A stretch of DNA of 64,000 nucleotides from Liolophura sinensis. Lineage: Eukaryota > Mollusca > Polyplacophora > Chitonida > Chitonidae. The position numbers were made by a program, and so were the translations under genes. The DNA lies in assembly GCF_032854445.1 (NCBI RefSeq), contig NC_088295.1, positions 51,503,249 to 51,567,248 on the forward strand. Reading direction: 5' to 3'. Shown piece by piece: positions 1 through 64,000 of the stretch. The notes below the pieces were generated by a model, which saw only the letters and a program-made list of their open reading frames with translations, was not told the DNA's origin and did no database searches. The stretch's first letter is position 1. Every line of letters starts with the position of its first letter.

Positions 1-458
1 GTTAAATGAAAAATTTTATAAATGAAAAAAAAATCAGTCTAAGGTGGATCTTACATACGCATGTGGCCATTCGCCCCACCCCCCACCCCCCCCCCCCCCC
101 ACCCCCGCCAATTTATTGTAGGTGTATTTTGTAAAATCCATATCTACTGTAAACGAATTTCTTCATTTCATTTTATTTATTTTTAAAATAAACATGGTAG
201 GGTAGGTTTGCAAGTGCAAGTTCTATCTTAAGTCATAAGTTTATAGAAAATTTTATTGTTTTAAGTTGCTACAAATTGTTATATTTAACATTGGAACTAT
301 ATTTTTGTATCCTTATATTTAAAGGCTGAATATAGATTGATGCCACGAATTTCCATCTGGGTGTAACATTAAAACAAAATCACGCAGAAAAACGCGTATG
401 ATTCCTTGCATCAGTTCCAATGCAAAAGCGAAAACTACCATTTATTTCTTATCTGTAG
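1..458. other. intronic sequence upstream of first visible SLC22 exon
   Basis: No exon is recognised here. A C-rich tract runs from about 74 to 107. The stretch ends in a pyrimidine-rich acceptor (AG at 457-458) feeding the exon that starts at 459, so it is presumably intron; the earlier exons of the transporter lie before the window. Confidence 0.6.
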
Positions 459-3400
459 GTGTTGAACTGGTCGGGCCGTCTAAGCGGGTTTGGGCAGGGA
501 TTGTCATTGAATATTTCTTCGCATTGGGCATCGTGCTTCTGGCAGGCATCGCCTTCCTTATCCGGAACTGGCGGTACCTGCAGATCGCCGTCTCTCTGCC
601 ATCAGCGCTCTTCCTCGTATATTGGTGGTGAGTTCCTGTAAACATATGGCTGGGTATAGAATTCAATAGGCACTCCTCATGACATACAAGTTATAGGTCG
701 AAGATGATTTGACCGCTGTTCTCTTACCTTACCACAGAATAAACAGCTTACATGAAATACAGAAAGCTTATATCTATGTCAGCAATATTTTTTTTATTCT
801 TGTGATATACATGGTGGTAGCGATATAACATCCACAGTAACTTGGTCAGTATGATGCTATTATACCACTGTTAAATAACCATAGTATCTATTGATTTCAG
901 TTTAAAGGAGAAGAAAATTGAAATATCAATTAAATACCACTGAAAAGAGTATGCATTTCCTCGCAGGTGCATGACATAAAAACAATATGTCAATATTTCT
1001 AATATGTACGTCAAGTTGATAAGTTATAAATAAAGTCAGCACCAAAATCTGCTGTGGGCGACTCCATTTTGCCTAAGAACAAGTCCTGAAGTCTTCTGTG
1101 TTAGGAGGAGAATTGCCGTCGGAAACCACCGAAGTGCAGTTCGTACATTTCCGGTAGAACTCTTCTTCCCTGAAGGTAGCGAAGAGTACAGTTCGTTTTC
1201 CGCTTGACGATCGGGAAACCGGAATGTTGAACGTAGGTTCCGAGTTTACACGAACAAGCCGGCAGTTTTAACCACTCTCATTGGCTGAGAGGCAACACAT
1301 CTCAGCATAAATCACAGGGTAGTAAAGATGAAGGACACGATGAACTCAGCGATTTATGCCAGTTTTGCCGTTTTTAGACTTTACGTGTATGACGATGAAA
1401 GATCGCAAAATTATACAGATAGAAAAAAATGTGCTCTTTTTAGCCTATAGCGTCATTGTTTAAATTTTCTTCTCCTTTAACAGTTGTCCAATCTAAATTT
1501 CCAAGTCTTCTAGTGCAGTCAGAAACTATTTTGATCATGACACTACAACACAGGATTGTTTGATCTGGGGTGCATGTTTACAATAGCAATGTCTTCTTTT
1601 CATCATTGGGGATTATGTCTAGGAACCGCCTGTTTGTTTAATGTTTAATGATTAAATTAGATTAGCATTGGGATTATCTTTACGTCCAACATGTCATCGT
1701 TGTCGGTAGTTCGTGTGAATGTCTGTCTAAACAGTTAGTTTGGTCACAGGTCTTGGATTTAAATTTATCTTTTTAGCGCGTTTTCTTCATAACCTATTTT
1801 GTGAAAGAAATGAATGTATTCATGTGGAGATTTGATTTTGTGTCTGGCTACATTTTTCTATGAGATTTTGATTTGAACCAGGATAATACCGGAATCTCCC
1901 CGCTGGTTGATCGCTAACAAGAGACTAGACGAAGCAGAGGAAATCCTGAGGCACGCTGCGCATGTCAACAAGGCCAAGCTTCCGGAAAAACTGTTTGATG
2001 AGAGAGAGAAAGAGGTGGGTGGTGAGTCGACGGCGACCTACTCCGCCATCCTGCATTCGCCAACACTTCTCACAAGGTCGGCCATCCTCTTCGTCAACTG
2101 GTAAGTGCATAGCTGCTCAAGACTTAATTAGCGTCATTAACATAATAAATTGCGGGCTTTACATGGCACGACACATTTTCAGAAAATATAGACGGATTAA
2201 TAAACTTGATACACTGGCACAGTTTTTGTATGCATCGCAAGGATTCAGTTTAGCATAAGCACATGTGTCTGTCAAAATGAACAAAAAGTCAAAAAGCCGT
2301 CAAACTGTACAAACATTTTTGTCACTGATTTTGCACTGTTATTCATAAGTGAACCCTTGTGCGAAATGTTTATTGAACACGGGAAGAGACTGCTGTATAT
2401 AAGATAAATAGAGCTAAGTTCTCGGTTCATCGCAGAAGAAACTCTTGTCTTTTGCTGCACCATAGCATTCATGATTTCAGTAGTTAAGTTTGGCTAAATT
2501 GAGAACACTAACACTTAGGTTTTTAAGTAAGTATGCATCCAAATTAAAAGGTTTGTTGGTAAACTTTGTGTTTGTAGGCTGGTAATCAGCATGGTCTACT
2601 ATGGCCTATCCTTAAACAGCGGCAATCTAGCCGGTGACATCTACCTCAACTTCTTCCTCGTCGGCCTGGTGGAGTTTCCAGCGTATACTCTATGCTTGTT
2701 ACTATTAGACAGAATCGGTCGAAAATCTCTTTACTGTGCTTCCATGCTGTCAGGTGGCATTGCCTGTGTGTGTACAATATTCCCCAGCCTCTATGCCAAC
2801 CAAGGTTAGTGGCCTTTGCTTGCCGTTTTGTATTTTTACAATTGGAATTTGGTAAATGTTAATAATTATTGAGATGTTATTTATATAGTTACATCTATAG
2901 TATATGATTTCTTTGTAATATGTATGATAAGTTTTTATGTTAATCTGAAAGGGTATGAATTGGTGCCATCCGGGAAATGAAAAAAAAGTAGACTGATTTT
3001 GTTTTAAATCGCTTTCAGCATTATTTCTATCATGTTTCAAAACAGTGCCTACTGGAATCGGGATAGTCACAATGCCGCCATCTTTGTCATGTTCATACTG
3101 AAACAACATTTTGAGGAAGCCAGACATCCATCTTATGACAATTTCTACTACTATTAATACTTCTTGACCGTCTATACCTGTTCTGATCGGATTAAAGGTC
3201 TGACACCTGCGGATGGTCGTGGGTTTCCCCCGCGCTCTGCCCGGTTTCCTCCCGCCATAATGCTGGCCGCCGTGGTATAAGTGAAATATTCTTGGGTACG
3301 GCGTAAAACACCAGTCTAATAAATAAATAAATAAATAACCGATCGGATTAAGTTTTATCTCAAAGACCAGTTTCGTTCATAAAATGAACATCACAATCTG

Positions 3401-5540
3401 TTAAAATTATATATATATAACTGTAATGGAAGATAATTACCTGGAAGCAGAAGTAGTCAACAGTTTTAATTTACTTTTGCACCCCGGATACCACCAAGAT
3501 ATAAGATACTGTTGTATCCCAAATACCAACAACATCACTGTTGCTTCCCAGATATGAACGAAAGACAATGTTACTGTTACAACCCTGATAACACCAAGTT
3601 ACAACATTACTGTTGTATACAAGATATCACCAAGGTACAACATTACTGTTGTATACCAGATACCAGCAAGGTACAATAATGTTGCATCCCAGACCTCACC
3701 AAGATATAACATTACTGTTGTATACAAGATATCACAAAGGCACAACATTACTGTTGCATACCAGATACCAGCAAGGTACAATAATGTTGCATTCCAGACG
3801 CCTCCAAGATACAACATTACTGTTGTGTACAAGATATCACCAAGGTACATTACTGTTGTATACCAGATACCAGCAAGGTACAATAATGTTGCATCCTAGA
3901 CACCACCAAGATACAACATTACTGTTGCAACTGCTCGGAAAGACACGTGTGTAATAGCTGTCGCCTCAAATCCAATATGTAGTCCACAACACTTTTATGT
4001 TTAATACGTTGAAAGGTCCATATCTGTGCAAGTATTATACAAAATATCATGCTTTGGAGCAGAAAAAGGTATGACGCTTTTATTGCAAATGTTCATATAA
4101 ATACAGCGGTGATTTTACATCCGTGCCATGTTTGTACAGCTCCTAGACCTCACCCTGGTTCCCAAAGATCTATGTATGCCCCTTCTGTGAGTCAGATTCA
4201 CGTTGTTTCAAAGAATGTCCTACTATCAATAAATGGATGGTGGATAATTGGATATGCTTATTTTGCAGATCTCCAGTGGGTCACTGTGATCTTGGCAATG
4301 GTAGGGAAGCTTGGGGCGGCAGCTGCCTTCGCCATTGTCTATGTCTATTCATCTGAGCTGTTCCCCACCGTCGTTAGGAATAGTGCCCTAGGGGCAGCTT
4401 CCATGTTTGCCCGGGCCGGCGGTATGATCTCGCCCTACATCTCCGATATGGTGAACACAAGAACTATCATTTCTATCAAATATATATTCTAAACCATTAG
4501 ATCCGCTCACAGCAGAATATTTCACTTACCCTGCACCAGGGATGTAGTAAACACAAGTACTTTTCTATCAGTTACATTATATATTCTTAACCATAAGATC
4601 CCGCTATTCATGAGCGTTTCACATTGAAGACCAAGCCCCAAGCGACTGTGTTGTTGCGGGAATCCATTACAGTTCTTGACCATTGATGGCGCAGATTTAG
4701 CTGATCTCTAAATCAGGAAGTTTCTCAGGCGCCATTTGAAGTGCAGTGGTTTCCGCGGGCTTTTACTGGTTTCCTCTGCACATAAACATAAGTGTCCCCG
4801 TATAAGAGAAAGACACCTAAGTGGGCAGTAAAAACACCAAACAAGTACATAATAAATACATATAAATACTCTCTTGATATGTTGATATAACAATATATGG
4901 TAAGATAGCGCGGTATTTAGTGACACGTACACATTCATCCAATCCTGTATTAGACACGACATTATAGTAAGTAAAGCTTAGTATTTGGTTCTGCAGAGTG
5001 ACTTTGTCGGCGGTGACATCGGGAAGGCTCTACCTCTGCTGATTTTTGGGGTTTCCGCGGTCGTCGCTGGTCTCCTGTCGCTCGTGCTGCCAGAGACTCT
5101 GAACAAAAAGCTGCCTGAGACAATAGAGGACGGGGAAAAACTTCGGCAGGTATGTTCATCCCCACACTCTTCAGCAATGCTCACGTGGTTGTCAAGGAAA
5201 CACTCTGAAAATGTTGGTTCTTTACTTGATACTCGAAGAGCATACATGCAGAATTCTTGCGGGCTCTGAAGATTTCAGCCAGTGGCAATGGATGTCTATG
5301 CTTTGAGGTAGCTTACTGTGCATACAGATACATTCTAAGAACAATCCAGAGTAACCTTCGATCATTTTTGTACAGCTGTAATGAAAACCTTCTATACGTT
5401 CTGTTGTGCTCGGAAATTATCTTCTCCTCATTTCTTTTATCCAGAACACGTATAACGGGAGAAATGGAAGTTGCCACTATGGGGAAGGCCGGGAAATCGC
5501 GGAGTTTCTACGGCACATACATGTACAGATCCAAATATGA
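459..5540 (+). CDS. SLC22-family organic ion transporter, 3' six exons (5' end outside window)
   Basis: Exons read as 459-627, 1882-2100, 2578-2804, 4269-4450, 4997-5149 and 5445-5540 (stop TGA 5538-5540). All borders are AG/GT and the phases join without a break, giving 347 residues, about the C-terminal two thirds of a usual 550-residue SLC22 protein. In order one sees GVELVGPSKR, two membrane segments, the family signature PESPRWL followed by a charged cytoplasmic loop, two more membrane segments, DRIGRKSLY (MFS loop motif), SSELFPTVVRNSALG with the next two membrane segments, a last hydrophobic segment ending LVLPETL, and LPETIEDGEK. Known role of the family: plasma-membrane transport of organic cations, anions or zwitterions by an MFS fold. 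I cannot tell the substrate class from this part. The short C-terminal tail after LRQ is poorly conserved and is the least certain exon. The first exon enters in phase 1, so at least one exon precedes the window. Confidence 0.92.
628..1881 (+). other. SLC22 intron
   Basis: It has a GTGAGT donor at 628 and a CAG acceptor at 1879-1881. I see no gene, SINE or tandem repeat inside. The smaller introns 2101-2577 and 5150-5444 also look empty. Confidence 0.6.
3196..3340 (+). mobile_element. 5'-truncated family-1 SINE in SLC22 intron
   Basis: The copy contains only the central domain (gggtttcccc...ctgcccgg) and the 3' tail ending in (AAAT)n, without the tRNA-like head. It is flanked by an exact 11-bp direct repeat, gatcggattaa, at 3185-3195 and 3341-3351. 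That is the target-site duplication expected of LINE-driven insertion with 5' truncation. Confidence 0.88.
3480..3937. repeat. 105-bp higher-order minisatellite (36+36+33 bp)
   Basis: Between about 3600 and 3935 subunits of 36, 36 and 33 bp alternate in a fixed order (…gtatacaagatatcac, …ataccagataccagc, …gcatcccagac), so the true period is 105 bp with about three copies; degenerate units precede it. It lies in an SLC22 intron. The open frames seen on both strands are a by-product of a period divisible by three. Confidence 0.85.
4750..4862 (+). repeat. degenerate family-1 SINE body and tail
   Basis: Weak but ordered similarity to the SINE central domain and tail (ggtttcctctgca, gtataagagaaa, gtaaaaacaccaa) ending in an A/T-rich tail, within the SLC22 intron 4451-4996. 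No clear duplication flanks it. Confidence 0.5.
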
Positions 5541-6489
5541 CAACGAATCTTTAACCATAGAAGACTGACATGTCTCTTCAGGAAAGAGGAGACTTTTTTT
5601 GTGAAGGAGCTACAGAAACACCAACACTCCGCCAACTCCCCAAGTATTTATAATGACTGAACAGGCCCCGGTTTCATTAATCCCATATCCGTATTGTTCT
5701 TATAACATACGTTATCATGGTAGTTAAGGGGCTACTGAGCTATGTGTACCTCATGAAACTTCGACCTGGTACCAATTCTACAAATACAATTTTCACTTCA
5801 TTTAGCCAGATTTCGAAATTTGGTTTAAATGCTTGTTTTTGGGCTAAAAATTTGAGTTAAAATGGGAATACCTAATAAGTGTTCTACTAATACAAACCTG
5901 TCACAGTTTAAACTTCTTGGGTCTTAAGCTACATGTGTGAATATATAGTGAGCTTTTAAATTTTGGCTGAAATCATAACAAACCCATTTGAAACAGACCA
6001 TTATCTGTACAATGGGCCAGATTATTTGAAAAAAAAAAACAGATTTACGTCATGCATTGTATTTACTATTGTATTGAAAATGACTGGTGTGATGAACGAC
6101 TTAAGAGTATTCCTGTCACTATTGCCTGATGTGAAACAGTTGTCACCTATAATAGTTGACGAGATGGTGTAATAAATTATATCTACTGATCGATGGGGGA
6201 ATGAAAAATTTTGTGGGGTCACATAGACAGCCAGTATGTCACAGCTCGTTGTTATCTCACAGTACTGCTCTACGTCATCGTCATTTTACGGCGATAATAA
6301 TACACAGAGAATAAAACCGTTACACAAATTGATGAGGATCTGAGTATGCTGGGCATTTCGTCCTTAGGGTCGTTATGGTAGGATTCTCAGTTACACAAAT
6401 TAAAGAGCGCTGCAGAATGAGGGCTTAAAGGCGTTAATGCGCGCTGATAGCTTTTACCAATTCTGTGCATGCAATCTTGCAGGACAGAT
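5541..6489 (+). other. SLC22 3' flank and probable 3' UTR
   Basis: A candidate polyadenylation signal AATAAA lies at 6171-6176 and another near 6310. At 5663-5761 a possible old MITE shows a loose inverted pair (ggtttcatta / tcatgaaac). No further coding sequence is seen. Confidence 0.4.
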
Positions 6490-7015
6490 AAGCTCGCGTG
6501 TACTGTAATTGATCAGTTAACCATAGTTGTGCTGTCCCAAGACAGTTAACCACAAGCGTCTTTTAACAGTACAGTTAATGACACTTGTACTGTCACAGTA
6601 CAGTTAACTACTCGAGTACTGTCACGGAATAGTTAACAACACTTGTATTGCCACAAGACATTTAACCACACGTGGACCGTCACACGATAGTTAACCACAT
6701 GTGTATTATCACAGGGTGGTTAACTGTCACAGGTTAAATCACAGGACAGATTACCACACCTTTACTGTTACAGGACAGATACCCACACGTGTACTGTTAC
6801 AGGACATATAACCACACGTGTATTGTTACAGGACATATAACCACACCTGTGTTGTTACAGGACATATAACCACTGTGTACTGTCACTGTTGAGATAACCA
6901 CACGTATACTGACAGGTGAGATAAGCACATGTGCTCAGTTACAGGGCAGATAACCACACGTGTGCTGTTACAGGACAAATAACCATACGTGTGCTCTTAC
7001 AGGACAGACAACCAC
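6490..7015. repeat. degenerate ~29-bp tandem repeat
   Basis: About 18 imperfect units of the form acaggacagataaccaca plus cgtgtactgtt. Similarity is best from 6740 to 7010 and fades at the left end. Confidence 0.75.
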
Positions 7016-8267
7016 AGGTTAAGCGCCAAGTCAACACAAAGAAACAATCATGAAACAGAGCGCCAGAAGTCTGAACTCTATGTCCATATTTACTTACAAG
7101 AAAACTGTACTCATTGTAAAACTTAAGAAACTTAGAGTGAAGCCGTTTGATGGAATAACTTTGACACTCTATTTTTTGAAGTAATAACTTGTGTCGTTGA
7201 TTGAAATCGTCGCACAACACGCTTGATCTAACCAGCTTCTACAAAGTAAGGATAATTTACAGTGTCAAAATTGAAACTATCCCTCTTGTCGTAAAGTCTG
7301 CGAGAGAGGAAACCGTTTTGGTCTTTGCACAAATATAGATCCAGATTAGATTTACCAGAGTCTGTGGTTTCCTTTAAATCCAGCGAAGGTGGAGGTGGTC
7401 TCAAACACCCACCATACAAAAATTCTTTTCAATATTTTTTCTCATTCAAAAAAAAATTGAAAAATATATTTAAGATCGTATACATACCTACCTTTTCAAA
7501 CTCTTTCGTCTAACGTAATTTTTGCGTTCTCCACTTTATCTGTCTTGTCAATATAACTTCTGAACCCAATGTCTTAATGTATCTTGCGAGACAGAAATTG
7601 TAGAGGTCATGTATTGGATTTTCGGTCGTAAAATTCACGCTGATTCCTGTAGTCTTGTGAACCTTTTTATTAAATCCGTGGTCCGTTAGCCAATGAGGAC
7701 ATACTTCCGGCTTTACATCACTGCTTTGTCTGTGGGAAGACTAGTTAGACAGTGAGCTGTGTTAGTTGACGTGACAGTAAACGTTGACAGCGGACTACAA
7801 TATTACTTGTAGGCACTGTCTAGAGAGCTTAGAGTCCATCTACTTACGCCAACTCGATCTGCAACCTCTGAAATTGGAAGAAAGTTCCGGAAAAATTGTC
7901 CACCTCTTTAAGCTTGATTTGAGTACAGCTTCTGGAAGCAGACCTCCAACCGCGTGGACAAAAGAAGACAAATCGAGTCGGCCGCATGACAAGTTTGTCT
8001 GCTTCAGTTGAAAGTGGCTGCACCCGTGTATCTATATTTATATGGTCTAAACCACATTTAGAGAACAGTTACTAGCTTATAAAAAAAATCGTAAAAAATG
8101 ACGAATACAATCAACATAAACCTTAAAATTTTTTATTATTTGACAGTCAACAATGTTGAGGAGTTTTCTTTGGAGATTTCCAAGTTACACTTAGTCATGA
8201 AGAGGGTTGTTTGGGCATATGTACGTAAGTGAATAAGCTTAAAGGATGAAAAAAAGGAGAGGATCGG
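7016..8267. other. no recognised feature
   Basis: AT-rich DNA with short open frames only (for example 7784-8011, +). None matches a family I know and none has good splice borders with a neighbour. Confidence 0.4.
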
Positions 8268-8597
8268 GCCGTGATCTTATGGTTAAAGGCGCTAGGAAAC
8301 ACGAGGTGCACGTTTCCTGATTTGAACAAGGAATTTGTAGATTTCCCTTCTCTCACTGCTTGGTCTGCTACGCTCGTATGACTGTTACGCAATTTATCGT
8401 TCGTTGAAAATCATTTACCTTTCACCAATATGGTGTGCATATCTGTATGTCACGTGTGAAATTTCGTCAGTAATTAGCCAATGGTCAGTGGTTTACCCCA
8501 GGCACTCTGGTTTCCCCACCCATAAAACTGATCTCCGTTGTACAAGTGAAAAAATCCTTATACCTGACGTAGCAATCAAAAAAGTGAACAAATAAAG
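8268..8597 (+). mobile_element. family-2 SINE, near full length
   Basis: A tRNA-like 5' region (ttatggttaaaggcgct, then tgatttgaacaa as a decayed B box) leads into a block containing aaggaatttgtagatttccc. It ends with a degraded form of the central domain and tail of family 1 (gtggtttaccccaggcactc; gtacaagtgaaaaaatcc) and an A-rich end. A second copy lies at 49214-49541 and a fragment at 34574-34624; the comparison of these copies defines the family. Confidence 0.7.
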
Positions 8598-8620
8598 GCA
8601 AAACATCACCGCACTTGGAT

Positions 8621-8871
8621 TTGATTGATTTGTGTTTTTACGCCGTACTCAAGAATATTTCACTTATACGACGGCGGTCAGCATTATGGTGGGTGGAAAC
8701 CGGGCAGAACCAGGGGGAAACCCACGACCATCCGCAGGTTGCTGAGACCTTCCCACGTACGACCGGAGAGGAAGCCAGCATGAGCTGGACTTGAACTCAC
8801 AACGACCGCATTGGTGAGACTCCTGGGTCATTATACTGCGCTAGCGCGCTAACCATCTGAGCCACGGAGGC
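8621..8871 (-). mobile_element. full-length family-1 tRNA-derived SINE
   Basis: Read on the minus strand it runs from a tRNA-like head (gcctccgtggctcag; A box TGGCTCAG, B box close to GTTCAAGTCC) through agctcatgctggcttcctct and the gggtttccccc domain to the hairpin tail taagtgaaatattcttgagt and a short T/A tail. Family-1 copies here are about 250-280 bp long. Confidence 0.88.
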
Positions 8872-9010
8872 GTTCTTGGTAGGTTAAGACTAGGCTTGTC
8901 GAATACGGCACTTCAAGTTTCATTTATATTCCCCATGTACTACTTGTACTTTTAGTTTTAATTTCTTGCACGCAGAAACAATATATTCAAACACATGATA
9001 CGTTGGAAGA

Positions 9011-9137
9011 TCCTGCAGCAACCTGCGGATGGTCGGGGTTTCCCCCACGCTCTGCCCGGTCTCCTCCTACCATAAAGCTGGCCACCGTCGTATAAGTGAA
9101 ATACGGCGTAAAACATCAATCACATAAATAAATAAAA
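9011..9137 (+). mobile_element. 5'-truncated family-1 SINE
   Basis: It starts inside the element at gcaacctgcggatggtcg, and ends with (AAAT)n. Ten bases of the tail loop (attcttgagt) are missing, leaving gtgaaatacggcgtaaaac. No clear target-site duplication. Confidence 0.85.
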
Positions 9138-12100
9138 TCCAACGCATGAGGTTAAAGTGATAAATGAACAACTTACGATGCTATCAAAACTCTTTACTTT
9201 CAAAATAAATCCACGTATGGCAAGACGGAAAAATAACGTCCTGGCTTCCGTTGAACTGATTTATTTCACCAGAATCCATGAAGCAAATGAACGGGTAGCG
9301 TCTGCAGGGACTTGGGATTTGTTTTAACAGTGGAATCATTGGGCGCAGAAATAAAGATTAGCACCAGGTGGGACGCAGCATTGATAGGTGAGACCTGTGA
9401 GCCGACCAATCGGGGAGCGCTCAGATGATCATCTTACTGGCGAGACCCTTGTTCCCGAAAGAAATTTGGTTTTTCATTATTCATAGACATCCGTCACACA
9501 AAATAGGACCATTTCAATCTTTAGGTGTAATGTGAACTGCCACATGTCCGGAAAGCTGACTGCGTGGCTGGGCTAAAGGTAGCAGTAAATCAGCCAAACG
9601 CCGGTAGAGATGGTGTGCTGCTGGTAAAAATGAAAAGGACAGCCAGAAATGCTATTTGCTTTGATGGTGTCAGTATTAATTATTCAATGCTGTTATGATG
9701 TACCGATCTGAATTTGCCCTTCCATACTGGGTTATTCTGGTCCGACCTCGCTTTCAAAGAAATCCTCGCGGTTGAGCCTATCGGAGTTGTTTGCGCGAAG
9801 ATTTGTCCTCGTTGGGCGACGACTGATTGGTCGAACGAAGAAGAACGGTCGGTGAGATACGAGTCTACTTCGGCTAGCCTCGCTCCCAAGAAGCCTCGCT
9901 CTGAGATCCTGCAAACGGCTAAGAAGCTGCGGATTGCTAGTGACATGATCCCCTGCCACAGGTTGTGTGGCGGTGTCAGAATTCGGCTCACCACTTGACA
10001 GCGGTTTGTTCATTAGCTACAACGAAACAACAGCAACGTATATAAATAAAACATGAACGAAACATAAACTCACAGAAATTGTATAGGCTGCATTGAATTT
10101 TCAAATAGCTTTTAATGGGATATCATTTTTCAGTATCTTTCAATGTCGTTCCTTGTGAGAATGTCGTTAGAAATTTTGGTTGTCATTTCTTATGTCGGTA
10201 AACCTTACTAGTTTTATATAAGGTAGAACCCCAGCGCTGGACCTTCCAAAATGCAGACAGACTAACTTATGTTTATTAAATAGATTCCGATCGCTTAAAA
10301 CGTCGAAAACGGAATAAAAACGGTAGAATCTGGTGGTCAAATATCATAAAATCTACTCATCTACGCTGGAGTATCCGTTGACCTTGTGACGTCGCGGCGG
10401 TACATTCCCTGTAGGCACGTGTGGCTTCTCTAGGAGTACGACACAGGTCACAGGAGACAATAGCTGTACTTTAACAATTAATTCCGGACTTATTCCATGC
10501 TCAAGTGTGGCTTTGCGACCGCAGTAAAACAACGCAGCGTACTGAAAAGTTACATACATAGCATAAAAATGCCACAGACTGAGAAAATGTGATCAAAAAC
10601 CTCATCAAAAACATCGTTGATTACGGAGGTTTCGATGGTAGTCGTATGAGACTTGCTAATTCAGCCATGCCTACTAAAATAAAAGGTCGATTGACCAGCC
10701 TTCCCCCCCCCCCCCCCCCCCGAAAAAGTCCAGATTGTCACCCCCGGAATGCAGTTTTTTTAGTTACCGACTTCTTGAAACTACAAGCTGTGACACGAAC
10801 TGTTGGGAGCCGCTAGCCGTTGTCCTACAAAGGCCACGTGGCTACAGGGCGGTCCTCCAGCTCAGTTCACACCTCTCCTGCAGGCCGGGGTGCACGCGTG
10901 ATACCCCGACAACATTCCGTACCTTGAACCCCATAACGGAACTCAGACAAAATTTTAATTGGCATTTCCATGTGTTACCAATCGCTGTTTCCATTCATTT
11001 TAATTCAAGCTTTATTTATTTTTGCCGGTGATACTTATATAAAACATAAAAGATTAACTTGATTGTTAATTTAAAGGGTGTTGAGCAACAGGTTGTTCTC
11101 GTCGCTGCAACTCACAATTAGTTGGCCCGACTGCATGGATTCTCTTGTCGCAGCCGGTAGGACTATCCCTCCACTTGACTATAACAATATAATCTGCGGA
11201 CTGTTAAATCAGGCTAAATTCTCCATTAGCATAATTGCATGGACGTCCAATTCGTGACAAACAAACCGGACGGTATGCGAGCGAAAATCGGCCATCGTAT
11301 CGCCCAGTCGCTATGATGTAAATGCTATGAAATACGCTATGATCTAATACAACTCCGGTATCTTCCAAAATATTTGTTGTAAAACTGTTTTACTTACATG
11401 TATATGATTTTCAGGGTGCTGATTAAGAGATGTACACGCAGGACCATGGCTCCGCGGCCCACAAGATAGGCAGACGGTCCCACTTTAATGGGTTGTTTTT
11501 TTTTCAAGTGGAACTAGTCCAAAAAATATTTTTTAAATGCAGTTTACATTCTTACATAGCAAAAATATTGAGTCTAGGGAGCATTTAGTATGAAAATAAA
11601 GACGTTGGGGTTCTCCTTTAAACAGTTTATTAAAGTTGTGACAACTACTTGTGTATATGGTGAGACTAGCACAGACAGGAACCCTATTCAAGCCAGTATG
11701 TGAATCATGACTTGATTCTTGATTAGAGGCCCTCGGTACTTTGCAGGATACGTAGTACTAAAGTCTGTTTCTTTTAGCCAGTTGCCTATAGTCAAATGTC
11801 TGTAAAACTTGCCTTTAGTTAGTGACACGCAACAAAACGCGCTCTACACATGGATATGTTACAAGTTCATACTCTTGGAAAGAAAATGAAATTAGTACAC
11901 CTTTTTTAATTAATAATGTTAAACTGCATAAGTCTGGCTTCCTCTGCAAGAACTCACTGCCTTAGGTGGCGACATAATTATTAAAAAAACAGCGGCATGC
12001 TGGACATTGGGGAGTTCAACATGTTTTTTTTTTGGGGGGGGGCGACACGAGTTATCTAAACTGCTATCGACTTTACTGTAAACCCTGTTTGTAACACTGC

Positions 12101-12915
12101 CATATTTGAATTCTTTACACGTTTTAATATAATACAACCTTATTAAATGAATTTTATTTTATTTCTTGTAGTTATGATCTCACGGCAGTATGGTTTTAGA
12201 CTTGGATGTTAAGAAATTCTGTAATAAAAACAATGTAGTCTATTCGAGGAGACCTTAGTATAGGGTGTGTTATTGCGTGGCGTTTGTTCTAACCGCTTGT
12301 TGGTGCAGTCATTGTAAAACAAATTACCCTCCACGCTCTTTTGTCCAGCATGCCACTTGCTTTCGAATAATCATGACGTTAGCCGAGGCAATGAGTTCTT
12401 GGAGTCGAAACCAAGCTTATGGAGTTTAACATCATGCATTAGAAAAAAGTATTCTAACTGCATTTTCTTTACAATAATATGCACGTCCAACATAGCAGAG
12501 TGTAAGAGCTTGTGTGAGACGTGTCGCCAACTAAATGTAATTTTGGTAGCAAGATAGATGAATATAGGCGACTGGCTACAAAAGAAATCGGCTATAATAG
12601 ATGGAAAAATTTTCATATTTAAAACGACTCTAGGTACATGGTAGATAGTACAATTAATAGTTGACGGTCTTTCACAGCCAAACAATACCATGGACTATTA
12701 ATAATATCAACTGCCCATAACACTCCTCGTTCCTGTGATATACAAAAATATTAAACGAAAAGACAACGAGTAATATTAAACGGCAAATGAATATTTGACT
12801 GGCTTAGAATAGGATATAGGATACTTAGAACAGCCATTTCATGCGATTGTTGCATTCAACAAAATTTATGAAATAGACTTGTCGTATTTTCATTGCAATT
12901 GTCGAATTCAACGAG
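9138..12915. other. no recognised gene; GC-richer patch at 9714-10013
   Basis: The patch 9714-10013 is open on both strands (94 residues each) and richer in GC than its surroundings, but I recognise no domain and see no matching splice partners. A poly-C run lies at about 10705-10721, and a T/G run near 12023-12041. The rest is plain AT-rich sequence. Confidence 0.4.
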
Positions 12916-13542
12916 TCAACACGACAAATCACATCGCGTGAAGGCGCCTTTAACAAAGTTTCGGAAGAGGGATGGAAACAGACTATAGACCTTCTCCCAT
13001 CTCACTGTCGTACACCAGGAATAGCAACAGACGAAGCAACAACTCGGTGACAACACCATCCACCGGTTCACGAAAGATGCGTAGAGCCTTGTAGAGCCTC
13101 TGTGTTGAATCAAAAAGCCTAGACTTGGTCTGATATAGACGCCACGATTCGTCAACAAAGACGTTGCACTTGTGGAGAAACGAGGTAGCTCGCGCTGATA
13201 CATCGCATTAACTGGGACTAATATAACAGATGTTATATTATCTGTTATATTAGTCCCAGATCTTCCGCAGAGGCGTTTGTTCATTCCGCAGATCATCCGC
13301 AGAGGCGTTTGAACATTGGGAACATCTACAACCCAGTCAGGTGTCCACACGGGCGTAAGATAAGCTTCATATTGGGCGCATCTTAATAAAACATGAAGCT
13401 GCCGCGGAGTTCTCTGAAACATTGGCATCGTCTTGTTTATTTTTGGTGTTACGGCCGAGTGTGATTGGTGGAGTATTGTCCTACAGTATTTTTTTTTATC
13501 AAGGCCTTGGGTACCAACACAGTCGTTATCAGATTCAACCAC
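12916..13542 (-). CDS. unrecognised 208-residue open frame
   Basis: This is the longest non-repetitive open frame in the window, from an ATG at 13542 to a stop at 12916. I recognise no domain, signal peptide or membrane pattern; a cysteine-rich patch (SCCFVCCYSWC) lies late in the frame. The DNA includes a perfect 19-bp-stem hairpin (13213-13258) and a direct repeat of ccgcagaggcgttt (about 13265 and 13296), unusual for a coding exon. It lies about 460 bp downstream of the insulin-related exon on the same strand but no join is evident. It may be chance or part of an old mobile element. Confidence 0.2.
   Translation of the reverse strand: MVESDNDCVGTQGLDKKKYCRTILHQSHSAVTPKINKTMPMFQRTPRQLHVLLRCAQYEAYLTPVWTPDWVVDVPNVQTPLRMICGMNKRLCGRSGTNITDNITSVILVPVNAMYQRELPRFSTSATSLLTNRGVYIRPSLGFLIQHRGSTRLYASFVNRWMVLSPSCCFVCCYSWCTTVRWEKVYSLFPSLFRNFVKGAFTRCDLSC
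13213..13258. repeat. perfect inverted repeat, 19-bp stems, 8-nt loop
   Basis: tgggactaatataacagat at 13213-13231 is exactly complementary to 13240-13258 around the loop gttatatt. It sits inside the unrecognised open frame 12916-13542. Confidence 0.9.
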
Positions 13543-14001
13543 CCGTGACCTAACATTTAGTCATAATTAAGTCTGTCAATAAGAAAAACAAAAAACGTAG
13601 CATTTAATTCCTTTCACCGCAAACAGGTCTATTGCTTGAATTCAGATTTGCCAAGGGGATATGCAAAATCCCTCATTTTCGAAATTCTTCCCTACCTGAA
13701 GTAGGAAAAGCTTTTACTTTTCGTGAGGTTGCCATGGTTGTGTTGCCGTCCATGTTTAGGTAGGACTACATATCCGCCACTAAACAGCTGCGTTTTCGGG
13801 TTAAAGAAATACCAGGCTCATGTAATACGGCGGCGCTTTCGATTTTCTTCACATGCGTCTTTTTGCTTTCTTTGAGATGCGATATTTCCAAAATGACAAA
13901 AATAAAGAGGTACCGGCATGCTTTTTAAACTTTATGTCTAGTGATCCCAAAACGCTAAAAAACGATAAAAAATCTGGACTACTGCACGTGGAGATACTTA
14001 C

Positions 14002-14183
14002 CAGCCGTTCAATTTCGGCCGTAGACGCTAGATCCGCTTTGTTGTCAGTAGCACAGTAGTTTTCCAGATCCATCAGTGTACATGGGTTCTCACAGCACTC
14101 TTGTATAATACCTCGGTTTTGAAAATGGCGCTCGTTCCCGGAAAGAAATTCTGTTGCAGGTCTCTTTGCTACTACAGGCACAC
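14002..14183 (-). CDS. insulin-related peptide precursor, exon with C-peptide end and A chain
   Basis: Read on the minus strand, an acceptor TTGTAG precedes 14183 and a donor GTAAGT follows 14002. The exon opens in phase 1, the phase of the conserved intron in the C-peptide of insulin genes, and holds 60 codons. After VPVVAKR (a dibasic site) and a spacer ending RHFQNR comes GIIQECCENPCTLMDLENYC at 14112-14053. Its cysteines have the insulin A-chain spacing CC-x3-C-x8-C, starting with Gly-Ile and ending LENYC. The A chain does not stop there: 17 more residues (ATDNKADL…) run into the donor, or, if unspliced, 50 residues more to a stop at 13849. Known role of the family: a secreted hormone with disulfide-linked A and B chains acting on a receptor tyrosine kinase. 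I could not find the B-chain and signal-peptide exon on the minus strand to the right, so the gene is incomplete here. Confidence 0.85.
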
Positions 14184-14389
14184 CTACAATAAAGTTAACT
14201 GAAAGTTTAAAATAAAGTTGTATGCTACAGTAAAAAAGTTAAACCAGTAAGGTATGTTTCACATCATGCTGTTCGAACTGATTTATTTCCCTTTCACATT
14301 AGGTTCAAATACCACACGGCGCACAGAGTTACAAAATTACCACCGCAACTGATACCGTAGGCCCAGGTACTTAAACTCATATTATACGC

Positions 14390-15001
14390 TCTTGTTCTTA
14401 TGCCATGCTTACGCTCAGGTGTTAACATCACACGATTGGGTACTTATACCATACGCTCAGGTGTTAACATCACATGATAGGCTACTTATACCATACGCTC
14501 AGATGTTAACATCACACGATAGGGTACATATACCATACGCTAAGGTGTTAACATCACACGATAGGGTACTTATGCCATGCGCTAAGGTGTTAACATCACA
14601 CGATAGGGTACTTATGGCATGCGTTAAGGTGTTAATACCATACACTCAGCTACATACATCATACGCGCGAGTGCTTATACCATATGCTCGGGTACTTATG
14701 CCATACGCAAAGGTGTTAATACACTCAACTACATACATCATACGCGTGAGTACTTATACCATATGCTCGGAACTTATGCCATACGCTAAGGTGTTAATAC
14801 ACTCAACTACATACATCATACGCTCGAGTACTTATACTATATGCTCAGGTACTTATGCCATGCGCTCAGGTGTTAATACCATACACTCAGCTACATACAT
14901 CATACGCTCGAGTACTTATACCATATGCTCGGGTACTTATGCCATACGCTAAGGTGTTAAATACCATACGATCGGATATTAATTACATGCACTCGGGTAG
15001 T
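14390..15001. repeat. 21/42-bp minisatellite, segment 1
   Basis: Units such as cttataccatacgctcaggt plus gttaacatcacacgatagg repeat at 42 bp, made of two diverged 21-bp halves (core taccatacgctcag). It continues after SINE interruptions at 15420 and 16013. The 186-residue open frame here is repeat-derived. Confidence 0.88.
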
Positions 15002-15212
15002 GCCTCCGTGGCGCCGTGGCTAGCAGAATAACTCATAAGCCTCTCACCAATGCGGTCGCTGTGAGTTCAAGTCTAGCACATGGTGCTCTCCTGGCGTACG
15101 TGGCAAGGTCTGAGAGCAACTTGCGCATGGTTCAGGGTGTTCTCCGGCCATAATACTGGCCGTGTAAGTCAAACACTCTTGAGTACGGCGATCCAAAATA
15201 AATAAATAAATA
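15002..15212 (+). mobile_element. diverged family-1 SINE inside the minisatellite
   Basis: tRNA-like head (gcctccgtggcgccgtggct; B box gtgagttcaagtc), eroded body, tail cttgagtacggcgatccaaa and (AAAT)n. It is the most diverged near-complete family-1 copy in the window. Confidence 0.85.
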
Positions 15213-15419
15213 GACCGGTTTTTCGCATTACCAGTACCGTTGTTACCACCCCTGTTCTAATAACATGCCACTGGGGCCAAATGTCTGGGCTACATTTTGG
15301 CATGTTCATCTGCGATCATCATTACTTTTCTGAGTGAAAGGTCAGGCGAGTCCCACAGCCTGAACAGTGACATTTATACCGACGAGGTATGAAAGCAGCA
15401 TTCTGCAATATGCTCATTT
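15213..15419. other. unique spacer between SINE and minisatellite segment 2
   Basis: About 200 bases without repeat or gene signal, before the 21-bp units resume. Confidence 0.5.
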
Positions 15420-15737
15420 GTTAAAACCATATAGTCTGGTGCTTATACCATATGCCCAGGTACGTACACCACATGCCCAGATGTTAATACCACACACCGA
15501 TGCAGGTTCTAATACTATACGCTCAGATGTTAATACCATACGACCAGATGTTAATACCACACGCTCACACACTTACACCACACGACCAGATGTTAATACC
15601 ATACGCTCACACACTTACACCACACGACCAGATGTTAATACCATACGCTCACACACTTACACCACACGACCAGATGTTAATACCATACGCTCAGGCACTT
15701 ACACCATACGCCCAGGTGATAATACCATGTGCTCGGG
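15420..15737. repeat. 21/42-bp minisatellite, segment 2
   Basis: 42-bp units (gatgttaataccatacgctc then acacacttacaccacacgac) of the same 21-bp origin as segment 1, regular from 15520 to 15700. Confidence 0.88.
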
Positions 15738-15979
15738 GCCTCCGTGACCTTTGGATAGAGCGCCAGCGCAGCGTAATGACCCAGGAGTTTCTCACCAATG
15801 CGGTCGCTGTCAAGTCCAGCTCATGCTGGCTTCCTCTCCGGCCGTACGTAGGAAGGTATTCCAGCAACCTGCGGATGCTCCTGGGTTCCCCCGGGCTCTG
15901 CCCAGTTTCCTCCTACCATAATGCTGGCCGTCGTCGCACAAGTGGAATATTCTGAGTACGGTGTAAAACACCAATCAAA

Positions 15980-16010
<31 letters not shown>

Positions 16011-16012
16011 AT
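15738..16012 (+). mobile_element. full-length family-1 SINE inside the minisatellite
   Basis: It runs from the head gcctccgtgacctttgg through gtcaagtccagctcatgctg, the gggttcccccgggc domain and the tail to a long (AAAT)n. Array sequence flanks it on both sides, so it inserted into a pre-existing array; the duplication cannot be separated from the array period. Confidence 0.9.
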
Positions 16013-16803
16013 ATATACCACACTCAGATACCAATACCATGCACTCAGAAACTAATACCACACACTCAGATACTAATACCATACGCCTGATGCTCACCTG
16101 TTCTAATATCATACGGTTAGATACTGATATCACACGCTCAGATACCAATACCATGCACTCAGAAACTAATACCACACACTCAGATACTAATACCATACGC
16201 TCAGATACTAATACCATACGCCTGATGTTCACCTGTTCTAATACCATACGGTTAGATACTGATACCACACGCTCAGATACTAATACCATGTACTCAGATA
16301 CTAATACCATGCACTCAGTTACTAATACCATACGTTCAGATACTAATACCATGCACTCAGATACTAACACCATACACGCAGATACTAATACCATGCGCTC
16401 AGATACTAATACCATGCACTTAGATACTGATACCATGCGCTCAGATACCAATACCATGCACTCAGATACTAATACCATGCACTCAGATACTAATACCATA
16501 CACTCAGTTACTAATATCATACTCTCTGATACTGACACCATGCGCTCAGATCCCAATACCATGCACTCAGATACTAATACCCTGCACTCTGATACTAATA
16601 CCATGCACTCAGATCCTAATATCGCACGCTCTGATACTGATACCATGCGCTCAGATTCCAATACCATGCACTCAGATACTAATACAATGCACTCTGATAC
16701 TAATACCATACACGCAGATGCTAATATCATGCGCTCTGATACTAATACCATACGCTCAGATGCTAATACTTTGCGCTCAGATATTAATATCATACGCTTG
16801 ATG
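16013..16803. repeat. 21-bp minisatellite, segment 3
   Basis: About 37 units of gatactaataccatgcactca. It is open on both strands (272 and 291 residues) solely because the period is a multiple of three; the codons are fully repeat-derived. Confidence 0.92.
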
Positions 16804-17443
16804 CTCACCTGTTCTTTTGTCTTCCTGCCAGAAGAAACCCCGCCCACCACATACTAGACTTAAGCTGTCGGATAAATGTTTACCACAAAACCTCTGTGAG
16901 GCCCAAACGGAGTGGAGGCTGAAGGAAAACTGCCAGCACAGGCAGGGCCAATCCTAGCTGCATGCTTCTTCACAGTGAGCTGAAGACAAAATTCGTGCAG
17001 ATACAAAATTGAGTAATAGAAAAACTGAATTATTGATCACAATACAGGTATTGGTAAACATAAAACGGGTTCCTGTTTAAGTCTACAAAAGTAAATTTGT
17101 TAATGTCTTTATTTCAATGGGGGACCATGTGATTACACGTGAATGGACCTGTTGCATGTAGTAATGCGCACACACATCAACCAGTATACATGTTTGTCTA
17201 ACAGATTTGGACTGTCGGCTGTGAAACTATGAAACATTATGAGTCTAACATACTAAGAAGATCGTCAGATTGAGGGATCACAGTTTGTTTTGTCTCCACG
17301 AAAGACTGATTGCCCACAGTCTGAAACTGAAACCGTCGTAGTTGGACCATTCTGAAAGATATTCACTCCATGAAGATTCTGAGAGCCACTCAGTCTTGAT
17401 GATTCAAACGTGTTCAGTGGAAAACATGAGGTCCTTCTATTTG
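16804..17443. other. no recognised feature
   Basis: Unique sequence without convincing coding potential. I looked here for the B-chain exon of the insulin-related gene on the minus strand and did not find it. Confidence 0.4.
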
Positions 17444-17775
17444 GTGAGTGAGTGCTTAGGGTTTAGCGTCGTACTTAATAATTTTTCAGTCATATGAAGA
17501 CGAAGGAGTCCTTAGAGTGCATGTGATGTGTCTCCCTGTTGCAGGACGATTTCCACCGCTGATTTATCCAGTACTGCTTAACTGAGAGGACTTACTGAAG
17601 GCAAGTAAACCGGCACATCCGAGTCATCATACTGATACGGGTCAACTAGTCAATGCGCTATCCTCTTAAAACTGAACGCCAAGCAAGGAAGCCTCCTTTG
17701 AAGTCTTAGATAGATCCTGGATCCTCCCCCCCCCACCACCACCACCAAAAGAGGACTCTCTACCAACTATACAAT
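17444..17775 (-). mobile_element. family-3 SINE, (TGAG)n-type tail
   Basis: On the minus strand a decayed tRNA-like head (tatagttggtagagag, then ggatccaggatc) is followed by a body unrelated to family 1 and a tail reading …catatgactgaaaaatta ttaagtacgacg, ending in a short CTCAC repeat. A C/CCA-rich low-complexity stretch at 17727-17747 interrupts the head. Tail-only copies lie at 31429-31498, 48202-48264 (a variant) and 54522-54594. Confidence 0.7.
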
Positions 17776-18430
17776 GTAACAGTTTACACAAGGCTGATGT
17801 TCTCCTTTTTCAGTTTAAAAATCAACCATGTTGAATAGGGTCTACAAAAAATCACTTAATTCATTACCACGGGCAACAATCTACGACTAAGTCACGATTA
17901 TTCGCACGAGACAGCGTATGCTGACATTGGTGTTTTGTCGTTGCACTGCCCACAGCATCACGTGCTTCACTTCCATTATAGAAAATAGTCAACTAATCGC
18001 TTATATTAAAACTGATTTAAGTGGGTGCGGGTTTTATGTTTATGAAAAAGGATCTAAAACCAACGGAAACCCAGTCAAAATTTGTTGGTCAGCTCGCACA
18101 GTGTACTACTATAATATCCGTCTCTTACCGTTTTGAGCTACTATTAGGAGATGAAATAAGCCCCAAGCATTTAAAAGGCCTTTGACGATGGAACTGGTTG
18201 ACCTATAGCCTGAGGGAAAAGCTATAGTTGATGAGGAGACTATATAGAGCTATAGTTAGGATAGAGAAGCCCTATATTGTCCGGTCCCAAGCCGAGATGC
18301 TCGGGGCACTATACATCATTGATAACCTATTTGATTAACCCTAGCGATATAGTGTTTGTACGTTTTCAAGAATAACAGCTGTGATTCGTCTGAAGGAAAT
18401 TAGGCCGAGGGGAAGAAAATATCAGCGTCT
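17776..18430. other. no recognised feature
   Basis: Short open frames only. At 18190-18260 the motif gctatag recurs a few times without a regular period. Confidence 0.4.
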
Positions 18431-18665
18431 GGGGGCTGCTTCTCAAAGGGGTCGTAACATTATGCAGGTGGTATATCAAAGGCAGCATGTGCCGTCAGTA
18501 TGCGACTTCATGGTCTTAGGACGGCGTAACATTAAGAGCGATGTTTCTCAAAGAGGTCGTCATGTTACGCCGTCCTATTAACCATGACGTCGTATACTGA
18601 CGGCATATGCTGCCTTGGTATTTACCACCTGCATAACGTTACGACCCCTTTGAGAAACAGCCCCC
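18431..18665. mobile_element. foldback MITE with ~105-bp inverted arms
   Basis: The left arm (gggggctgcttctcaaaggg… acggcgtaacat, about 18431-18535) is closely complementary to the right arm (…18560-18665, ending ttgagaaacagccccc). The short centre is about 25 bp. There is no coding capacity. The near-perfect hairpin and the GGGGGCTG ends suggest a non-autonomous DNA transposon; a target duplication is not clear. Confidence 0.82.
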
Positions 18666-19371
18666 TGTCCATCGCAAAATGACGTCATCCCAGTTCACTG
18701 GCGCGTGGGATTCTAGCTCATACACATTGTAAGATCTGTATGATGATTTCCTCATAAAATGACCATTTATTGTCAGCTGATTTAATCTGACTGAAAACAA
18801 TAGCCGCTCACTTTTAAGTATGTAAAAACGCATTCATGCGAGCGATTGAGCATGGGTCATGTGCAATTCCTGGGGATGTCCGCAAAACGACATTGTATAA
18901 TATAAAAAGATTACAGCATAAAATACCAGTTTAGACACACCCCTATTCATGTGATTAAATCGTGAGGTAGAGTGTTTAACCGTTAGTTAAGAGTACTGAT
19001 TACGATATAAGATGAATGTGTGCACGGCCCATGTCAAATACGTGTAATAACAGAACGAGAGATTTGGAGATTGGTTGTACATTTGTATTGTGAGCAATTT
19101 GCTTTCAAACACTATTGTATTTGGGAAACGATCGCACACACATCACCGCAATACAACATCATGTATACTGAACAACAAAAGAAACTTCCCATGTGTTAGG
19201 TTAGGTTCCAAACATATTGCTACAGGACAAATCTGGTTTATAGACGTAAAGAGCGTGTACTAAAAGAGAATTAGGCATTAAGGTGTGCTTGGTGCACCCT
19301 CCACAGTCAACAGTTGCACAGGGATAAGCAATCTGTACTGAAGCTGAATCACTACCGCGTTTGCCAACCTC
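18666..19371. other. no recognised feature before the Tc1-like remnant
   Basis: Unique AT-rich sequence. The last 60-80 bases may be the non-coding end of the Tc1-like element, but I cannot place its terminal repeat. Confidence 0.4.
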
Positions 19372-20131
19372 TCATTCGTAACGGCAAGGCAACGTTGTCT
19401 CATTAGGCACCCCGCGCCATTGCTGTAAGAACATGTCTCCCAGCTCTTGGACATTCTGGGGTTGGCGTCTCAAGGCACGAAGCCTTCTTTCAATAGCACA
19501 TCTTACATGTTCGATGAGATCGAGGTCAGGTGATCTCGATGGCCACTCCATGACCTCAACACCCGCATTTTGCAGGAAATTTCGTGTCAAAACAGCTGTT
19601 TTTGGTTCATTATTATGTTGGAAGAGACCAGGTCCGTGGGCAGTCATGAACGGCACGAGCTCATGGGCGAAATTGACCAACTTTCTGTACACAGCACTGG
19701 GTATGACGTTCCGAGCACTAGTCCTATGTCAAGCTCGCTCTCTTCCGTAATTCGTCGCTAAACAACCCCTGCTCTATTCATTCATTATACGGTGTACCTG
19801 TGTCAAACTCGGTCCAACATAAGAACGTTGGGGACGGAGATGCAAGCGGTTTTGTATGGTGTGGATAGTTACTCGACCACTAAACAGTGACGTTACTGGT
19901 TGACGCTGCGTTCGTATAAACGGTTACGCAAATGAATTGATTGTCCTCAGCATGTGTCATCACACGTGGCCGTCCTTACCTATGGCGATCAGATGTCGTA
20001 CCCGTTTGATGCAAACATGTCCTTAGGTCGTGAATTGTCCGTCTACTGTATCTCATGACAGCCACAGTAGACTGTTCTGCCTGCAGCATGCCAATTGCAC
20101 ATTCTCGTTCAACATTTGTAAGGCGTGGCAT
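19372..20131 (-). pseudogene. Tc1-like transposase pseudogene
   Basis: On the minus strand an ATG at 20131 opens a helix-turn-helix-type N-terminus (MPRLTNVERECAIGMLQ, then SRRTIHDLR). An in-frame TAA follows at 19978-19976, then GRPRV, the usual hook-like linker. The catalytic C-terminus appears in another frame (19692-19372): GLFQHNNEPKTA where the family has a D-N dipeptide, EWPSRSPDLDLIEH with the final acidic residue, and an RR-rich tail. About 760 nt remain of a usual gene near 1 kb, so part of the catalytic core is deleted. It carries at least one stop, one frameshift and the loss of the second catalytic Asp, and cannot be active. Confidence 0.88.
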
Positions 20132-20290
20132 GAGAATTGCTTATCTCTCAACTATTGTCAGCGAGTTTTTTCTAATCACCAACAAATCCCCCATATGTCT
20201 TGGTGCTCAGCAACACGAAATGGTAGTCACATGAACTCGCATTTTCAAAAAGAGCATGCTGCATGATTCACCACAACTGCAATGGACCGA
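19372..20290 (-). mobile_element. decayed Tc1/mariner-like DNA transposon
   Basis: It contains the transposase remnant 19372-20131 and, to the right, about 160 bases that look like the 5' untranslated part of the element. It directly borders the 81-bp array that starts near 20313. Terminal inverted repeats were not identified, so both ends are approximate. Confidence 0.75.
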
Positions 20291-20312
20291 TGTTTTATGT
20301 CACATGTGGCCA

Positions 20313-21775
20313 TTATGAGACTGAACACATATACGGAAACTTAGATGAGACTGAGAGAACGGACAGATACCACACAAATATAGTCAACACTCTACATGGG
20401 ACTGAATAAATATACAGAAACTTAGATGAGACGGTCAGAACGGACAGATACCACACAAATATAGTCAACTCTCTACATGGGACTGAATAAATATACAGAA
20501 ACTTAGATGAGACAGTCAGAACGGACAGATACCACACAAATATAGTCAGCTCTCTACATGAGACTGAACACATATACGGAAACTTAGATGAGACAGTCAG
20601 AACGGACAGATACCACACAAATATAGTCAACTCTCTACATGGGACTGAATAAATATACAGAAACTTAGATGAGACAGTCAGAACGGACAGATACCACACA
20701 AATATAGTTAACACTCTACATGGGACTGAATAAAATATACAGAAACTTAGATGAGACGGTCAGAACGGACAGATACCACACAAATATAGTCAACTCTCTA
20801 CATGGGACTGAATAAATATACAGAAACTTAGATGAGACGGTCAGAACGGACAGATACCACACAAATATAGTCAACTCTCTACATGGAACTGAATAAATAT
20901 ACAGAAACTTAGATGAGACGGTCAGAACGGACAGATACCACACAAATATAGTCAGCTCTCTACATGAGACTGAACACATATACGGAAACTTAGATGAGAC
21001 AGAGAAAACGGACAGATGCCACACAAATATAGTCAGCTCTCTACATGGGACTAAACAAATATACAGAAACTTAGATGAGACTGAGAGAACGGACAGATAC
21101 CACACAAATATAGTCAACTCTCTACATGGGACTGAATAAATATACAGAAACTTAGATGAGACAGTCAGAACGGTCAGATACCACACAAATATAGTTAACA
21201 CTCTACATGGGACTGAACAAATATACAGAGAGTTAGATGAGACTGAGAGAACGGACAGATACCACACAAATATAGTCAAGACTATACATGGGACTGAATA
21301 AATATACGGAAACTTAGATGAGACAGTCAGAACGGACAGATACCACACAAATATAGTTAACACTCTACATGGGACTGAACAAATATACAGAAACTTAGAT
21401 GAGACTGGGAGAACGGACAGATATCACAAAAATATAGTCAATACTCTACATGGGACTAAACAAATATACAGAAACTTAGATGAGACAGAGAAAACGGACA
21501 GATGCCACACAAATATAGTCAGCTCTCTACATGGGACTAAACAAATATACAGAAACTTAGATGAGACTGAGAGAACGGACAGATACCACACAAACATAGT
21601 CAACTCTCTACATGGGACTGAACACATATACAGAAACTTAGATGAGACAGTCAGAACGGACAGATACCACACAAATATAGTCAACTCTCTACATGGGACT
21701 GAACAAATATACAGAGACTTAGACAAGACTGAGAAAACGGAAAGATACCACACAAATATAGAGTCAACTAATTAC
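20313..21775. repeat. 81-bp minisatellite, ~18 copies
   Basis: Unit: ctctacatgggactgaataa + atatacagaaacttagatga + gacagtcagaacggacagat + accacacaaatatagtcaa. Variants (gagagaacgg, gagaaaacgg, aacacatatacgg) alternate between units. The long minus-strand open frames are repeat-derived. Confidence 0.93.
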
Positions 21776-22070
21776 CGAAACTTGAGACTGAGAGAACAGA
21801 CATATACCACACAGATGTACAAAACCTTCCATGGCACTGAACAAATGCACGAAATCTTACGTTCTACACAAATATACAAAAGCTTAAATTAGATTGAGCG
21901 AAAATGACAGGTACCTCTCAAAACTATAAAACCTTACAAAAGATTGAACCAAAACTAAAAGGTATCAGTGAAATGTATAAACCTTACAAGAGACTGGGCC
22001 AAAACTTACAGGTACGGGTCAGATATAATAAAACCTTACATGATATTGAGCGAAAAGACATTTAGTACAT
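21776..22070. repeat. degenerate edge of the 81-bp array
   Basis: Decayed units (gagactgagagaacagacat, aaaccttacaagagactggg) extend the array to the right and fade out by about 22070. Confidence 0.6.
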
Positions 22071-22994
22071 GTAGTGACAGCCATCCACATATTTCGTAAT
22101 TGCAAGCACATAGAGAAAAGATCTTCTATATGCCGTTTGCACATAGCCTACTTGTATTTGTTTTTCTGGTAAAAAATCCATTTGCCTGTATAATGTATTT
22201 ACAGCACTTTTCTTTGTGGAAGTCTTAACTACAAGTAGATAATGTGTATATATAGAGAGAAATTTTATCGTGTGTACTTTTTACTTCATTATATGCAAGT
22301 TAATCGTAGTGGTCAAGAAGTGTTTATCTATTTATTTATGGGCATCATATCACAGCAAAGAATCTTTGCCTTATAAGACAGCGGTCAGGCTATGAAAGTC
22401 GGTGGCGGAAACCGTAGTCCTTCCCACTTAACGTTAGCTTGTATGTAAGATACGTTCTGGTAATTACAAGTTGGCATTTGCTTATATATATGCATGCATG
22501 AACAGGTGTTAAGTAGGTATACGATCAGTTGACATTTTCACGTGATATGGTCTTTTTCTATTAGTGCATAACAATGCAAAACGCTCTTTGTATGACATGC
22601 GGACATAATGAGCATTTGTACAGAGTGCACCAATCAGACATATTCCTCGATTCACCAGGAATTAACATGGCAAAGGAAAAAAGCACATGTCTTCATACAA
22701 TCAACATGACTTCATGTGTACATTTGATATGATCAAATATTTATACCATCACATATTAGAGACTGTCGAGAAGTCAACGACGCTAACAGTATCATCCCTG
22801 AAGCGTGAACTGTGCTAACACTGTTAATGAAGGGTGTAGATTATGAGCAGTTTGCAATATTCGATGAGGAAACGAGACTCTGATAACAAATGTCATGGTG
22901 TAGATTGCCGTACATTTGCCGTAAGGTTATAGTCTCGCTTTACTCGTCCAATAAAACTGAATGCTACTTCCGATGTATACACAAGTAAACCGAT
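22071..22994. other. no gene; old SINE trace at 22326-22425
   Basis: At 22326-22425 a degenerate minus-orientation family-1 SINE is visible (ctatttatttatgg, ttataagacagcggtcagg, ggtggcggaaacc). Otherwise unique AT-rich DNA. Confidence 0.5.
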
Positions 22995-23051
22995 GGGTGG
23001 GGTGGGGGGGGGGGGGGGGGGTGGGGGGGTGGGGGTGGGGTGGGGGGTGGG
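22995..23051. repeat. poly-G / G-T low-complexity tract
   Basis: 57 bases of almost pure G with single T interruptions; a candidate G-quadruplex former on the plus strand. Confidence 0.9.
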
Positions 23052-24659
23052 ATTTTGTATTATAATGTAATAATCCTTCAGAACTCTATTCCATTTCATA
23101 GCGAATAATCAGAGGAACATTTACGTCCATATTGCAGCATATTCTGTTCAATATACACAAATAGATATATTTTGATATATCACCTATGATGTTTGTAATT
23201 TCAACAGTTTAACTTATTTCATGAATGAAGATTTCAACTAGAAAAGAAACTCAAGCCAATCTCAGATTATTATTGTCTTGGTTTGTTATAGAAAGGTATT
23301 TCAGGATGTGTGAAACACAAATGATTCTTTGTCAGGAAGGCGATGGAACAGATTCTTTAATACCCTTTTCCATGCAAGATGTGTGAGATACAAATGAAAA
23401 CAAAAAATAAACTCCACATATCAAAATACCATTCTTTATGCCAGTACCGCTCATTGTATCTGGGGACTTTAAAGAACAGGTGTCACAATGTTAAAATAAC
23501 AGCCCTGAAAGTAACTACAAATACAAACTATAATTGCGTGCGCTTACCTTTAAAAAGCGTCAATGCTCAACCACTTTCCGGTTTTCAATAGGTAGCTTGA
23601 TAAATCCGGGTCAGACACACACACATACACGCCGTCTTCGCCACCGCCGTTGTTCCAGAGTACAGGACTAATATACACACCCAGTGCCATCCCCGGAAAT
23701 GACGCCATCCGTCCTCCATTGGTTGGCGAATTCATCTACTCTGTATATTGGCCGTTTGGTGATACATTTGGGATGTGAACTGGTTAGATCAAAGCATTCA
23801 TCACGCACCCGGGGGCAGTGTAATCGATGAGTTCTAAATACGCTGTTACATATAGTCACAGAAGTCAGCTAGCCTCAAGCAGCTCGAGTTCAGCCAACAT
23901 AATGATATATGCATCAGTTTTCATATGTAAAAACCTTATAATTGCCGTAAGGCTATAATTGAAAAGGCTATACACCTGAACATAATTTAGTCTCTTCAGT
24001 TCAACAAAGTCCACATACATGCTTAGCTTTTCTCCGTATGTTTTATGTTTGGTCATTGCGTATTGGGTTGATATCACATTGGGTTGACTTCTTCGTCTGT
24101 CTAGGAAAAGGCCTACCGAGGAGTAAGCGTCAGGTCAGTTTCGCGAACCGATCGAAGACAATGTATTATCTACTAAGATCAGGATAATAAATAATCAGAA
24201 ATTTTCGCAGATTAGTGCAAGTAAATGAGTAAATATGCATCAGTCAAAGTGGATTCCCATCAGTGTCTCATCCGAAATATTTAGTCCTTAATCAAAATGA
24301 TGAGCTAGGCATCAGTAAGGATCTCTAACGCCAGTCAAAACGGCAAGTACAGACTTGGGAAGAGATCAGGGAGACAAATCACTGTTTATATATGCAAAGA
24401 TGTGCAATGTAAATGTTTTAAAAAGATGTTCCGAGCATGTTTTCACATGTTATTATTGTTACCTGCTGAATCATTATGATGTAAAACTCTTTTGAAAATG
24501 AAGGCAAGAAAAGTTAATGACCGGTACATTGTCCATTTACACAGGCCGCCTTTATGCACGAGTCAAATTGGTCTTCGATCGCGATTATAACTTCTAAAAT
24601 TGACAATCGTCTTACAATTACTCTGTGCAAGCGGACCCAGTTAATTATCACTGAGGTCT
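23052..24659. other. no recognised feature
   Basis: Unique sequence with short open frames on both strands, none recognisable; no SINE was noticed. Confidence 0.4.
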
Positions 24660-25195
24660 GTGAGGTGGCCTATATACGATATTTTCCTTTTTTTCACCCA
24701 GGTGAGAAGGTTTTCTCCCAGGTGGAAACCGTTTTCACCTTGGTGAAACCGTCTCATCCAGGTGGAAACTCACGTGATGCCAAAATCCCTCGTTGTGGTC
24801 CAAAAATGGCGGAAAATGGAAGATGAAATCATTTTGACAACAGATAAAATTTCGTGACACTCTATAGAGAGGTCGTGTGGAATTCCATGTGACTTGTCTC
24901 ATCCACACCTTTCTCCGTCATGCTGAAGTTCTTACATGTTGTAGTTCATCATCATTCTGCCCACGGAAACGAGAACGAGGTTTCTTGCATCACGTAAGTT
25001 TCCACCTGGCTGAAAAGGTTTCCATCTGGCTGAAAACGTTTTCACAGGTGAAAACTGTTTCCACCCAGGTCAAAACGGTTTCACCCAGATGAGAACCGTT
25101 TCCACCCAGGAGAAAACCTTTTCACCCAAGTGGAAACCTAAGAAAAAGTTACAAAAGTAAAGAAAAAAGGAAAATGCCTTATATGGGCCACCGTA
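24660..25195. mobile_element. inverted-repeat (foldback) element with internal short repeats
   Basis: The left arm (gtggcctatatacgatattttcc… ccaggtggaaactcacgtga, 24665-24780) matches the reverse complement of the right arm (25190 back to about 24985), which reads gtggcccatataaggc… ccaggtggaaacttacgtga. Inside each arm roughly 20-bp units like caggtggaaaccgttttcacc repeat in alternating orientation. The centre, about 24785-24980, is unique and non-coding. No clear target duplication. Confidence 0.75.
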
Positions 25196-26725
25196 GGGCT
25201 GCGATCGGAATCACATACTTACGTATGTGAAATTCAAAGCCGACGTATAGACCGTACAGTTCAGTAATTATCTCACGGTAAGCTGAGCTTGGACCATATA
25301 GGCTATCGCCTTAAATGGGATTATAAAGACATGTGCACCGGTATACTCTTTCACATGATTTGAACTCCGTATAGTTGTATTTACTGATATTTTCTTTTGG
25401 CTAGATGTCTAGATGTTTCAGACAAATTCTTTCGACAATGAGACTATAGATCATAACATAGCCTAACAAGACGATTCAGTTGCACGTTAATTATTCTGCC
25501 GAATGTATTTGTCATTTCGCAGTAATCGTGCTCTAATTGTAACATCAAATAAGAAAGCTGTAGCGATGACAATGGCCCGGGGATATCATTACACGAGCAC
25601 AGTGATTTCTGATTAGCTCTGATCCCCCGAGAAACACGAACTGACTTATGTAAATGTAATGTATGATGTTTATGAAATATTCTGTTTTCAAAGATCCACC
25701 CAGTGTGTTCTTGTCCCGAGTAGTTAAATGGCTGGCGGAAGCCTGTCAGACTAGATTTGAATTATATATATATATATATAGGTATCAAAGTAAGATTTTT
25801 CTGGTGTGGACAAATGATAGAATAAAGATGTAGAAAGCTGAGAAGGCACATTTGTATATGAATCAGCTATGAATGAAAAATTAGCCCCTTCCAAACCCGA
25901 ATTCTTAAGTTGTATATTTAACATTATTTATACACCTAAGGTGAAGGAAACAAAATGACTACTGATAACAATTAGGGCTGACCATTGAGTGTTTACATCT
26001 TGTAAATGTGTCATGTGAACAGGGGTTTGACTACATATTTCTACTGTTCTTTCTATATAACGACTTGCTATTTTGAACCGCTGCTGATGCTGGTTCTTCC
26101 TAGATCCTCGGACCACAAAGCAATTTTAAACTAAATCTGAAGTCAAAATTTCAATCATTAAACTTGGGATGTTCCATTCCGTTATTTAAGCTGAAATTTG
26201 TTTTACAACAGCTTCCCCAGAATTTACATTTTGACCTTGTTACGTAAGAAATAACAATTTAAAAGTGATTTGAAATTTTGAGCAAAGTCTAAGATTGCTT
26301 CGTGATCCCGGGGCCTGGATTTTTCCTCGTGATAAATCCCGTGTGTCAACATACCTGCTGTGCCCAGCCGGGTATACAGACCGTAACTTGCCGCACGAGT
26401 GGGTTCGATAATCCGAATGACTCAAAATGACCGTCTTTTCTTTACCTTGTGCATGGACCGAGCAGGTATATTGAGCAATGTTTGAACACTGGATTTATAT
26501 ATGACGAGTAAGCGATCAAGGGGGGAAACAGCTAGCATCTATTAACGGTCCCAATCAATTGGGGCACTAATACAACGTGTAGGCCGAAATGTTTCAGTCA
26601 CTGTTTCATGAATTGCACTGTAGTAGTTTTTTTGCTGCTGACTTGACGACTTCCGGAAATCACTCAGTAAATTGTGGGTGCTGAGAACATTTTTAATCGT
26701 CCACCAAGAACATTAGATTTTCAGA
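25196..26725. other. no recognised feature; short (TA)n at 25764-25780
   Basis: Unique sequence apart from the TA microsatellite. No exon with matching splice borders was found. Confidence 0.4.
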
Positions 26726-26785
26726 TCTTCAGATCTTGAAAGCCTAGGAAGCTCTATTGATGTAATATACACGTGTGGTTAATCG

Positions 26786-26881
<96 letters not shown>

Positions 26882-26941
26882 CGATTAACCACACGTGTAT
26901 ATTACATCAATAGAGCTTCCTAGGCTTTCAAGATCTGAAGA
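26726..26941. repeat. 216-bp perfect palindrome with TA core
   Basis: The 60-odd bases 26726-26790 (tcttgaaagcctaggaagct… cacgtgtggttaatcgtgaa) are exactly complementary to 26877-26941. The ~86-bp core is pure alternating TA, itself self-complementary. The centre of symmetry lies at 26833/26834. Confidence 0.93.
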
Positions 26942-26943
26942 GC

Positions 26944-26950
26944 TTAATCG

Positions 26951-27032
<82 letters not shown>

Positions 27033-27039
27033 CGATTAA
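26944..27039. repeat. second TA-cored palindrome
   Basis: ttaatcgtgaat at its left end pairs with attcacgattaa at its right end around (TA)n. It reuses the same gttaatcgtgaat edge as the neighbouring 216-bp palindrome and begins two bases after it. A third TA tract follows at 27044-27100. Confidence 0.9.
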
Positions 27040-27041
27040 CA

Positions 27042-27088
<47 letters not shown>

Positions 27089-27100
27089 ATATATATATAT

Positions 27101-27860
27101 GAGCCGCATAGGCACCAATTGTATACAGATAAAGACACAGAAAAAGACCCAGACTTACTCAGAGGTCAGGTGATCGACGTCTTGAACAACTGCCGAACGC
27201 TCAGCTTTATCAGCATGTGATAGTGCACCCTAATGCTTAATTCACCGTTAGACACCGCACCGGTTTCGGTCTGAGTTGTATCCGCCATCTTCGGCTTTTC
27301 TTCCCCGAACTGTACCCACATGCCAAATATACCTAACATCCATCATTCCGATGTGTGGAAAGCTTCGACGTATTTGGTCCGCCAAAACGTATTTGGACAA
27401 AAGGGACACGTTATTTGAAGGAGGCCAGGCATAGTGGACATGAGAATCTTATGTGATGTTTGTTGATGCTACTTACAGTGTTGTGTATTCGTCAACTAAA
27501 CATAAAAATAATTTTTCTATCATTATATAAATAGATGAAGGACGTCTCGGAAACTAATTTCCTTAGGCGCTGAATGCAGATAAATGGGAAGACGCTTTTC
27601 GCTATACTGGAGTACATGCGTGGGTAAAATTGTACTATCTCTTGATCGGAGTTGGTTAGGTGCGCTTGCTTCTAATGTGGTATCCAAGCTTCACCCACCC
27701 AAAAAGTCTGACATTTTGGTAAAAGTGAAAATAGCTTGAGTACAATATGGAATAATTATTATAAATAAATAAATAAATAACGGAAATATTGAAATAACCA
27801 GTTGATCTACTGTCTGTCATTAATCTTCTATTGAGCACAGACAAACCCTTCTCAGTAACA
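27101..27860. other. no gene; possible decayed SINE at 27690-27780
   Basis: At 27690-27780 faint similarity to a plus-strand SINE tail (aaaagtgaaaatagcttgagtac, then ataaataaataaataa). The remainder is unique. Confidence 0.35.
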
Positions 27861-28140
27861 TGACCTAGGTGACAGCTTGATCCTATGCAGCGGTGAAAAA
27901 TGAGCTCAATGATCGCTTGACACTATACCAGCGGCGAAAATGAGCTCAGTGACAACTTGACCCCACATCAACGGGGAAAAATGAGCTCAGTGACAACTTG
28001 ACCCCACACCAGCGGCGAAAAATGAGCTCAGTAACGGCTTGGCCCCACATCAGCGGCGAAAATGAGCTCAGTGACAACTTGACCCCACACCAGCGGCGAA
28101 AAATGAGCTCAATGATATCTTGACACAATGTTAGCTGTTG
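27861..28140. repeat. ~42-bp tandem repeat, six copies
   Basis: Units of tgagctcagtgacaacttga plus ccccacaccagcggcgaaaa; each carries a GAGCTC site. Unit length varies by 1-2 bp with the A run. Confidence 0.85.
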
Positions 28141-29150
28141 AAAATGACCTCAACAAATAAAGGGATGAAAATACCTGCTTTCAAAATTGTACGCACACAA
28201 AGGTTTTCTGAGAGTAAGAAACATAACTATATATGTTCTCACCACACTGATATAACACAACTGGATTCCTGAAATGCGAAGGGAGTCCTCATATAAAGTT
28301 CAGGTTATTGCCCATTCAAGACGTCAACCTACCAACCTATTGACGAGAGCTTTACAAGAAGGAAAGTCATTTCAGAATAAATAGTCTTGTACCATTACTA
28401 AAAAAAAACAGGATCCTTATAACGGATGATTCTAACAACTCAAAATGTCTCACAGAAGAACTGGACGCTCAGCAGCGCATATCATACAAACACGTATTCG
28501 CCTGGGATTTCTCCACTCTCCATACAACGATGCCTCACAAAGATTTAATTTTATCATTAATTGTATCAAAGTTCACTAAAACAGCTAGGGTTACATTAAC
28601 GTCAAAAACAATTTTTACTAGTTTTACTAATGACATTAGAAGAATTATAAGAAGATTAACCTTCATGGGACGTTTCACGGTGAAGTTGAATTCACATTGA
28701 ATTGTATTTCTTATAAATAATATCTGTGTATTTCTTACATGTTACCAGGTTTATTTGCTATTCATATATTATTTCTTACATATTCATCCGTGAACTGGTT
28801 ATGATTTAACTTGTTTTGGAAATGAGTCTTGCGATTATGGAGTCAGACTTGGAACGCCAGTAACCGTTATTGAGAAATTTGCGTCTACCATGAACCGAGT
28901 TCACCTCCTCTCTGCCTTTCATCACACTGGTATAACTGTCTGGTACATATTATCTCCACCTTAGTGGGGATTCTATCTGGCTTGTGACACTGCGTCTCAC
29001 CTCATTGTTTGCCTGCTCTACCCTGTCCTATCCAAGTCACAGTCTATTATCATTTCACCCGACACGTACAGTTCTCGCAAATTTCTTGGGATCGGGTGCC
29101 GAATTAGACCCTGTGACTCTCTTTGGCTCAATTTTATTCTTTCTCTATTA
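28141..29150. other. no recognised feature
   Basis: Unique AT-rich sequence; no exon or SINE recognised. Confidence 0.4.
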
Positions 29151-29402
29151 GATTTATTTACTTATTTATTTGATTTGTGTTTTACGCCGTACTCAAGAAT
29201 ATTTCACTTATACGACGGCGGCCAGCCTGATGGTGGGAGGAAACCGGGCAGAGCCCGGGGGAAACCCACGGGTTGCTGGAAGACCTTCCCACGTAGGGCC
29301 GGAGAGGAAGCCAGCATGAGCTGGACTTGAACTCATACCGACGGCATTGGTGAGAGGCTTCTGGGTCATTACACTGCGCGAACCAACTGAGCCACGATGG
29401 CC
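29151..29402 (-). mobile_element. near full-length family-1 SINE
   Basis: Clear tail (ttacgccgtactcaagaata), central domain and tRNA-like head ending gccacgatggcc. It carries small internal deletions after aaacccacgg and in the head, and abuts the 37-bp array. Confidence 0.9.
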
Positions 29403-29429
29403 TCCTTCATGATTAGAACAAATAAGAAA

Positions 29430-31640
29430 AATTCTTTCATCGCCAGACTTGTCACTCTGTTGATGTCCATCGCTCATCACCAGACTTGTCGCCCAGATGA
29501 TGTCCATCGCTCATCACTAGATCTGTTATTCAGTTGATGTCCATCGTTCATCACCAGAATTGTTGCCCAGATGATGTATATCGCTCATCACCAGACTTGT
29601 CACTCAGTTGATGTCCATCGCTCATCACCAGACTTGTCGCCCAGATGATGTATATCGCTCATCACCAGACTTGTCACTCAGTTGATGTCCATCGTTCATC
29701 ACCAGAATTGTTGCCCAGATGATATATAGCGCTCATCACCAGACTTGTCACTCAGTTGATGTCCATCGCTCATCACCAGACTTGTCGCCCAGATGATGTA
29801 TATCGCTCATCACCAGACGTCACTCAGTTGATGTCCATCGCTCATCACCAGACTTGTCGCTTAGATGATGCCCATCGCTCATCACCAGACTTGTCACTCA
29901 GTTGATGTCCATCGTTCATCACCAGACTTGTCGCCCAGATGATGTATATCGCTCATCACCAGACTTGTCACTCAGTTGATGCCCATCGCTCATCACCATA
30001 CTTGTCACTCAGTTGATGTATATCGCTCATCACCAGAATTGTTGCCCAGATGATGTATATCGCTCATCACCAGACTTGTCACTCAGTTGATGTCCATCGT
30101 TCATCACCAGACTTGTCGCCCAGATGATGTATATCGCTCATCACCAGACGTCACTCAGTTGATGTCCATCGCTCATCACCAGACTTGTCACTCAGTTGAT
30201 GTCCATCGCTCATCACCAGACTTGTCGCTCAGATGATGCCCATCGCTCATCACCAGACTTGTCACTCAGTTGATGTCCATCGCTCATCACCAGACTTGTC
30301 GCCCAGATGATGTATATCGCTCATCACCAGACTTGTCACTCAGTTGATGTCTATCGTTCATCACCAGACTTGTCACTCAGTTGATGTATATCGCTCATCA
30401 CCAGACTTGTCGCTCAGATGATGTTCATCGCTCATCACCAGACTTGTCACTCAGTTGATGTCCATCGCTCATCACCAGACTTGTCGCCCAGATGATGTAT
30501 ATCGCTCATCACCAGACTTGTCACTCAGTTGATGTCTATCGTTCATCACCAGACTTGTCACTCAGTTGATGTATATCGCTCATCACCAGACTTGTCGCCC
30601 AGATGATGTCCATCGCTCATCACCAGACTTGTCACTCAGTTGATGTCCATCGCTCATCACCAGACTTGTCACTCAGATGATGTCCATCGCTCATCACCAG
30701 ACTTGTCGCCCAGATGATGTCCATCGCTCATCACCAGACTTGTCACTCAGTTGATGTATATCGGTCATCACCAGACTTGTCGCCCAGATGATGTCCATCG
30801 CTCATCACCAGACTTGTCACTCAGTTGATGTCCATCGCTCATCACCAGACTTGTCACTCAGATGATGTCCATCGCTCATCACCAGACTTGTCGCCCAGAT
30901 GATGTCCATCGCTCATCACCAGACTTGTCGCTCAGATGATGTTCATCGCTCATCACCAGACTTGTCACTCAGTTGATGTATATCGCTCATCACCAGACTT
31001 GTCGCCCAGATGATGTATATCGCTCATCATCAGACGTGTCACTCAGTTGATGTCCATCGCTATCACCAGACTTGTCACTCAGTTGATGTCCATCGCTCAT
31101 CACCAGACTTGTCACTCAGTTGATGTCCATCGCTATCACCAGACTTGTCACTCAGTTGATGTCCATCGCTCATCACCAGACTTGTCACTCAGTTGATGTA
31201 TATCGCTCATCACCAGACTTGTCACTCAGTTGATGTCCATCGCTATCACCAGACTTGTCACTCAGTTGATGTCCATCGCTCATCACCAGACTTGTCGCCC
31301 AGATGATGTCCATCGCTATCACCAGACTTGTCACTCAGTTGATGTCCATCGCTATCACCAGACTTGTCACTCAGTTGATGTCCATCGCTATCACCAGACT
31401 TGTCACTCAGATGATGTACATCGATCATAGCCAGTGGTCGTCATATGACTGAAAAATTGTTAAGTACGACGTTAAACCCCAAGCACGCACTTACTCACTC
31501 GATCATCACCAGAAATGTAAACTCATTTAATGTACATTGCTCATCACCAGAATCGTAAACTGAGATGATGTCCATCGCTCATCACCAGACTTGTCCCTGA
31601 GTTGATGTCCATCGCTCATCATTTAAAGGTATCAAACCAC
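29430..31640. repeat. 37-bp minisatellite, ~55 copies
   Basis: Unit catcaccagacttgtcactc agttgatgtccatcgct. Two main variants alternate (cactcagttgatgtcc and gcccagatgatgtata), giving a loose 74-bp superstructure on the left and more homogeneous units on the right. One-base-shorter units (gctatcacc) cluster after 31060. It is interrupted at 31429-31498. Confidence 0.95.
31429..31498 (+). mobile_element. 70-bp tail-only family-3 insertion in the 37-bp array
   Basis: It contains gtcgtcatatgactgaaaaa, ttgttaagtacgacgttaaa and an ACTCACT end, nothing else of the SINE. An 8-bp direct repeat tcgatcat flanks it (31421-31428, 31499-31506), and array units continue on both sides. Confidence 0.82.
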
Positions 31641-34573
31641 ATATCTGTTATACATGTAGTTATACATTCAATGTAAGTTTTTAAATAAGGAGGAATGAAT
31701 GGAGTACGTACCCATCTTTGTAATCTTACCTCAGATAATTCTACTGTGTGTCATATTATATGTTCTAACCTTGTATGCCCCAGAAAACTGATGTGCAAAC
31801 CGTATACATTTGTACCATTGGCTTGACTAATAAGTGTTCTAAGCAGTCAGTAAAAAAATTAATTCCTCTATACCAGTGCTTGTAGAATGCTTGTTTGACA
31901 GCAGTCTGAAAGGATCTGGTGTGGCAGGGTGGAGAGTCGGTCCCACAGCCGTCTCCCCTTCTCCTCATGCGGGTGTGAAGATATGGGCCAAAGTGTAAAT
32001 GCTCCCATGAATTAGAGCATATAATTGTTAGGGCGTCTGCTAATAGGTAATTTGTAATCGCTCTGCCGAAATCATACGTGCATCAGGTTTGCTAGCACGC
32101 GTAGTCGTCCATCACTGACTTACGCTATATGTAATATGTAGCGGGATTATAGGACAGTTATGTGATACAGTAATTTTCCCCTCTCTACATTGTTTAATAC
32201 AGAAATAATACTTCAGTATGATTAGAAAACCCTTTTTCGATTTTATAACTTACATAGCATATGACAACATGGATATAAACTCATATCATTCAGTGCATTG
32301 CATGATGCAACTCTTAATGAAATAAATTACTCCTCCTGAAATAACTGTTTTATAAGTATAAATGTCAAGCGTATTGAAACAATTATTTTGGGTACACTTC
32401 ATTTAACGATTTGCATCAAACGATTGGTTTTCTTTTATTAACTAATTGACAATGTGTGTAAATTTAGAATCTTAATTTAGATATTAAAGAATATGCTGTA
32501 CCAAAGCTCTGTTGAAATTTATCCGCTATATTCAAGTGGATCACAAAATCACAATCGCATACCCGTGCATATCTCATACCGCGTGAAAATCTCCATGTGG
32601 TCTTTTCAGTTTGGCGTTCATTCTGCGGGCAACAAAGTATAAAATATCACAGCATAGGGAGTAAAGCCAGCGCAGCGACGACTGTGTGATAGTTGGCAAA
32701 TGGTCACACATAACCGGCGACATCCGCCTCTTGTCAGTTTACAGGTTTAATATTTTGTTCTAACTGCTGATGTAAATGCTTACATAGCAGCAAATTACAC
32801 GTCCCTTATAACTCAAAATTACGGTCTAGGAATGGCTTAGATTTACTGATACGCGGAGACTCCTGCCATCCTTCGCCCGGACGACGTGTGCACGCGATTA
32901 TGACATTGTATCTGTATTCAACTACCCCATTGGCAAAACTCGCTGTATACGCAATACGTAATATCCAAATCTAATTAGTACATGGCCTGTGCGCAAGCTA
33001 AGACATTTATGCACCTTTTGCAACAATTGGCACTGACCTTTATTCAATCTTTCCTCAGAAAATCTCAGTCGAATTCATAAATAAGTTCGGCTTTGAGCTG
33101 CTCACCGCGTAATGCCGTCTACCTGACTGACCTAAATTGGTACGTCAATCATGCTGAGGTCTATTGAGAATCTGACATCATGTGAAAATATATCACAATG
33201 TTATTCCAGTATTCCAATCTATAGAACAGCTCGGCACGCAAAGGTGGACAACGATGTTGTTTTGAAAGCTAATTGTTGAGTGAAGTAGAAGTGTAAAGTG
33301 CCAGTTATTTTTAAAATTCAAGAAATTCACGCTGTGACTGCGAAGGTTTATTTTTTCACCACCTTAACGTCAGCCACATGTGCGGATGCGCTGCGAGCAA
33401 AAATAGTTGCACATGTTTAACGAAGACGTGGTCACCTCTGTGAGTAGGGCTCAGAAAGCGAGATATTATAGAATTACCACTCACATACGCAACGGAATAA
33501 GATAAAAAATTGTCTAGAAGACCACGAAGCCGTCGGTGAATGTAAGTCACTTGACTTTTGCCGAGGACACGTATAGTGTCATCATCCATGGTGCTAGCGG
33601 ACATATAATTTGCTAATATTCATGCATTTACATGAACAGTTAGAATGAAAACGTAACTGAGGTGAACTGGCAAAAATGCCCTGGTTTTACTCTCTATGCT
33701 GTACGTCTTAATTATATGTAATACAATTTCTTGTATTTCCGTTCCGCTGGGCAATGTTCCCATACACATATTTTTCTATGGATAGCTTCTCGGCTGTGAA
33801 CTAGACCTTACCCAATATTAAAAATCCACAGCCGATTTCTTGGCTAACGCCCCTTAGTACTATGGCTTAACAGAATTACGTTTAAAAAAGCAGGGACGTT
33901 ACCACTTATTTATGAAATGTCACTAGTCTAGAATTACTTAAGATGCTGTGTTGTCAAGACAATGAATAAACAATCACGTCAATGATGTAAAAATGGAAGA
34001 GATTTCGGGGATCCATGCAGTTTTTGCCTGCATCTATGATTTCATTGTAAGGTGACAAGGTGAGTCATGTCGCGGTGAGCTGTGTAACCGCGGTGATGTA
34101 TAGCTAGCTGATGTTAGGGTCATCCATCACCCGAGGCCATTGCGCCATGCTAATGTTAGAGATCACGTTATCATCCAGTACAAAGAATCCAAAGAATTAA
34201 TTTCCTTATATATGGCGGAATGGATCCATTTATCTGCCAAAAAGTGGTTGTTCAAAGAACATGGTGGAAAACTTTAGGGTTGCCATTGTCCTGATTACAG
34301 GTAGGTTTGTGTAAGGAACGTTTGATCTTCTGATATTAGTGACACATTGTGGCTAATCAGTTGACTTGTTTGTGAAGTTCCCCTGAATCCAGATTAGGTC
34401 ACGTGGGGATTTGATGTATTGCCGACATAGTTCCATCATCAAATGTGTACAAGATGTTCTATCTGAAGTAGAAGGGTAAAAAACCTGCATTTCTCGTAAA
34501 TCATCCCAAAACTGCAACGATTAAGTCGCTTGTTTTCCAATCAACAGGACACACCAGTTACACGTTTATCCCC
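31641..34573. other. no recognised gene
   Basis: Two minus-strand open frames (31765-31968, 67 residues; 33356-33604, 82 residues) are unrecognised and lack supporting context. No SINE or array was noticed. Confidence 0.4.
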
Positions 34574-34624
34574 AACCTTGCACAGGGAATTTGTAAATTT
34601 CCCCGCTCTCTGTGCGTGGTGCCT
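34574..34624 (+). mobile_element. family-2 SINE fragment
   Basis: accttgcacagggaatttgt aaatttccccgctctctgtg matches the diagnostic block of the family-2 copies at 8268 and 49214. No tail is attached. Confidence 0.55.
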
Positions 34625-34690
34625 TGATAATTAGCGGCGGTTCACGCTCGCGGGATATAGTGTGTATATTTATATACAAGTTATATGTAT

Positions 34691-34765
34691 TTATTTGACT
34701 GGTGTTTTACGCCGTACTCAAGAATATTTCACTTATACGGCGGCGGCCAGCATTATGGTGGGAGG
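34691..34765 (-). mobile_element. 75-bp tail-only family-1 SINE insertion
   Basis: Only the (AAAT)n end, the hairpin tail and about 20 bp of body remain. A 14-bp direct repeat with one mismatch (caagttatatgtat, 34677-34690; caagttataggtat, 34766-34779) flanks it. A second, weaker tail fragment lies at 35111-35146. Confidence 0.88.
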
Positions 34766-34779
34766 CAAGTTATAGGTAT

Positions 34780-37700
34780 GCAAGAAAAAGATTACCCCGG
34801 GCATGAGTTCTCTACCAAGGTAAAACTCTCCCCGCCACGGTGCAAAGGAAAAATGCTCGAGCATGGCGTTAATCATTCAAATAAAGAAAATATTAACTGT
34901 AACGTTGAAGATTCCGTGAACGGAAAAAGTGTATGGAAGAAATAACTTTTTTTTTTTTTTATAAGGTGCATCAATTTCAGTAATCGATTAGACGAAGCCA
35001 CCGTTCTCGCTATTTGATTTTCCATACAATCTCCAAATTCTGCATACATCATCTGTTAATATACATGAATGCGCTAAGGTGTGTCGAGCAAACCGATCTG
35101 ATGGCATTGCGTTTATTTATCGGACTGGTGTTTTAAGCCGTAATATTTGGATGTAATTGTAGGATTAGTCGTTTGCCTATATATCTTGTTACACGTACCA
35201 GGGCAGGCCCAGTTGTACCATGTAGATTTCAAAATAACCCCAGAGCAGTGAGAAGACCATAGCTTGGAAAAGGAAAAGAATTCCCCGCTTACGAATCGTT
35301 TACCAGTCGGTTCCACGCGGTGTACAAACACCATATTCTCTGACGTTATGCTGTGGTGCTTGTGTACTACTACTGTGCTTTACAATGACACAGTGTTGGA
35401 AACCGCTCCATATTAGAGAGAGAAAACCCAAAATAAGAGCGCGTACAACGCTTGAACGGGCCTGTTTTAGGGTATGTTAGGTTTCCCATTGCCCTGAAGG
35501 TGTGAAAGCAAGGTCGTAAATATTTTGACATGAAACCCTACCTTAGATTACGTTTCTGGAATAAAAATCGCCCAAGCCTAGCACGGACACTGCTATATAG
35601 CATCGCCCAGCTTTGATGCAATCTGCATCCATGCAGACCATTTCACTTTACCACGAACAGCTTAGACCCATCCTTATATTTGTAACGATTGCCTAAGTCA
35701 TGCCAAGGGTAGGTATGCCAAAGTCAGCATCTTTAACCGGTAACCCAGCCGTTTAAACTTAATTTGAATCGAACAAGTCGAACTTCAGAAAACTCTCCGC
35801 AAGGTATGTGCTAATTTTTATAAAGATTAAACTGTCGACAACGTCCAACACGTCCGCTCGTGAATCTTGAAATAAGGGCATTCCAGGTCCAGGATTCCAA
35901 GACCCATTTCCAAAACTACCTTAAAGGAAATCAAGACCGTATAAAAATGAAGTAATATTATGAGAGGGGCTATCGAAAACTGTCTTATTCTTCCCCTGAA
36001 TTAAATGCAATCCAAATTTCGAATAGTAAAGTGGACCCTGATGGAGGTAAAAAGACACGACGCCACATTTCACCTGTTACGTGTGACCATTTGCCAACTA
36101 TCAGAACTATGTCGCCGCTGCTCTGGTTTTTCTCTGCAGCAGTCTTGGTATAAACCAAACTGTCAGTGACAAGTTACCTTGATTACCCTTTTTCCTTTAT
36201 ATTCATATACAGGTGAAAGTTTAAGAAAATTAAAACAGAGGATCATTTACTTGTGGTTCCGGCAGAGCTATTCCGGCATTAAATGATTAAGACATCAGCT
36301 GTATGGTTTATAAAACCCGCAATATTAAATGAAAGTATTTCACGTATAGTTTTCAGCTTTGTGATGAGCTTAACTTCATTTTCAGTTCTTTTTTAAACAA
36401 CATTTACCATATATAAGAAACAATTAGTTATAATTCATGTCGGTATAACTTGTAAGAGGAAAGGCTGATGTTTTAGTCAGGACATCCAAGCCCAATACGA
36501 ATAGAGACCTCTCAAAGTATAGCGCTTTTATTGCAGCTGTTCACAAAAGCATGTTGATCTAGATACTCATACGTCCCCATTGTCCGAACTGAATGAATGA
36601 TTCGGATTAAACGTCACTTTGGCCATGTTTCGGCCTTGTCGTGCGTGGCGAGAACAAGCTAGAACCAAAAAAATGGCTGTGACAAGAAAAAATATTAACT
36701 ATTAGAGGCCCTTAAAAAGAAGCTAAAATAAACAAAATCAGTTGAAGTTCGAAATACACATTACATTTTGTCGTTATACGACATCTTTACATGTTTAAGA
36801 TACCTTTAAATATCTAACTACAGCATTTCCAGCAAGGCAGTCAAGCAGTTGAAACTATCAGCGGTCAGATGGCACCCACTCCACGGTCAGACGGCAACCC
36901 CACCCCCCCACCAACACAAACACACAAAATTATCTTTTAAATGACATGGAACTGTAGATATGTAGAGCTCTAGGTAGTCGCCTTTACACCAAACCTTCCT
37001 ATATAGGCCTGGTGTTCTGTTATACTCAACCAAAGGCCCAACGAGGAGGATTTAAACGGAATTAAAACATGTACAAAACAGAAACGATCAGCGTTTTGAA
37101 GGCACTGTCAATATATTTAAGACGTTGATAAACACAATAGCAAACAGTCCTATAAGATAAATTACGATTTACGTGCGTCTGCATGTCTACTGTAAAGAAA
37201 TATAGGCCTAATAATTATTTTTTTTCATAATTTTCATGTAAAAATTTTTTTTTCGCATGCACATCAATCGTAATTTATAACTTTTTTTTAATTACTTTTT
37301 AAGAAGATAAACCTACTTTACAATTCTTCTAAAAGCACATAATTATAATCAAAGTTTCAGGCAAAATTTTATCAAACCAAGTATTCCTAAGACCTTCTGA
37401 TGGCATAAGATATCGTTAATGTCGCAATCTAGTGTCATTCTCAAGTCAATACCCTCGGCTCTGGAGAATATTAAACTGCACGGTATTGTAAAAGTCGCTG
37501 TTGTGAGAATGTCCTAAAATATCAGCGTCACAAACTATATAAATTTCCATAAATACCAAACAGGGATATACTAATATACCCACGTTTGAATTAACGTTTG
37601 AATTAACGCCTGAACTTCGGTATTAAAGCAAGGCTATATACCAGGCGAGGTTGAATATAAGGTACATTCGCGGAAGTCCACGGGTGGTAACATTGTTCAA

Positions 37701-38018
37701 GGCAGCTGCTTTTGCCGGGGGAGTGTTGGAAACGTTCACATGGATCACATGAGTCTCTTGTTTCCCAGCTTCTTCCTCCTCTTCAATCCGGACATCCAGA
37801 AGGACGGCGCCGCTACCGTCTCCGATGTGACAGTCACCTCACGCGGCATGGCATGGCATGGCGTGGCGTGGCGTGGCCTGGTTCTCATACTTAACAGATT
37901 ATTGGACTCAGACCTGTAGTTTGTTCAGTTCTCTTCCCATTTGACACAAAGTACAGGGTGAACAGAACGTTAGCATTATGCAGTCATCGCAAATAGAGCC
38001 CTGTAGAAGAAAAACGCA
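34780..38018. other. no recognised gene; GC-richer patch 37680-37900
   Basis: A CCCCACCCCCC tract lies near 36900 and a possible family-3-like tail remnant at 36591-36650. The patch 37680-37900 is GC-rich and open in one frame on each strand but matches nothing I know. Confidence 0.4.
37845..37880. repeat. short GGCRTGGC tandem tract
   Basis: Five-base units (ggcat, then ggcgt) repeat seven to eight times. Confidence 0.8.
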
Positions 38019-38032
38019 CGTACGCATCAGCT

Positions 38033-38294
38033 TTATTTATTTGATTGGTATTTTACGCCGTACTCAAGAATATTTCACTTATACGACGGCGGCCAGCATT
38101 AATGTTGGAAGGAAACCGTGAAGAGCTCGGCGGAACCCACGACCATCCGCAGGTTGCTTGCAGACCTCAACACTTACGGCCGGAGAGGAAGCCAGCATAA
38201 GCTGGACTTGAACTCACAGCGACCGCATTGGTGAGAGGCTCCTGGGTCATTACGCTGCGCTAGCGCGCTAACCAACCGAGCCATGGAGGCCCCT
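38033..38294 (-). mobile_element. full-length family-1 SINE with 14-bp target duplication
   Basis: All parts are present: T/A tail, hairpin tail, central domain, and the tRNA-like head with the gctagcgcgctaacc palindrome. Exact 14-bp flanks cgtacgcatcagct at 38019-38032 and 38295-38308 fix the element ends. Confidence 0.95.
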
Positions 38295-38308
38295 CGTACG
38301 CATCAGCT

Positions 38309-38949
38309 CATTCGTTCAGCATAACTTAACGTCTCCATTGGGATCCCCATATACCATACATTCTTTGAGAATATTTTTCCAAGATTTGCTACCATATAAG
38401 TTCTATCGCTATCCTTCGTTCCAATGCATTTCCCTTATCATATTTTATGATTATATTCAATTTTAAATATTTTAAAATATTCTTATCTAAGACTGTGTAT
38501 GTGTTTTTAGTTCAACCACACACTCAACCTGTTGCGTTGACCTAACGTCCCCTGATCAAAATGTTAAGCTGAAATAGTATCCCTCAGCATCTAAGATTGT
38601 GATGACAATAACCAGACCTGTGGCGCACCGCTTAAAATGACCCAGGGCATATCCCTCAGTCAAACCCGTGGCACATCGCTTCAACTTAACTGCGGCACAT
38701 CGCTTGATCAGAACTGTCACTGTTGCAGTCAGGAGTGTAGAGTGGTTGTCAGGTTTATAGATGATGGGAACCGTAGTATGGCCGAAGTGATCCACCGACC
38801 TTCGGCAGGTATCCGACAAACCTCTGACAAAGCCATAGTCGAACCAGTGGGAGCAGTGTATTGGAGCCTGCGACATCACTGGCCAATTGGCAGTCATGCC
38901 AGTGTAGAGAAAACAACTCTGTGGGCGACTGAGCTAACGAAAGCTTCAG
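38309..38949. other. no recognised gene; short internal repeats at 38610-38710
   Basis: At 38610-38710 the phrase gtggcacatcgctt recurs three to four times with spacing near 30-40 bp. The open frames on both strands across it are unrecognised. Confidence 0.4.
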
Positions 38950-38963
38950 TTCATAAATAAGAC

Positions 38964-39223
38964 TTTATTCACTTATTTGATTGGTGTTTTACTCCGTACT
39001 CAAGAATATTTCACTTATACGACGGCGGCCAGCATTATGGCGGGAAGAAACCGGGCATAGCCCGGGGGAAACCCACGACCATCCGCAAGTCGTTCGCAGA
39101 CCTTCCCAATTAGGGCCGGAAAGGAAACTCGAGCTGGACTTGAAGTCGCAGCGACCGCATTGGCGAGAGGCTCCAGGGTTATTACGCTGCGCTAGCGCGC
39201 TAACCAACTGCCACGGAGATCTC
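38964..39223 (-). mobile_element. full-length family-1 SINE with 14-bp target duplication
   Basis: Flanks ttcataaataagac (38950-38963) and ttcacaaataagac (39224-39237) differ at one base. It lies just downstream of the last PLAC8-like exon (39300) on that gene's strand. Confidence 0.95.
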
Positions 39224-39299
39224 TTCACAAATAAGACATCACGTTCCAAGGAGGATCTAAATTAAACTACATCTGAGCAATTTATCGATGGAGTCCTAC

Positions 39300-40971
39300 C
39301 CGGATGTTGTTTTTGACTCGTAACTTGGTGCGCAGAGCGATCATTCCGCCGGGGATGATGGGGGTAAAGCAGGACTCGGCTGATCGGGACGAGAGATGGC
39401 ACTGATAAAACAAGGGACAAAACATCGCGGCAATACCTAAAACATAGAAAACATAAAAAACGCTGAAGTGTATCAGTCTAAGTAAGGCTTTGCTATAACC
39501 ATGCCAATCATGAAATAGATTTTTAAGCAATGTGAGAATCAAAGACACAAAGTAAGATGTTGATATTATATCAAAATATTATTTCTAAAAATAAAAAAAC
39601 ATTTACAGCTGTATGCTTACAATAGGGGAGTTTCGAGGTCAAGCCCATTTTTCACTAGCGGTAAAAAAAAACAAACTTTTGTTTCCATTTATTTATCATT
39701 AACCGGTCTCACTGTGTACAATTATCACCACTTTTCTTTAGGAACTTTTCACAAACGCTCAATTTCCTTCATCTTTAAATCTTTTTGTTTAAACATTCTG
39801 CGACGCCTGGCATACTTTAGTAAAGGTGACTAAGCATTTTGACAGGTTACATGATACAGTGGGACATTTTTAACGGCTCGATAAAAGAAAAGGGTTCCCA
39901 GAATGGAAACTACCCTCTTTATCTCATTCAAGAGACTCCGACCAAGAGATCCCAGTCGACATGTTCTTTTTAGTAGATATTCCTCCTAATCAAATAGGCC
40001 TATGCGTGTAAAACGTACGGTTTATTCTAGAAGTCTTAGAATTTAAGACTTTAATCTTTGCATTTCAGAGTTAAACAATAGAAAGCTTTTGTTTGCGTAA
40101 TGCAACCTATCATAACGGTTGATTCAACGCTGCAAAATGTACTTTAGAAAAATAGAATAATTCAAGGGGGAAAAGATAAGGAGGCCTGTCAATGTTGCCA
40201 ACTTACATCCGGAGCAATCGTCGAAACAGCCGCATGTGCCAGTACTCCAGTCTCTACTAGCCTCCACCACCGGGGCTTGGGAGGTCATGATCACCTGAGT
40301 TTGCTAAAAGTAAAAGCCTTAATCACAATTCATCGTTGCACAGTGTTGTACATGTATTATTGGATTGATTTTTTTATTTATTGGTGTTTTACGCCTTACT
40401 CAAGTGAAATATAAGTGAATATTTCACTTATACGACGGCGGCCAGCATTGTGGTGGGAGGAAACCGGGCAGAGCCCGGGGGAATCCCACGACCATCCGCA
40501 GGTTGTTTGCAGACCTTCCCACGTACGGCTGGAGAGGAAGCCAGCATGAGCTGGACTTGAACTCACCGCGACCGCATTGGTGAGAGACTTCTGGGTCATT
40601 ACGCCGCGCTAGCGCGCTAACCGACTGAGCCACGGAGGCCCTTGTATTATTGGAAGTGAAGAACAAAGTTTCAGAGTGAGAAAACCATGGCGAAGTTCTG
40701 TCAAATGCCGGTTTAGCATGCAAAAAATAGATAGCCTAGATATTTCTGATATGAAATTATAAATTTTAGACTAGGCAATTCGAATCTCAATCCATATAGA
40801 CCAACATTCCAGCGAGTGGGAAAGCCTAGATTTTAACATTTTAACTCCTGTATCAGCATTACTGTAATGACTGAGCCGATAATCTATCCTCTACTGTACC
40901 CTCTATATACACTACTGGGCTTACATTCACGATTGGTGCTTGTTGAAGGTGGTTGTTATTGACGGGATGGC
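39300..40971 (-). CDS. PLAC8/cornifelin-like cysteine-rich protein, three internal exons
   Basis: Minus-strand exons are 40971-40925 (HPVNNNHLQQAPIVN), 40303-40207 (QTQVIMTSQAPVVEASRDWS, then TGTCGCFDDCSG) and 39436-39300 (CIAAMFCPLFYQC… PGGMIALRTKLRVKNNIR). All have AG/GT borders and the phases join exactly (the Cys after SG is split t|gt). The order DWSTGxCGCFDDC, CPLFYQC, then PGGxxALRTKLR is that of the PLAC8 domain as in cornifelin. Known members are small cysteine-rich proteins (about 110-150 residues) linked to membranes, epithelia or metal handling; the exact role is unknown here. The usual next exon, with a GSICxDC-type block, should lie below 39300 and was not found down to about 31 kb. 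The first exon is also missing. One SINE sits in an intron (40365-40642). Confidence 0.85.
40365..40642 (-). mobile_element. full-length family-1 SINE in PLAC8-like intron
   Basis: Exact 12-bp flanks tgtattattgga at 40353-40364 and 40643-40654. The tail carries an extra near-palindromic piece (aagtgaaatataagtgaata) that duplicates part of the loop in inverted order. Confidence 0.95.
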
Positions 40972-41863
40972 CTGAAAAAGAAGAAAGTAAGAAACAATTC
41001 ACTAAGATTCAAACTGGAAATGTAGAGATTTCCTGTACAGCAATTTATTTTTGTTTGGCGTCGCGTTCAGCGAGATGGTATCTTCATTCAATGCCGTAAT
41101 TCTTAACGCGCTACCTCAGTAGAAGGACATGCCGAAAATGACAGAAAAAGCACCTCACTTTGTCACGGAATATACCGACATAGGCCTAAGGGACTCATTA
41201 TTGTAGAATAGAGAGTATAGCTCTTCTGATTTTTAGGGCAGATCATAAAAGTTCTGCCAAATTCTGCTTGTGGGCTTTGCTGTCGTTAGAATTACGTACA
41301 CCAGATCATTTAGAACGTTTGCAATACTACCGAACAGTATGAAGATTTCACAAAAACACTTATATAAAATGTTCCATTTTGGCTACCGTTTGGGGCGGCA
41401 GGGCTCTCTTCATGACCGATGGTTATGTAGCAATGTTCACGTACTTGAAGCAATCCTCGGAATGACACCATTGACGCAATGCTATCGCTACGTACGCACG
41501 ACGACAGATCCAGCCCCGTGAAACCAAACGTATAGCCTGGACTCTAAAAAGAAGCCAGTGTTATTCATGTAGATTGACCAAAGAATTAAGCAATTCGTGA
41601 GGACTGGGATGCTGTTTACGAGTTCATTTTTCCACGGTCACGTACTTGTACTGATCTCTCATTTGTTAAGAATGAATGGGGACACGTTCGTGTTACGTAC
41701 ACAAAAATGCGGGTAAATGAAGGAAGACGTTCTTCATTATAATCTGTCATCCACGAGTGTTCTGCGCTCAACTGTTTCGCGTTTCATACATATCTCAGAA
41801 AGTCATCTCTTTGTTGTGGAAAGCTCTGGAAGCTTCGAATTTCCATCAGTGTTGAGTCTGTAG

Positions 41864-44401
41864 AGGGTTGCTTATACTTACATACCACTGGAGCTACCTA
41901 TGGACAGAATGTATCTTTAGACGTGATGAGGACAGATGAACATGGTAAGAGTTGATTTCGCATGTGTGTGTGTCACATGCTTTTGTCACATGCTTTTGTC
42001 ACATGGACTACAGCTAAAAGTGTCTCCTTCATATCTGACCAGCCTCACTGAAGGAAGCATGAATGAAATGACCTAAGTAGTAACACATAACACAGCACCT
42101 TAGTCTTTACTATATTCCATCAGGATATACTATATGCCAACTTTAAACCTAAATCATTTATTCATTTCAAATACTTACCGGGTGCCTGCTGCATTGTGCT
42201 GATTTGTTACTGGACGACTTTAGGGTCCCTGTGATCTTGGTTGAATTTTGGTTCTAAATCTCCTGTTGTTGTTGTAGGAAGTTTTCGTTATTCCAAGAAT
42301 GCAGAATTGTACTTAAAGGGAGACAAAACAGAGCAGGAGACCCCTGTAGGCAGAAGAAACGAAGAATTTCTGAAAAGTAAGTCAGTTGGCGTTCTTTAGT
42401 GTTCCTCGGGAGTTAGACCTCAGCATTCGCCAAACCGTGCTCAACTGCAAAGCATGTTTGAATGCCATCACAGCTGACAGAAGGGTAACCAATCAAAGCG
42501 ACGCTACCATCGACTAACCGACATTTTTGCTCTCAACAGTCAGACGATAGCTTTTTCTTTTTTAAGATACATAACACTGTGTGTCGTCTTACACCAAGAA
42601 CTTACGTTTGATGATTATTTTCAATCAAACTCTGAAATTCCCTTAAGAACACAGAAAGTAATTGTTGAACGATTATAGGCTCTCGATGATGAAGAAAATT
42701 TTTATTTGATGGTGAAATACACATTCTTCGTACGGTTAAAATTTTGGACTTCGTTTACTCACTCAGTCATAAGGAATCAGGTCGCTATTCAGTGGCTGCT
42801 GTTCTCATATAATGGTGAGTAGAAAGCATATAACTGATAGCATGCGTTACGAGCGCGTGGAATTCATGGAGCCATCACAGTTGACAAGGACTACCTTCCC
42901 TTCCTGCTGACGGTCAATATGTATTTCACACACAGTATTCCTTACATCTGCTTATAATCTTCAGCGTAAGCTTATCGATGTAATTGTTTTAAAACACCTA
43001 CATACAACCCACCTACCTACAACATCTACACAAAGCCACCAACAAACACCTACACAAACCCACACCAAACACCTACACAAAGCCACCAACAAACACCTAC
43101 TCGAACCCATCAACAAACACTTACACAGACCCACCAACAAAACACCTACACAAACGCACCAACAAACACCTAAACAAACGCACCAACAAACGCCTACTCG
43201 AACCCACCAACAAACACCTACCCAAATTCACCAACTAACACCTACACAAACCCACCAACAAACACCTGCACGAACCCACCAACAAACACCTACACGGACC
43301 CACCATCAAACACCTACTCGAACCCACAAACACCTACACAAACCCATCAACAAACACGTACACAAACCCACCAACAAACACCAACTTCAGCCTACCAAAA
43401 AATACCAACTTCAGCCCACAAACAAACACCTACACAAACCCTCCAATAAACATCTACTCGAACCCACAAACAACACCTACACAAACCCACCAACAAACAC
43501 CTGCTTGAATCCACAAACATCTACACAAACCCACCAACAAACACCTGTTTGAACCCACAAACACCTACACAAACCCATCAACAAACACATACCCATCAAC
43601 AAACACCTACACAAACCCACCAACAAACACCTACACAAACCCACCAAACCCACCAACAAACATCTACTTGAACTGACAAACAAATACCTACACAAACCTA
43701 CCAACAAACACCTACACAAACCCACCAAAAACACCTACTCGAACCCACAAACAAACACCTACATAAACTCACCAACAAACACCTGCTTGAACCCACAAAC
43801 AACACCTACACAAACCCACCAACAAACACCTGCTTGAACCCACAAACACCTACACAAACCCATCAACAAACACATACCCATCAACAAACACCTACACAAA
43901 CCCACCAACAAACTTTTACTTGAACTCACAAACAAATACCTACACAAACCTACCAACAAACACCTACACAAACCCACCAAAAACACCTACTCGAACTAAC
44001 AAACAAACACCTACATAAACCCACCAACAAACACCTGCTTGAACCCACAAACACCTACTCAAAACCACCAACAAACAGCTGCTTGAACCCACAAACACCT
44101 ACACAAACCCTCCAACAAACGCATACACAAACCCAACAACAAACACCTACACAAACACCTACACAAACCCACCAACAAACACCTACTCAAGTTGAAGACT
44201 TTTTTAACGCGGTTGTGTAAATGGATACTCGAGGATTTATCAGTAATTGCTAAGCAGCATACTGTCGATACTTTATCTGTGATTACCTCAACTAAACCTC
44301 CTTCCCAATCCATTCGTTAATCTTTAGATCAGTATCAATGGCGGGCATCAAATCATGATTGCACAATGCTAGTGCTCCATGGTCACTATCTGGTACCGTA
44401 A
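41864..44401 (+). CDS. possible unrecognised gene, four phase-consistent 3' exons
   Basis: Four segments with good borders join in phase: 41864-41944 (or from 41799), 42278-42376, 42767-42814 and a terminal 44328-44401 (stop TAA 44399-44401). Donors are GTAAGA, GTAAGT and GTGAGT; acceptors GTTGTAG, ACTCAG and a pyrimidine-rich TCTTTAG. Every join falls in phase 1. The protein reads …TTGATYGQNVSLDVMRT, DEHGSFRYSKNAELYLKG, …RRNEEFLKIIRNQVAIQW, LLFSYNDQYQW… to HGHYLVP. I recognise no family. An open frame in the same frame at 41590-41739 (…VYEFIFPR…) also looks protein-like but cannot be joined in phase. The third intron holds the 24-bp array. The case rests only on splice grammar and phase, so it may be wrong. 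Confidence 0.4.
42990..44195. repeat. ~24-bp minisatellite, ~50 copies
   Basis: Units of cccaccaacaaacacctaca plus caaa, with variants ctcgaa, cttgaa and shortened forms. Two longer blocks (about 43480-43740 and 43765-43990) are close copies of each other, a recent duplication of some 280 bp within the array. Confidence 0.92.
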
Positions 44402-45226
44402 TTGTATTGTCATTTCATAGAACAACTTACACAGTTAGGTATATATGATATATGACTAAGACATTACATTCGTTCTACCTGTTGCAAATAAGCTCAACTT
44501 CAGTATGAAAGGCAAGCGGCACCCCTACTGTTTTTTCGGTTCAATATTAAAGCCTAAAACATGTGGAAAAGCCGCTGTAGCGAGAAGATAACGGGACAAA
44601 CGGTCTCGTAATCGTCATTTCTCATCTGTATCTGGAGTACATGAACTCTTAACCCAGTGTTAATTATTATGTGTAGACGTGTGATCGATAGAGTTGCACG
44701 TTTAATGTTAAGCATAGGATGATCAAGGGCGTCTAGCGTAGCAATTATCCTGCCAATCTGAAATCCATAAATACTGATGAACTGACTGATCACTGAGCGG
44801 TGGAACATCTGTCTGCTTTACATCAAAACCGGTTTGGTACGCACTATCAAGAACAGGTGAAGAAAACATAGTTCTCCTAGAAATTCTTATCAAAACAAAC
44901 GTCAAACAACGTATAAATGTAATATCCAAAAGTTAAACATGCTGAAAAATCACTAAAGAAAGCTCGATATTTTGCTGGAAATTATCCTGTTTTAACTTAG
45001 TGTGTCATCATTCACCGCCTATACCACAGCCTGTTCCTTATCTCCTTTAATGTTTTCAATCAGCTTAGGAATATAATAACAACAAATCACTGACATTTTC
45101 GGTGAATAAACCAAAAGTTGATGCGATAAATTATGACAAAAACAATTATAGCGCGAGTGGGACCAGCATGTTTCTCCAGTATGATGGTATAGCTCGATAA
45201 TATAGTGTCAAGTTATTGTGGGCGAA
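44402..45226. other. no recognised feature
   Basis: AT-rich unique sequence. An ATTAAA near 44546 could be a poly-A signal for the possible gene ending at 44401. Confidence 0.35.
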
Positions 45227-45550
45227 GTATATCCTCTCTAAACTAGAGAACATTTTGTAAGCAGAATTGGTCTAAAAATGTTCTTACTGGAAACATTTGA
45301 CTTTCCTGCTGGAAAATCCATTCGTCGATGCAGATGCTTTTGAAACTGGTCAGTCTCTCCAATATCTAATGTGATATTGTGAATGGTGACGTATATCCAC
45401 GCTAAACTAGAGAACGTTTTGTAATCAGAATTGGTCTAAAAATGTTCTTACTGGAAACATTTGACTTTCCTACTGGAAAATCCATTCGTCGATATAGATG
45501 CTTTTGAAACTGGTCAGTCTTTCCAATATCTAATGTGATATTGTGAATGG
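45227..45550. repeat. direct duplication, two ~160-bp copies at 164-bp spacing
   Basis: 45227-45386 and 45391-45550 are nearly identical (…ctaaactagagaac, ggtctaaaaatgttcttact, ccaatatctaatgtgatatt…), with about ten differences. Confidence 0.92.
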
Positions 45551-45930
45551 CCCGGATGTACGGTTGTTATCTTTAACAAGGTGGATGACAACTGCATGTT
45601 TGGGATTATTCGGAGGATTAGGATGAGAAATGGACCCACTACAACGTGACCGTCACATCTGATTACGTCTGCTTGTATAAGATGTATGCAATAAAGGAGG
45701 CTTAAAAGATGCCTATACGAAGCCTGTCTGTTATGTCAAAAGCACCCATCACCAAATGCGTTATCGTTTCCCGACGGAATAACAGGGAACAGATCGAGCT
45801 GTAAACAAGCGTTGCCTGTTAAAACACAGCTTGGGCAGACGGATGGGCCTGTGATAAGACAATATCAGTAAATAAGTTTTAGCTTTGATTCTGGGAAAAA
45901 GACTCCATTTCACAACCTAGGGAGCAAACA
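45551..45930. other. upstream flank of the NT5E-like pseudogene
   Basis: No signal-peptide exon or promoter element was recognised. Confidence 0.4.
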
Positions 45931-47232
45931 TTGGTGTCCCACAGGACATATTCACGTGACATACACAGAGGGGCACACAGCTGACCTCTGCCCACCGATG
46001 TGTATGATGGAGGACAGCGCGATGCCAGGGACACACAGAAGGATGGATGTTTTAAAGGAATGATGAGAAGGATGTACACATTACAGGAACTGCGACATCA
46101 ATACCTTGAGAACCTTCTGATGTTGGATGCTGGAGACCAGTTTCAAGGAACTCTGTGGTTCTACGTCTACAGCGGAAAAGCCGCCGTACATTTCATGAAC
46201 AGTCTAGTATACGACGCCATGGTAAGTATGATATGATTGCATTTCTTCATTTCCTTCAATACGGTAGGCGAAATGTAACACTGTTTTCTTCTTTTTTTAA
46301 GTTTGCCCTATTTCAAGCTCGGTCAGACGTCTGCTTAAGTGTTTCGGTCGGATCTGTTTTTAAGTTTTCTACGGTAATACACGCTGAAGCAAATTTAGAA
46401 AATACAAGAATTCCTTTGTGCGCAATATGGTAGAAGTAAAATCATATTCCATTTACTCTCTTTCGCTTAACAGTCAGCAAAAATGAATATTGTTGAACGT
46501 TCCCTTGACACCCTCAGCTGCTCTCATATACCAAAGAGGTGGTCCTAATCTGTCTCCAGTATATTTCAAAGGACTAAAGAAATAAATGATCACCGGCGTC
46601 ACTAGCCATCCCTTTTTAGATAGTTACTTTTCAAACTGAATGTCGACCGCCTGATAAGCTCTCCAAACATCATAACCTCATTCATTGTGACAATTTTGAT
46701 ACCACTACAATCAGTGATAAAATTTAAAAAATCTGAAGTATTTCACGTGCTTTACGGATGTTGAATAAACTCTGTAACATATTCTTATAACTGTGTAACT
46801 ACATCATTGCAGACCATAGGACAGTGGTGTGTCTGGCCTTGCGGACTTTATGAACATGGCTTCTTCTTAGCGTTCAGCGCTAATATAGCCTACATCCAAA
46901 TGGCGACCAAAGGGTGGAAGGCCAAAGTCCAAAGGTCACACGCCTTCAGCGTAAGTGGAGAGAAAATCAGTGTAATCGGCTACACAGTAAAGCTCACGCC
47001 GATTCTCTCAATAACAGGTGAGAATAAAAACCTTCACTTTTCTAGTGCTTGTTTGTGATCACGATCGAAACTTGTTTCTAAATTACTGAGACAATATCTC
47101 ACCAAGTGCGGTACTTCCGCGCATTTCACTGTTAAGGCTGCAAAAATAAATTAACGGGGAGTCGATGTATGATGACTCCAGATGTAATGTACATAAATGA
47201 GGAATGGAGATTTGGAGAAGTTGATTAATGGC

Positions 47233-47350
47233 TGAGTTTATTTACTTATTTAATTATTTATTTATTTATTTTTCTTTTTGAGTGGTGATTTAAGCTGTGC
47301 TGAGGAATATTGTACGACTGAGTCAAATTATAATGAGGGAGGAAAGCAAA
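47233..47350 (-). repeat. degenerate family-1 SINE in pseudogene intron
   Basis: tttatttatttattt, then gagtggtgatttaagctgtg, ctgaggaatattgtacgact and ataatgagggaggaaa line up with the tail and the start of the body, heavily mutated; an A run follows. Confidence 0.6.
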
Positions 47351-47576
47351 AAAAAAAAAAAAATTTATGCACAAGTTTCCTGACAGACTCTCCGCTGTAC
47401 CTTATGATTCAGCTGAATCAGCGGGAGCTAGATTCGAATATATGTGACCTCAGAAAATAGTTTTCTTAGTAAAAAGTCGACATAATAAACTAAGGCGAGC
47501 TTTGTCACCGAGCGAGGCTATACAAAGCTAAATATGCATTTTCTGCGCTGCAAAATGATTGGTTTATATATACGTT

Positions 47577-47577
<1 letters not shown>

Positions 47578-47631
<54 letters not shown>
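47578..47631. repeat. (TA)n microsatellite at a pseudo-exon edge
   Basis: About 26 TA units immediately before the third NT5E-like remnant. The 5' part of that exon is missing, so the expansion appears to have replaced or displaced it. Confidence 0.92.
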
Positions 47632-47636
<5 letters not shown>

Positions 47637-48201
47637 AACCTAGTCTTCAGCAATAGGTTGATAAACTTTTTTTTGACAGTTTGATGAACAAGATCATTGC
47701 CCTTGGCCATTTCGGGATAAAGGTGGACACAGAGATCGCCCAGATGGTTCGCGGGATAGGTGTCGTCATTGAGGTAACACCAATACATTTCTCTGCACAG
47801 GTAACGGGCTGCATTGTAGACGGCTGACCTACAGTTTTCAACTAATTACAGCGGATAAAACAAATTCCAAAACTTCAACCGTTTGAAAAAAAAATTATGG
47901 AATACGGCATCACGTAAACAAGAGAGTTGAGCATTTTTTTTATGGTAAATGTCTATTTTTCCAACGATATAAGACTGTCTTGCTTACTGCCCAGGTAGTG
48001 GTATACTAGATGTATGACAGCCAGTCATCCAGTAAAGACATATTTTTAGAGACATTCAGTCTGCACGAGAATAACGATTTTAGGCTTATTCAAGCTACTC
48101 CTGTGCTGGCAGAATTTTTCATTTTTTTTGTATTACTTCTTAAGGTAGGCAGCCGTCTACAGGGAATCCAGAGGGGGAATACCCTATTATAATCGATCAG
48201 A

Positions 48202-48264
48202 ATGAATGAATGAATGATTATGGCTTCACGCCACATCGGCAATTTTTCAGCCATATTGTGGCGA
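48202..48264 (-). mobile_element. 63-bp tail-only SINE insertion inside an NT5E-like exon
   Basis: Flanked by an exact 13-bp duplication ataatcgatcaga (48189-48201 and 48265-48277). The insert has a (GAAT)n end, then ttcacgccacatcggcaatt, tttcagccatattgtggcg. Removing the insert and one duplicate leaves TGNPEGEYPIIIDQTGGG followed by NAIVITDYAFGKY in one frame. Confidence 0.9.
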
Positions 48265-48899
48265 ATAATCGATCAGACTGGAGGAGGAAATGCTATTGTG
48301 ATAACTGATTACGCTTTTGGCAAATACCAGGGATATCTCATGGTCACATTTGACGATAATGGTAAGGTGGGAAGTTGGTCGGGTAATCTTATTTTACTAG
48401 ACAACACCGTTCCTCAAGGTGAGTAATGAGACGGGCCATTGCATACAAAAAACACAATCGCATAAATAAATAAAAAATGATTTATTATAAGAAACCATGT
48501 AAATGGTCTCTGGGGATGTTGACAGGCCTAATTAAACTCACATTAGCAGATCAGATAGAAAATGCAAAATCAGCGATGGTGTTAGTTTGCGCAATTCAAG
48601 TCTAGGGATGACTTTTTCATCGCCAGTCCTTGTACTGGGTTGTCAGTCCTTTGTCGCAGTCTTTCAGGTACATTGTTCTCAAACATTTCATGTCGCGCAT
48701 CCCTTCATTTTTGTTCGTGATATCTTCGTCAGATCCGGCAAGAGTGGAAGAGATCCCAGAATGGATGAGGCTAATTGATAAACAGAATAAGCAGACGATC
48801 GGTCGTAGTCACGTGTTCTTGGATGGCAAGTCACGGAGCTGTCGTTTGAGGGAAAGCAATCTAGGTGAGACTTTTATAACATAGAACAGCATGGTCACG

Positions 48900-49213
48900 T
48901 ACATGTATAGGTAATTAGACCTATTGTACGAGACAGGTAGAATAAAAAAAATACAACCACAGATCTGCATGTTCACAAATAAATGACTATTTCAGCGAGT
49001 AGACCTGCGGATTTTATACTGTCGGTATGTTCGCCTCTATCCACACATATTGTATGCAGTGGAGCCAATGAAAGATTGACACTCCAGCCTGTCCTAACAC
49101 AAGATGTTAATAAAGCAGTTGTCTCTTTTCACGTCGACATTCTGACAAAAGAGAAAGCCTCAAATTTTAAATTGTAATGAGACAACAATGCATTGAAGGG
49201 GCTAGGGGGAGGG
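48900..49213. other. pseudogene intron, nothing recognised
   Basis: An unrecognised 64-residue open frame lies at 48983-49177 (+). It does not match the expected NT5E segment. Confidence 0.4.
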
Positions 49214-49541
49214 GTTAAAGGTGCTTGCCTTTCAGTTGCTGGGATACACGAAATGAGGGTTCAAAACCCATCTTGGACATGGAATTTGTAGATTTTCCAG
49301 CTTTCAATGCTTATGGAGCCTTGGTTACAATAAGGAGGTCGACGACTGCACAGTTTTACATTCGTTAAGACCACCAGTATAATGTGCATATCTGTAATAC
49401 ACATGCAGGAAAGTTCGTAGGCAACATTCCAAAGATCAGAGGTTTACCAGAGGCACTTCCTCCACCCATACTACTGACAGCCATCGTAAAAGTGTAAAAT
49501 TTTGGGGTAAGATGTAAAACCAAAATAGTATCAAAGTAAAA
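49214..49541 (+). mobile_element. family-2 SINE, near full length
   Basis: gttaaaggtgcttgcctttc, B box agggttcaaaaccc, the block atggaatttgtagattttcc and the shared decayed core and tail (gaggtttaccagaggcactt; catcgtaaaagtgtaaaatt). It lies in the last intron of the NT5E-like pseudogene. Confidence 0.7.
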
Positions 49542-49874
49542 CAATTCTGTAAGCGGTGCAACAATAAAGAAAACAAACAAACAGGCGGAATTAACATTTG
49601 AGGCTGATTAGTGTACCAATCTATATTTCTACTTTTTTTTTGTATTTTATAGGCTTGATTTTTCTTTGATTCCTTCAATTAACCTGATTGCTGATGCTGT
49701 GGTTCAGCAGAATTTGAAACGCGCTGATGAAACTCAGTGGACAAACGTATCTATTGAAATACTTAAGAGTAAGGTATGGGAATAAGGCTATAGACTGCAC
49801 ATACGAGGCTACAGTTCTGACACGCCACTAGGATAGAGAAAGGGGATAAACTATGGAACTTTGAGGGAACAGAG

Positions 49875-50565
49875 GGAGGAGATCAGTCATAGGATTGTGT
49901 GAGAATGGTGATGGCATAGGGAGGAGATCAATCAAAGATCTGCGTGAGAATGGTGATGGCAGAGGGAGGAGATCAATCATAGAACTGCGTGAGAATGGTG
50001 ATGGCAGAGGGAGATCAATCATAGAACTGCGTGAGAATGGTGATGGCAGAGGGAGGAGATCAATCATAGAACTGCGTGAGAATGGTGATGGCAGAGGGAG
50101 GAGATCAATCATAGAACTGCGTGAGAATGGTGATGGCAGAGGGAGGAGATCAATCATAGAACTGCGTGAGAATGGTGATGGCAGAGGGAGGAGATCAATC
50201 AAAGATCTGCGTGAGAATGGTGATGGCAGAGGGAGGAGATCAATCATAGAACTGCGTGAGAATGGTGATGGCAGAGGGAGGAGATCAATCATAGAACTGC
50301 GTGAGAATGGTGATGGCAGAGGGAGGAGATCAATCATAGAACTGCGTGAGAATGGTGATGGTAGAGGGAGGAGATCAATCATAGAGTTGCGTGAGAATGG
50401 TGATGGCAGAGGGAGGAGATCAATCATAGAACTGCGTGAGAATGGTGATGGTAGAGGGAGGAGATCAATCATAGAACTGCGTGAGAATGGTGATGGCAGA
50501 GGGAGGAGATCAATCATAGAACTGCGTGAGAATGGTGATGGCAGAGGGAGGAGATCAACAATGAC
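49875..50565. repeat. 45-bp minisatellite A, ~15 copies
   Basis: Unit gatcaatcatagaactgcgt gagaatggtgatggcagagg gagga; one unit lacks 3 bp (50010 region). It is very homogeneous. Both strands are open over 240-287 residues because 45 is a multiple of three. Confidence 0.95.
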
Positions 50566-50624
50566 ACTGTGGGGGAATGATGATAAAAGAGGGAGGAGAT
50601 CCCCTATGGAACCGTGTGAATGGT

Positions 50625-51165
50625 GATGGGAAAGGGACGGAATCAACTGAGGAACTGTTTGAGAATGGTGATGGCAGAGACAGGGAAACAACTAAGGGAC
50701 TGTATGAGAATGGTGATGGCAGAGACAAGGAAACAGCTATGAAACTGCATGAGAATGGTGATGGCCGAGACAGGGAAACACGTAAGGAAGTGTATGAGAA
50801 TGGCCATGGCAGAGACAGGGAAACAACTATGGAACTGTATGAGAATGGTGATGGCAGAGACAGGGAAACAACTATGGAACTGTATGAGAATGGTGATGGC
50901 AGAGACAGGGAAACAGCTATGGAACTGTATGAGAATGGTGATGGCAGAGACCGGGAAACAGCTATGGAACTGTATGAAAATGGTGATGGCAGAGACAGGG
51001 AAACAGCTATGGAACTGTATGAAAATGGTGATGGCAGAGACAGGGAAACAACTATGGAACTGTATGAGAATGGTGATGGCAGAGACCGGGAAACAGCTAT
51101 GGAACTGCATGAAAATGGTGATGGCAGAGACCAGGAAACAACTATAGAACTGTATGAGAACGGTG
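50625..51165. repeat. 45-bp minisatellite B, ~12 copies
   Basis: Unit gagaatggtgatggcagaga cagggaaacaactatggaac tgtat. It shares the first 19 bp (gagaatggtgatggcagag) with array A but has a different remainder, and follows it after about 60 bp of transitional units. Confidence 0.95.
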
Positions 51166-52600
51166 ATGACTTTTTCTTTAGCCAAAGGGTCACACAGTTC
51201 ACAATCTATCACATTTTACACTCTTTTGATACAGAAAAACATTAATTGCATGAGAACAAAATCGTCACAGTGAAAACCATGCTTGATACTTGATTGCTGT
51301 GTAATGAGAGGAGGAGGACCAGGTATCTGACACAGCTTCTGAATGCTGAACGAACGAGCGCCAGGTTAGAAGAGGCAACCTTATATGTAAGCGTTTGGAT
51401 GTACATTGGTCTGTGCATTTGCAAAGGTCCAGGAATGAAAATTCACGTTTCTATTACTCTGAGTAAAGAGAGGTCAAAAACAAAGAGCTTCATGGCCAAA
51501 ATATTTGTTTTAATAAACAGTAAATATCTTTTCAACACGTATCAACAAAACAATGCACACTCTCGTATTTTGGCATCAATTTTCATACAAACTACATTGT
51601 TTTCTTTTTCAATAAACCTATATCACAGATCAGATTTAACAATATACAGTAAAGATACAAGCTGTGATACATGTATACATCTCAACACTCCATATGGCAA
51701 ACAAAGGTCCTTCCCTTCACTGGATACATATTCAGGAACCGAACACCACCACACATAGCACAACAGTTCCCTGCTCCACGGTACATAAAACAGGATGGTC
51801 AATGGCAATGCAACCTACAGGTGAACCCTTCATGGCATTATAAGACAACTCGGGGGACGTTTTCCTGAAAAAAAGACTAGAAAACCATACGCACGCCGAA
51901 GTCTCAATCTCAAAGTAATAACATTCAATAACATACTGAAGTTCACAAAGGACCTGTTACAGGTGTTATCACCAACTCAACGTAAATCCCTTTTCTGCTC
52001 AGATTCTGGCTTCAAACATCTTATTCATTTCCCAGATTCAACACAAAAACCATATTAATACGCTTGTAACTTGCTGGCAACCCATCATAACATTCGTGAC
52101 CAATTCGGTGGCCCTATGAACTGTTTGCTCGCAGCACATAGCCTTGCTTCCACTGCCAAAACCACCATGGTTGCCACACAGTTCCTTTGCTACAAGAGAA
52201 ATACACTGGTAGCAGGTACATGTACTTTCTATTCACACTGATGATACAAATACTTACTACTGTCATATCCCACACAAGCATTCCTTTGCAGCTTCATGCT
52301 TCAGCTTCAAACATGACATGAGCACCCAGAGCACCAACATTCTATTCACTTTGGCAGCCATAAATGTAGTGCCCACATGTACCTGTTCACATACTCTGAC
52401 CATAATTACAAAAGTCTACATTCTTACGATCAACTAGAATACCAAGTACATTTACAACCCACACATACTTGCCAACGTGATGACTCCAATTGCTCACATC
52501 TATTCTCTTCCTGCATGTATTTTACTCATTCTTAGTTGACTTCGTCTTCACGCATTCTGGTGCCTGGTACATTTGCTCCTTCTGCTCACACCCAAGCAAG
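51166..52600. other. no recognised gene; start of AC-rich region
   Basis: A possible exon-like stretch at 51305-51390 (+, RRRTRYLTQLLNAERTSARL) ends near a GTAAGC, but has no partner. From about 51430 the plus strand turns visibly A- and C-rich. Confidence 0.35.
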
Positions 52601-54090
52601 TAGAAAGCTATACATAATGAGGTCCTTGTTCACATCAGACACATTATTCTGTTCACACCGCCCACATCCAAGGAAAACACCCAGTTGTTTCCTTGTTGAT
52701 CACACATGCTCAAATCTGACACATTCTGTTCCCACAGCTCACACCAACACACCCATGAACCTATACACAGTTGTGTCCTTATTGATAACACATGCTCACA
52801 TCAGACACATTCTGTTCCCACGGCTCACACTCGTGAAACTATACACAGTTGTGTCCTTGTTGATCGCACATGCTTACATCAGGCAAAATTCTGTTCCCAC
52901 TGACCACCCACACCCATGAACCTATGAACGATTGTGTCTTTGTTGACCACATATCCTCACATCAGACACATTCTGTTCCCACAGCTCACACCAACACACC
53001 CATGAATCTATACACAGTTGTGTCCTCACTGATAACACATGCTCACATCAGACACATTCTGTTCCCATGGCTCACACTCGTGAAACTATACACAGTTGTT
53101 TCCTTGTTGATCACACATGCTCAAATCTGACACATTCTGTTCCCACAGCTCACACCAACACACCCATGAACCTATACACAGTTGTGTCCTTATTGATAAC
53201 ACATGCTCACATCAGACACATTCTGTTCCCACGGCTCACACTCGTGAAACTATACACAGTTGTGTCCTTGTTGATCACACATGCTTACATCAGACAAAAT
53301 TCTGTTCCCACTGACCACCCACACCCATGAACCTATGAACAATTGTGTCTTTGTTGACCACATATCCTCACATCAGACACATTCTGTTCCCACAGCTCAC
53401 ACCAACACACCCATGAATCTATACACAGTTGTGTCCTCACTGATAACACATGCTCACATCAGACACATTCTGTTCCCACGGCTCACATTCATGAAACTAT
53501 ACACAGTTGTGTCCTTGTTGATCACACATGCTTACATCAGGCACATTCTGTTCCCACGGCTCACACTCGTGAAACTATACACAGTTGTGTCCTTGTTGAT
53601 CACATATCCTCACATCAGACAAAATTCTGTTCCCACTGACCACCCACACCCATGAACCTATACACAGCTGTGTCCTTGTTGATCAGATATGCTCACATCA
53701 GACACATTCTGTTCCCACAGCTCACACCAACACACCAATGAACTTATACACAGTTCTGCCCTTGTTGATCACATATACTTACATCAGACACATTCTGTTC
53801 CCACGGCTCACACTCGTGAAACTATACACAGTTGTGTCCTTGTTGATCACATATGCTCACATCAGACACATTCTGTTCCCACACCTTGCATCCACAAACT
53901 CATGAACCTATACACAGTTGTGTCCTTGTTGATCACATAAGCGCACATCAGACACATTCAGTTCCCACAGCTCACACCAACACATCCACAAACCTATACA
54001 CAGTTGTGTCCTTGCTGATCACATATGCTCTCACACCAGACACATTCTGTTCCCACAGCTCACATCCAAGAACCTATACTTCAGCCCCCC
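52600..54090. repeat. higher-order satellite, 411-bp period over ~75-85-bp monomers
   Basis: Monomers contain cacatcagacacattctgtt, cccacagctcacac and actatacacagttgtgtcct. The block from about 52690 recurs almost identically 411 bp later (53101), including the rare variants ctcaaatctgaca and gaccacccacaccc. Monomer order becomes irregular after about 53640. Confidence 0.9.
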
Positions 54091-54371
54091 TGACTAGTGA
54101 CACACTCTACTTGCTCGATATGCACCATTGTATTTGTAAATCATCAGGTCTAGCTCTTAACACATTTTCCCACCAAATAAAACCAGAGATATGGTCATAC
54201 TAATGACATATATGTTTCAGTATGCAGCACCAAAAGCACATCAACTTACAAAACATATTTAGCATACACGAGATTTGAACAGTCACCCTACTTCATCTTA
54301 ACACAGCATAACAGAATCCCACTCCCTATGACATGTACGAATGGGACAATAACAAATACTTATGTCAAAAA

Positions 54372-54521
54372 CCACCTGCTTGCAATAGTATGACATCTTG
54401 ACCTCTGACTGATTACCAGTTCTATATACAGAGTCATTATATATACCATTTTCAATACTCCATACATAAAAGCACTTTTTGGGGGCAAAAACATTTCTTT
54501 TCCCGATCGGAAATTCCAGTT
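54372..54521. repeat. ~150-bp segment duplicated at 55782-55920
   Basis: gacctctgactgattaccag, ttctatatacagagtcatta and ggggcaaaaacatttctttt occur in the same order in both places, differing at only a few bases. The copies diverge at the (TGAG)n start of the SINE tail at 54522. Confidence 0.92.
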
Positions 54522-54594
54522 TTGAGTGAGTGAGTGAGTACTTGGGGTTTAACGTCACACTGAACAATTTTTCAGTCATATGACGACGAGTGAG
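54522..54594 (-). mobile_element. tail-only family-3 SINE copy
   Basis: (TGAG)n, then tacttggggtttaacgtcac, actgaacaatttttcagtca and tatgacgacgag. The second copy of the surrounding duplication has only tactgagtgaatga at this point. Confidence 0.75.
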
Positions 54595-57500
54595 ACAGCT
54601 TTGTGTACATAACATGGCAGTAAATAAATAAGCAACTGGGTCCTTTGTGAACATCCAGATAAAACACAGGGCTCGACTTTAGCATGTGTCTCCTGGCCCC
54701 CCAAACTACAGGTGACTGACCCAGCTCTAAAGGATTGAAAATCAGCCCTCACTAACACTGTATTTGTAGAAGAACTGGGGGTGAGATGGCACTGTTCTTT
54801 TAAAAAATTCCTAAATATTCTGTACAATTAAGTTATCAAAAAATATTCACCACAATATGTTTGTCCCCTTCAACAAATTCAGCAGTTGATTGGTTGAGTT
54901 TTGAATGCGAATTACAGCTGTAAGCTTTAGTAGTTCTTTTCCTGCCTTGTCACCTAACCCAAAGCCACTGAAACTCGAGCCCTGTGCGTTACACTTATGA
55001 ACAACACAAAACACACATAAAGAATCAGGGCACCCTTTCACACCAGAACTGTGGTGTGCTCCTTCACTTTCTTGGTAAATCTTTTCCCCATTGTATGCCG
55101 ACAAAAACAACTTTAAGGCAAAAAGTGGATTTACTTTACAGTTCTGTGCTAAGGGTTCCCTGATATAAGGTATTAAAATGTAATTGTGGCATATGACTGG
55201 GGCAAGACTTACCTCTAAATAACAAACCAGTCAACTCAATCATTAACATCAACCAATCAATAAAGAACACAATAAAAATATTAGTTTCTTATCAAAACAT
55301 GGCTGAATTGAATTTCTTACACTAAGCTTAAACTCAGCAAAATACTGCCTACCATATCAGGCACACATTATGGGATAGACGCACGTGAGTCACACATCTT
55401 CAAGACCACAGCGTCACTGGGGTAGATATTCCTATCTATACCTATTAATGCAATGGACTTTCTCACAACATGTTAACTTTAGCTTGCTATTAGTGGGGCT
55501 TGACAAAGTAAGGCTTTCCTACAACAAACACACCGACGCTAAAATGCCTTACACAATGTGCAGTTCACAGATGGTCCAGTAAGATGGAAACCAATAGCAG
55601 ACACACATAATTATAAAATTTTGAATGCTGTCTTGTATTACAATCATTATCTTTGATGGCTTCTTGGTAACAGCTAATAGTAAATAACAAAGGCAACCGT
55701 CAGAACAAATCAAAAATGATCACCTGATGATCATTCTTCTAAATACTCATCTCTTTTCTCTTATGTGCAAAGCCACCTGCTTCCAATAGTATGACGTCCT
55801 GACCTCTGACTGATTACCAGTTCTATATACAGAGTCATTATATATACCATTTTCAATACTCCATACATAAAAGCACTTTTTGGGGGCAAAAACATTTCTT
55901 TTCACGATGGGAAATTCCAGTACTGAGTGAATGACCAGAACAAATCAAAAATGATCACCTGATGATCAATGTTCTAAATACTCATTTTCTTATCTCTTTT
56001 CTTAATCACACCAATGATAAATTCTGGGCATAATTTTTTACATTGAAAAGCTGAAAAAGGGTGTACATCGTTAATGCGTTTTCTGATTTGAAGAACATAC
56101 ATCTTAGTATACAGATATACAGACTATGCCCAAACAAAAATATTGCCTTACAAAGCGTATAAAGCTATAGGAGTTCTTACAGTTTGCAAATGATCTTTTA
56201 TTCATATGGCCACACAATTTGCATTGCATGATCCAGGTAATACCAACAAGGCTTGATAACCTGTGCGCATTTTAAACTCAATACTGACCTGTGAAACTGA
56301 ACTGCACACTAAAAATCCCTTTGCATCCATCAGAAGAACATAAGTACTCACCTTCTCACCTTTACAACACCTTTACAATTCCAACACATCCTAATGTTTA
56401 GTAAACACAAAACCAGCCCACATACTGGATACCTGAACACCGTTTGACCCACCTTGTCAAGTATCATTCACCACCACAATGTACTGTGTTCATATGAAGA
56501 CTGCATCAGACCCATTGGCAAAAGTGCTTTAGTGGGTGAAAGGCTGAAGATTTACAGAATGGGAGGCCAAAATCGTATATACATATGTGACGATACTGGC
56601 ATAAATAAAGATAAGATATTAGTTATCAGATCTATCGAGAGCAAGGTTAATATCATTTACACTCTTTCTATTTTATTTATTTATATGATTGGTATTTACA
56701 ACATAATCAGGAATTTTCACTGACATGATAGCAGTCTGTTTCATAGGTGCAGGAAAGCAGAGCAAATTACTGACGAACTGATACGCACACCATCTTGTCT
56801 TCAACAACACACACCAATAACCATGGCGACATGATGCAACAGATGTTAAAAGTGTCTACCGTCTTCACAGGGCAACTGCCTGAACATACATGTAAAACAG
56901 AGAGCACTAAGTGCTACATAGCCACTCTACAACAGTACAGAATTCAGGGCCATCCTTTCCTATTGTATTGACTGCTGGACACATAGTAGTCTCCACTATC
57001 CCCCCCACCTTGCTGATCCCTCATGCTCACCTGGATGCTTCCTATCCATTCCTATTGTATTGACTGATGGACATGGTAGTCTCTTTTTGTGAAGATATGT
57101 TAAAGGTTTTGCACACAATCCAATATAGCCACAAAACTACATGACCTGCATGTATATGTAGAGGAATAACTTTAAAACCCTTACAGATAGTATATGGCAG
57201 AATTTTGCGCCTAATTTCAAGCAGCTGTGATTTGCAGTTTTGTAGAAAAATAACCAAAAAAAAAAAAAAAAAAAGAAAAAAAAAAGCATAATTTTAACAC
57301 AGCAAGCAAGATCCACAGGCTTCCAGGTTTAAGCTTGGAAGCGTGATTACCTCTGTCATTGCGCTCATTCTGTTGAATCCGTAAAAAATATAAAGCATTT
57401 TTATAGGCAATTCTGTATGTTATGTACTTACCTTAGTCAGGTCTAACACTTCAAAACAGAGGAGTATGCAGTATTACCAGTATAAAGAACAGACACAGAT

Positions 57501-57925
57501 CACAATCTCTCTTCTCAGCTCCGACATATCAAAGTTCAGCCAGAGCTCCTGTCTGTTCATGACCTTGTTACTCCAAGTAAAATATGTTAAGCTCCTGTGC
57601 TAGTTTAACTGGCATGGTCTCTTCTTTATGGTCTCTTCTTTGTAAAACCCTGAATGATCTGATCACTTCCATGAGGAAAATGGTTCTCACCTTTACAACG
57701 CCAACACATCCTAATGTTTAGTACACAGACCCCAGTTAGCCATCAGACTGCAGCAAAACCAGCATCAAATACACTAACATACTCCACACAGCGAAACTTT
57801 TGAAGTGAGAAGTCAAACACAGGTCCACCAAGCTTTTTTCAAACTTTTGCAGGGCAATGCTCAAAGCAAGAGAAACACTTACATGAACAAACAGCAAATC
57901 CTTGGACACTTTTTAATAAATAATG

Positions 57926-59113
57926 CGCTAACCTTACAATAAAGGACCTGGTACATGTAACTGTGTTATGTTGAGTCAGTGCCATACTTGGTAATGGGCA
58001 GAAAGTTTGCAAGTCATGGACCGACATTTACTGTGCTAACCTTACAATACAAGACCTGGTACATGTAACTGTGTTATGTTGAGTCAGTGCCATACTTGGT
58101 AATGGGCAGCAAGTATGCAAGTCATGGACCAACATTTACTGTGCTAACCTTACAATAAAGGACCTGGTACATGTAACTGTGTTATGTTGAGTCAGTGCCA
58201 TTCTTGGTAATGGGCAGAAAGTATGCAAGTCATGAACCGACATTTACTGTGCTAACCTTACAATAAAGGACCTGGTACATGTAACTGTGTTATGTTGAGT
58301 CAGTGCCATACTTGGTAATGGGCAGAAAGTTTGCAAGTCATGGACCGACATTTACTGTGCTAACCTTACAATAAAGGACCTGGTACATGTAACTGTGTTA
58401 TGTTGAGTCAGTGCCATTCTTGGTAATGGGCAGAAAGTATGCAAGTCATGGACCAACATTTACTGTGCTAACCTTACAATACAAGACCTGGTACATGTAA
58501 CTGTGTTATGTTGAGTCAGTGCCATTCTTGGTAATGGGCAGAAAGTATGCAAGTCATGAACCGACATTTACTGTGCTAACCTTACAATACAAGACCTGGT
58601 ACATGTAACTGTGTTATGTTGAGTCAGTGCCATTCTTGGTAATGGGCAGAAAGTATGCAAGTCATGGACCGACATTTACTGTGCTAACCTAACAATAAAG
58701 GACCTGGTACATGTAACTGTGTTATGTTGAGTCAGTGCCATTCTTGGTAATGGGCAGAAAGTATGCAAGTCATGGACCGACATTTACTGTGCTAACCTTA
58801 CAATAAAGGACCTGGTACATGTAACTGTGTTATGTTGAGTCAGTGCCATTCTTGGTAATGGGCAGAAAGTATGCAAGTCATGGACCGACATTTACTGTGC
58901 TAACCTTACAATACAAGACCTGGTACATGTAACTGTGTTATGTTGAGTCAGTGCCATTCTTGGTAATGGGCAGAAAGTATGCAAGTCATGGACCGACACT
59001 TACTGTGCTAACCTAACAATAAAGGACCTGGTACATGTAACTGTGTTATGTTGAGTCAGTGCCATTCTTGGTAATGGGCAAAAAGTACGCAAGTCATGGA
59101 CTGACATTTACTG
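57926..59113. repeat. 108-bp satellite, 11 copies
   Basis: Unit gtgctaaccttacaataaag, gacctggtacatgtaactgt, gttatgttgagtcagtgcca, ttcttggtaatgggcagaaa, gtatgcaagtcatggaccga, catttact. Units differ at few positions (aaagg/caag, cata/catt), so the array is young or strongly homogenised. Confidence 0.97.
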
Positions 59114-62100
59114 TGCCATGTTACAACAGTGTGCACCTGTGAAGAATGATACCTCTGTTAAGTTGTGTAAACTTACTGATGAAAAAAAAATATGCAAAGC
59201 CTTGACATTAACTGTGCAATGCTACAGCACTGTACAGTTTTAATGCACGCACTACAGATCTGATATCGGCTGTATGTCGTGTCAGCGCTGTTCAGAAAGA
59301 CTGGCAAGATGATGGCATCCAAAGCTGTCCAATGTCCAATTATTTTGTGACTAGCATACATCAGACTGTGTCAGAATGCACGCAACAACTTTAGGCCAAC
59401 ACTTTTCTAAACTTAGTCAGATAACAGTACTCAACTTAATTACTCATACACAACAGTCAACAACAATCAGTCCCTTCAAGGGCACTTCAGGAAAGGATAT
59501 GCATATTTCTCTACCCTGAAAGGAAACATTTCTTCAAACCAATGAGAAACACATTTTTAGAACCAATATTTCTTCACACCAATGACCCAAACTTTCACCC
59601 AAAAAGTGCACTTTCAGAACAAATAAATGTCACAAATAGTACCTTTGAGGCTGAACATACATTTACATTCTGCTAGGATATTAACCTAGGCTACCTTCCA
59701 AACAAATCTCAAAACACCTTCCTAAGATCAAAAGAACTGTCAGAAAGTGCAACTTCAATAGTCTCGAGTTAAATTTTACGCAGTTCTTTACCCCAATAAA
59801 AAAAACTTTTCTTCCGCATGATAGGACACATATTCTATCACCCACTGGCAATCAGTGTATTCTGGAAATATTCAGGATAATCCAGCTATTGTACACTTTG
59901 TAACATTTTCTTCACACATGTAATTAAAATACCAAACAATTCATAAATAAATGTGAGCAATGAGCATCAATAAACCTGTCCAACACATAAAAGTTTATCA
60001 ACAAGACATCAACAATACTACAAAATAAGTACAGATATTAAGCCCCTAGGCATATGCCACAATTCACAATAAACATAAATAGTAATGTTTAGCACCTTTG
60101 ATGTTAACACCAAATGGAATCATGATAATATGGTGGTATTATACACCTTACAATAAACATCAAATGTGAAACGTGCTAGCTATATAATACTGCATGTAAA
60201 AGCTGACAAGTAGAAGCCAGTCTGCATTGCCTCAATAGAGGAAACTTTGTAAATCTCATAAAAACATAGAAAAAAACTTTATAAAACTGTAGATGAATGT
60301 AAATAACAAATATAAATAGAATTGTATATATTTAAAGAATAAATACACCTTTGTCTCTGTAGGATCAATAAGTACAAAAACCAGTATATTTCATAATAAT
60401 GATAATCTTTAATAAAACATTCTGTGGTACAATAACAAAACCTAATCTTATGATGCTTTTTCAACACCAAAGAAATGAAATGTCCTTCTTTACCAAAAAG
60501 GAATTTGTTAACCTAAATACTTAAAAAGAGAAGCACCAGTATTCAAGAAAATAGCTGTTTTCATGAAGACCATTTGAATGTCAAACAAATGCTTCTAGTA
60601 TAAAATGAATTAAAATGTTTTACTTGGTTAATTTCTTGTTCACTTCACATCAGAGGAATTCTTTAAGGCTAACCCTTAAGGCCAACACAGGAGGGTTATA
60701 AAATACATTGCAAACTGGCATGATATAGCTCACTTGGCTAAACTTGACTTTCCCGAATCAGTGACGGTACATTTGTATTAAAAACACACAATATACAAAT
60801 TTTTCCAAGCGAATCTTTTCCCTTGACATGAACACAAATAACAATGCAGAAATCATTCCCAAAGCCCCCCCACCCACTTCCCTCCCCTCCCCCCCAAATT
60901 TACGATGTGCATATTTCACACTGTGAGATATGATCTTTTTTCAGTGAACACCACTAATGAGGCTGCTTGAAGGATTATCCCCACCCCCCCTCCAAAACAT
61001 TCAACACAGAGATAGCATCATGGATAAAGATTACACCTTGACCCTAACAATATTTTGCAACTGTAAATCATGCTGTAACTGTCAATGGCAACGCTGATAT
61101 GAGCTTTAAGATGATTTACTAAATATACATAGTATATACATAGTGTGATGTTTTAACCCACCCCTAATAGCACTCAATGCTTCTCCTACCTATGTTTTCA
61201 ATGCACTGAACAGCTTCACTGTTATATAATGATTTTTGAAGGAGTGGATGAATAAATGCAGTTTAACTTCACATTAAATAATACAACATTTCAGTCTTAT
61301 AATTTCATAGTTTATGTGCAAATCAAAGTGAAGCGACGATTGTGAAAATTGTACTTTTATTTAAATTTCCCTTGGCTTGGATTTGGCTTGGATTTGGCTT
61401 GCAGATTTTAAGCACACGATACAACAGAATGTTAATAACAAATGTGGCCTTAGATTTGCCCTGTCATTATATACAAGTAGTTTTGAGACAAGCTGGTCAG
61501 TTGAATTTCAAAATGTTGGAATGATACCTGGTAAATGACAAGTGCACTGATGTTGTTACAGAGTTTAAACTGCCGAACAGAAAGTACATGTAAGCATTTT
61601 ACAGTCACAATGTTACAACATTAGCTGATGTTTGTTTATGGTATAATGGTCGTCCTCTTACAGTAGGTCCAATCTGCCACATTTAGCATATCTTAGTAAA
61701 TAAATAACTGCAAGTCCATGTGTCCCAAAACATTTACATTAATCTGTTTTACAGTGGCACTGGATGGCACAATGATCAGAAATCTGAAAAGTCTGGCTGC
61801 AGTTCATCTTAAATAGATTAAGCGCAATACAAAATGACAAGTAAGAAAGAAGCCCTACCATGCCATAAAACGTCCACATCACGGCACAAACATCACTGTG
61901 ATGTTGTAATATTGCAACTTAAAGAAAATCTTACTGGTGATTGTCCCTAAGACTATATAAAAGGCCAACGGACAGCCTTTTTCAAAACAAACTACTTGTT
62001 TTTGTTGTTGCAGCAAGTATGTCTCTGGGATGATGGTGTCACTCTGGTTGTGGATGGTATTCTTTTCCTTTTTCTTGTGACCTATGTTTTTCACATGTTA

Positions 62101-62353
62101 CAGCTCAATCAAATACGCAGTGATCTGTCCTGTGATAAAACACTTACTTCCTAAATAGAATTGAAATGCAGGGAGTTGCTCTGCACAAGGGACACTTCTT
62201 GTTTTTAGCAACACCTATTCTATCCCTTGAACATTTAAAAGAAAACCCGAGAAATTTTCATAAGCTTTTCCTATCAGGTTCTCACTGCAAAAGTGGAATT
62301 AAAATGTGCGTGTTGAGGGACAGAAATTTTAATTGCTGTATTTCACCCGAAAT

Positions 62354-62479
62354 TTAGCTTTTTCAGGTGACACATTTTGCTCGATTCTGATTGGTTCACA
62401 CACATCAGATAGCCAGTTAGCTTTTTCAGGTGACACATTTTGCTCGATTCTGATTGGTTCACACACATCAGATAGCCAG
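62354..62479. repeat. 63-bp tandem duplication (two copies)
   Basis: ttagctttttcaggtgacac, attttgctcgattctgattg and gttcacacacatcagatagc occur twice in a row with no differences seen. Confidence 0.93.
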
Positions 62480-63469
62480 ATAGTTTTTTTGTTAATTCTG
62501 ATTAATTTCTGATCACAAAAGCATTAGTGTTGGCATCAAAAGTATCGCTGTAGGCCTTTATGTACTTCTGAAGGCACATTATTACAGTTATCTTCAGGTG
62601 AAATACAATATAAGTTCTTAACACTTTATAAATTTTGTTTTCCCATTCATTTCTGCAATCAGCAATGAGAATTATCAGCTGATTTTAAGAGAAATATTTT
62701 CAAAATATCAAATGTTTGGCCAATATGGCGAAAACTAATTGTTTTACTAATAGGGGTCAGCTAGTTTTTGATGGAAAAGATTCTCTTCCCTGAGTTATAA
62801 TGACACGTGGTGTAAGTTGAAAAAATTTCTCATAGCCTGAAGGTAATTTTTTTCACCTATTTCTTTCAGAATTCATTAGTCGCAAGAATTCTTATTTGAA
62901 ATTCTGTGTAACATAAAGCAGCAGTAACAAAATCAGTGTGTCCCATCAATATACCCCATGGCAATGTCAAACAAAACTGGGTTTGTTGAAATCTATGAAA
63001 ACCTGGGTCATCTTTTAGCTAAGAAGATTTAAAAATGGAGAAATAACTTTATTAGTTCTGAGCATAGCTCCGCCTGACTCCAAAAAAATATCTTACATCC
63101 ATTACTAAGCAAATACCTCAAGCATCTCAACACTGAATTTGCCACAGAAAACATTTTTAAAAGTGTTTATCAGGACAACATCAAGCCCAGTGTTCAAAAT
63201 CATGACAAAAATAAATTGATATGGAAAAGTTGATTTTTTGGTGAATAAATGAAACTTGACAACTATGAGAATATTCCTATGAGTAAAATGTGGAAAAAAA
63301 TGCTGAAAGTTTTCGCTTCCCAGCCCCCCTCCCGTACCCCATCATCAATACCGTGAGTGCTTCGGTGTAACTCAAACAAAACACCAATACTGGTATGTGA
63401 GCATGATCCTAACTTCTACACACAAATGTTTTCACGTAGGTGACAGCGCATGGCAGGTTTACATCATAC

Positions 63470-63545
63470 TCCCAGTCCTGCATACATGTCTACACAGTCC
63501 TGTATACATGTCTACACAGTCCTGTATACATGTCTACACACTCCT
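63470..63545. repeat. short ~24-bp tandem repeat
   Basis: Three copies of cagtcctgtatacatgtctacacag-like units, each with a tacatgt palindrome core. Confidence 0.85.
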
Positions 63546-64000
63546 GGCTTGTCATCCTGAAACTGGCACTGTAGTACAGCATGTGCGTATGGCTGTGAAG
63601 GGGGACAACCAATAACTGACACATGAGCATAATGTGTAGACACCTTAATCTACTGGTACAGTTGTTCTCCATAAACACAACCTGCTACACACGAGCCATT
63701 CAAGTCAATTATGTCCTCAAGGCTGCACCTAGATTTCCATGGGTAATCCTGTAGCTTTAAGCTGTCTCTAGCAGTGATCCAATAGTTCTGCAATGTTTCC
63801 AGTTGTTCTGTGCAGTCACTGGTAGTTCTGTCCCTGAAACACTGTTGTTACTCAACAAACTGTGCCTGGATTTGCTTGTAACATGTCATCTAGCAGATGA
63901 TGATGGTCTACAACTCCACCCTAGTCATGGACATGTCAATCATACAGATACAACTATGATACAATGTTGTACAACTATGATACAATGTTGCACAACTATG

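Follow-up and report, generated by a model that had tools for sequence, protein, structure and literature searches.

The window, a stretch of DNA 64,000 nucleotides long, carries two exons of an insulin-like gene on its minus strand, followed downstream by a candidate exon for a C-terminal tail. The A-chain exon and the proposed B-chain exon are separated by an intron in the C peptide, and a second, phase-0 donor ends the A-chain exon. The features of the locus, in the direction of transcription, are as follows.

16809..16979, minus strand: proposed B-chain exon, with acceptor TTTTGTCTTCAG just above 16979 and donor ACAG/GTGAGC after 16809, phase 1
16922..16963, minus strand: hydrophobic stretch opened by an ATG, resembling a signal peptide and offset by one base from the B-chain frame
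16810..16917, minus strand: B-chain reading frame of 36 codons, comprising a signal-peptide end, the B chain, KR and Thr
14184..16808, minus strand: phase-1 intron in the C peptide, about 2.6 kb, with splice sites read from the sequence
14002..14183, minus strand: A-chain exon, comprising the rest of the C peptide with a KR, the A chain and a D-like extension of 17 residues, ending at a GTAAGT donor
13849..14001, minus strand: read-through frame past this donor, 50 codons and a stop, where the precursor would end instead if the donor were skipped
9732..10016, minus strand: candidate last coding exon, with acceptor TTGTTTCGTTGTAG/CTA, phase 0, 94 codons and TAA

The rest of the window contains transporter frames and several classes of repeat. 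Exon-like frames of a multi-pass transporter occupy 2531..5269 on the plus strand, to the left of the region searched for tail exons. MFS_1 matches two of the three frames (E 0.0089 and 1.5e-6), both below the Pfam cut-off, and the third frame has only a chance-like match; the protein resembles an organic cation/anion transporter of the SLC22-like type. A probable Tc1/mariner-like transposase remnant lies at 19372..19728 on the minus strand (DDE_3, E 0.002, below the cut-off) and occurs only once in the window. A dispersed repeat of about 200 bases at 29130..29330 has 10 matches in the window, itself included, the others being 67-93% identical. A second repeat partly overlaps it, has 7 matches (again counting itself) and by eye resembles a tRNA-derived SINE. 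Scans of the window for tRNAs and Rfam families gave no match. Many long arrays of minisatellites (unit length 21 to 411 bases) are found at 14410..16795, 20315..21761, 29437..31428, 42992..44156, 49870..51168, 52682..54079 and 57927..59116. Several arrays fall in the first intron of the insulin gene (14184..16808), which consists mostly of tandem arrays with units of 21 to 126 bp.

The A-chain and B-chain exons

The A-chain exon opens at a phase-1 acceptor read from the sequence, TTATTGTAG/GTGTGCC, whose pyrimidine tract is of modest quality (a simple score places it in the top 13.7% of minus-strand AGs). Its 60 whole codons translate as VPVVAKRPATEFLSGNERHFQNRGIIQECCENPCTLMDLENYCATDNKADLASTAEIERL. 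Within them, the A chain, GIIQECCENPCTLMDLENYC (14112..14053, minus strand), holds four cysteines in the pattern CC-x3-C-x8-C and is followed by 17 residues, ATDNKADLASTAEIERL (14052..14002, minus strand). The sequence-only reading had described the phase-1 acceptor, this cysteine pattern, the 17 further residues and the GTAAGT donor, and all of them are present. It had also described a dibasic site followed by the A chain. A KR does occur, at residues 6-7 of the 60 whole codons, but it precedes the A chain by 16 residues, and the immediate neighbor of the A chain is a single Arg (RHFQNR/GIIQ). The Arg-x4-Arg spacing ahead of GIIQ suits prohormone convertases.

Pfam PF00049 (Insulin) matches residues 10-43 of the A exon (E 1.1e-8, 36.4 bits, cut-off 23). 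Among the best 60 of 73 matched PDB sequences, IGF-II and insulin rank highest, and the IGF-II alignment reaches six residues into the extension (ATDNKA versus ATPAKS). The bare A-chain cysteine pattern is expected 0.13 times per window in 60 simulations and was observed once; with a G[IV][IV] lead it appeared in none of 60 simulated windows. The A-chain and B-chain exons are each single-copy within the window. The A exon, the sole query used against viral and prokaryote contig collections, found no relatives there, as expected for an animal gene.

A B-chain exon had been predicted on the minus strand to the right of 14183, and a matching frame, 16917..16810, was found about 2.6 kb upstream of the A-chain exon. 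It translates as LHSVWASQRFCGKHLSDSLSLVCGGRGFFWQEDKRT and includes the B chain SQRFCGKHLSDSLSLVCGGRGFFWQED (16899..16819, minus strand), the ends of which are inferred. PF00049 matches this frame as well (E 1e-5, 26.8 bits, cut-off 23), and its best PDB match is an insulin B chain (E 1.9e-7). A six-frame pattern scan of the window gave 31 loose B-like matches, of which a single one resembles insulin (16887, minus strand). A stricter B pattern, tightened after the match was already known, is expected 0.03 times per window (60 simulated windows) and was observed once.

The donor of the B-chain exon, GTGAGC, fits six of seven consensus positions and has the phase 1 that the A exon calls for. The phase-1 intron in the C peptide that had been anticipated from insulin genes is supported by a matching donor and acceptor in the sequence, and such an intron is the rule across the superfamily, as described in PMC8286064. 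Together, the two B-chain and four A-chain cysteines follow the standard spacing of the insulin/IGF/relaxin superfamily. The two exons lie on the same strand, in the right order and with facing phase-1 splice sites; this ordered, in-phase pair is not a product of chance.

The ATG at 16963 opens a stretch with a mean hydropathy of 2.18, a value equaled or exceeded by only 8 of the 2870 ATGs in the window, itself included, and the stretch looks like a signal peptide. The B-chain frame is offset from it by one base, which points to an indel in this copy, an assembly error, or a first exon elsewhere. The offset was left uncorrected, and the pieces were searched separately in Pfam and PDB. The acceptor at 16979 ranks in the top 9.9% of AGs, versus the top 1.9% for a second acceptor just above 16918, and an upstream first exon may be spliced to the latter instead.

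The same offset could mark a pseudogene copy from which no precursor is made, its hydrophobic start being out of frame with the B chain. The rarity of signal-like stretches in the window fits this explanation, as it implies that the ATG-led stretch may be a true signal peptide. However, the cysteines, cleavage sites, splice sites and both exon frames are intact, and the offset is explained equally well by an assembly error or by an upstream first exon that uses the acceptor before 16918. A pseudogene is therefore considered quite unlikely.

The extension after the A chain

The sequence-only reading proposed an additional C-terminal peptide, coded either by another exon or by read-through to 13849. 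This proposal gains support from the sequence: the donor CTG/GTAAGT at 14001..13996 is in phase 0 and fits six of seven consensus positions, a candidate phase-0 exon was found downstream, and the frame past the donor is open to 13849. The precursor probably carries an extra IGF-like tail, judging from these features.

With read-through, the donor at 14001 would stay unused and the locus would be an ordinary insulin-like gene, its precursor ending at 13849 with a 67-residue tail that has no role. The 50 further open codons allow this, whereas the close fit of the donor to the consensus argues against it. The piece at 14001..13849 also finds nothing in Pfam up to E 0.1, and related IGF genes are described as having spliced tails. 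Splicing is favored over read-through based on the good donor, the phase-0 candidate exon at 10016..9732, and the arthropod precedent of a missed donor; an unspliced precursor appears improbable.

The candidate exon at 10016..9732 has an E-domain-like composition, with 13 Arg, 1 Lys, 11 Asp/Glu and no Cys in 94 residues. Across both strands of the whole window, 28 ORFs of at least 80 residues have a pyrimidine-rich AG lead, and this ORF is the only one that lacks Cys and contains at least 8% Arg. Some ORF of this kind and length turned up in 146 of 300 simulated regions, and none of the 300 gave one of that composition. The Cys and Arg criteria were modelled on what has been published about IGF tails, with thresholds set after the ORF had been seen. 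ORF length by itself is weak evidence because the region 5600..13990 contains 66 AG-led phase-0 ORFs of at least 40 residues, many of them nested. Another minus-strand frame, and the plus strand too, are likewise open across 10016..9732.

A shorter version of 58 residues, read in the frame of the 94-residue ORF, could begin at an internal AG at 9908. This AG scores in the top 0.2% of AGs and the acceptor at 10016 in the top 3.5%; a first tail scan, cut at the top 2.5% of acceptors, gave 9908 and missed 10016, which was found by reading the sequence. Searched up to E 10, the 94-residue ORF gives no match in Pfam and 12 weak ones in PDB. No IGF is among these 12, which are to haemoglobin and peptidyl-tRNA hydrolase and are taken as chance.

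The extension could instead be spliced to a different exon, for instance to one of the short frames at 13691 and 13695, or additional exons could belong to the tail. Acceptors at 13691, 13695 and 13954 all score above 10016 (top 1.5-1.8% of AGs), and arthropod IGF genes are described as carrying two tail exons, partly alternative (PMC7357564). The frames behind these nearby acceptors, however, are only 9 to 20 residues long, and an intron to 13954 would span 47 bases, which is probably too short. Among the long candidates, the composition of known IGF tails occurs in the 10016 ORF only. A different or longer set of tail exons is unlikely, if not negligibly so, and 10016..9732 has a somewhat better than even chance of being the spliced tail exon.

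Identity and proposed processing of the precursor

The locus is fairly probably a secreted insulin/IGF hormone gene of the six-cysteine type, from an invertebrate, with a precursor that would run through a phase-0 intron into the tail at 10016..9732. Its most likely identity is that of an insulin/IGF orthologue of an invertebrate, bearing a tail of D/E type, based on the combination of a phase-1 intron in C, a predicted phase-0 intron behind the A chain and a candidate basic tail, as in ambulacrarian IGF genes. The gene is of a type already known from other invertebrates.

Cleavage sites seen in the sequence comprise two KR pairs, one following the B chain and the other within the C peptide, and a single Arg ahead of the A chain. 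The two KR sites suggest a cleaved C peptide, unlike that of vertebrate IGF; this and the insulin-type residues retained by the B chain count against the proposed reading. In the proposed pathway, convertases would release a two-chain insulin-like hormone while the short D-like extension stays on the A chain. The precursor would continue across the phase-0 intron into the Arg-rich, E-like tail, so that a total of 111 residues would follow the last cysteine. By analogy with oyster cgILP and the IGFs, the hormone would act on an insulin receptor tyrosine kinase and control growth and metabolism. The tail may be cut off, or may serve secretion, binding or a second receptor.

The molluscan insulin-related peptide (MIP) family is rejected as an assignment because of the cysteines. 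Most molluscan insulins have one extra cysteine in each chain, as described in PMC5996578. The A chain here has QECC rather than CxCC, in agreement with the earlier observation that it lacks the extra Cys pair carried by many molluscan insulin-like peptides, and the B frame has two cysteines.

A six-cysteine framework with vertebrate-like chains in a presumed mollusc also recalls the vertebrate-like venom insulins of fish-hunting cone snails. All seven cone snail venom insulins considered in PMC6372279 have the six-cysteine framework but lack the C-terminal part of the B chain that bears the aromatic triplet, a triplet present here as FFW, and a long spliced tail is not part of the available descriptions of these venom insulins. 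The triplet test is strong but not absolute, since PMC12343078 describes an exception: one venom insulin with a six-residue B-chain extension and low similarity to human insulin. A venom insulin is nonetheless highly improbable at this locus.

The origin of insulin and IGF is under debate, and one proposal derives insulins from a tailed, IGF-like ancestor (PMC8286064, as described there). Finding, in an invertebrate, vertebrate-like chains together with a tail spliced on in the same intron phase would support a single ancestral tailed gene, and this support would be stronger if the host is a protostome. Specifically, this may be a protostome gene in which an insulin-grade B chain (CGKHL...CGGRGFFW) and a cleavable C peptide are combined with an Arg-rich tail of IGF type. 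Its phase-1/phase-0 intron plan would be that of deuterostome IGF genes, and it would stand, as a living form, near the single insulin/IGF gene of the bilaterian ancestor. This reading is tentative and has rather less than an even chance of being correct. If it is true, the tail role proposed in PMC8286064 at a second, LDLa-bearing receptor (GRL101) becomes testable. The locus also carries a warning, as reading through the donor after the A chain makes such tails go unnoticed.

Comparison with known insulin and IGF genes

According to PMC6321970, known sequences have been listed in a table together with their D or E domains, so tailed forms are likely on record. At the level of titles and abstracts, no report of a molluscan spliced IGF tail is evident among the matches listed, and six peptide strings from the window had no match in the literature searched. 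PMC8149454 describes a protostome ILP that shares its structure with vertebrate insulin/IGF and is distinct from the MIPs. The present gene resembles it, by description only, in having vertebrate-like chains apart from the MIPs.

Ambulacrarian IGF genes, as described in PMC8286064, have one intron of phase 1 in C and one of phase 0 following A, and their tail is basic. The phase-1 intron, the predicted phase-0 intron and the candidate basic tail are alike here, a likeness of description rather than of sequence or exact intron place. In arthropod IGF (aIGF), additional exons downstream of the A chain encode the tail, which is missed when the donor is overlooked, according to PMC7357564. The two systems share an easily missed donor after the A-chain region, and the candidate tail here would likewise lie in an extra exon and is Arg-rich, as is part of the aIGF tail. 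Unlike aIGF genes, which are described as carrying the motif GTVxPx(F/Y) in the last coding exon of their partly alternative two-exon tails, the present window lacks this motif in all six frames.

The amphioxus ILP, a chordate protein, combines an insulin-like cleaved C peptide with IGF-like D and E domains (PMC4361685). The present gene is alike in its predicted cleavable C peptide and putative D/E combination, again by description only.

Based on PDB alignments, the gene shares with vertebrate insulin and IGF-II the six cysteines, a CGxHL...LVCGxRGFF core, LENYC, and an IGF-II-like start of the extension. The alignment with insulin shows that the B chain retains the His of CGKHL and the FF of GFF. 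These positions have zinc and receptor roles in insulin, and IGFs carry Glu at the His position. The vertebrate proteins differ from the predicted precursor in that insulin has no tail, while IGF retains its C domain.
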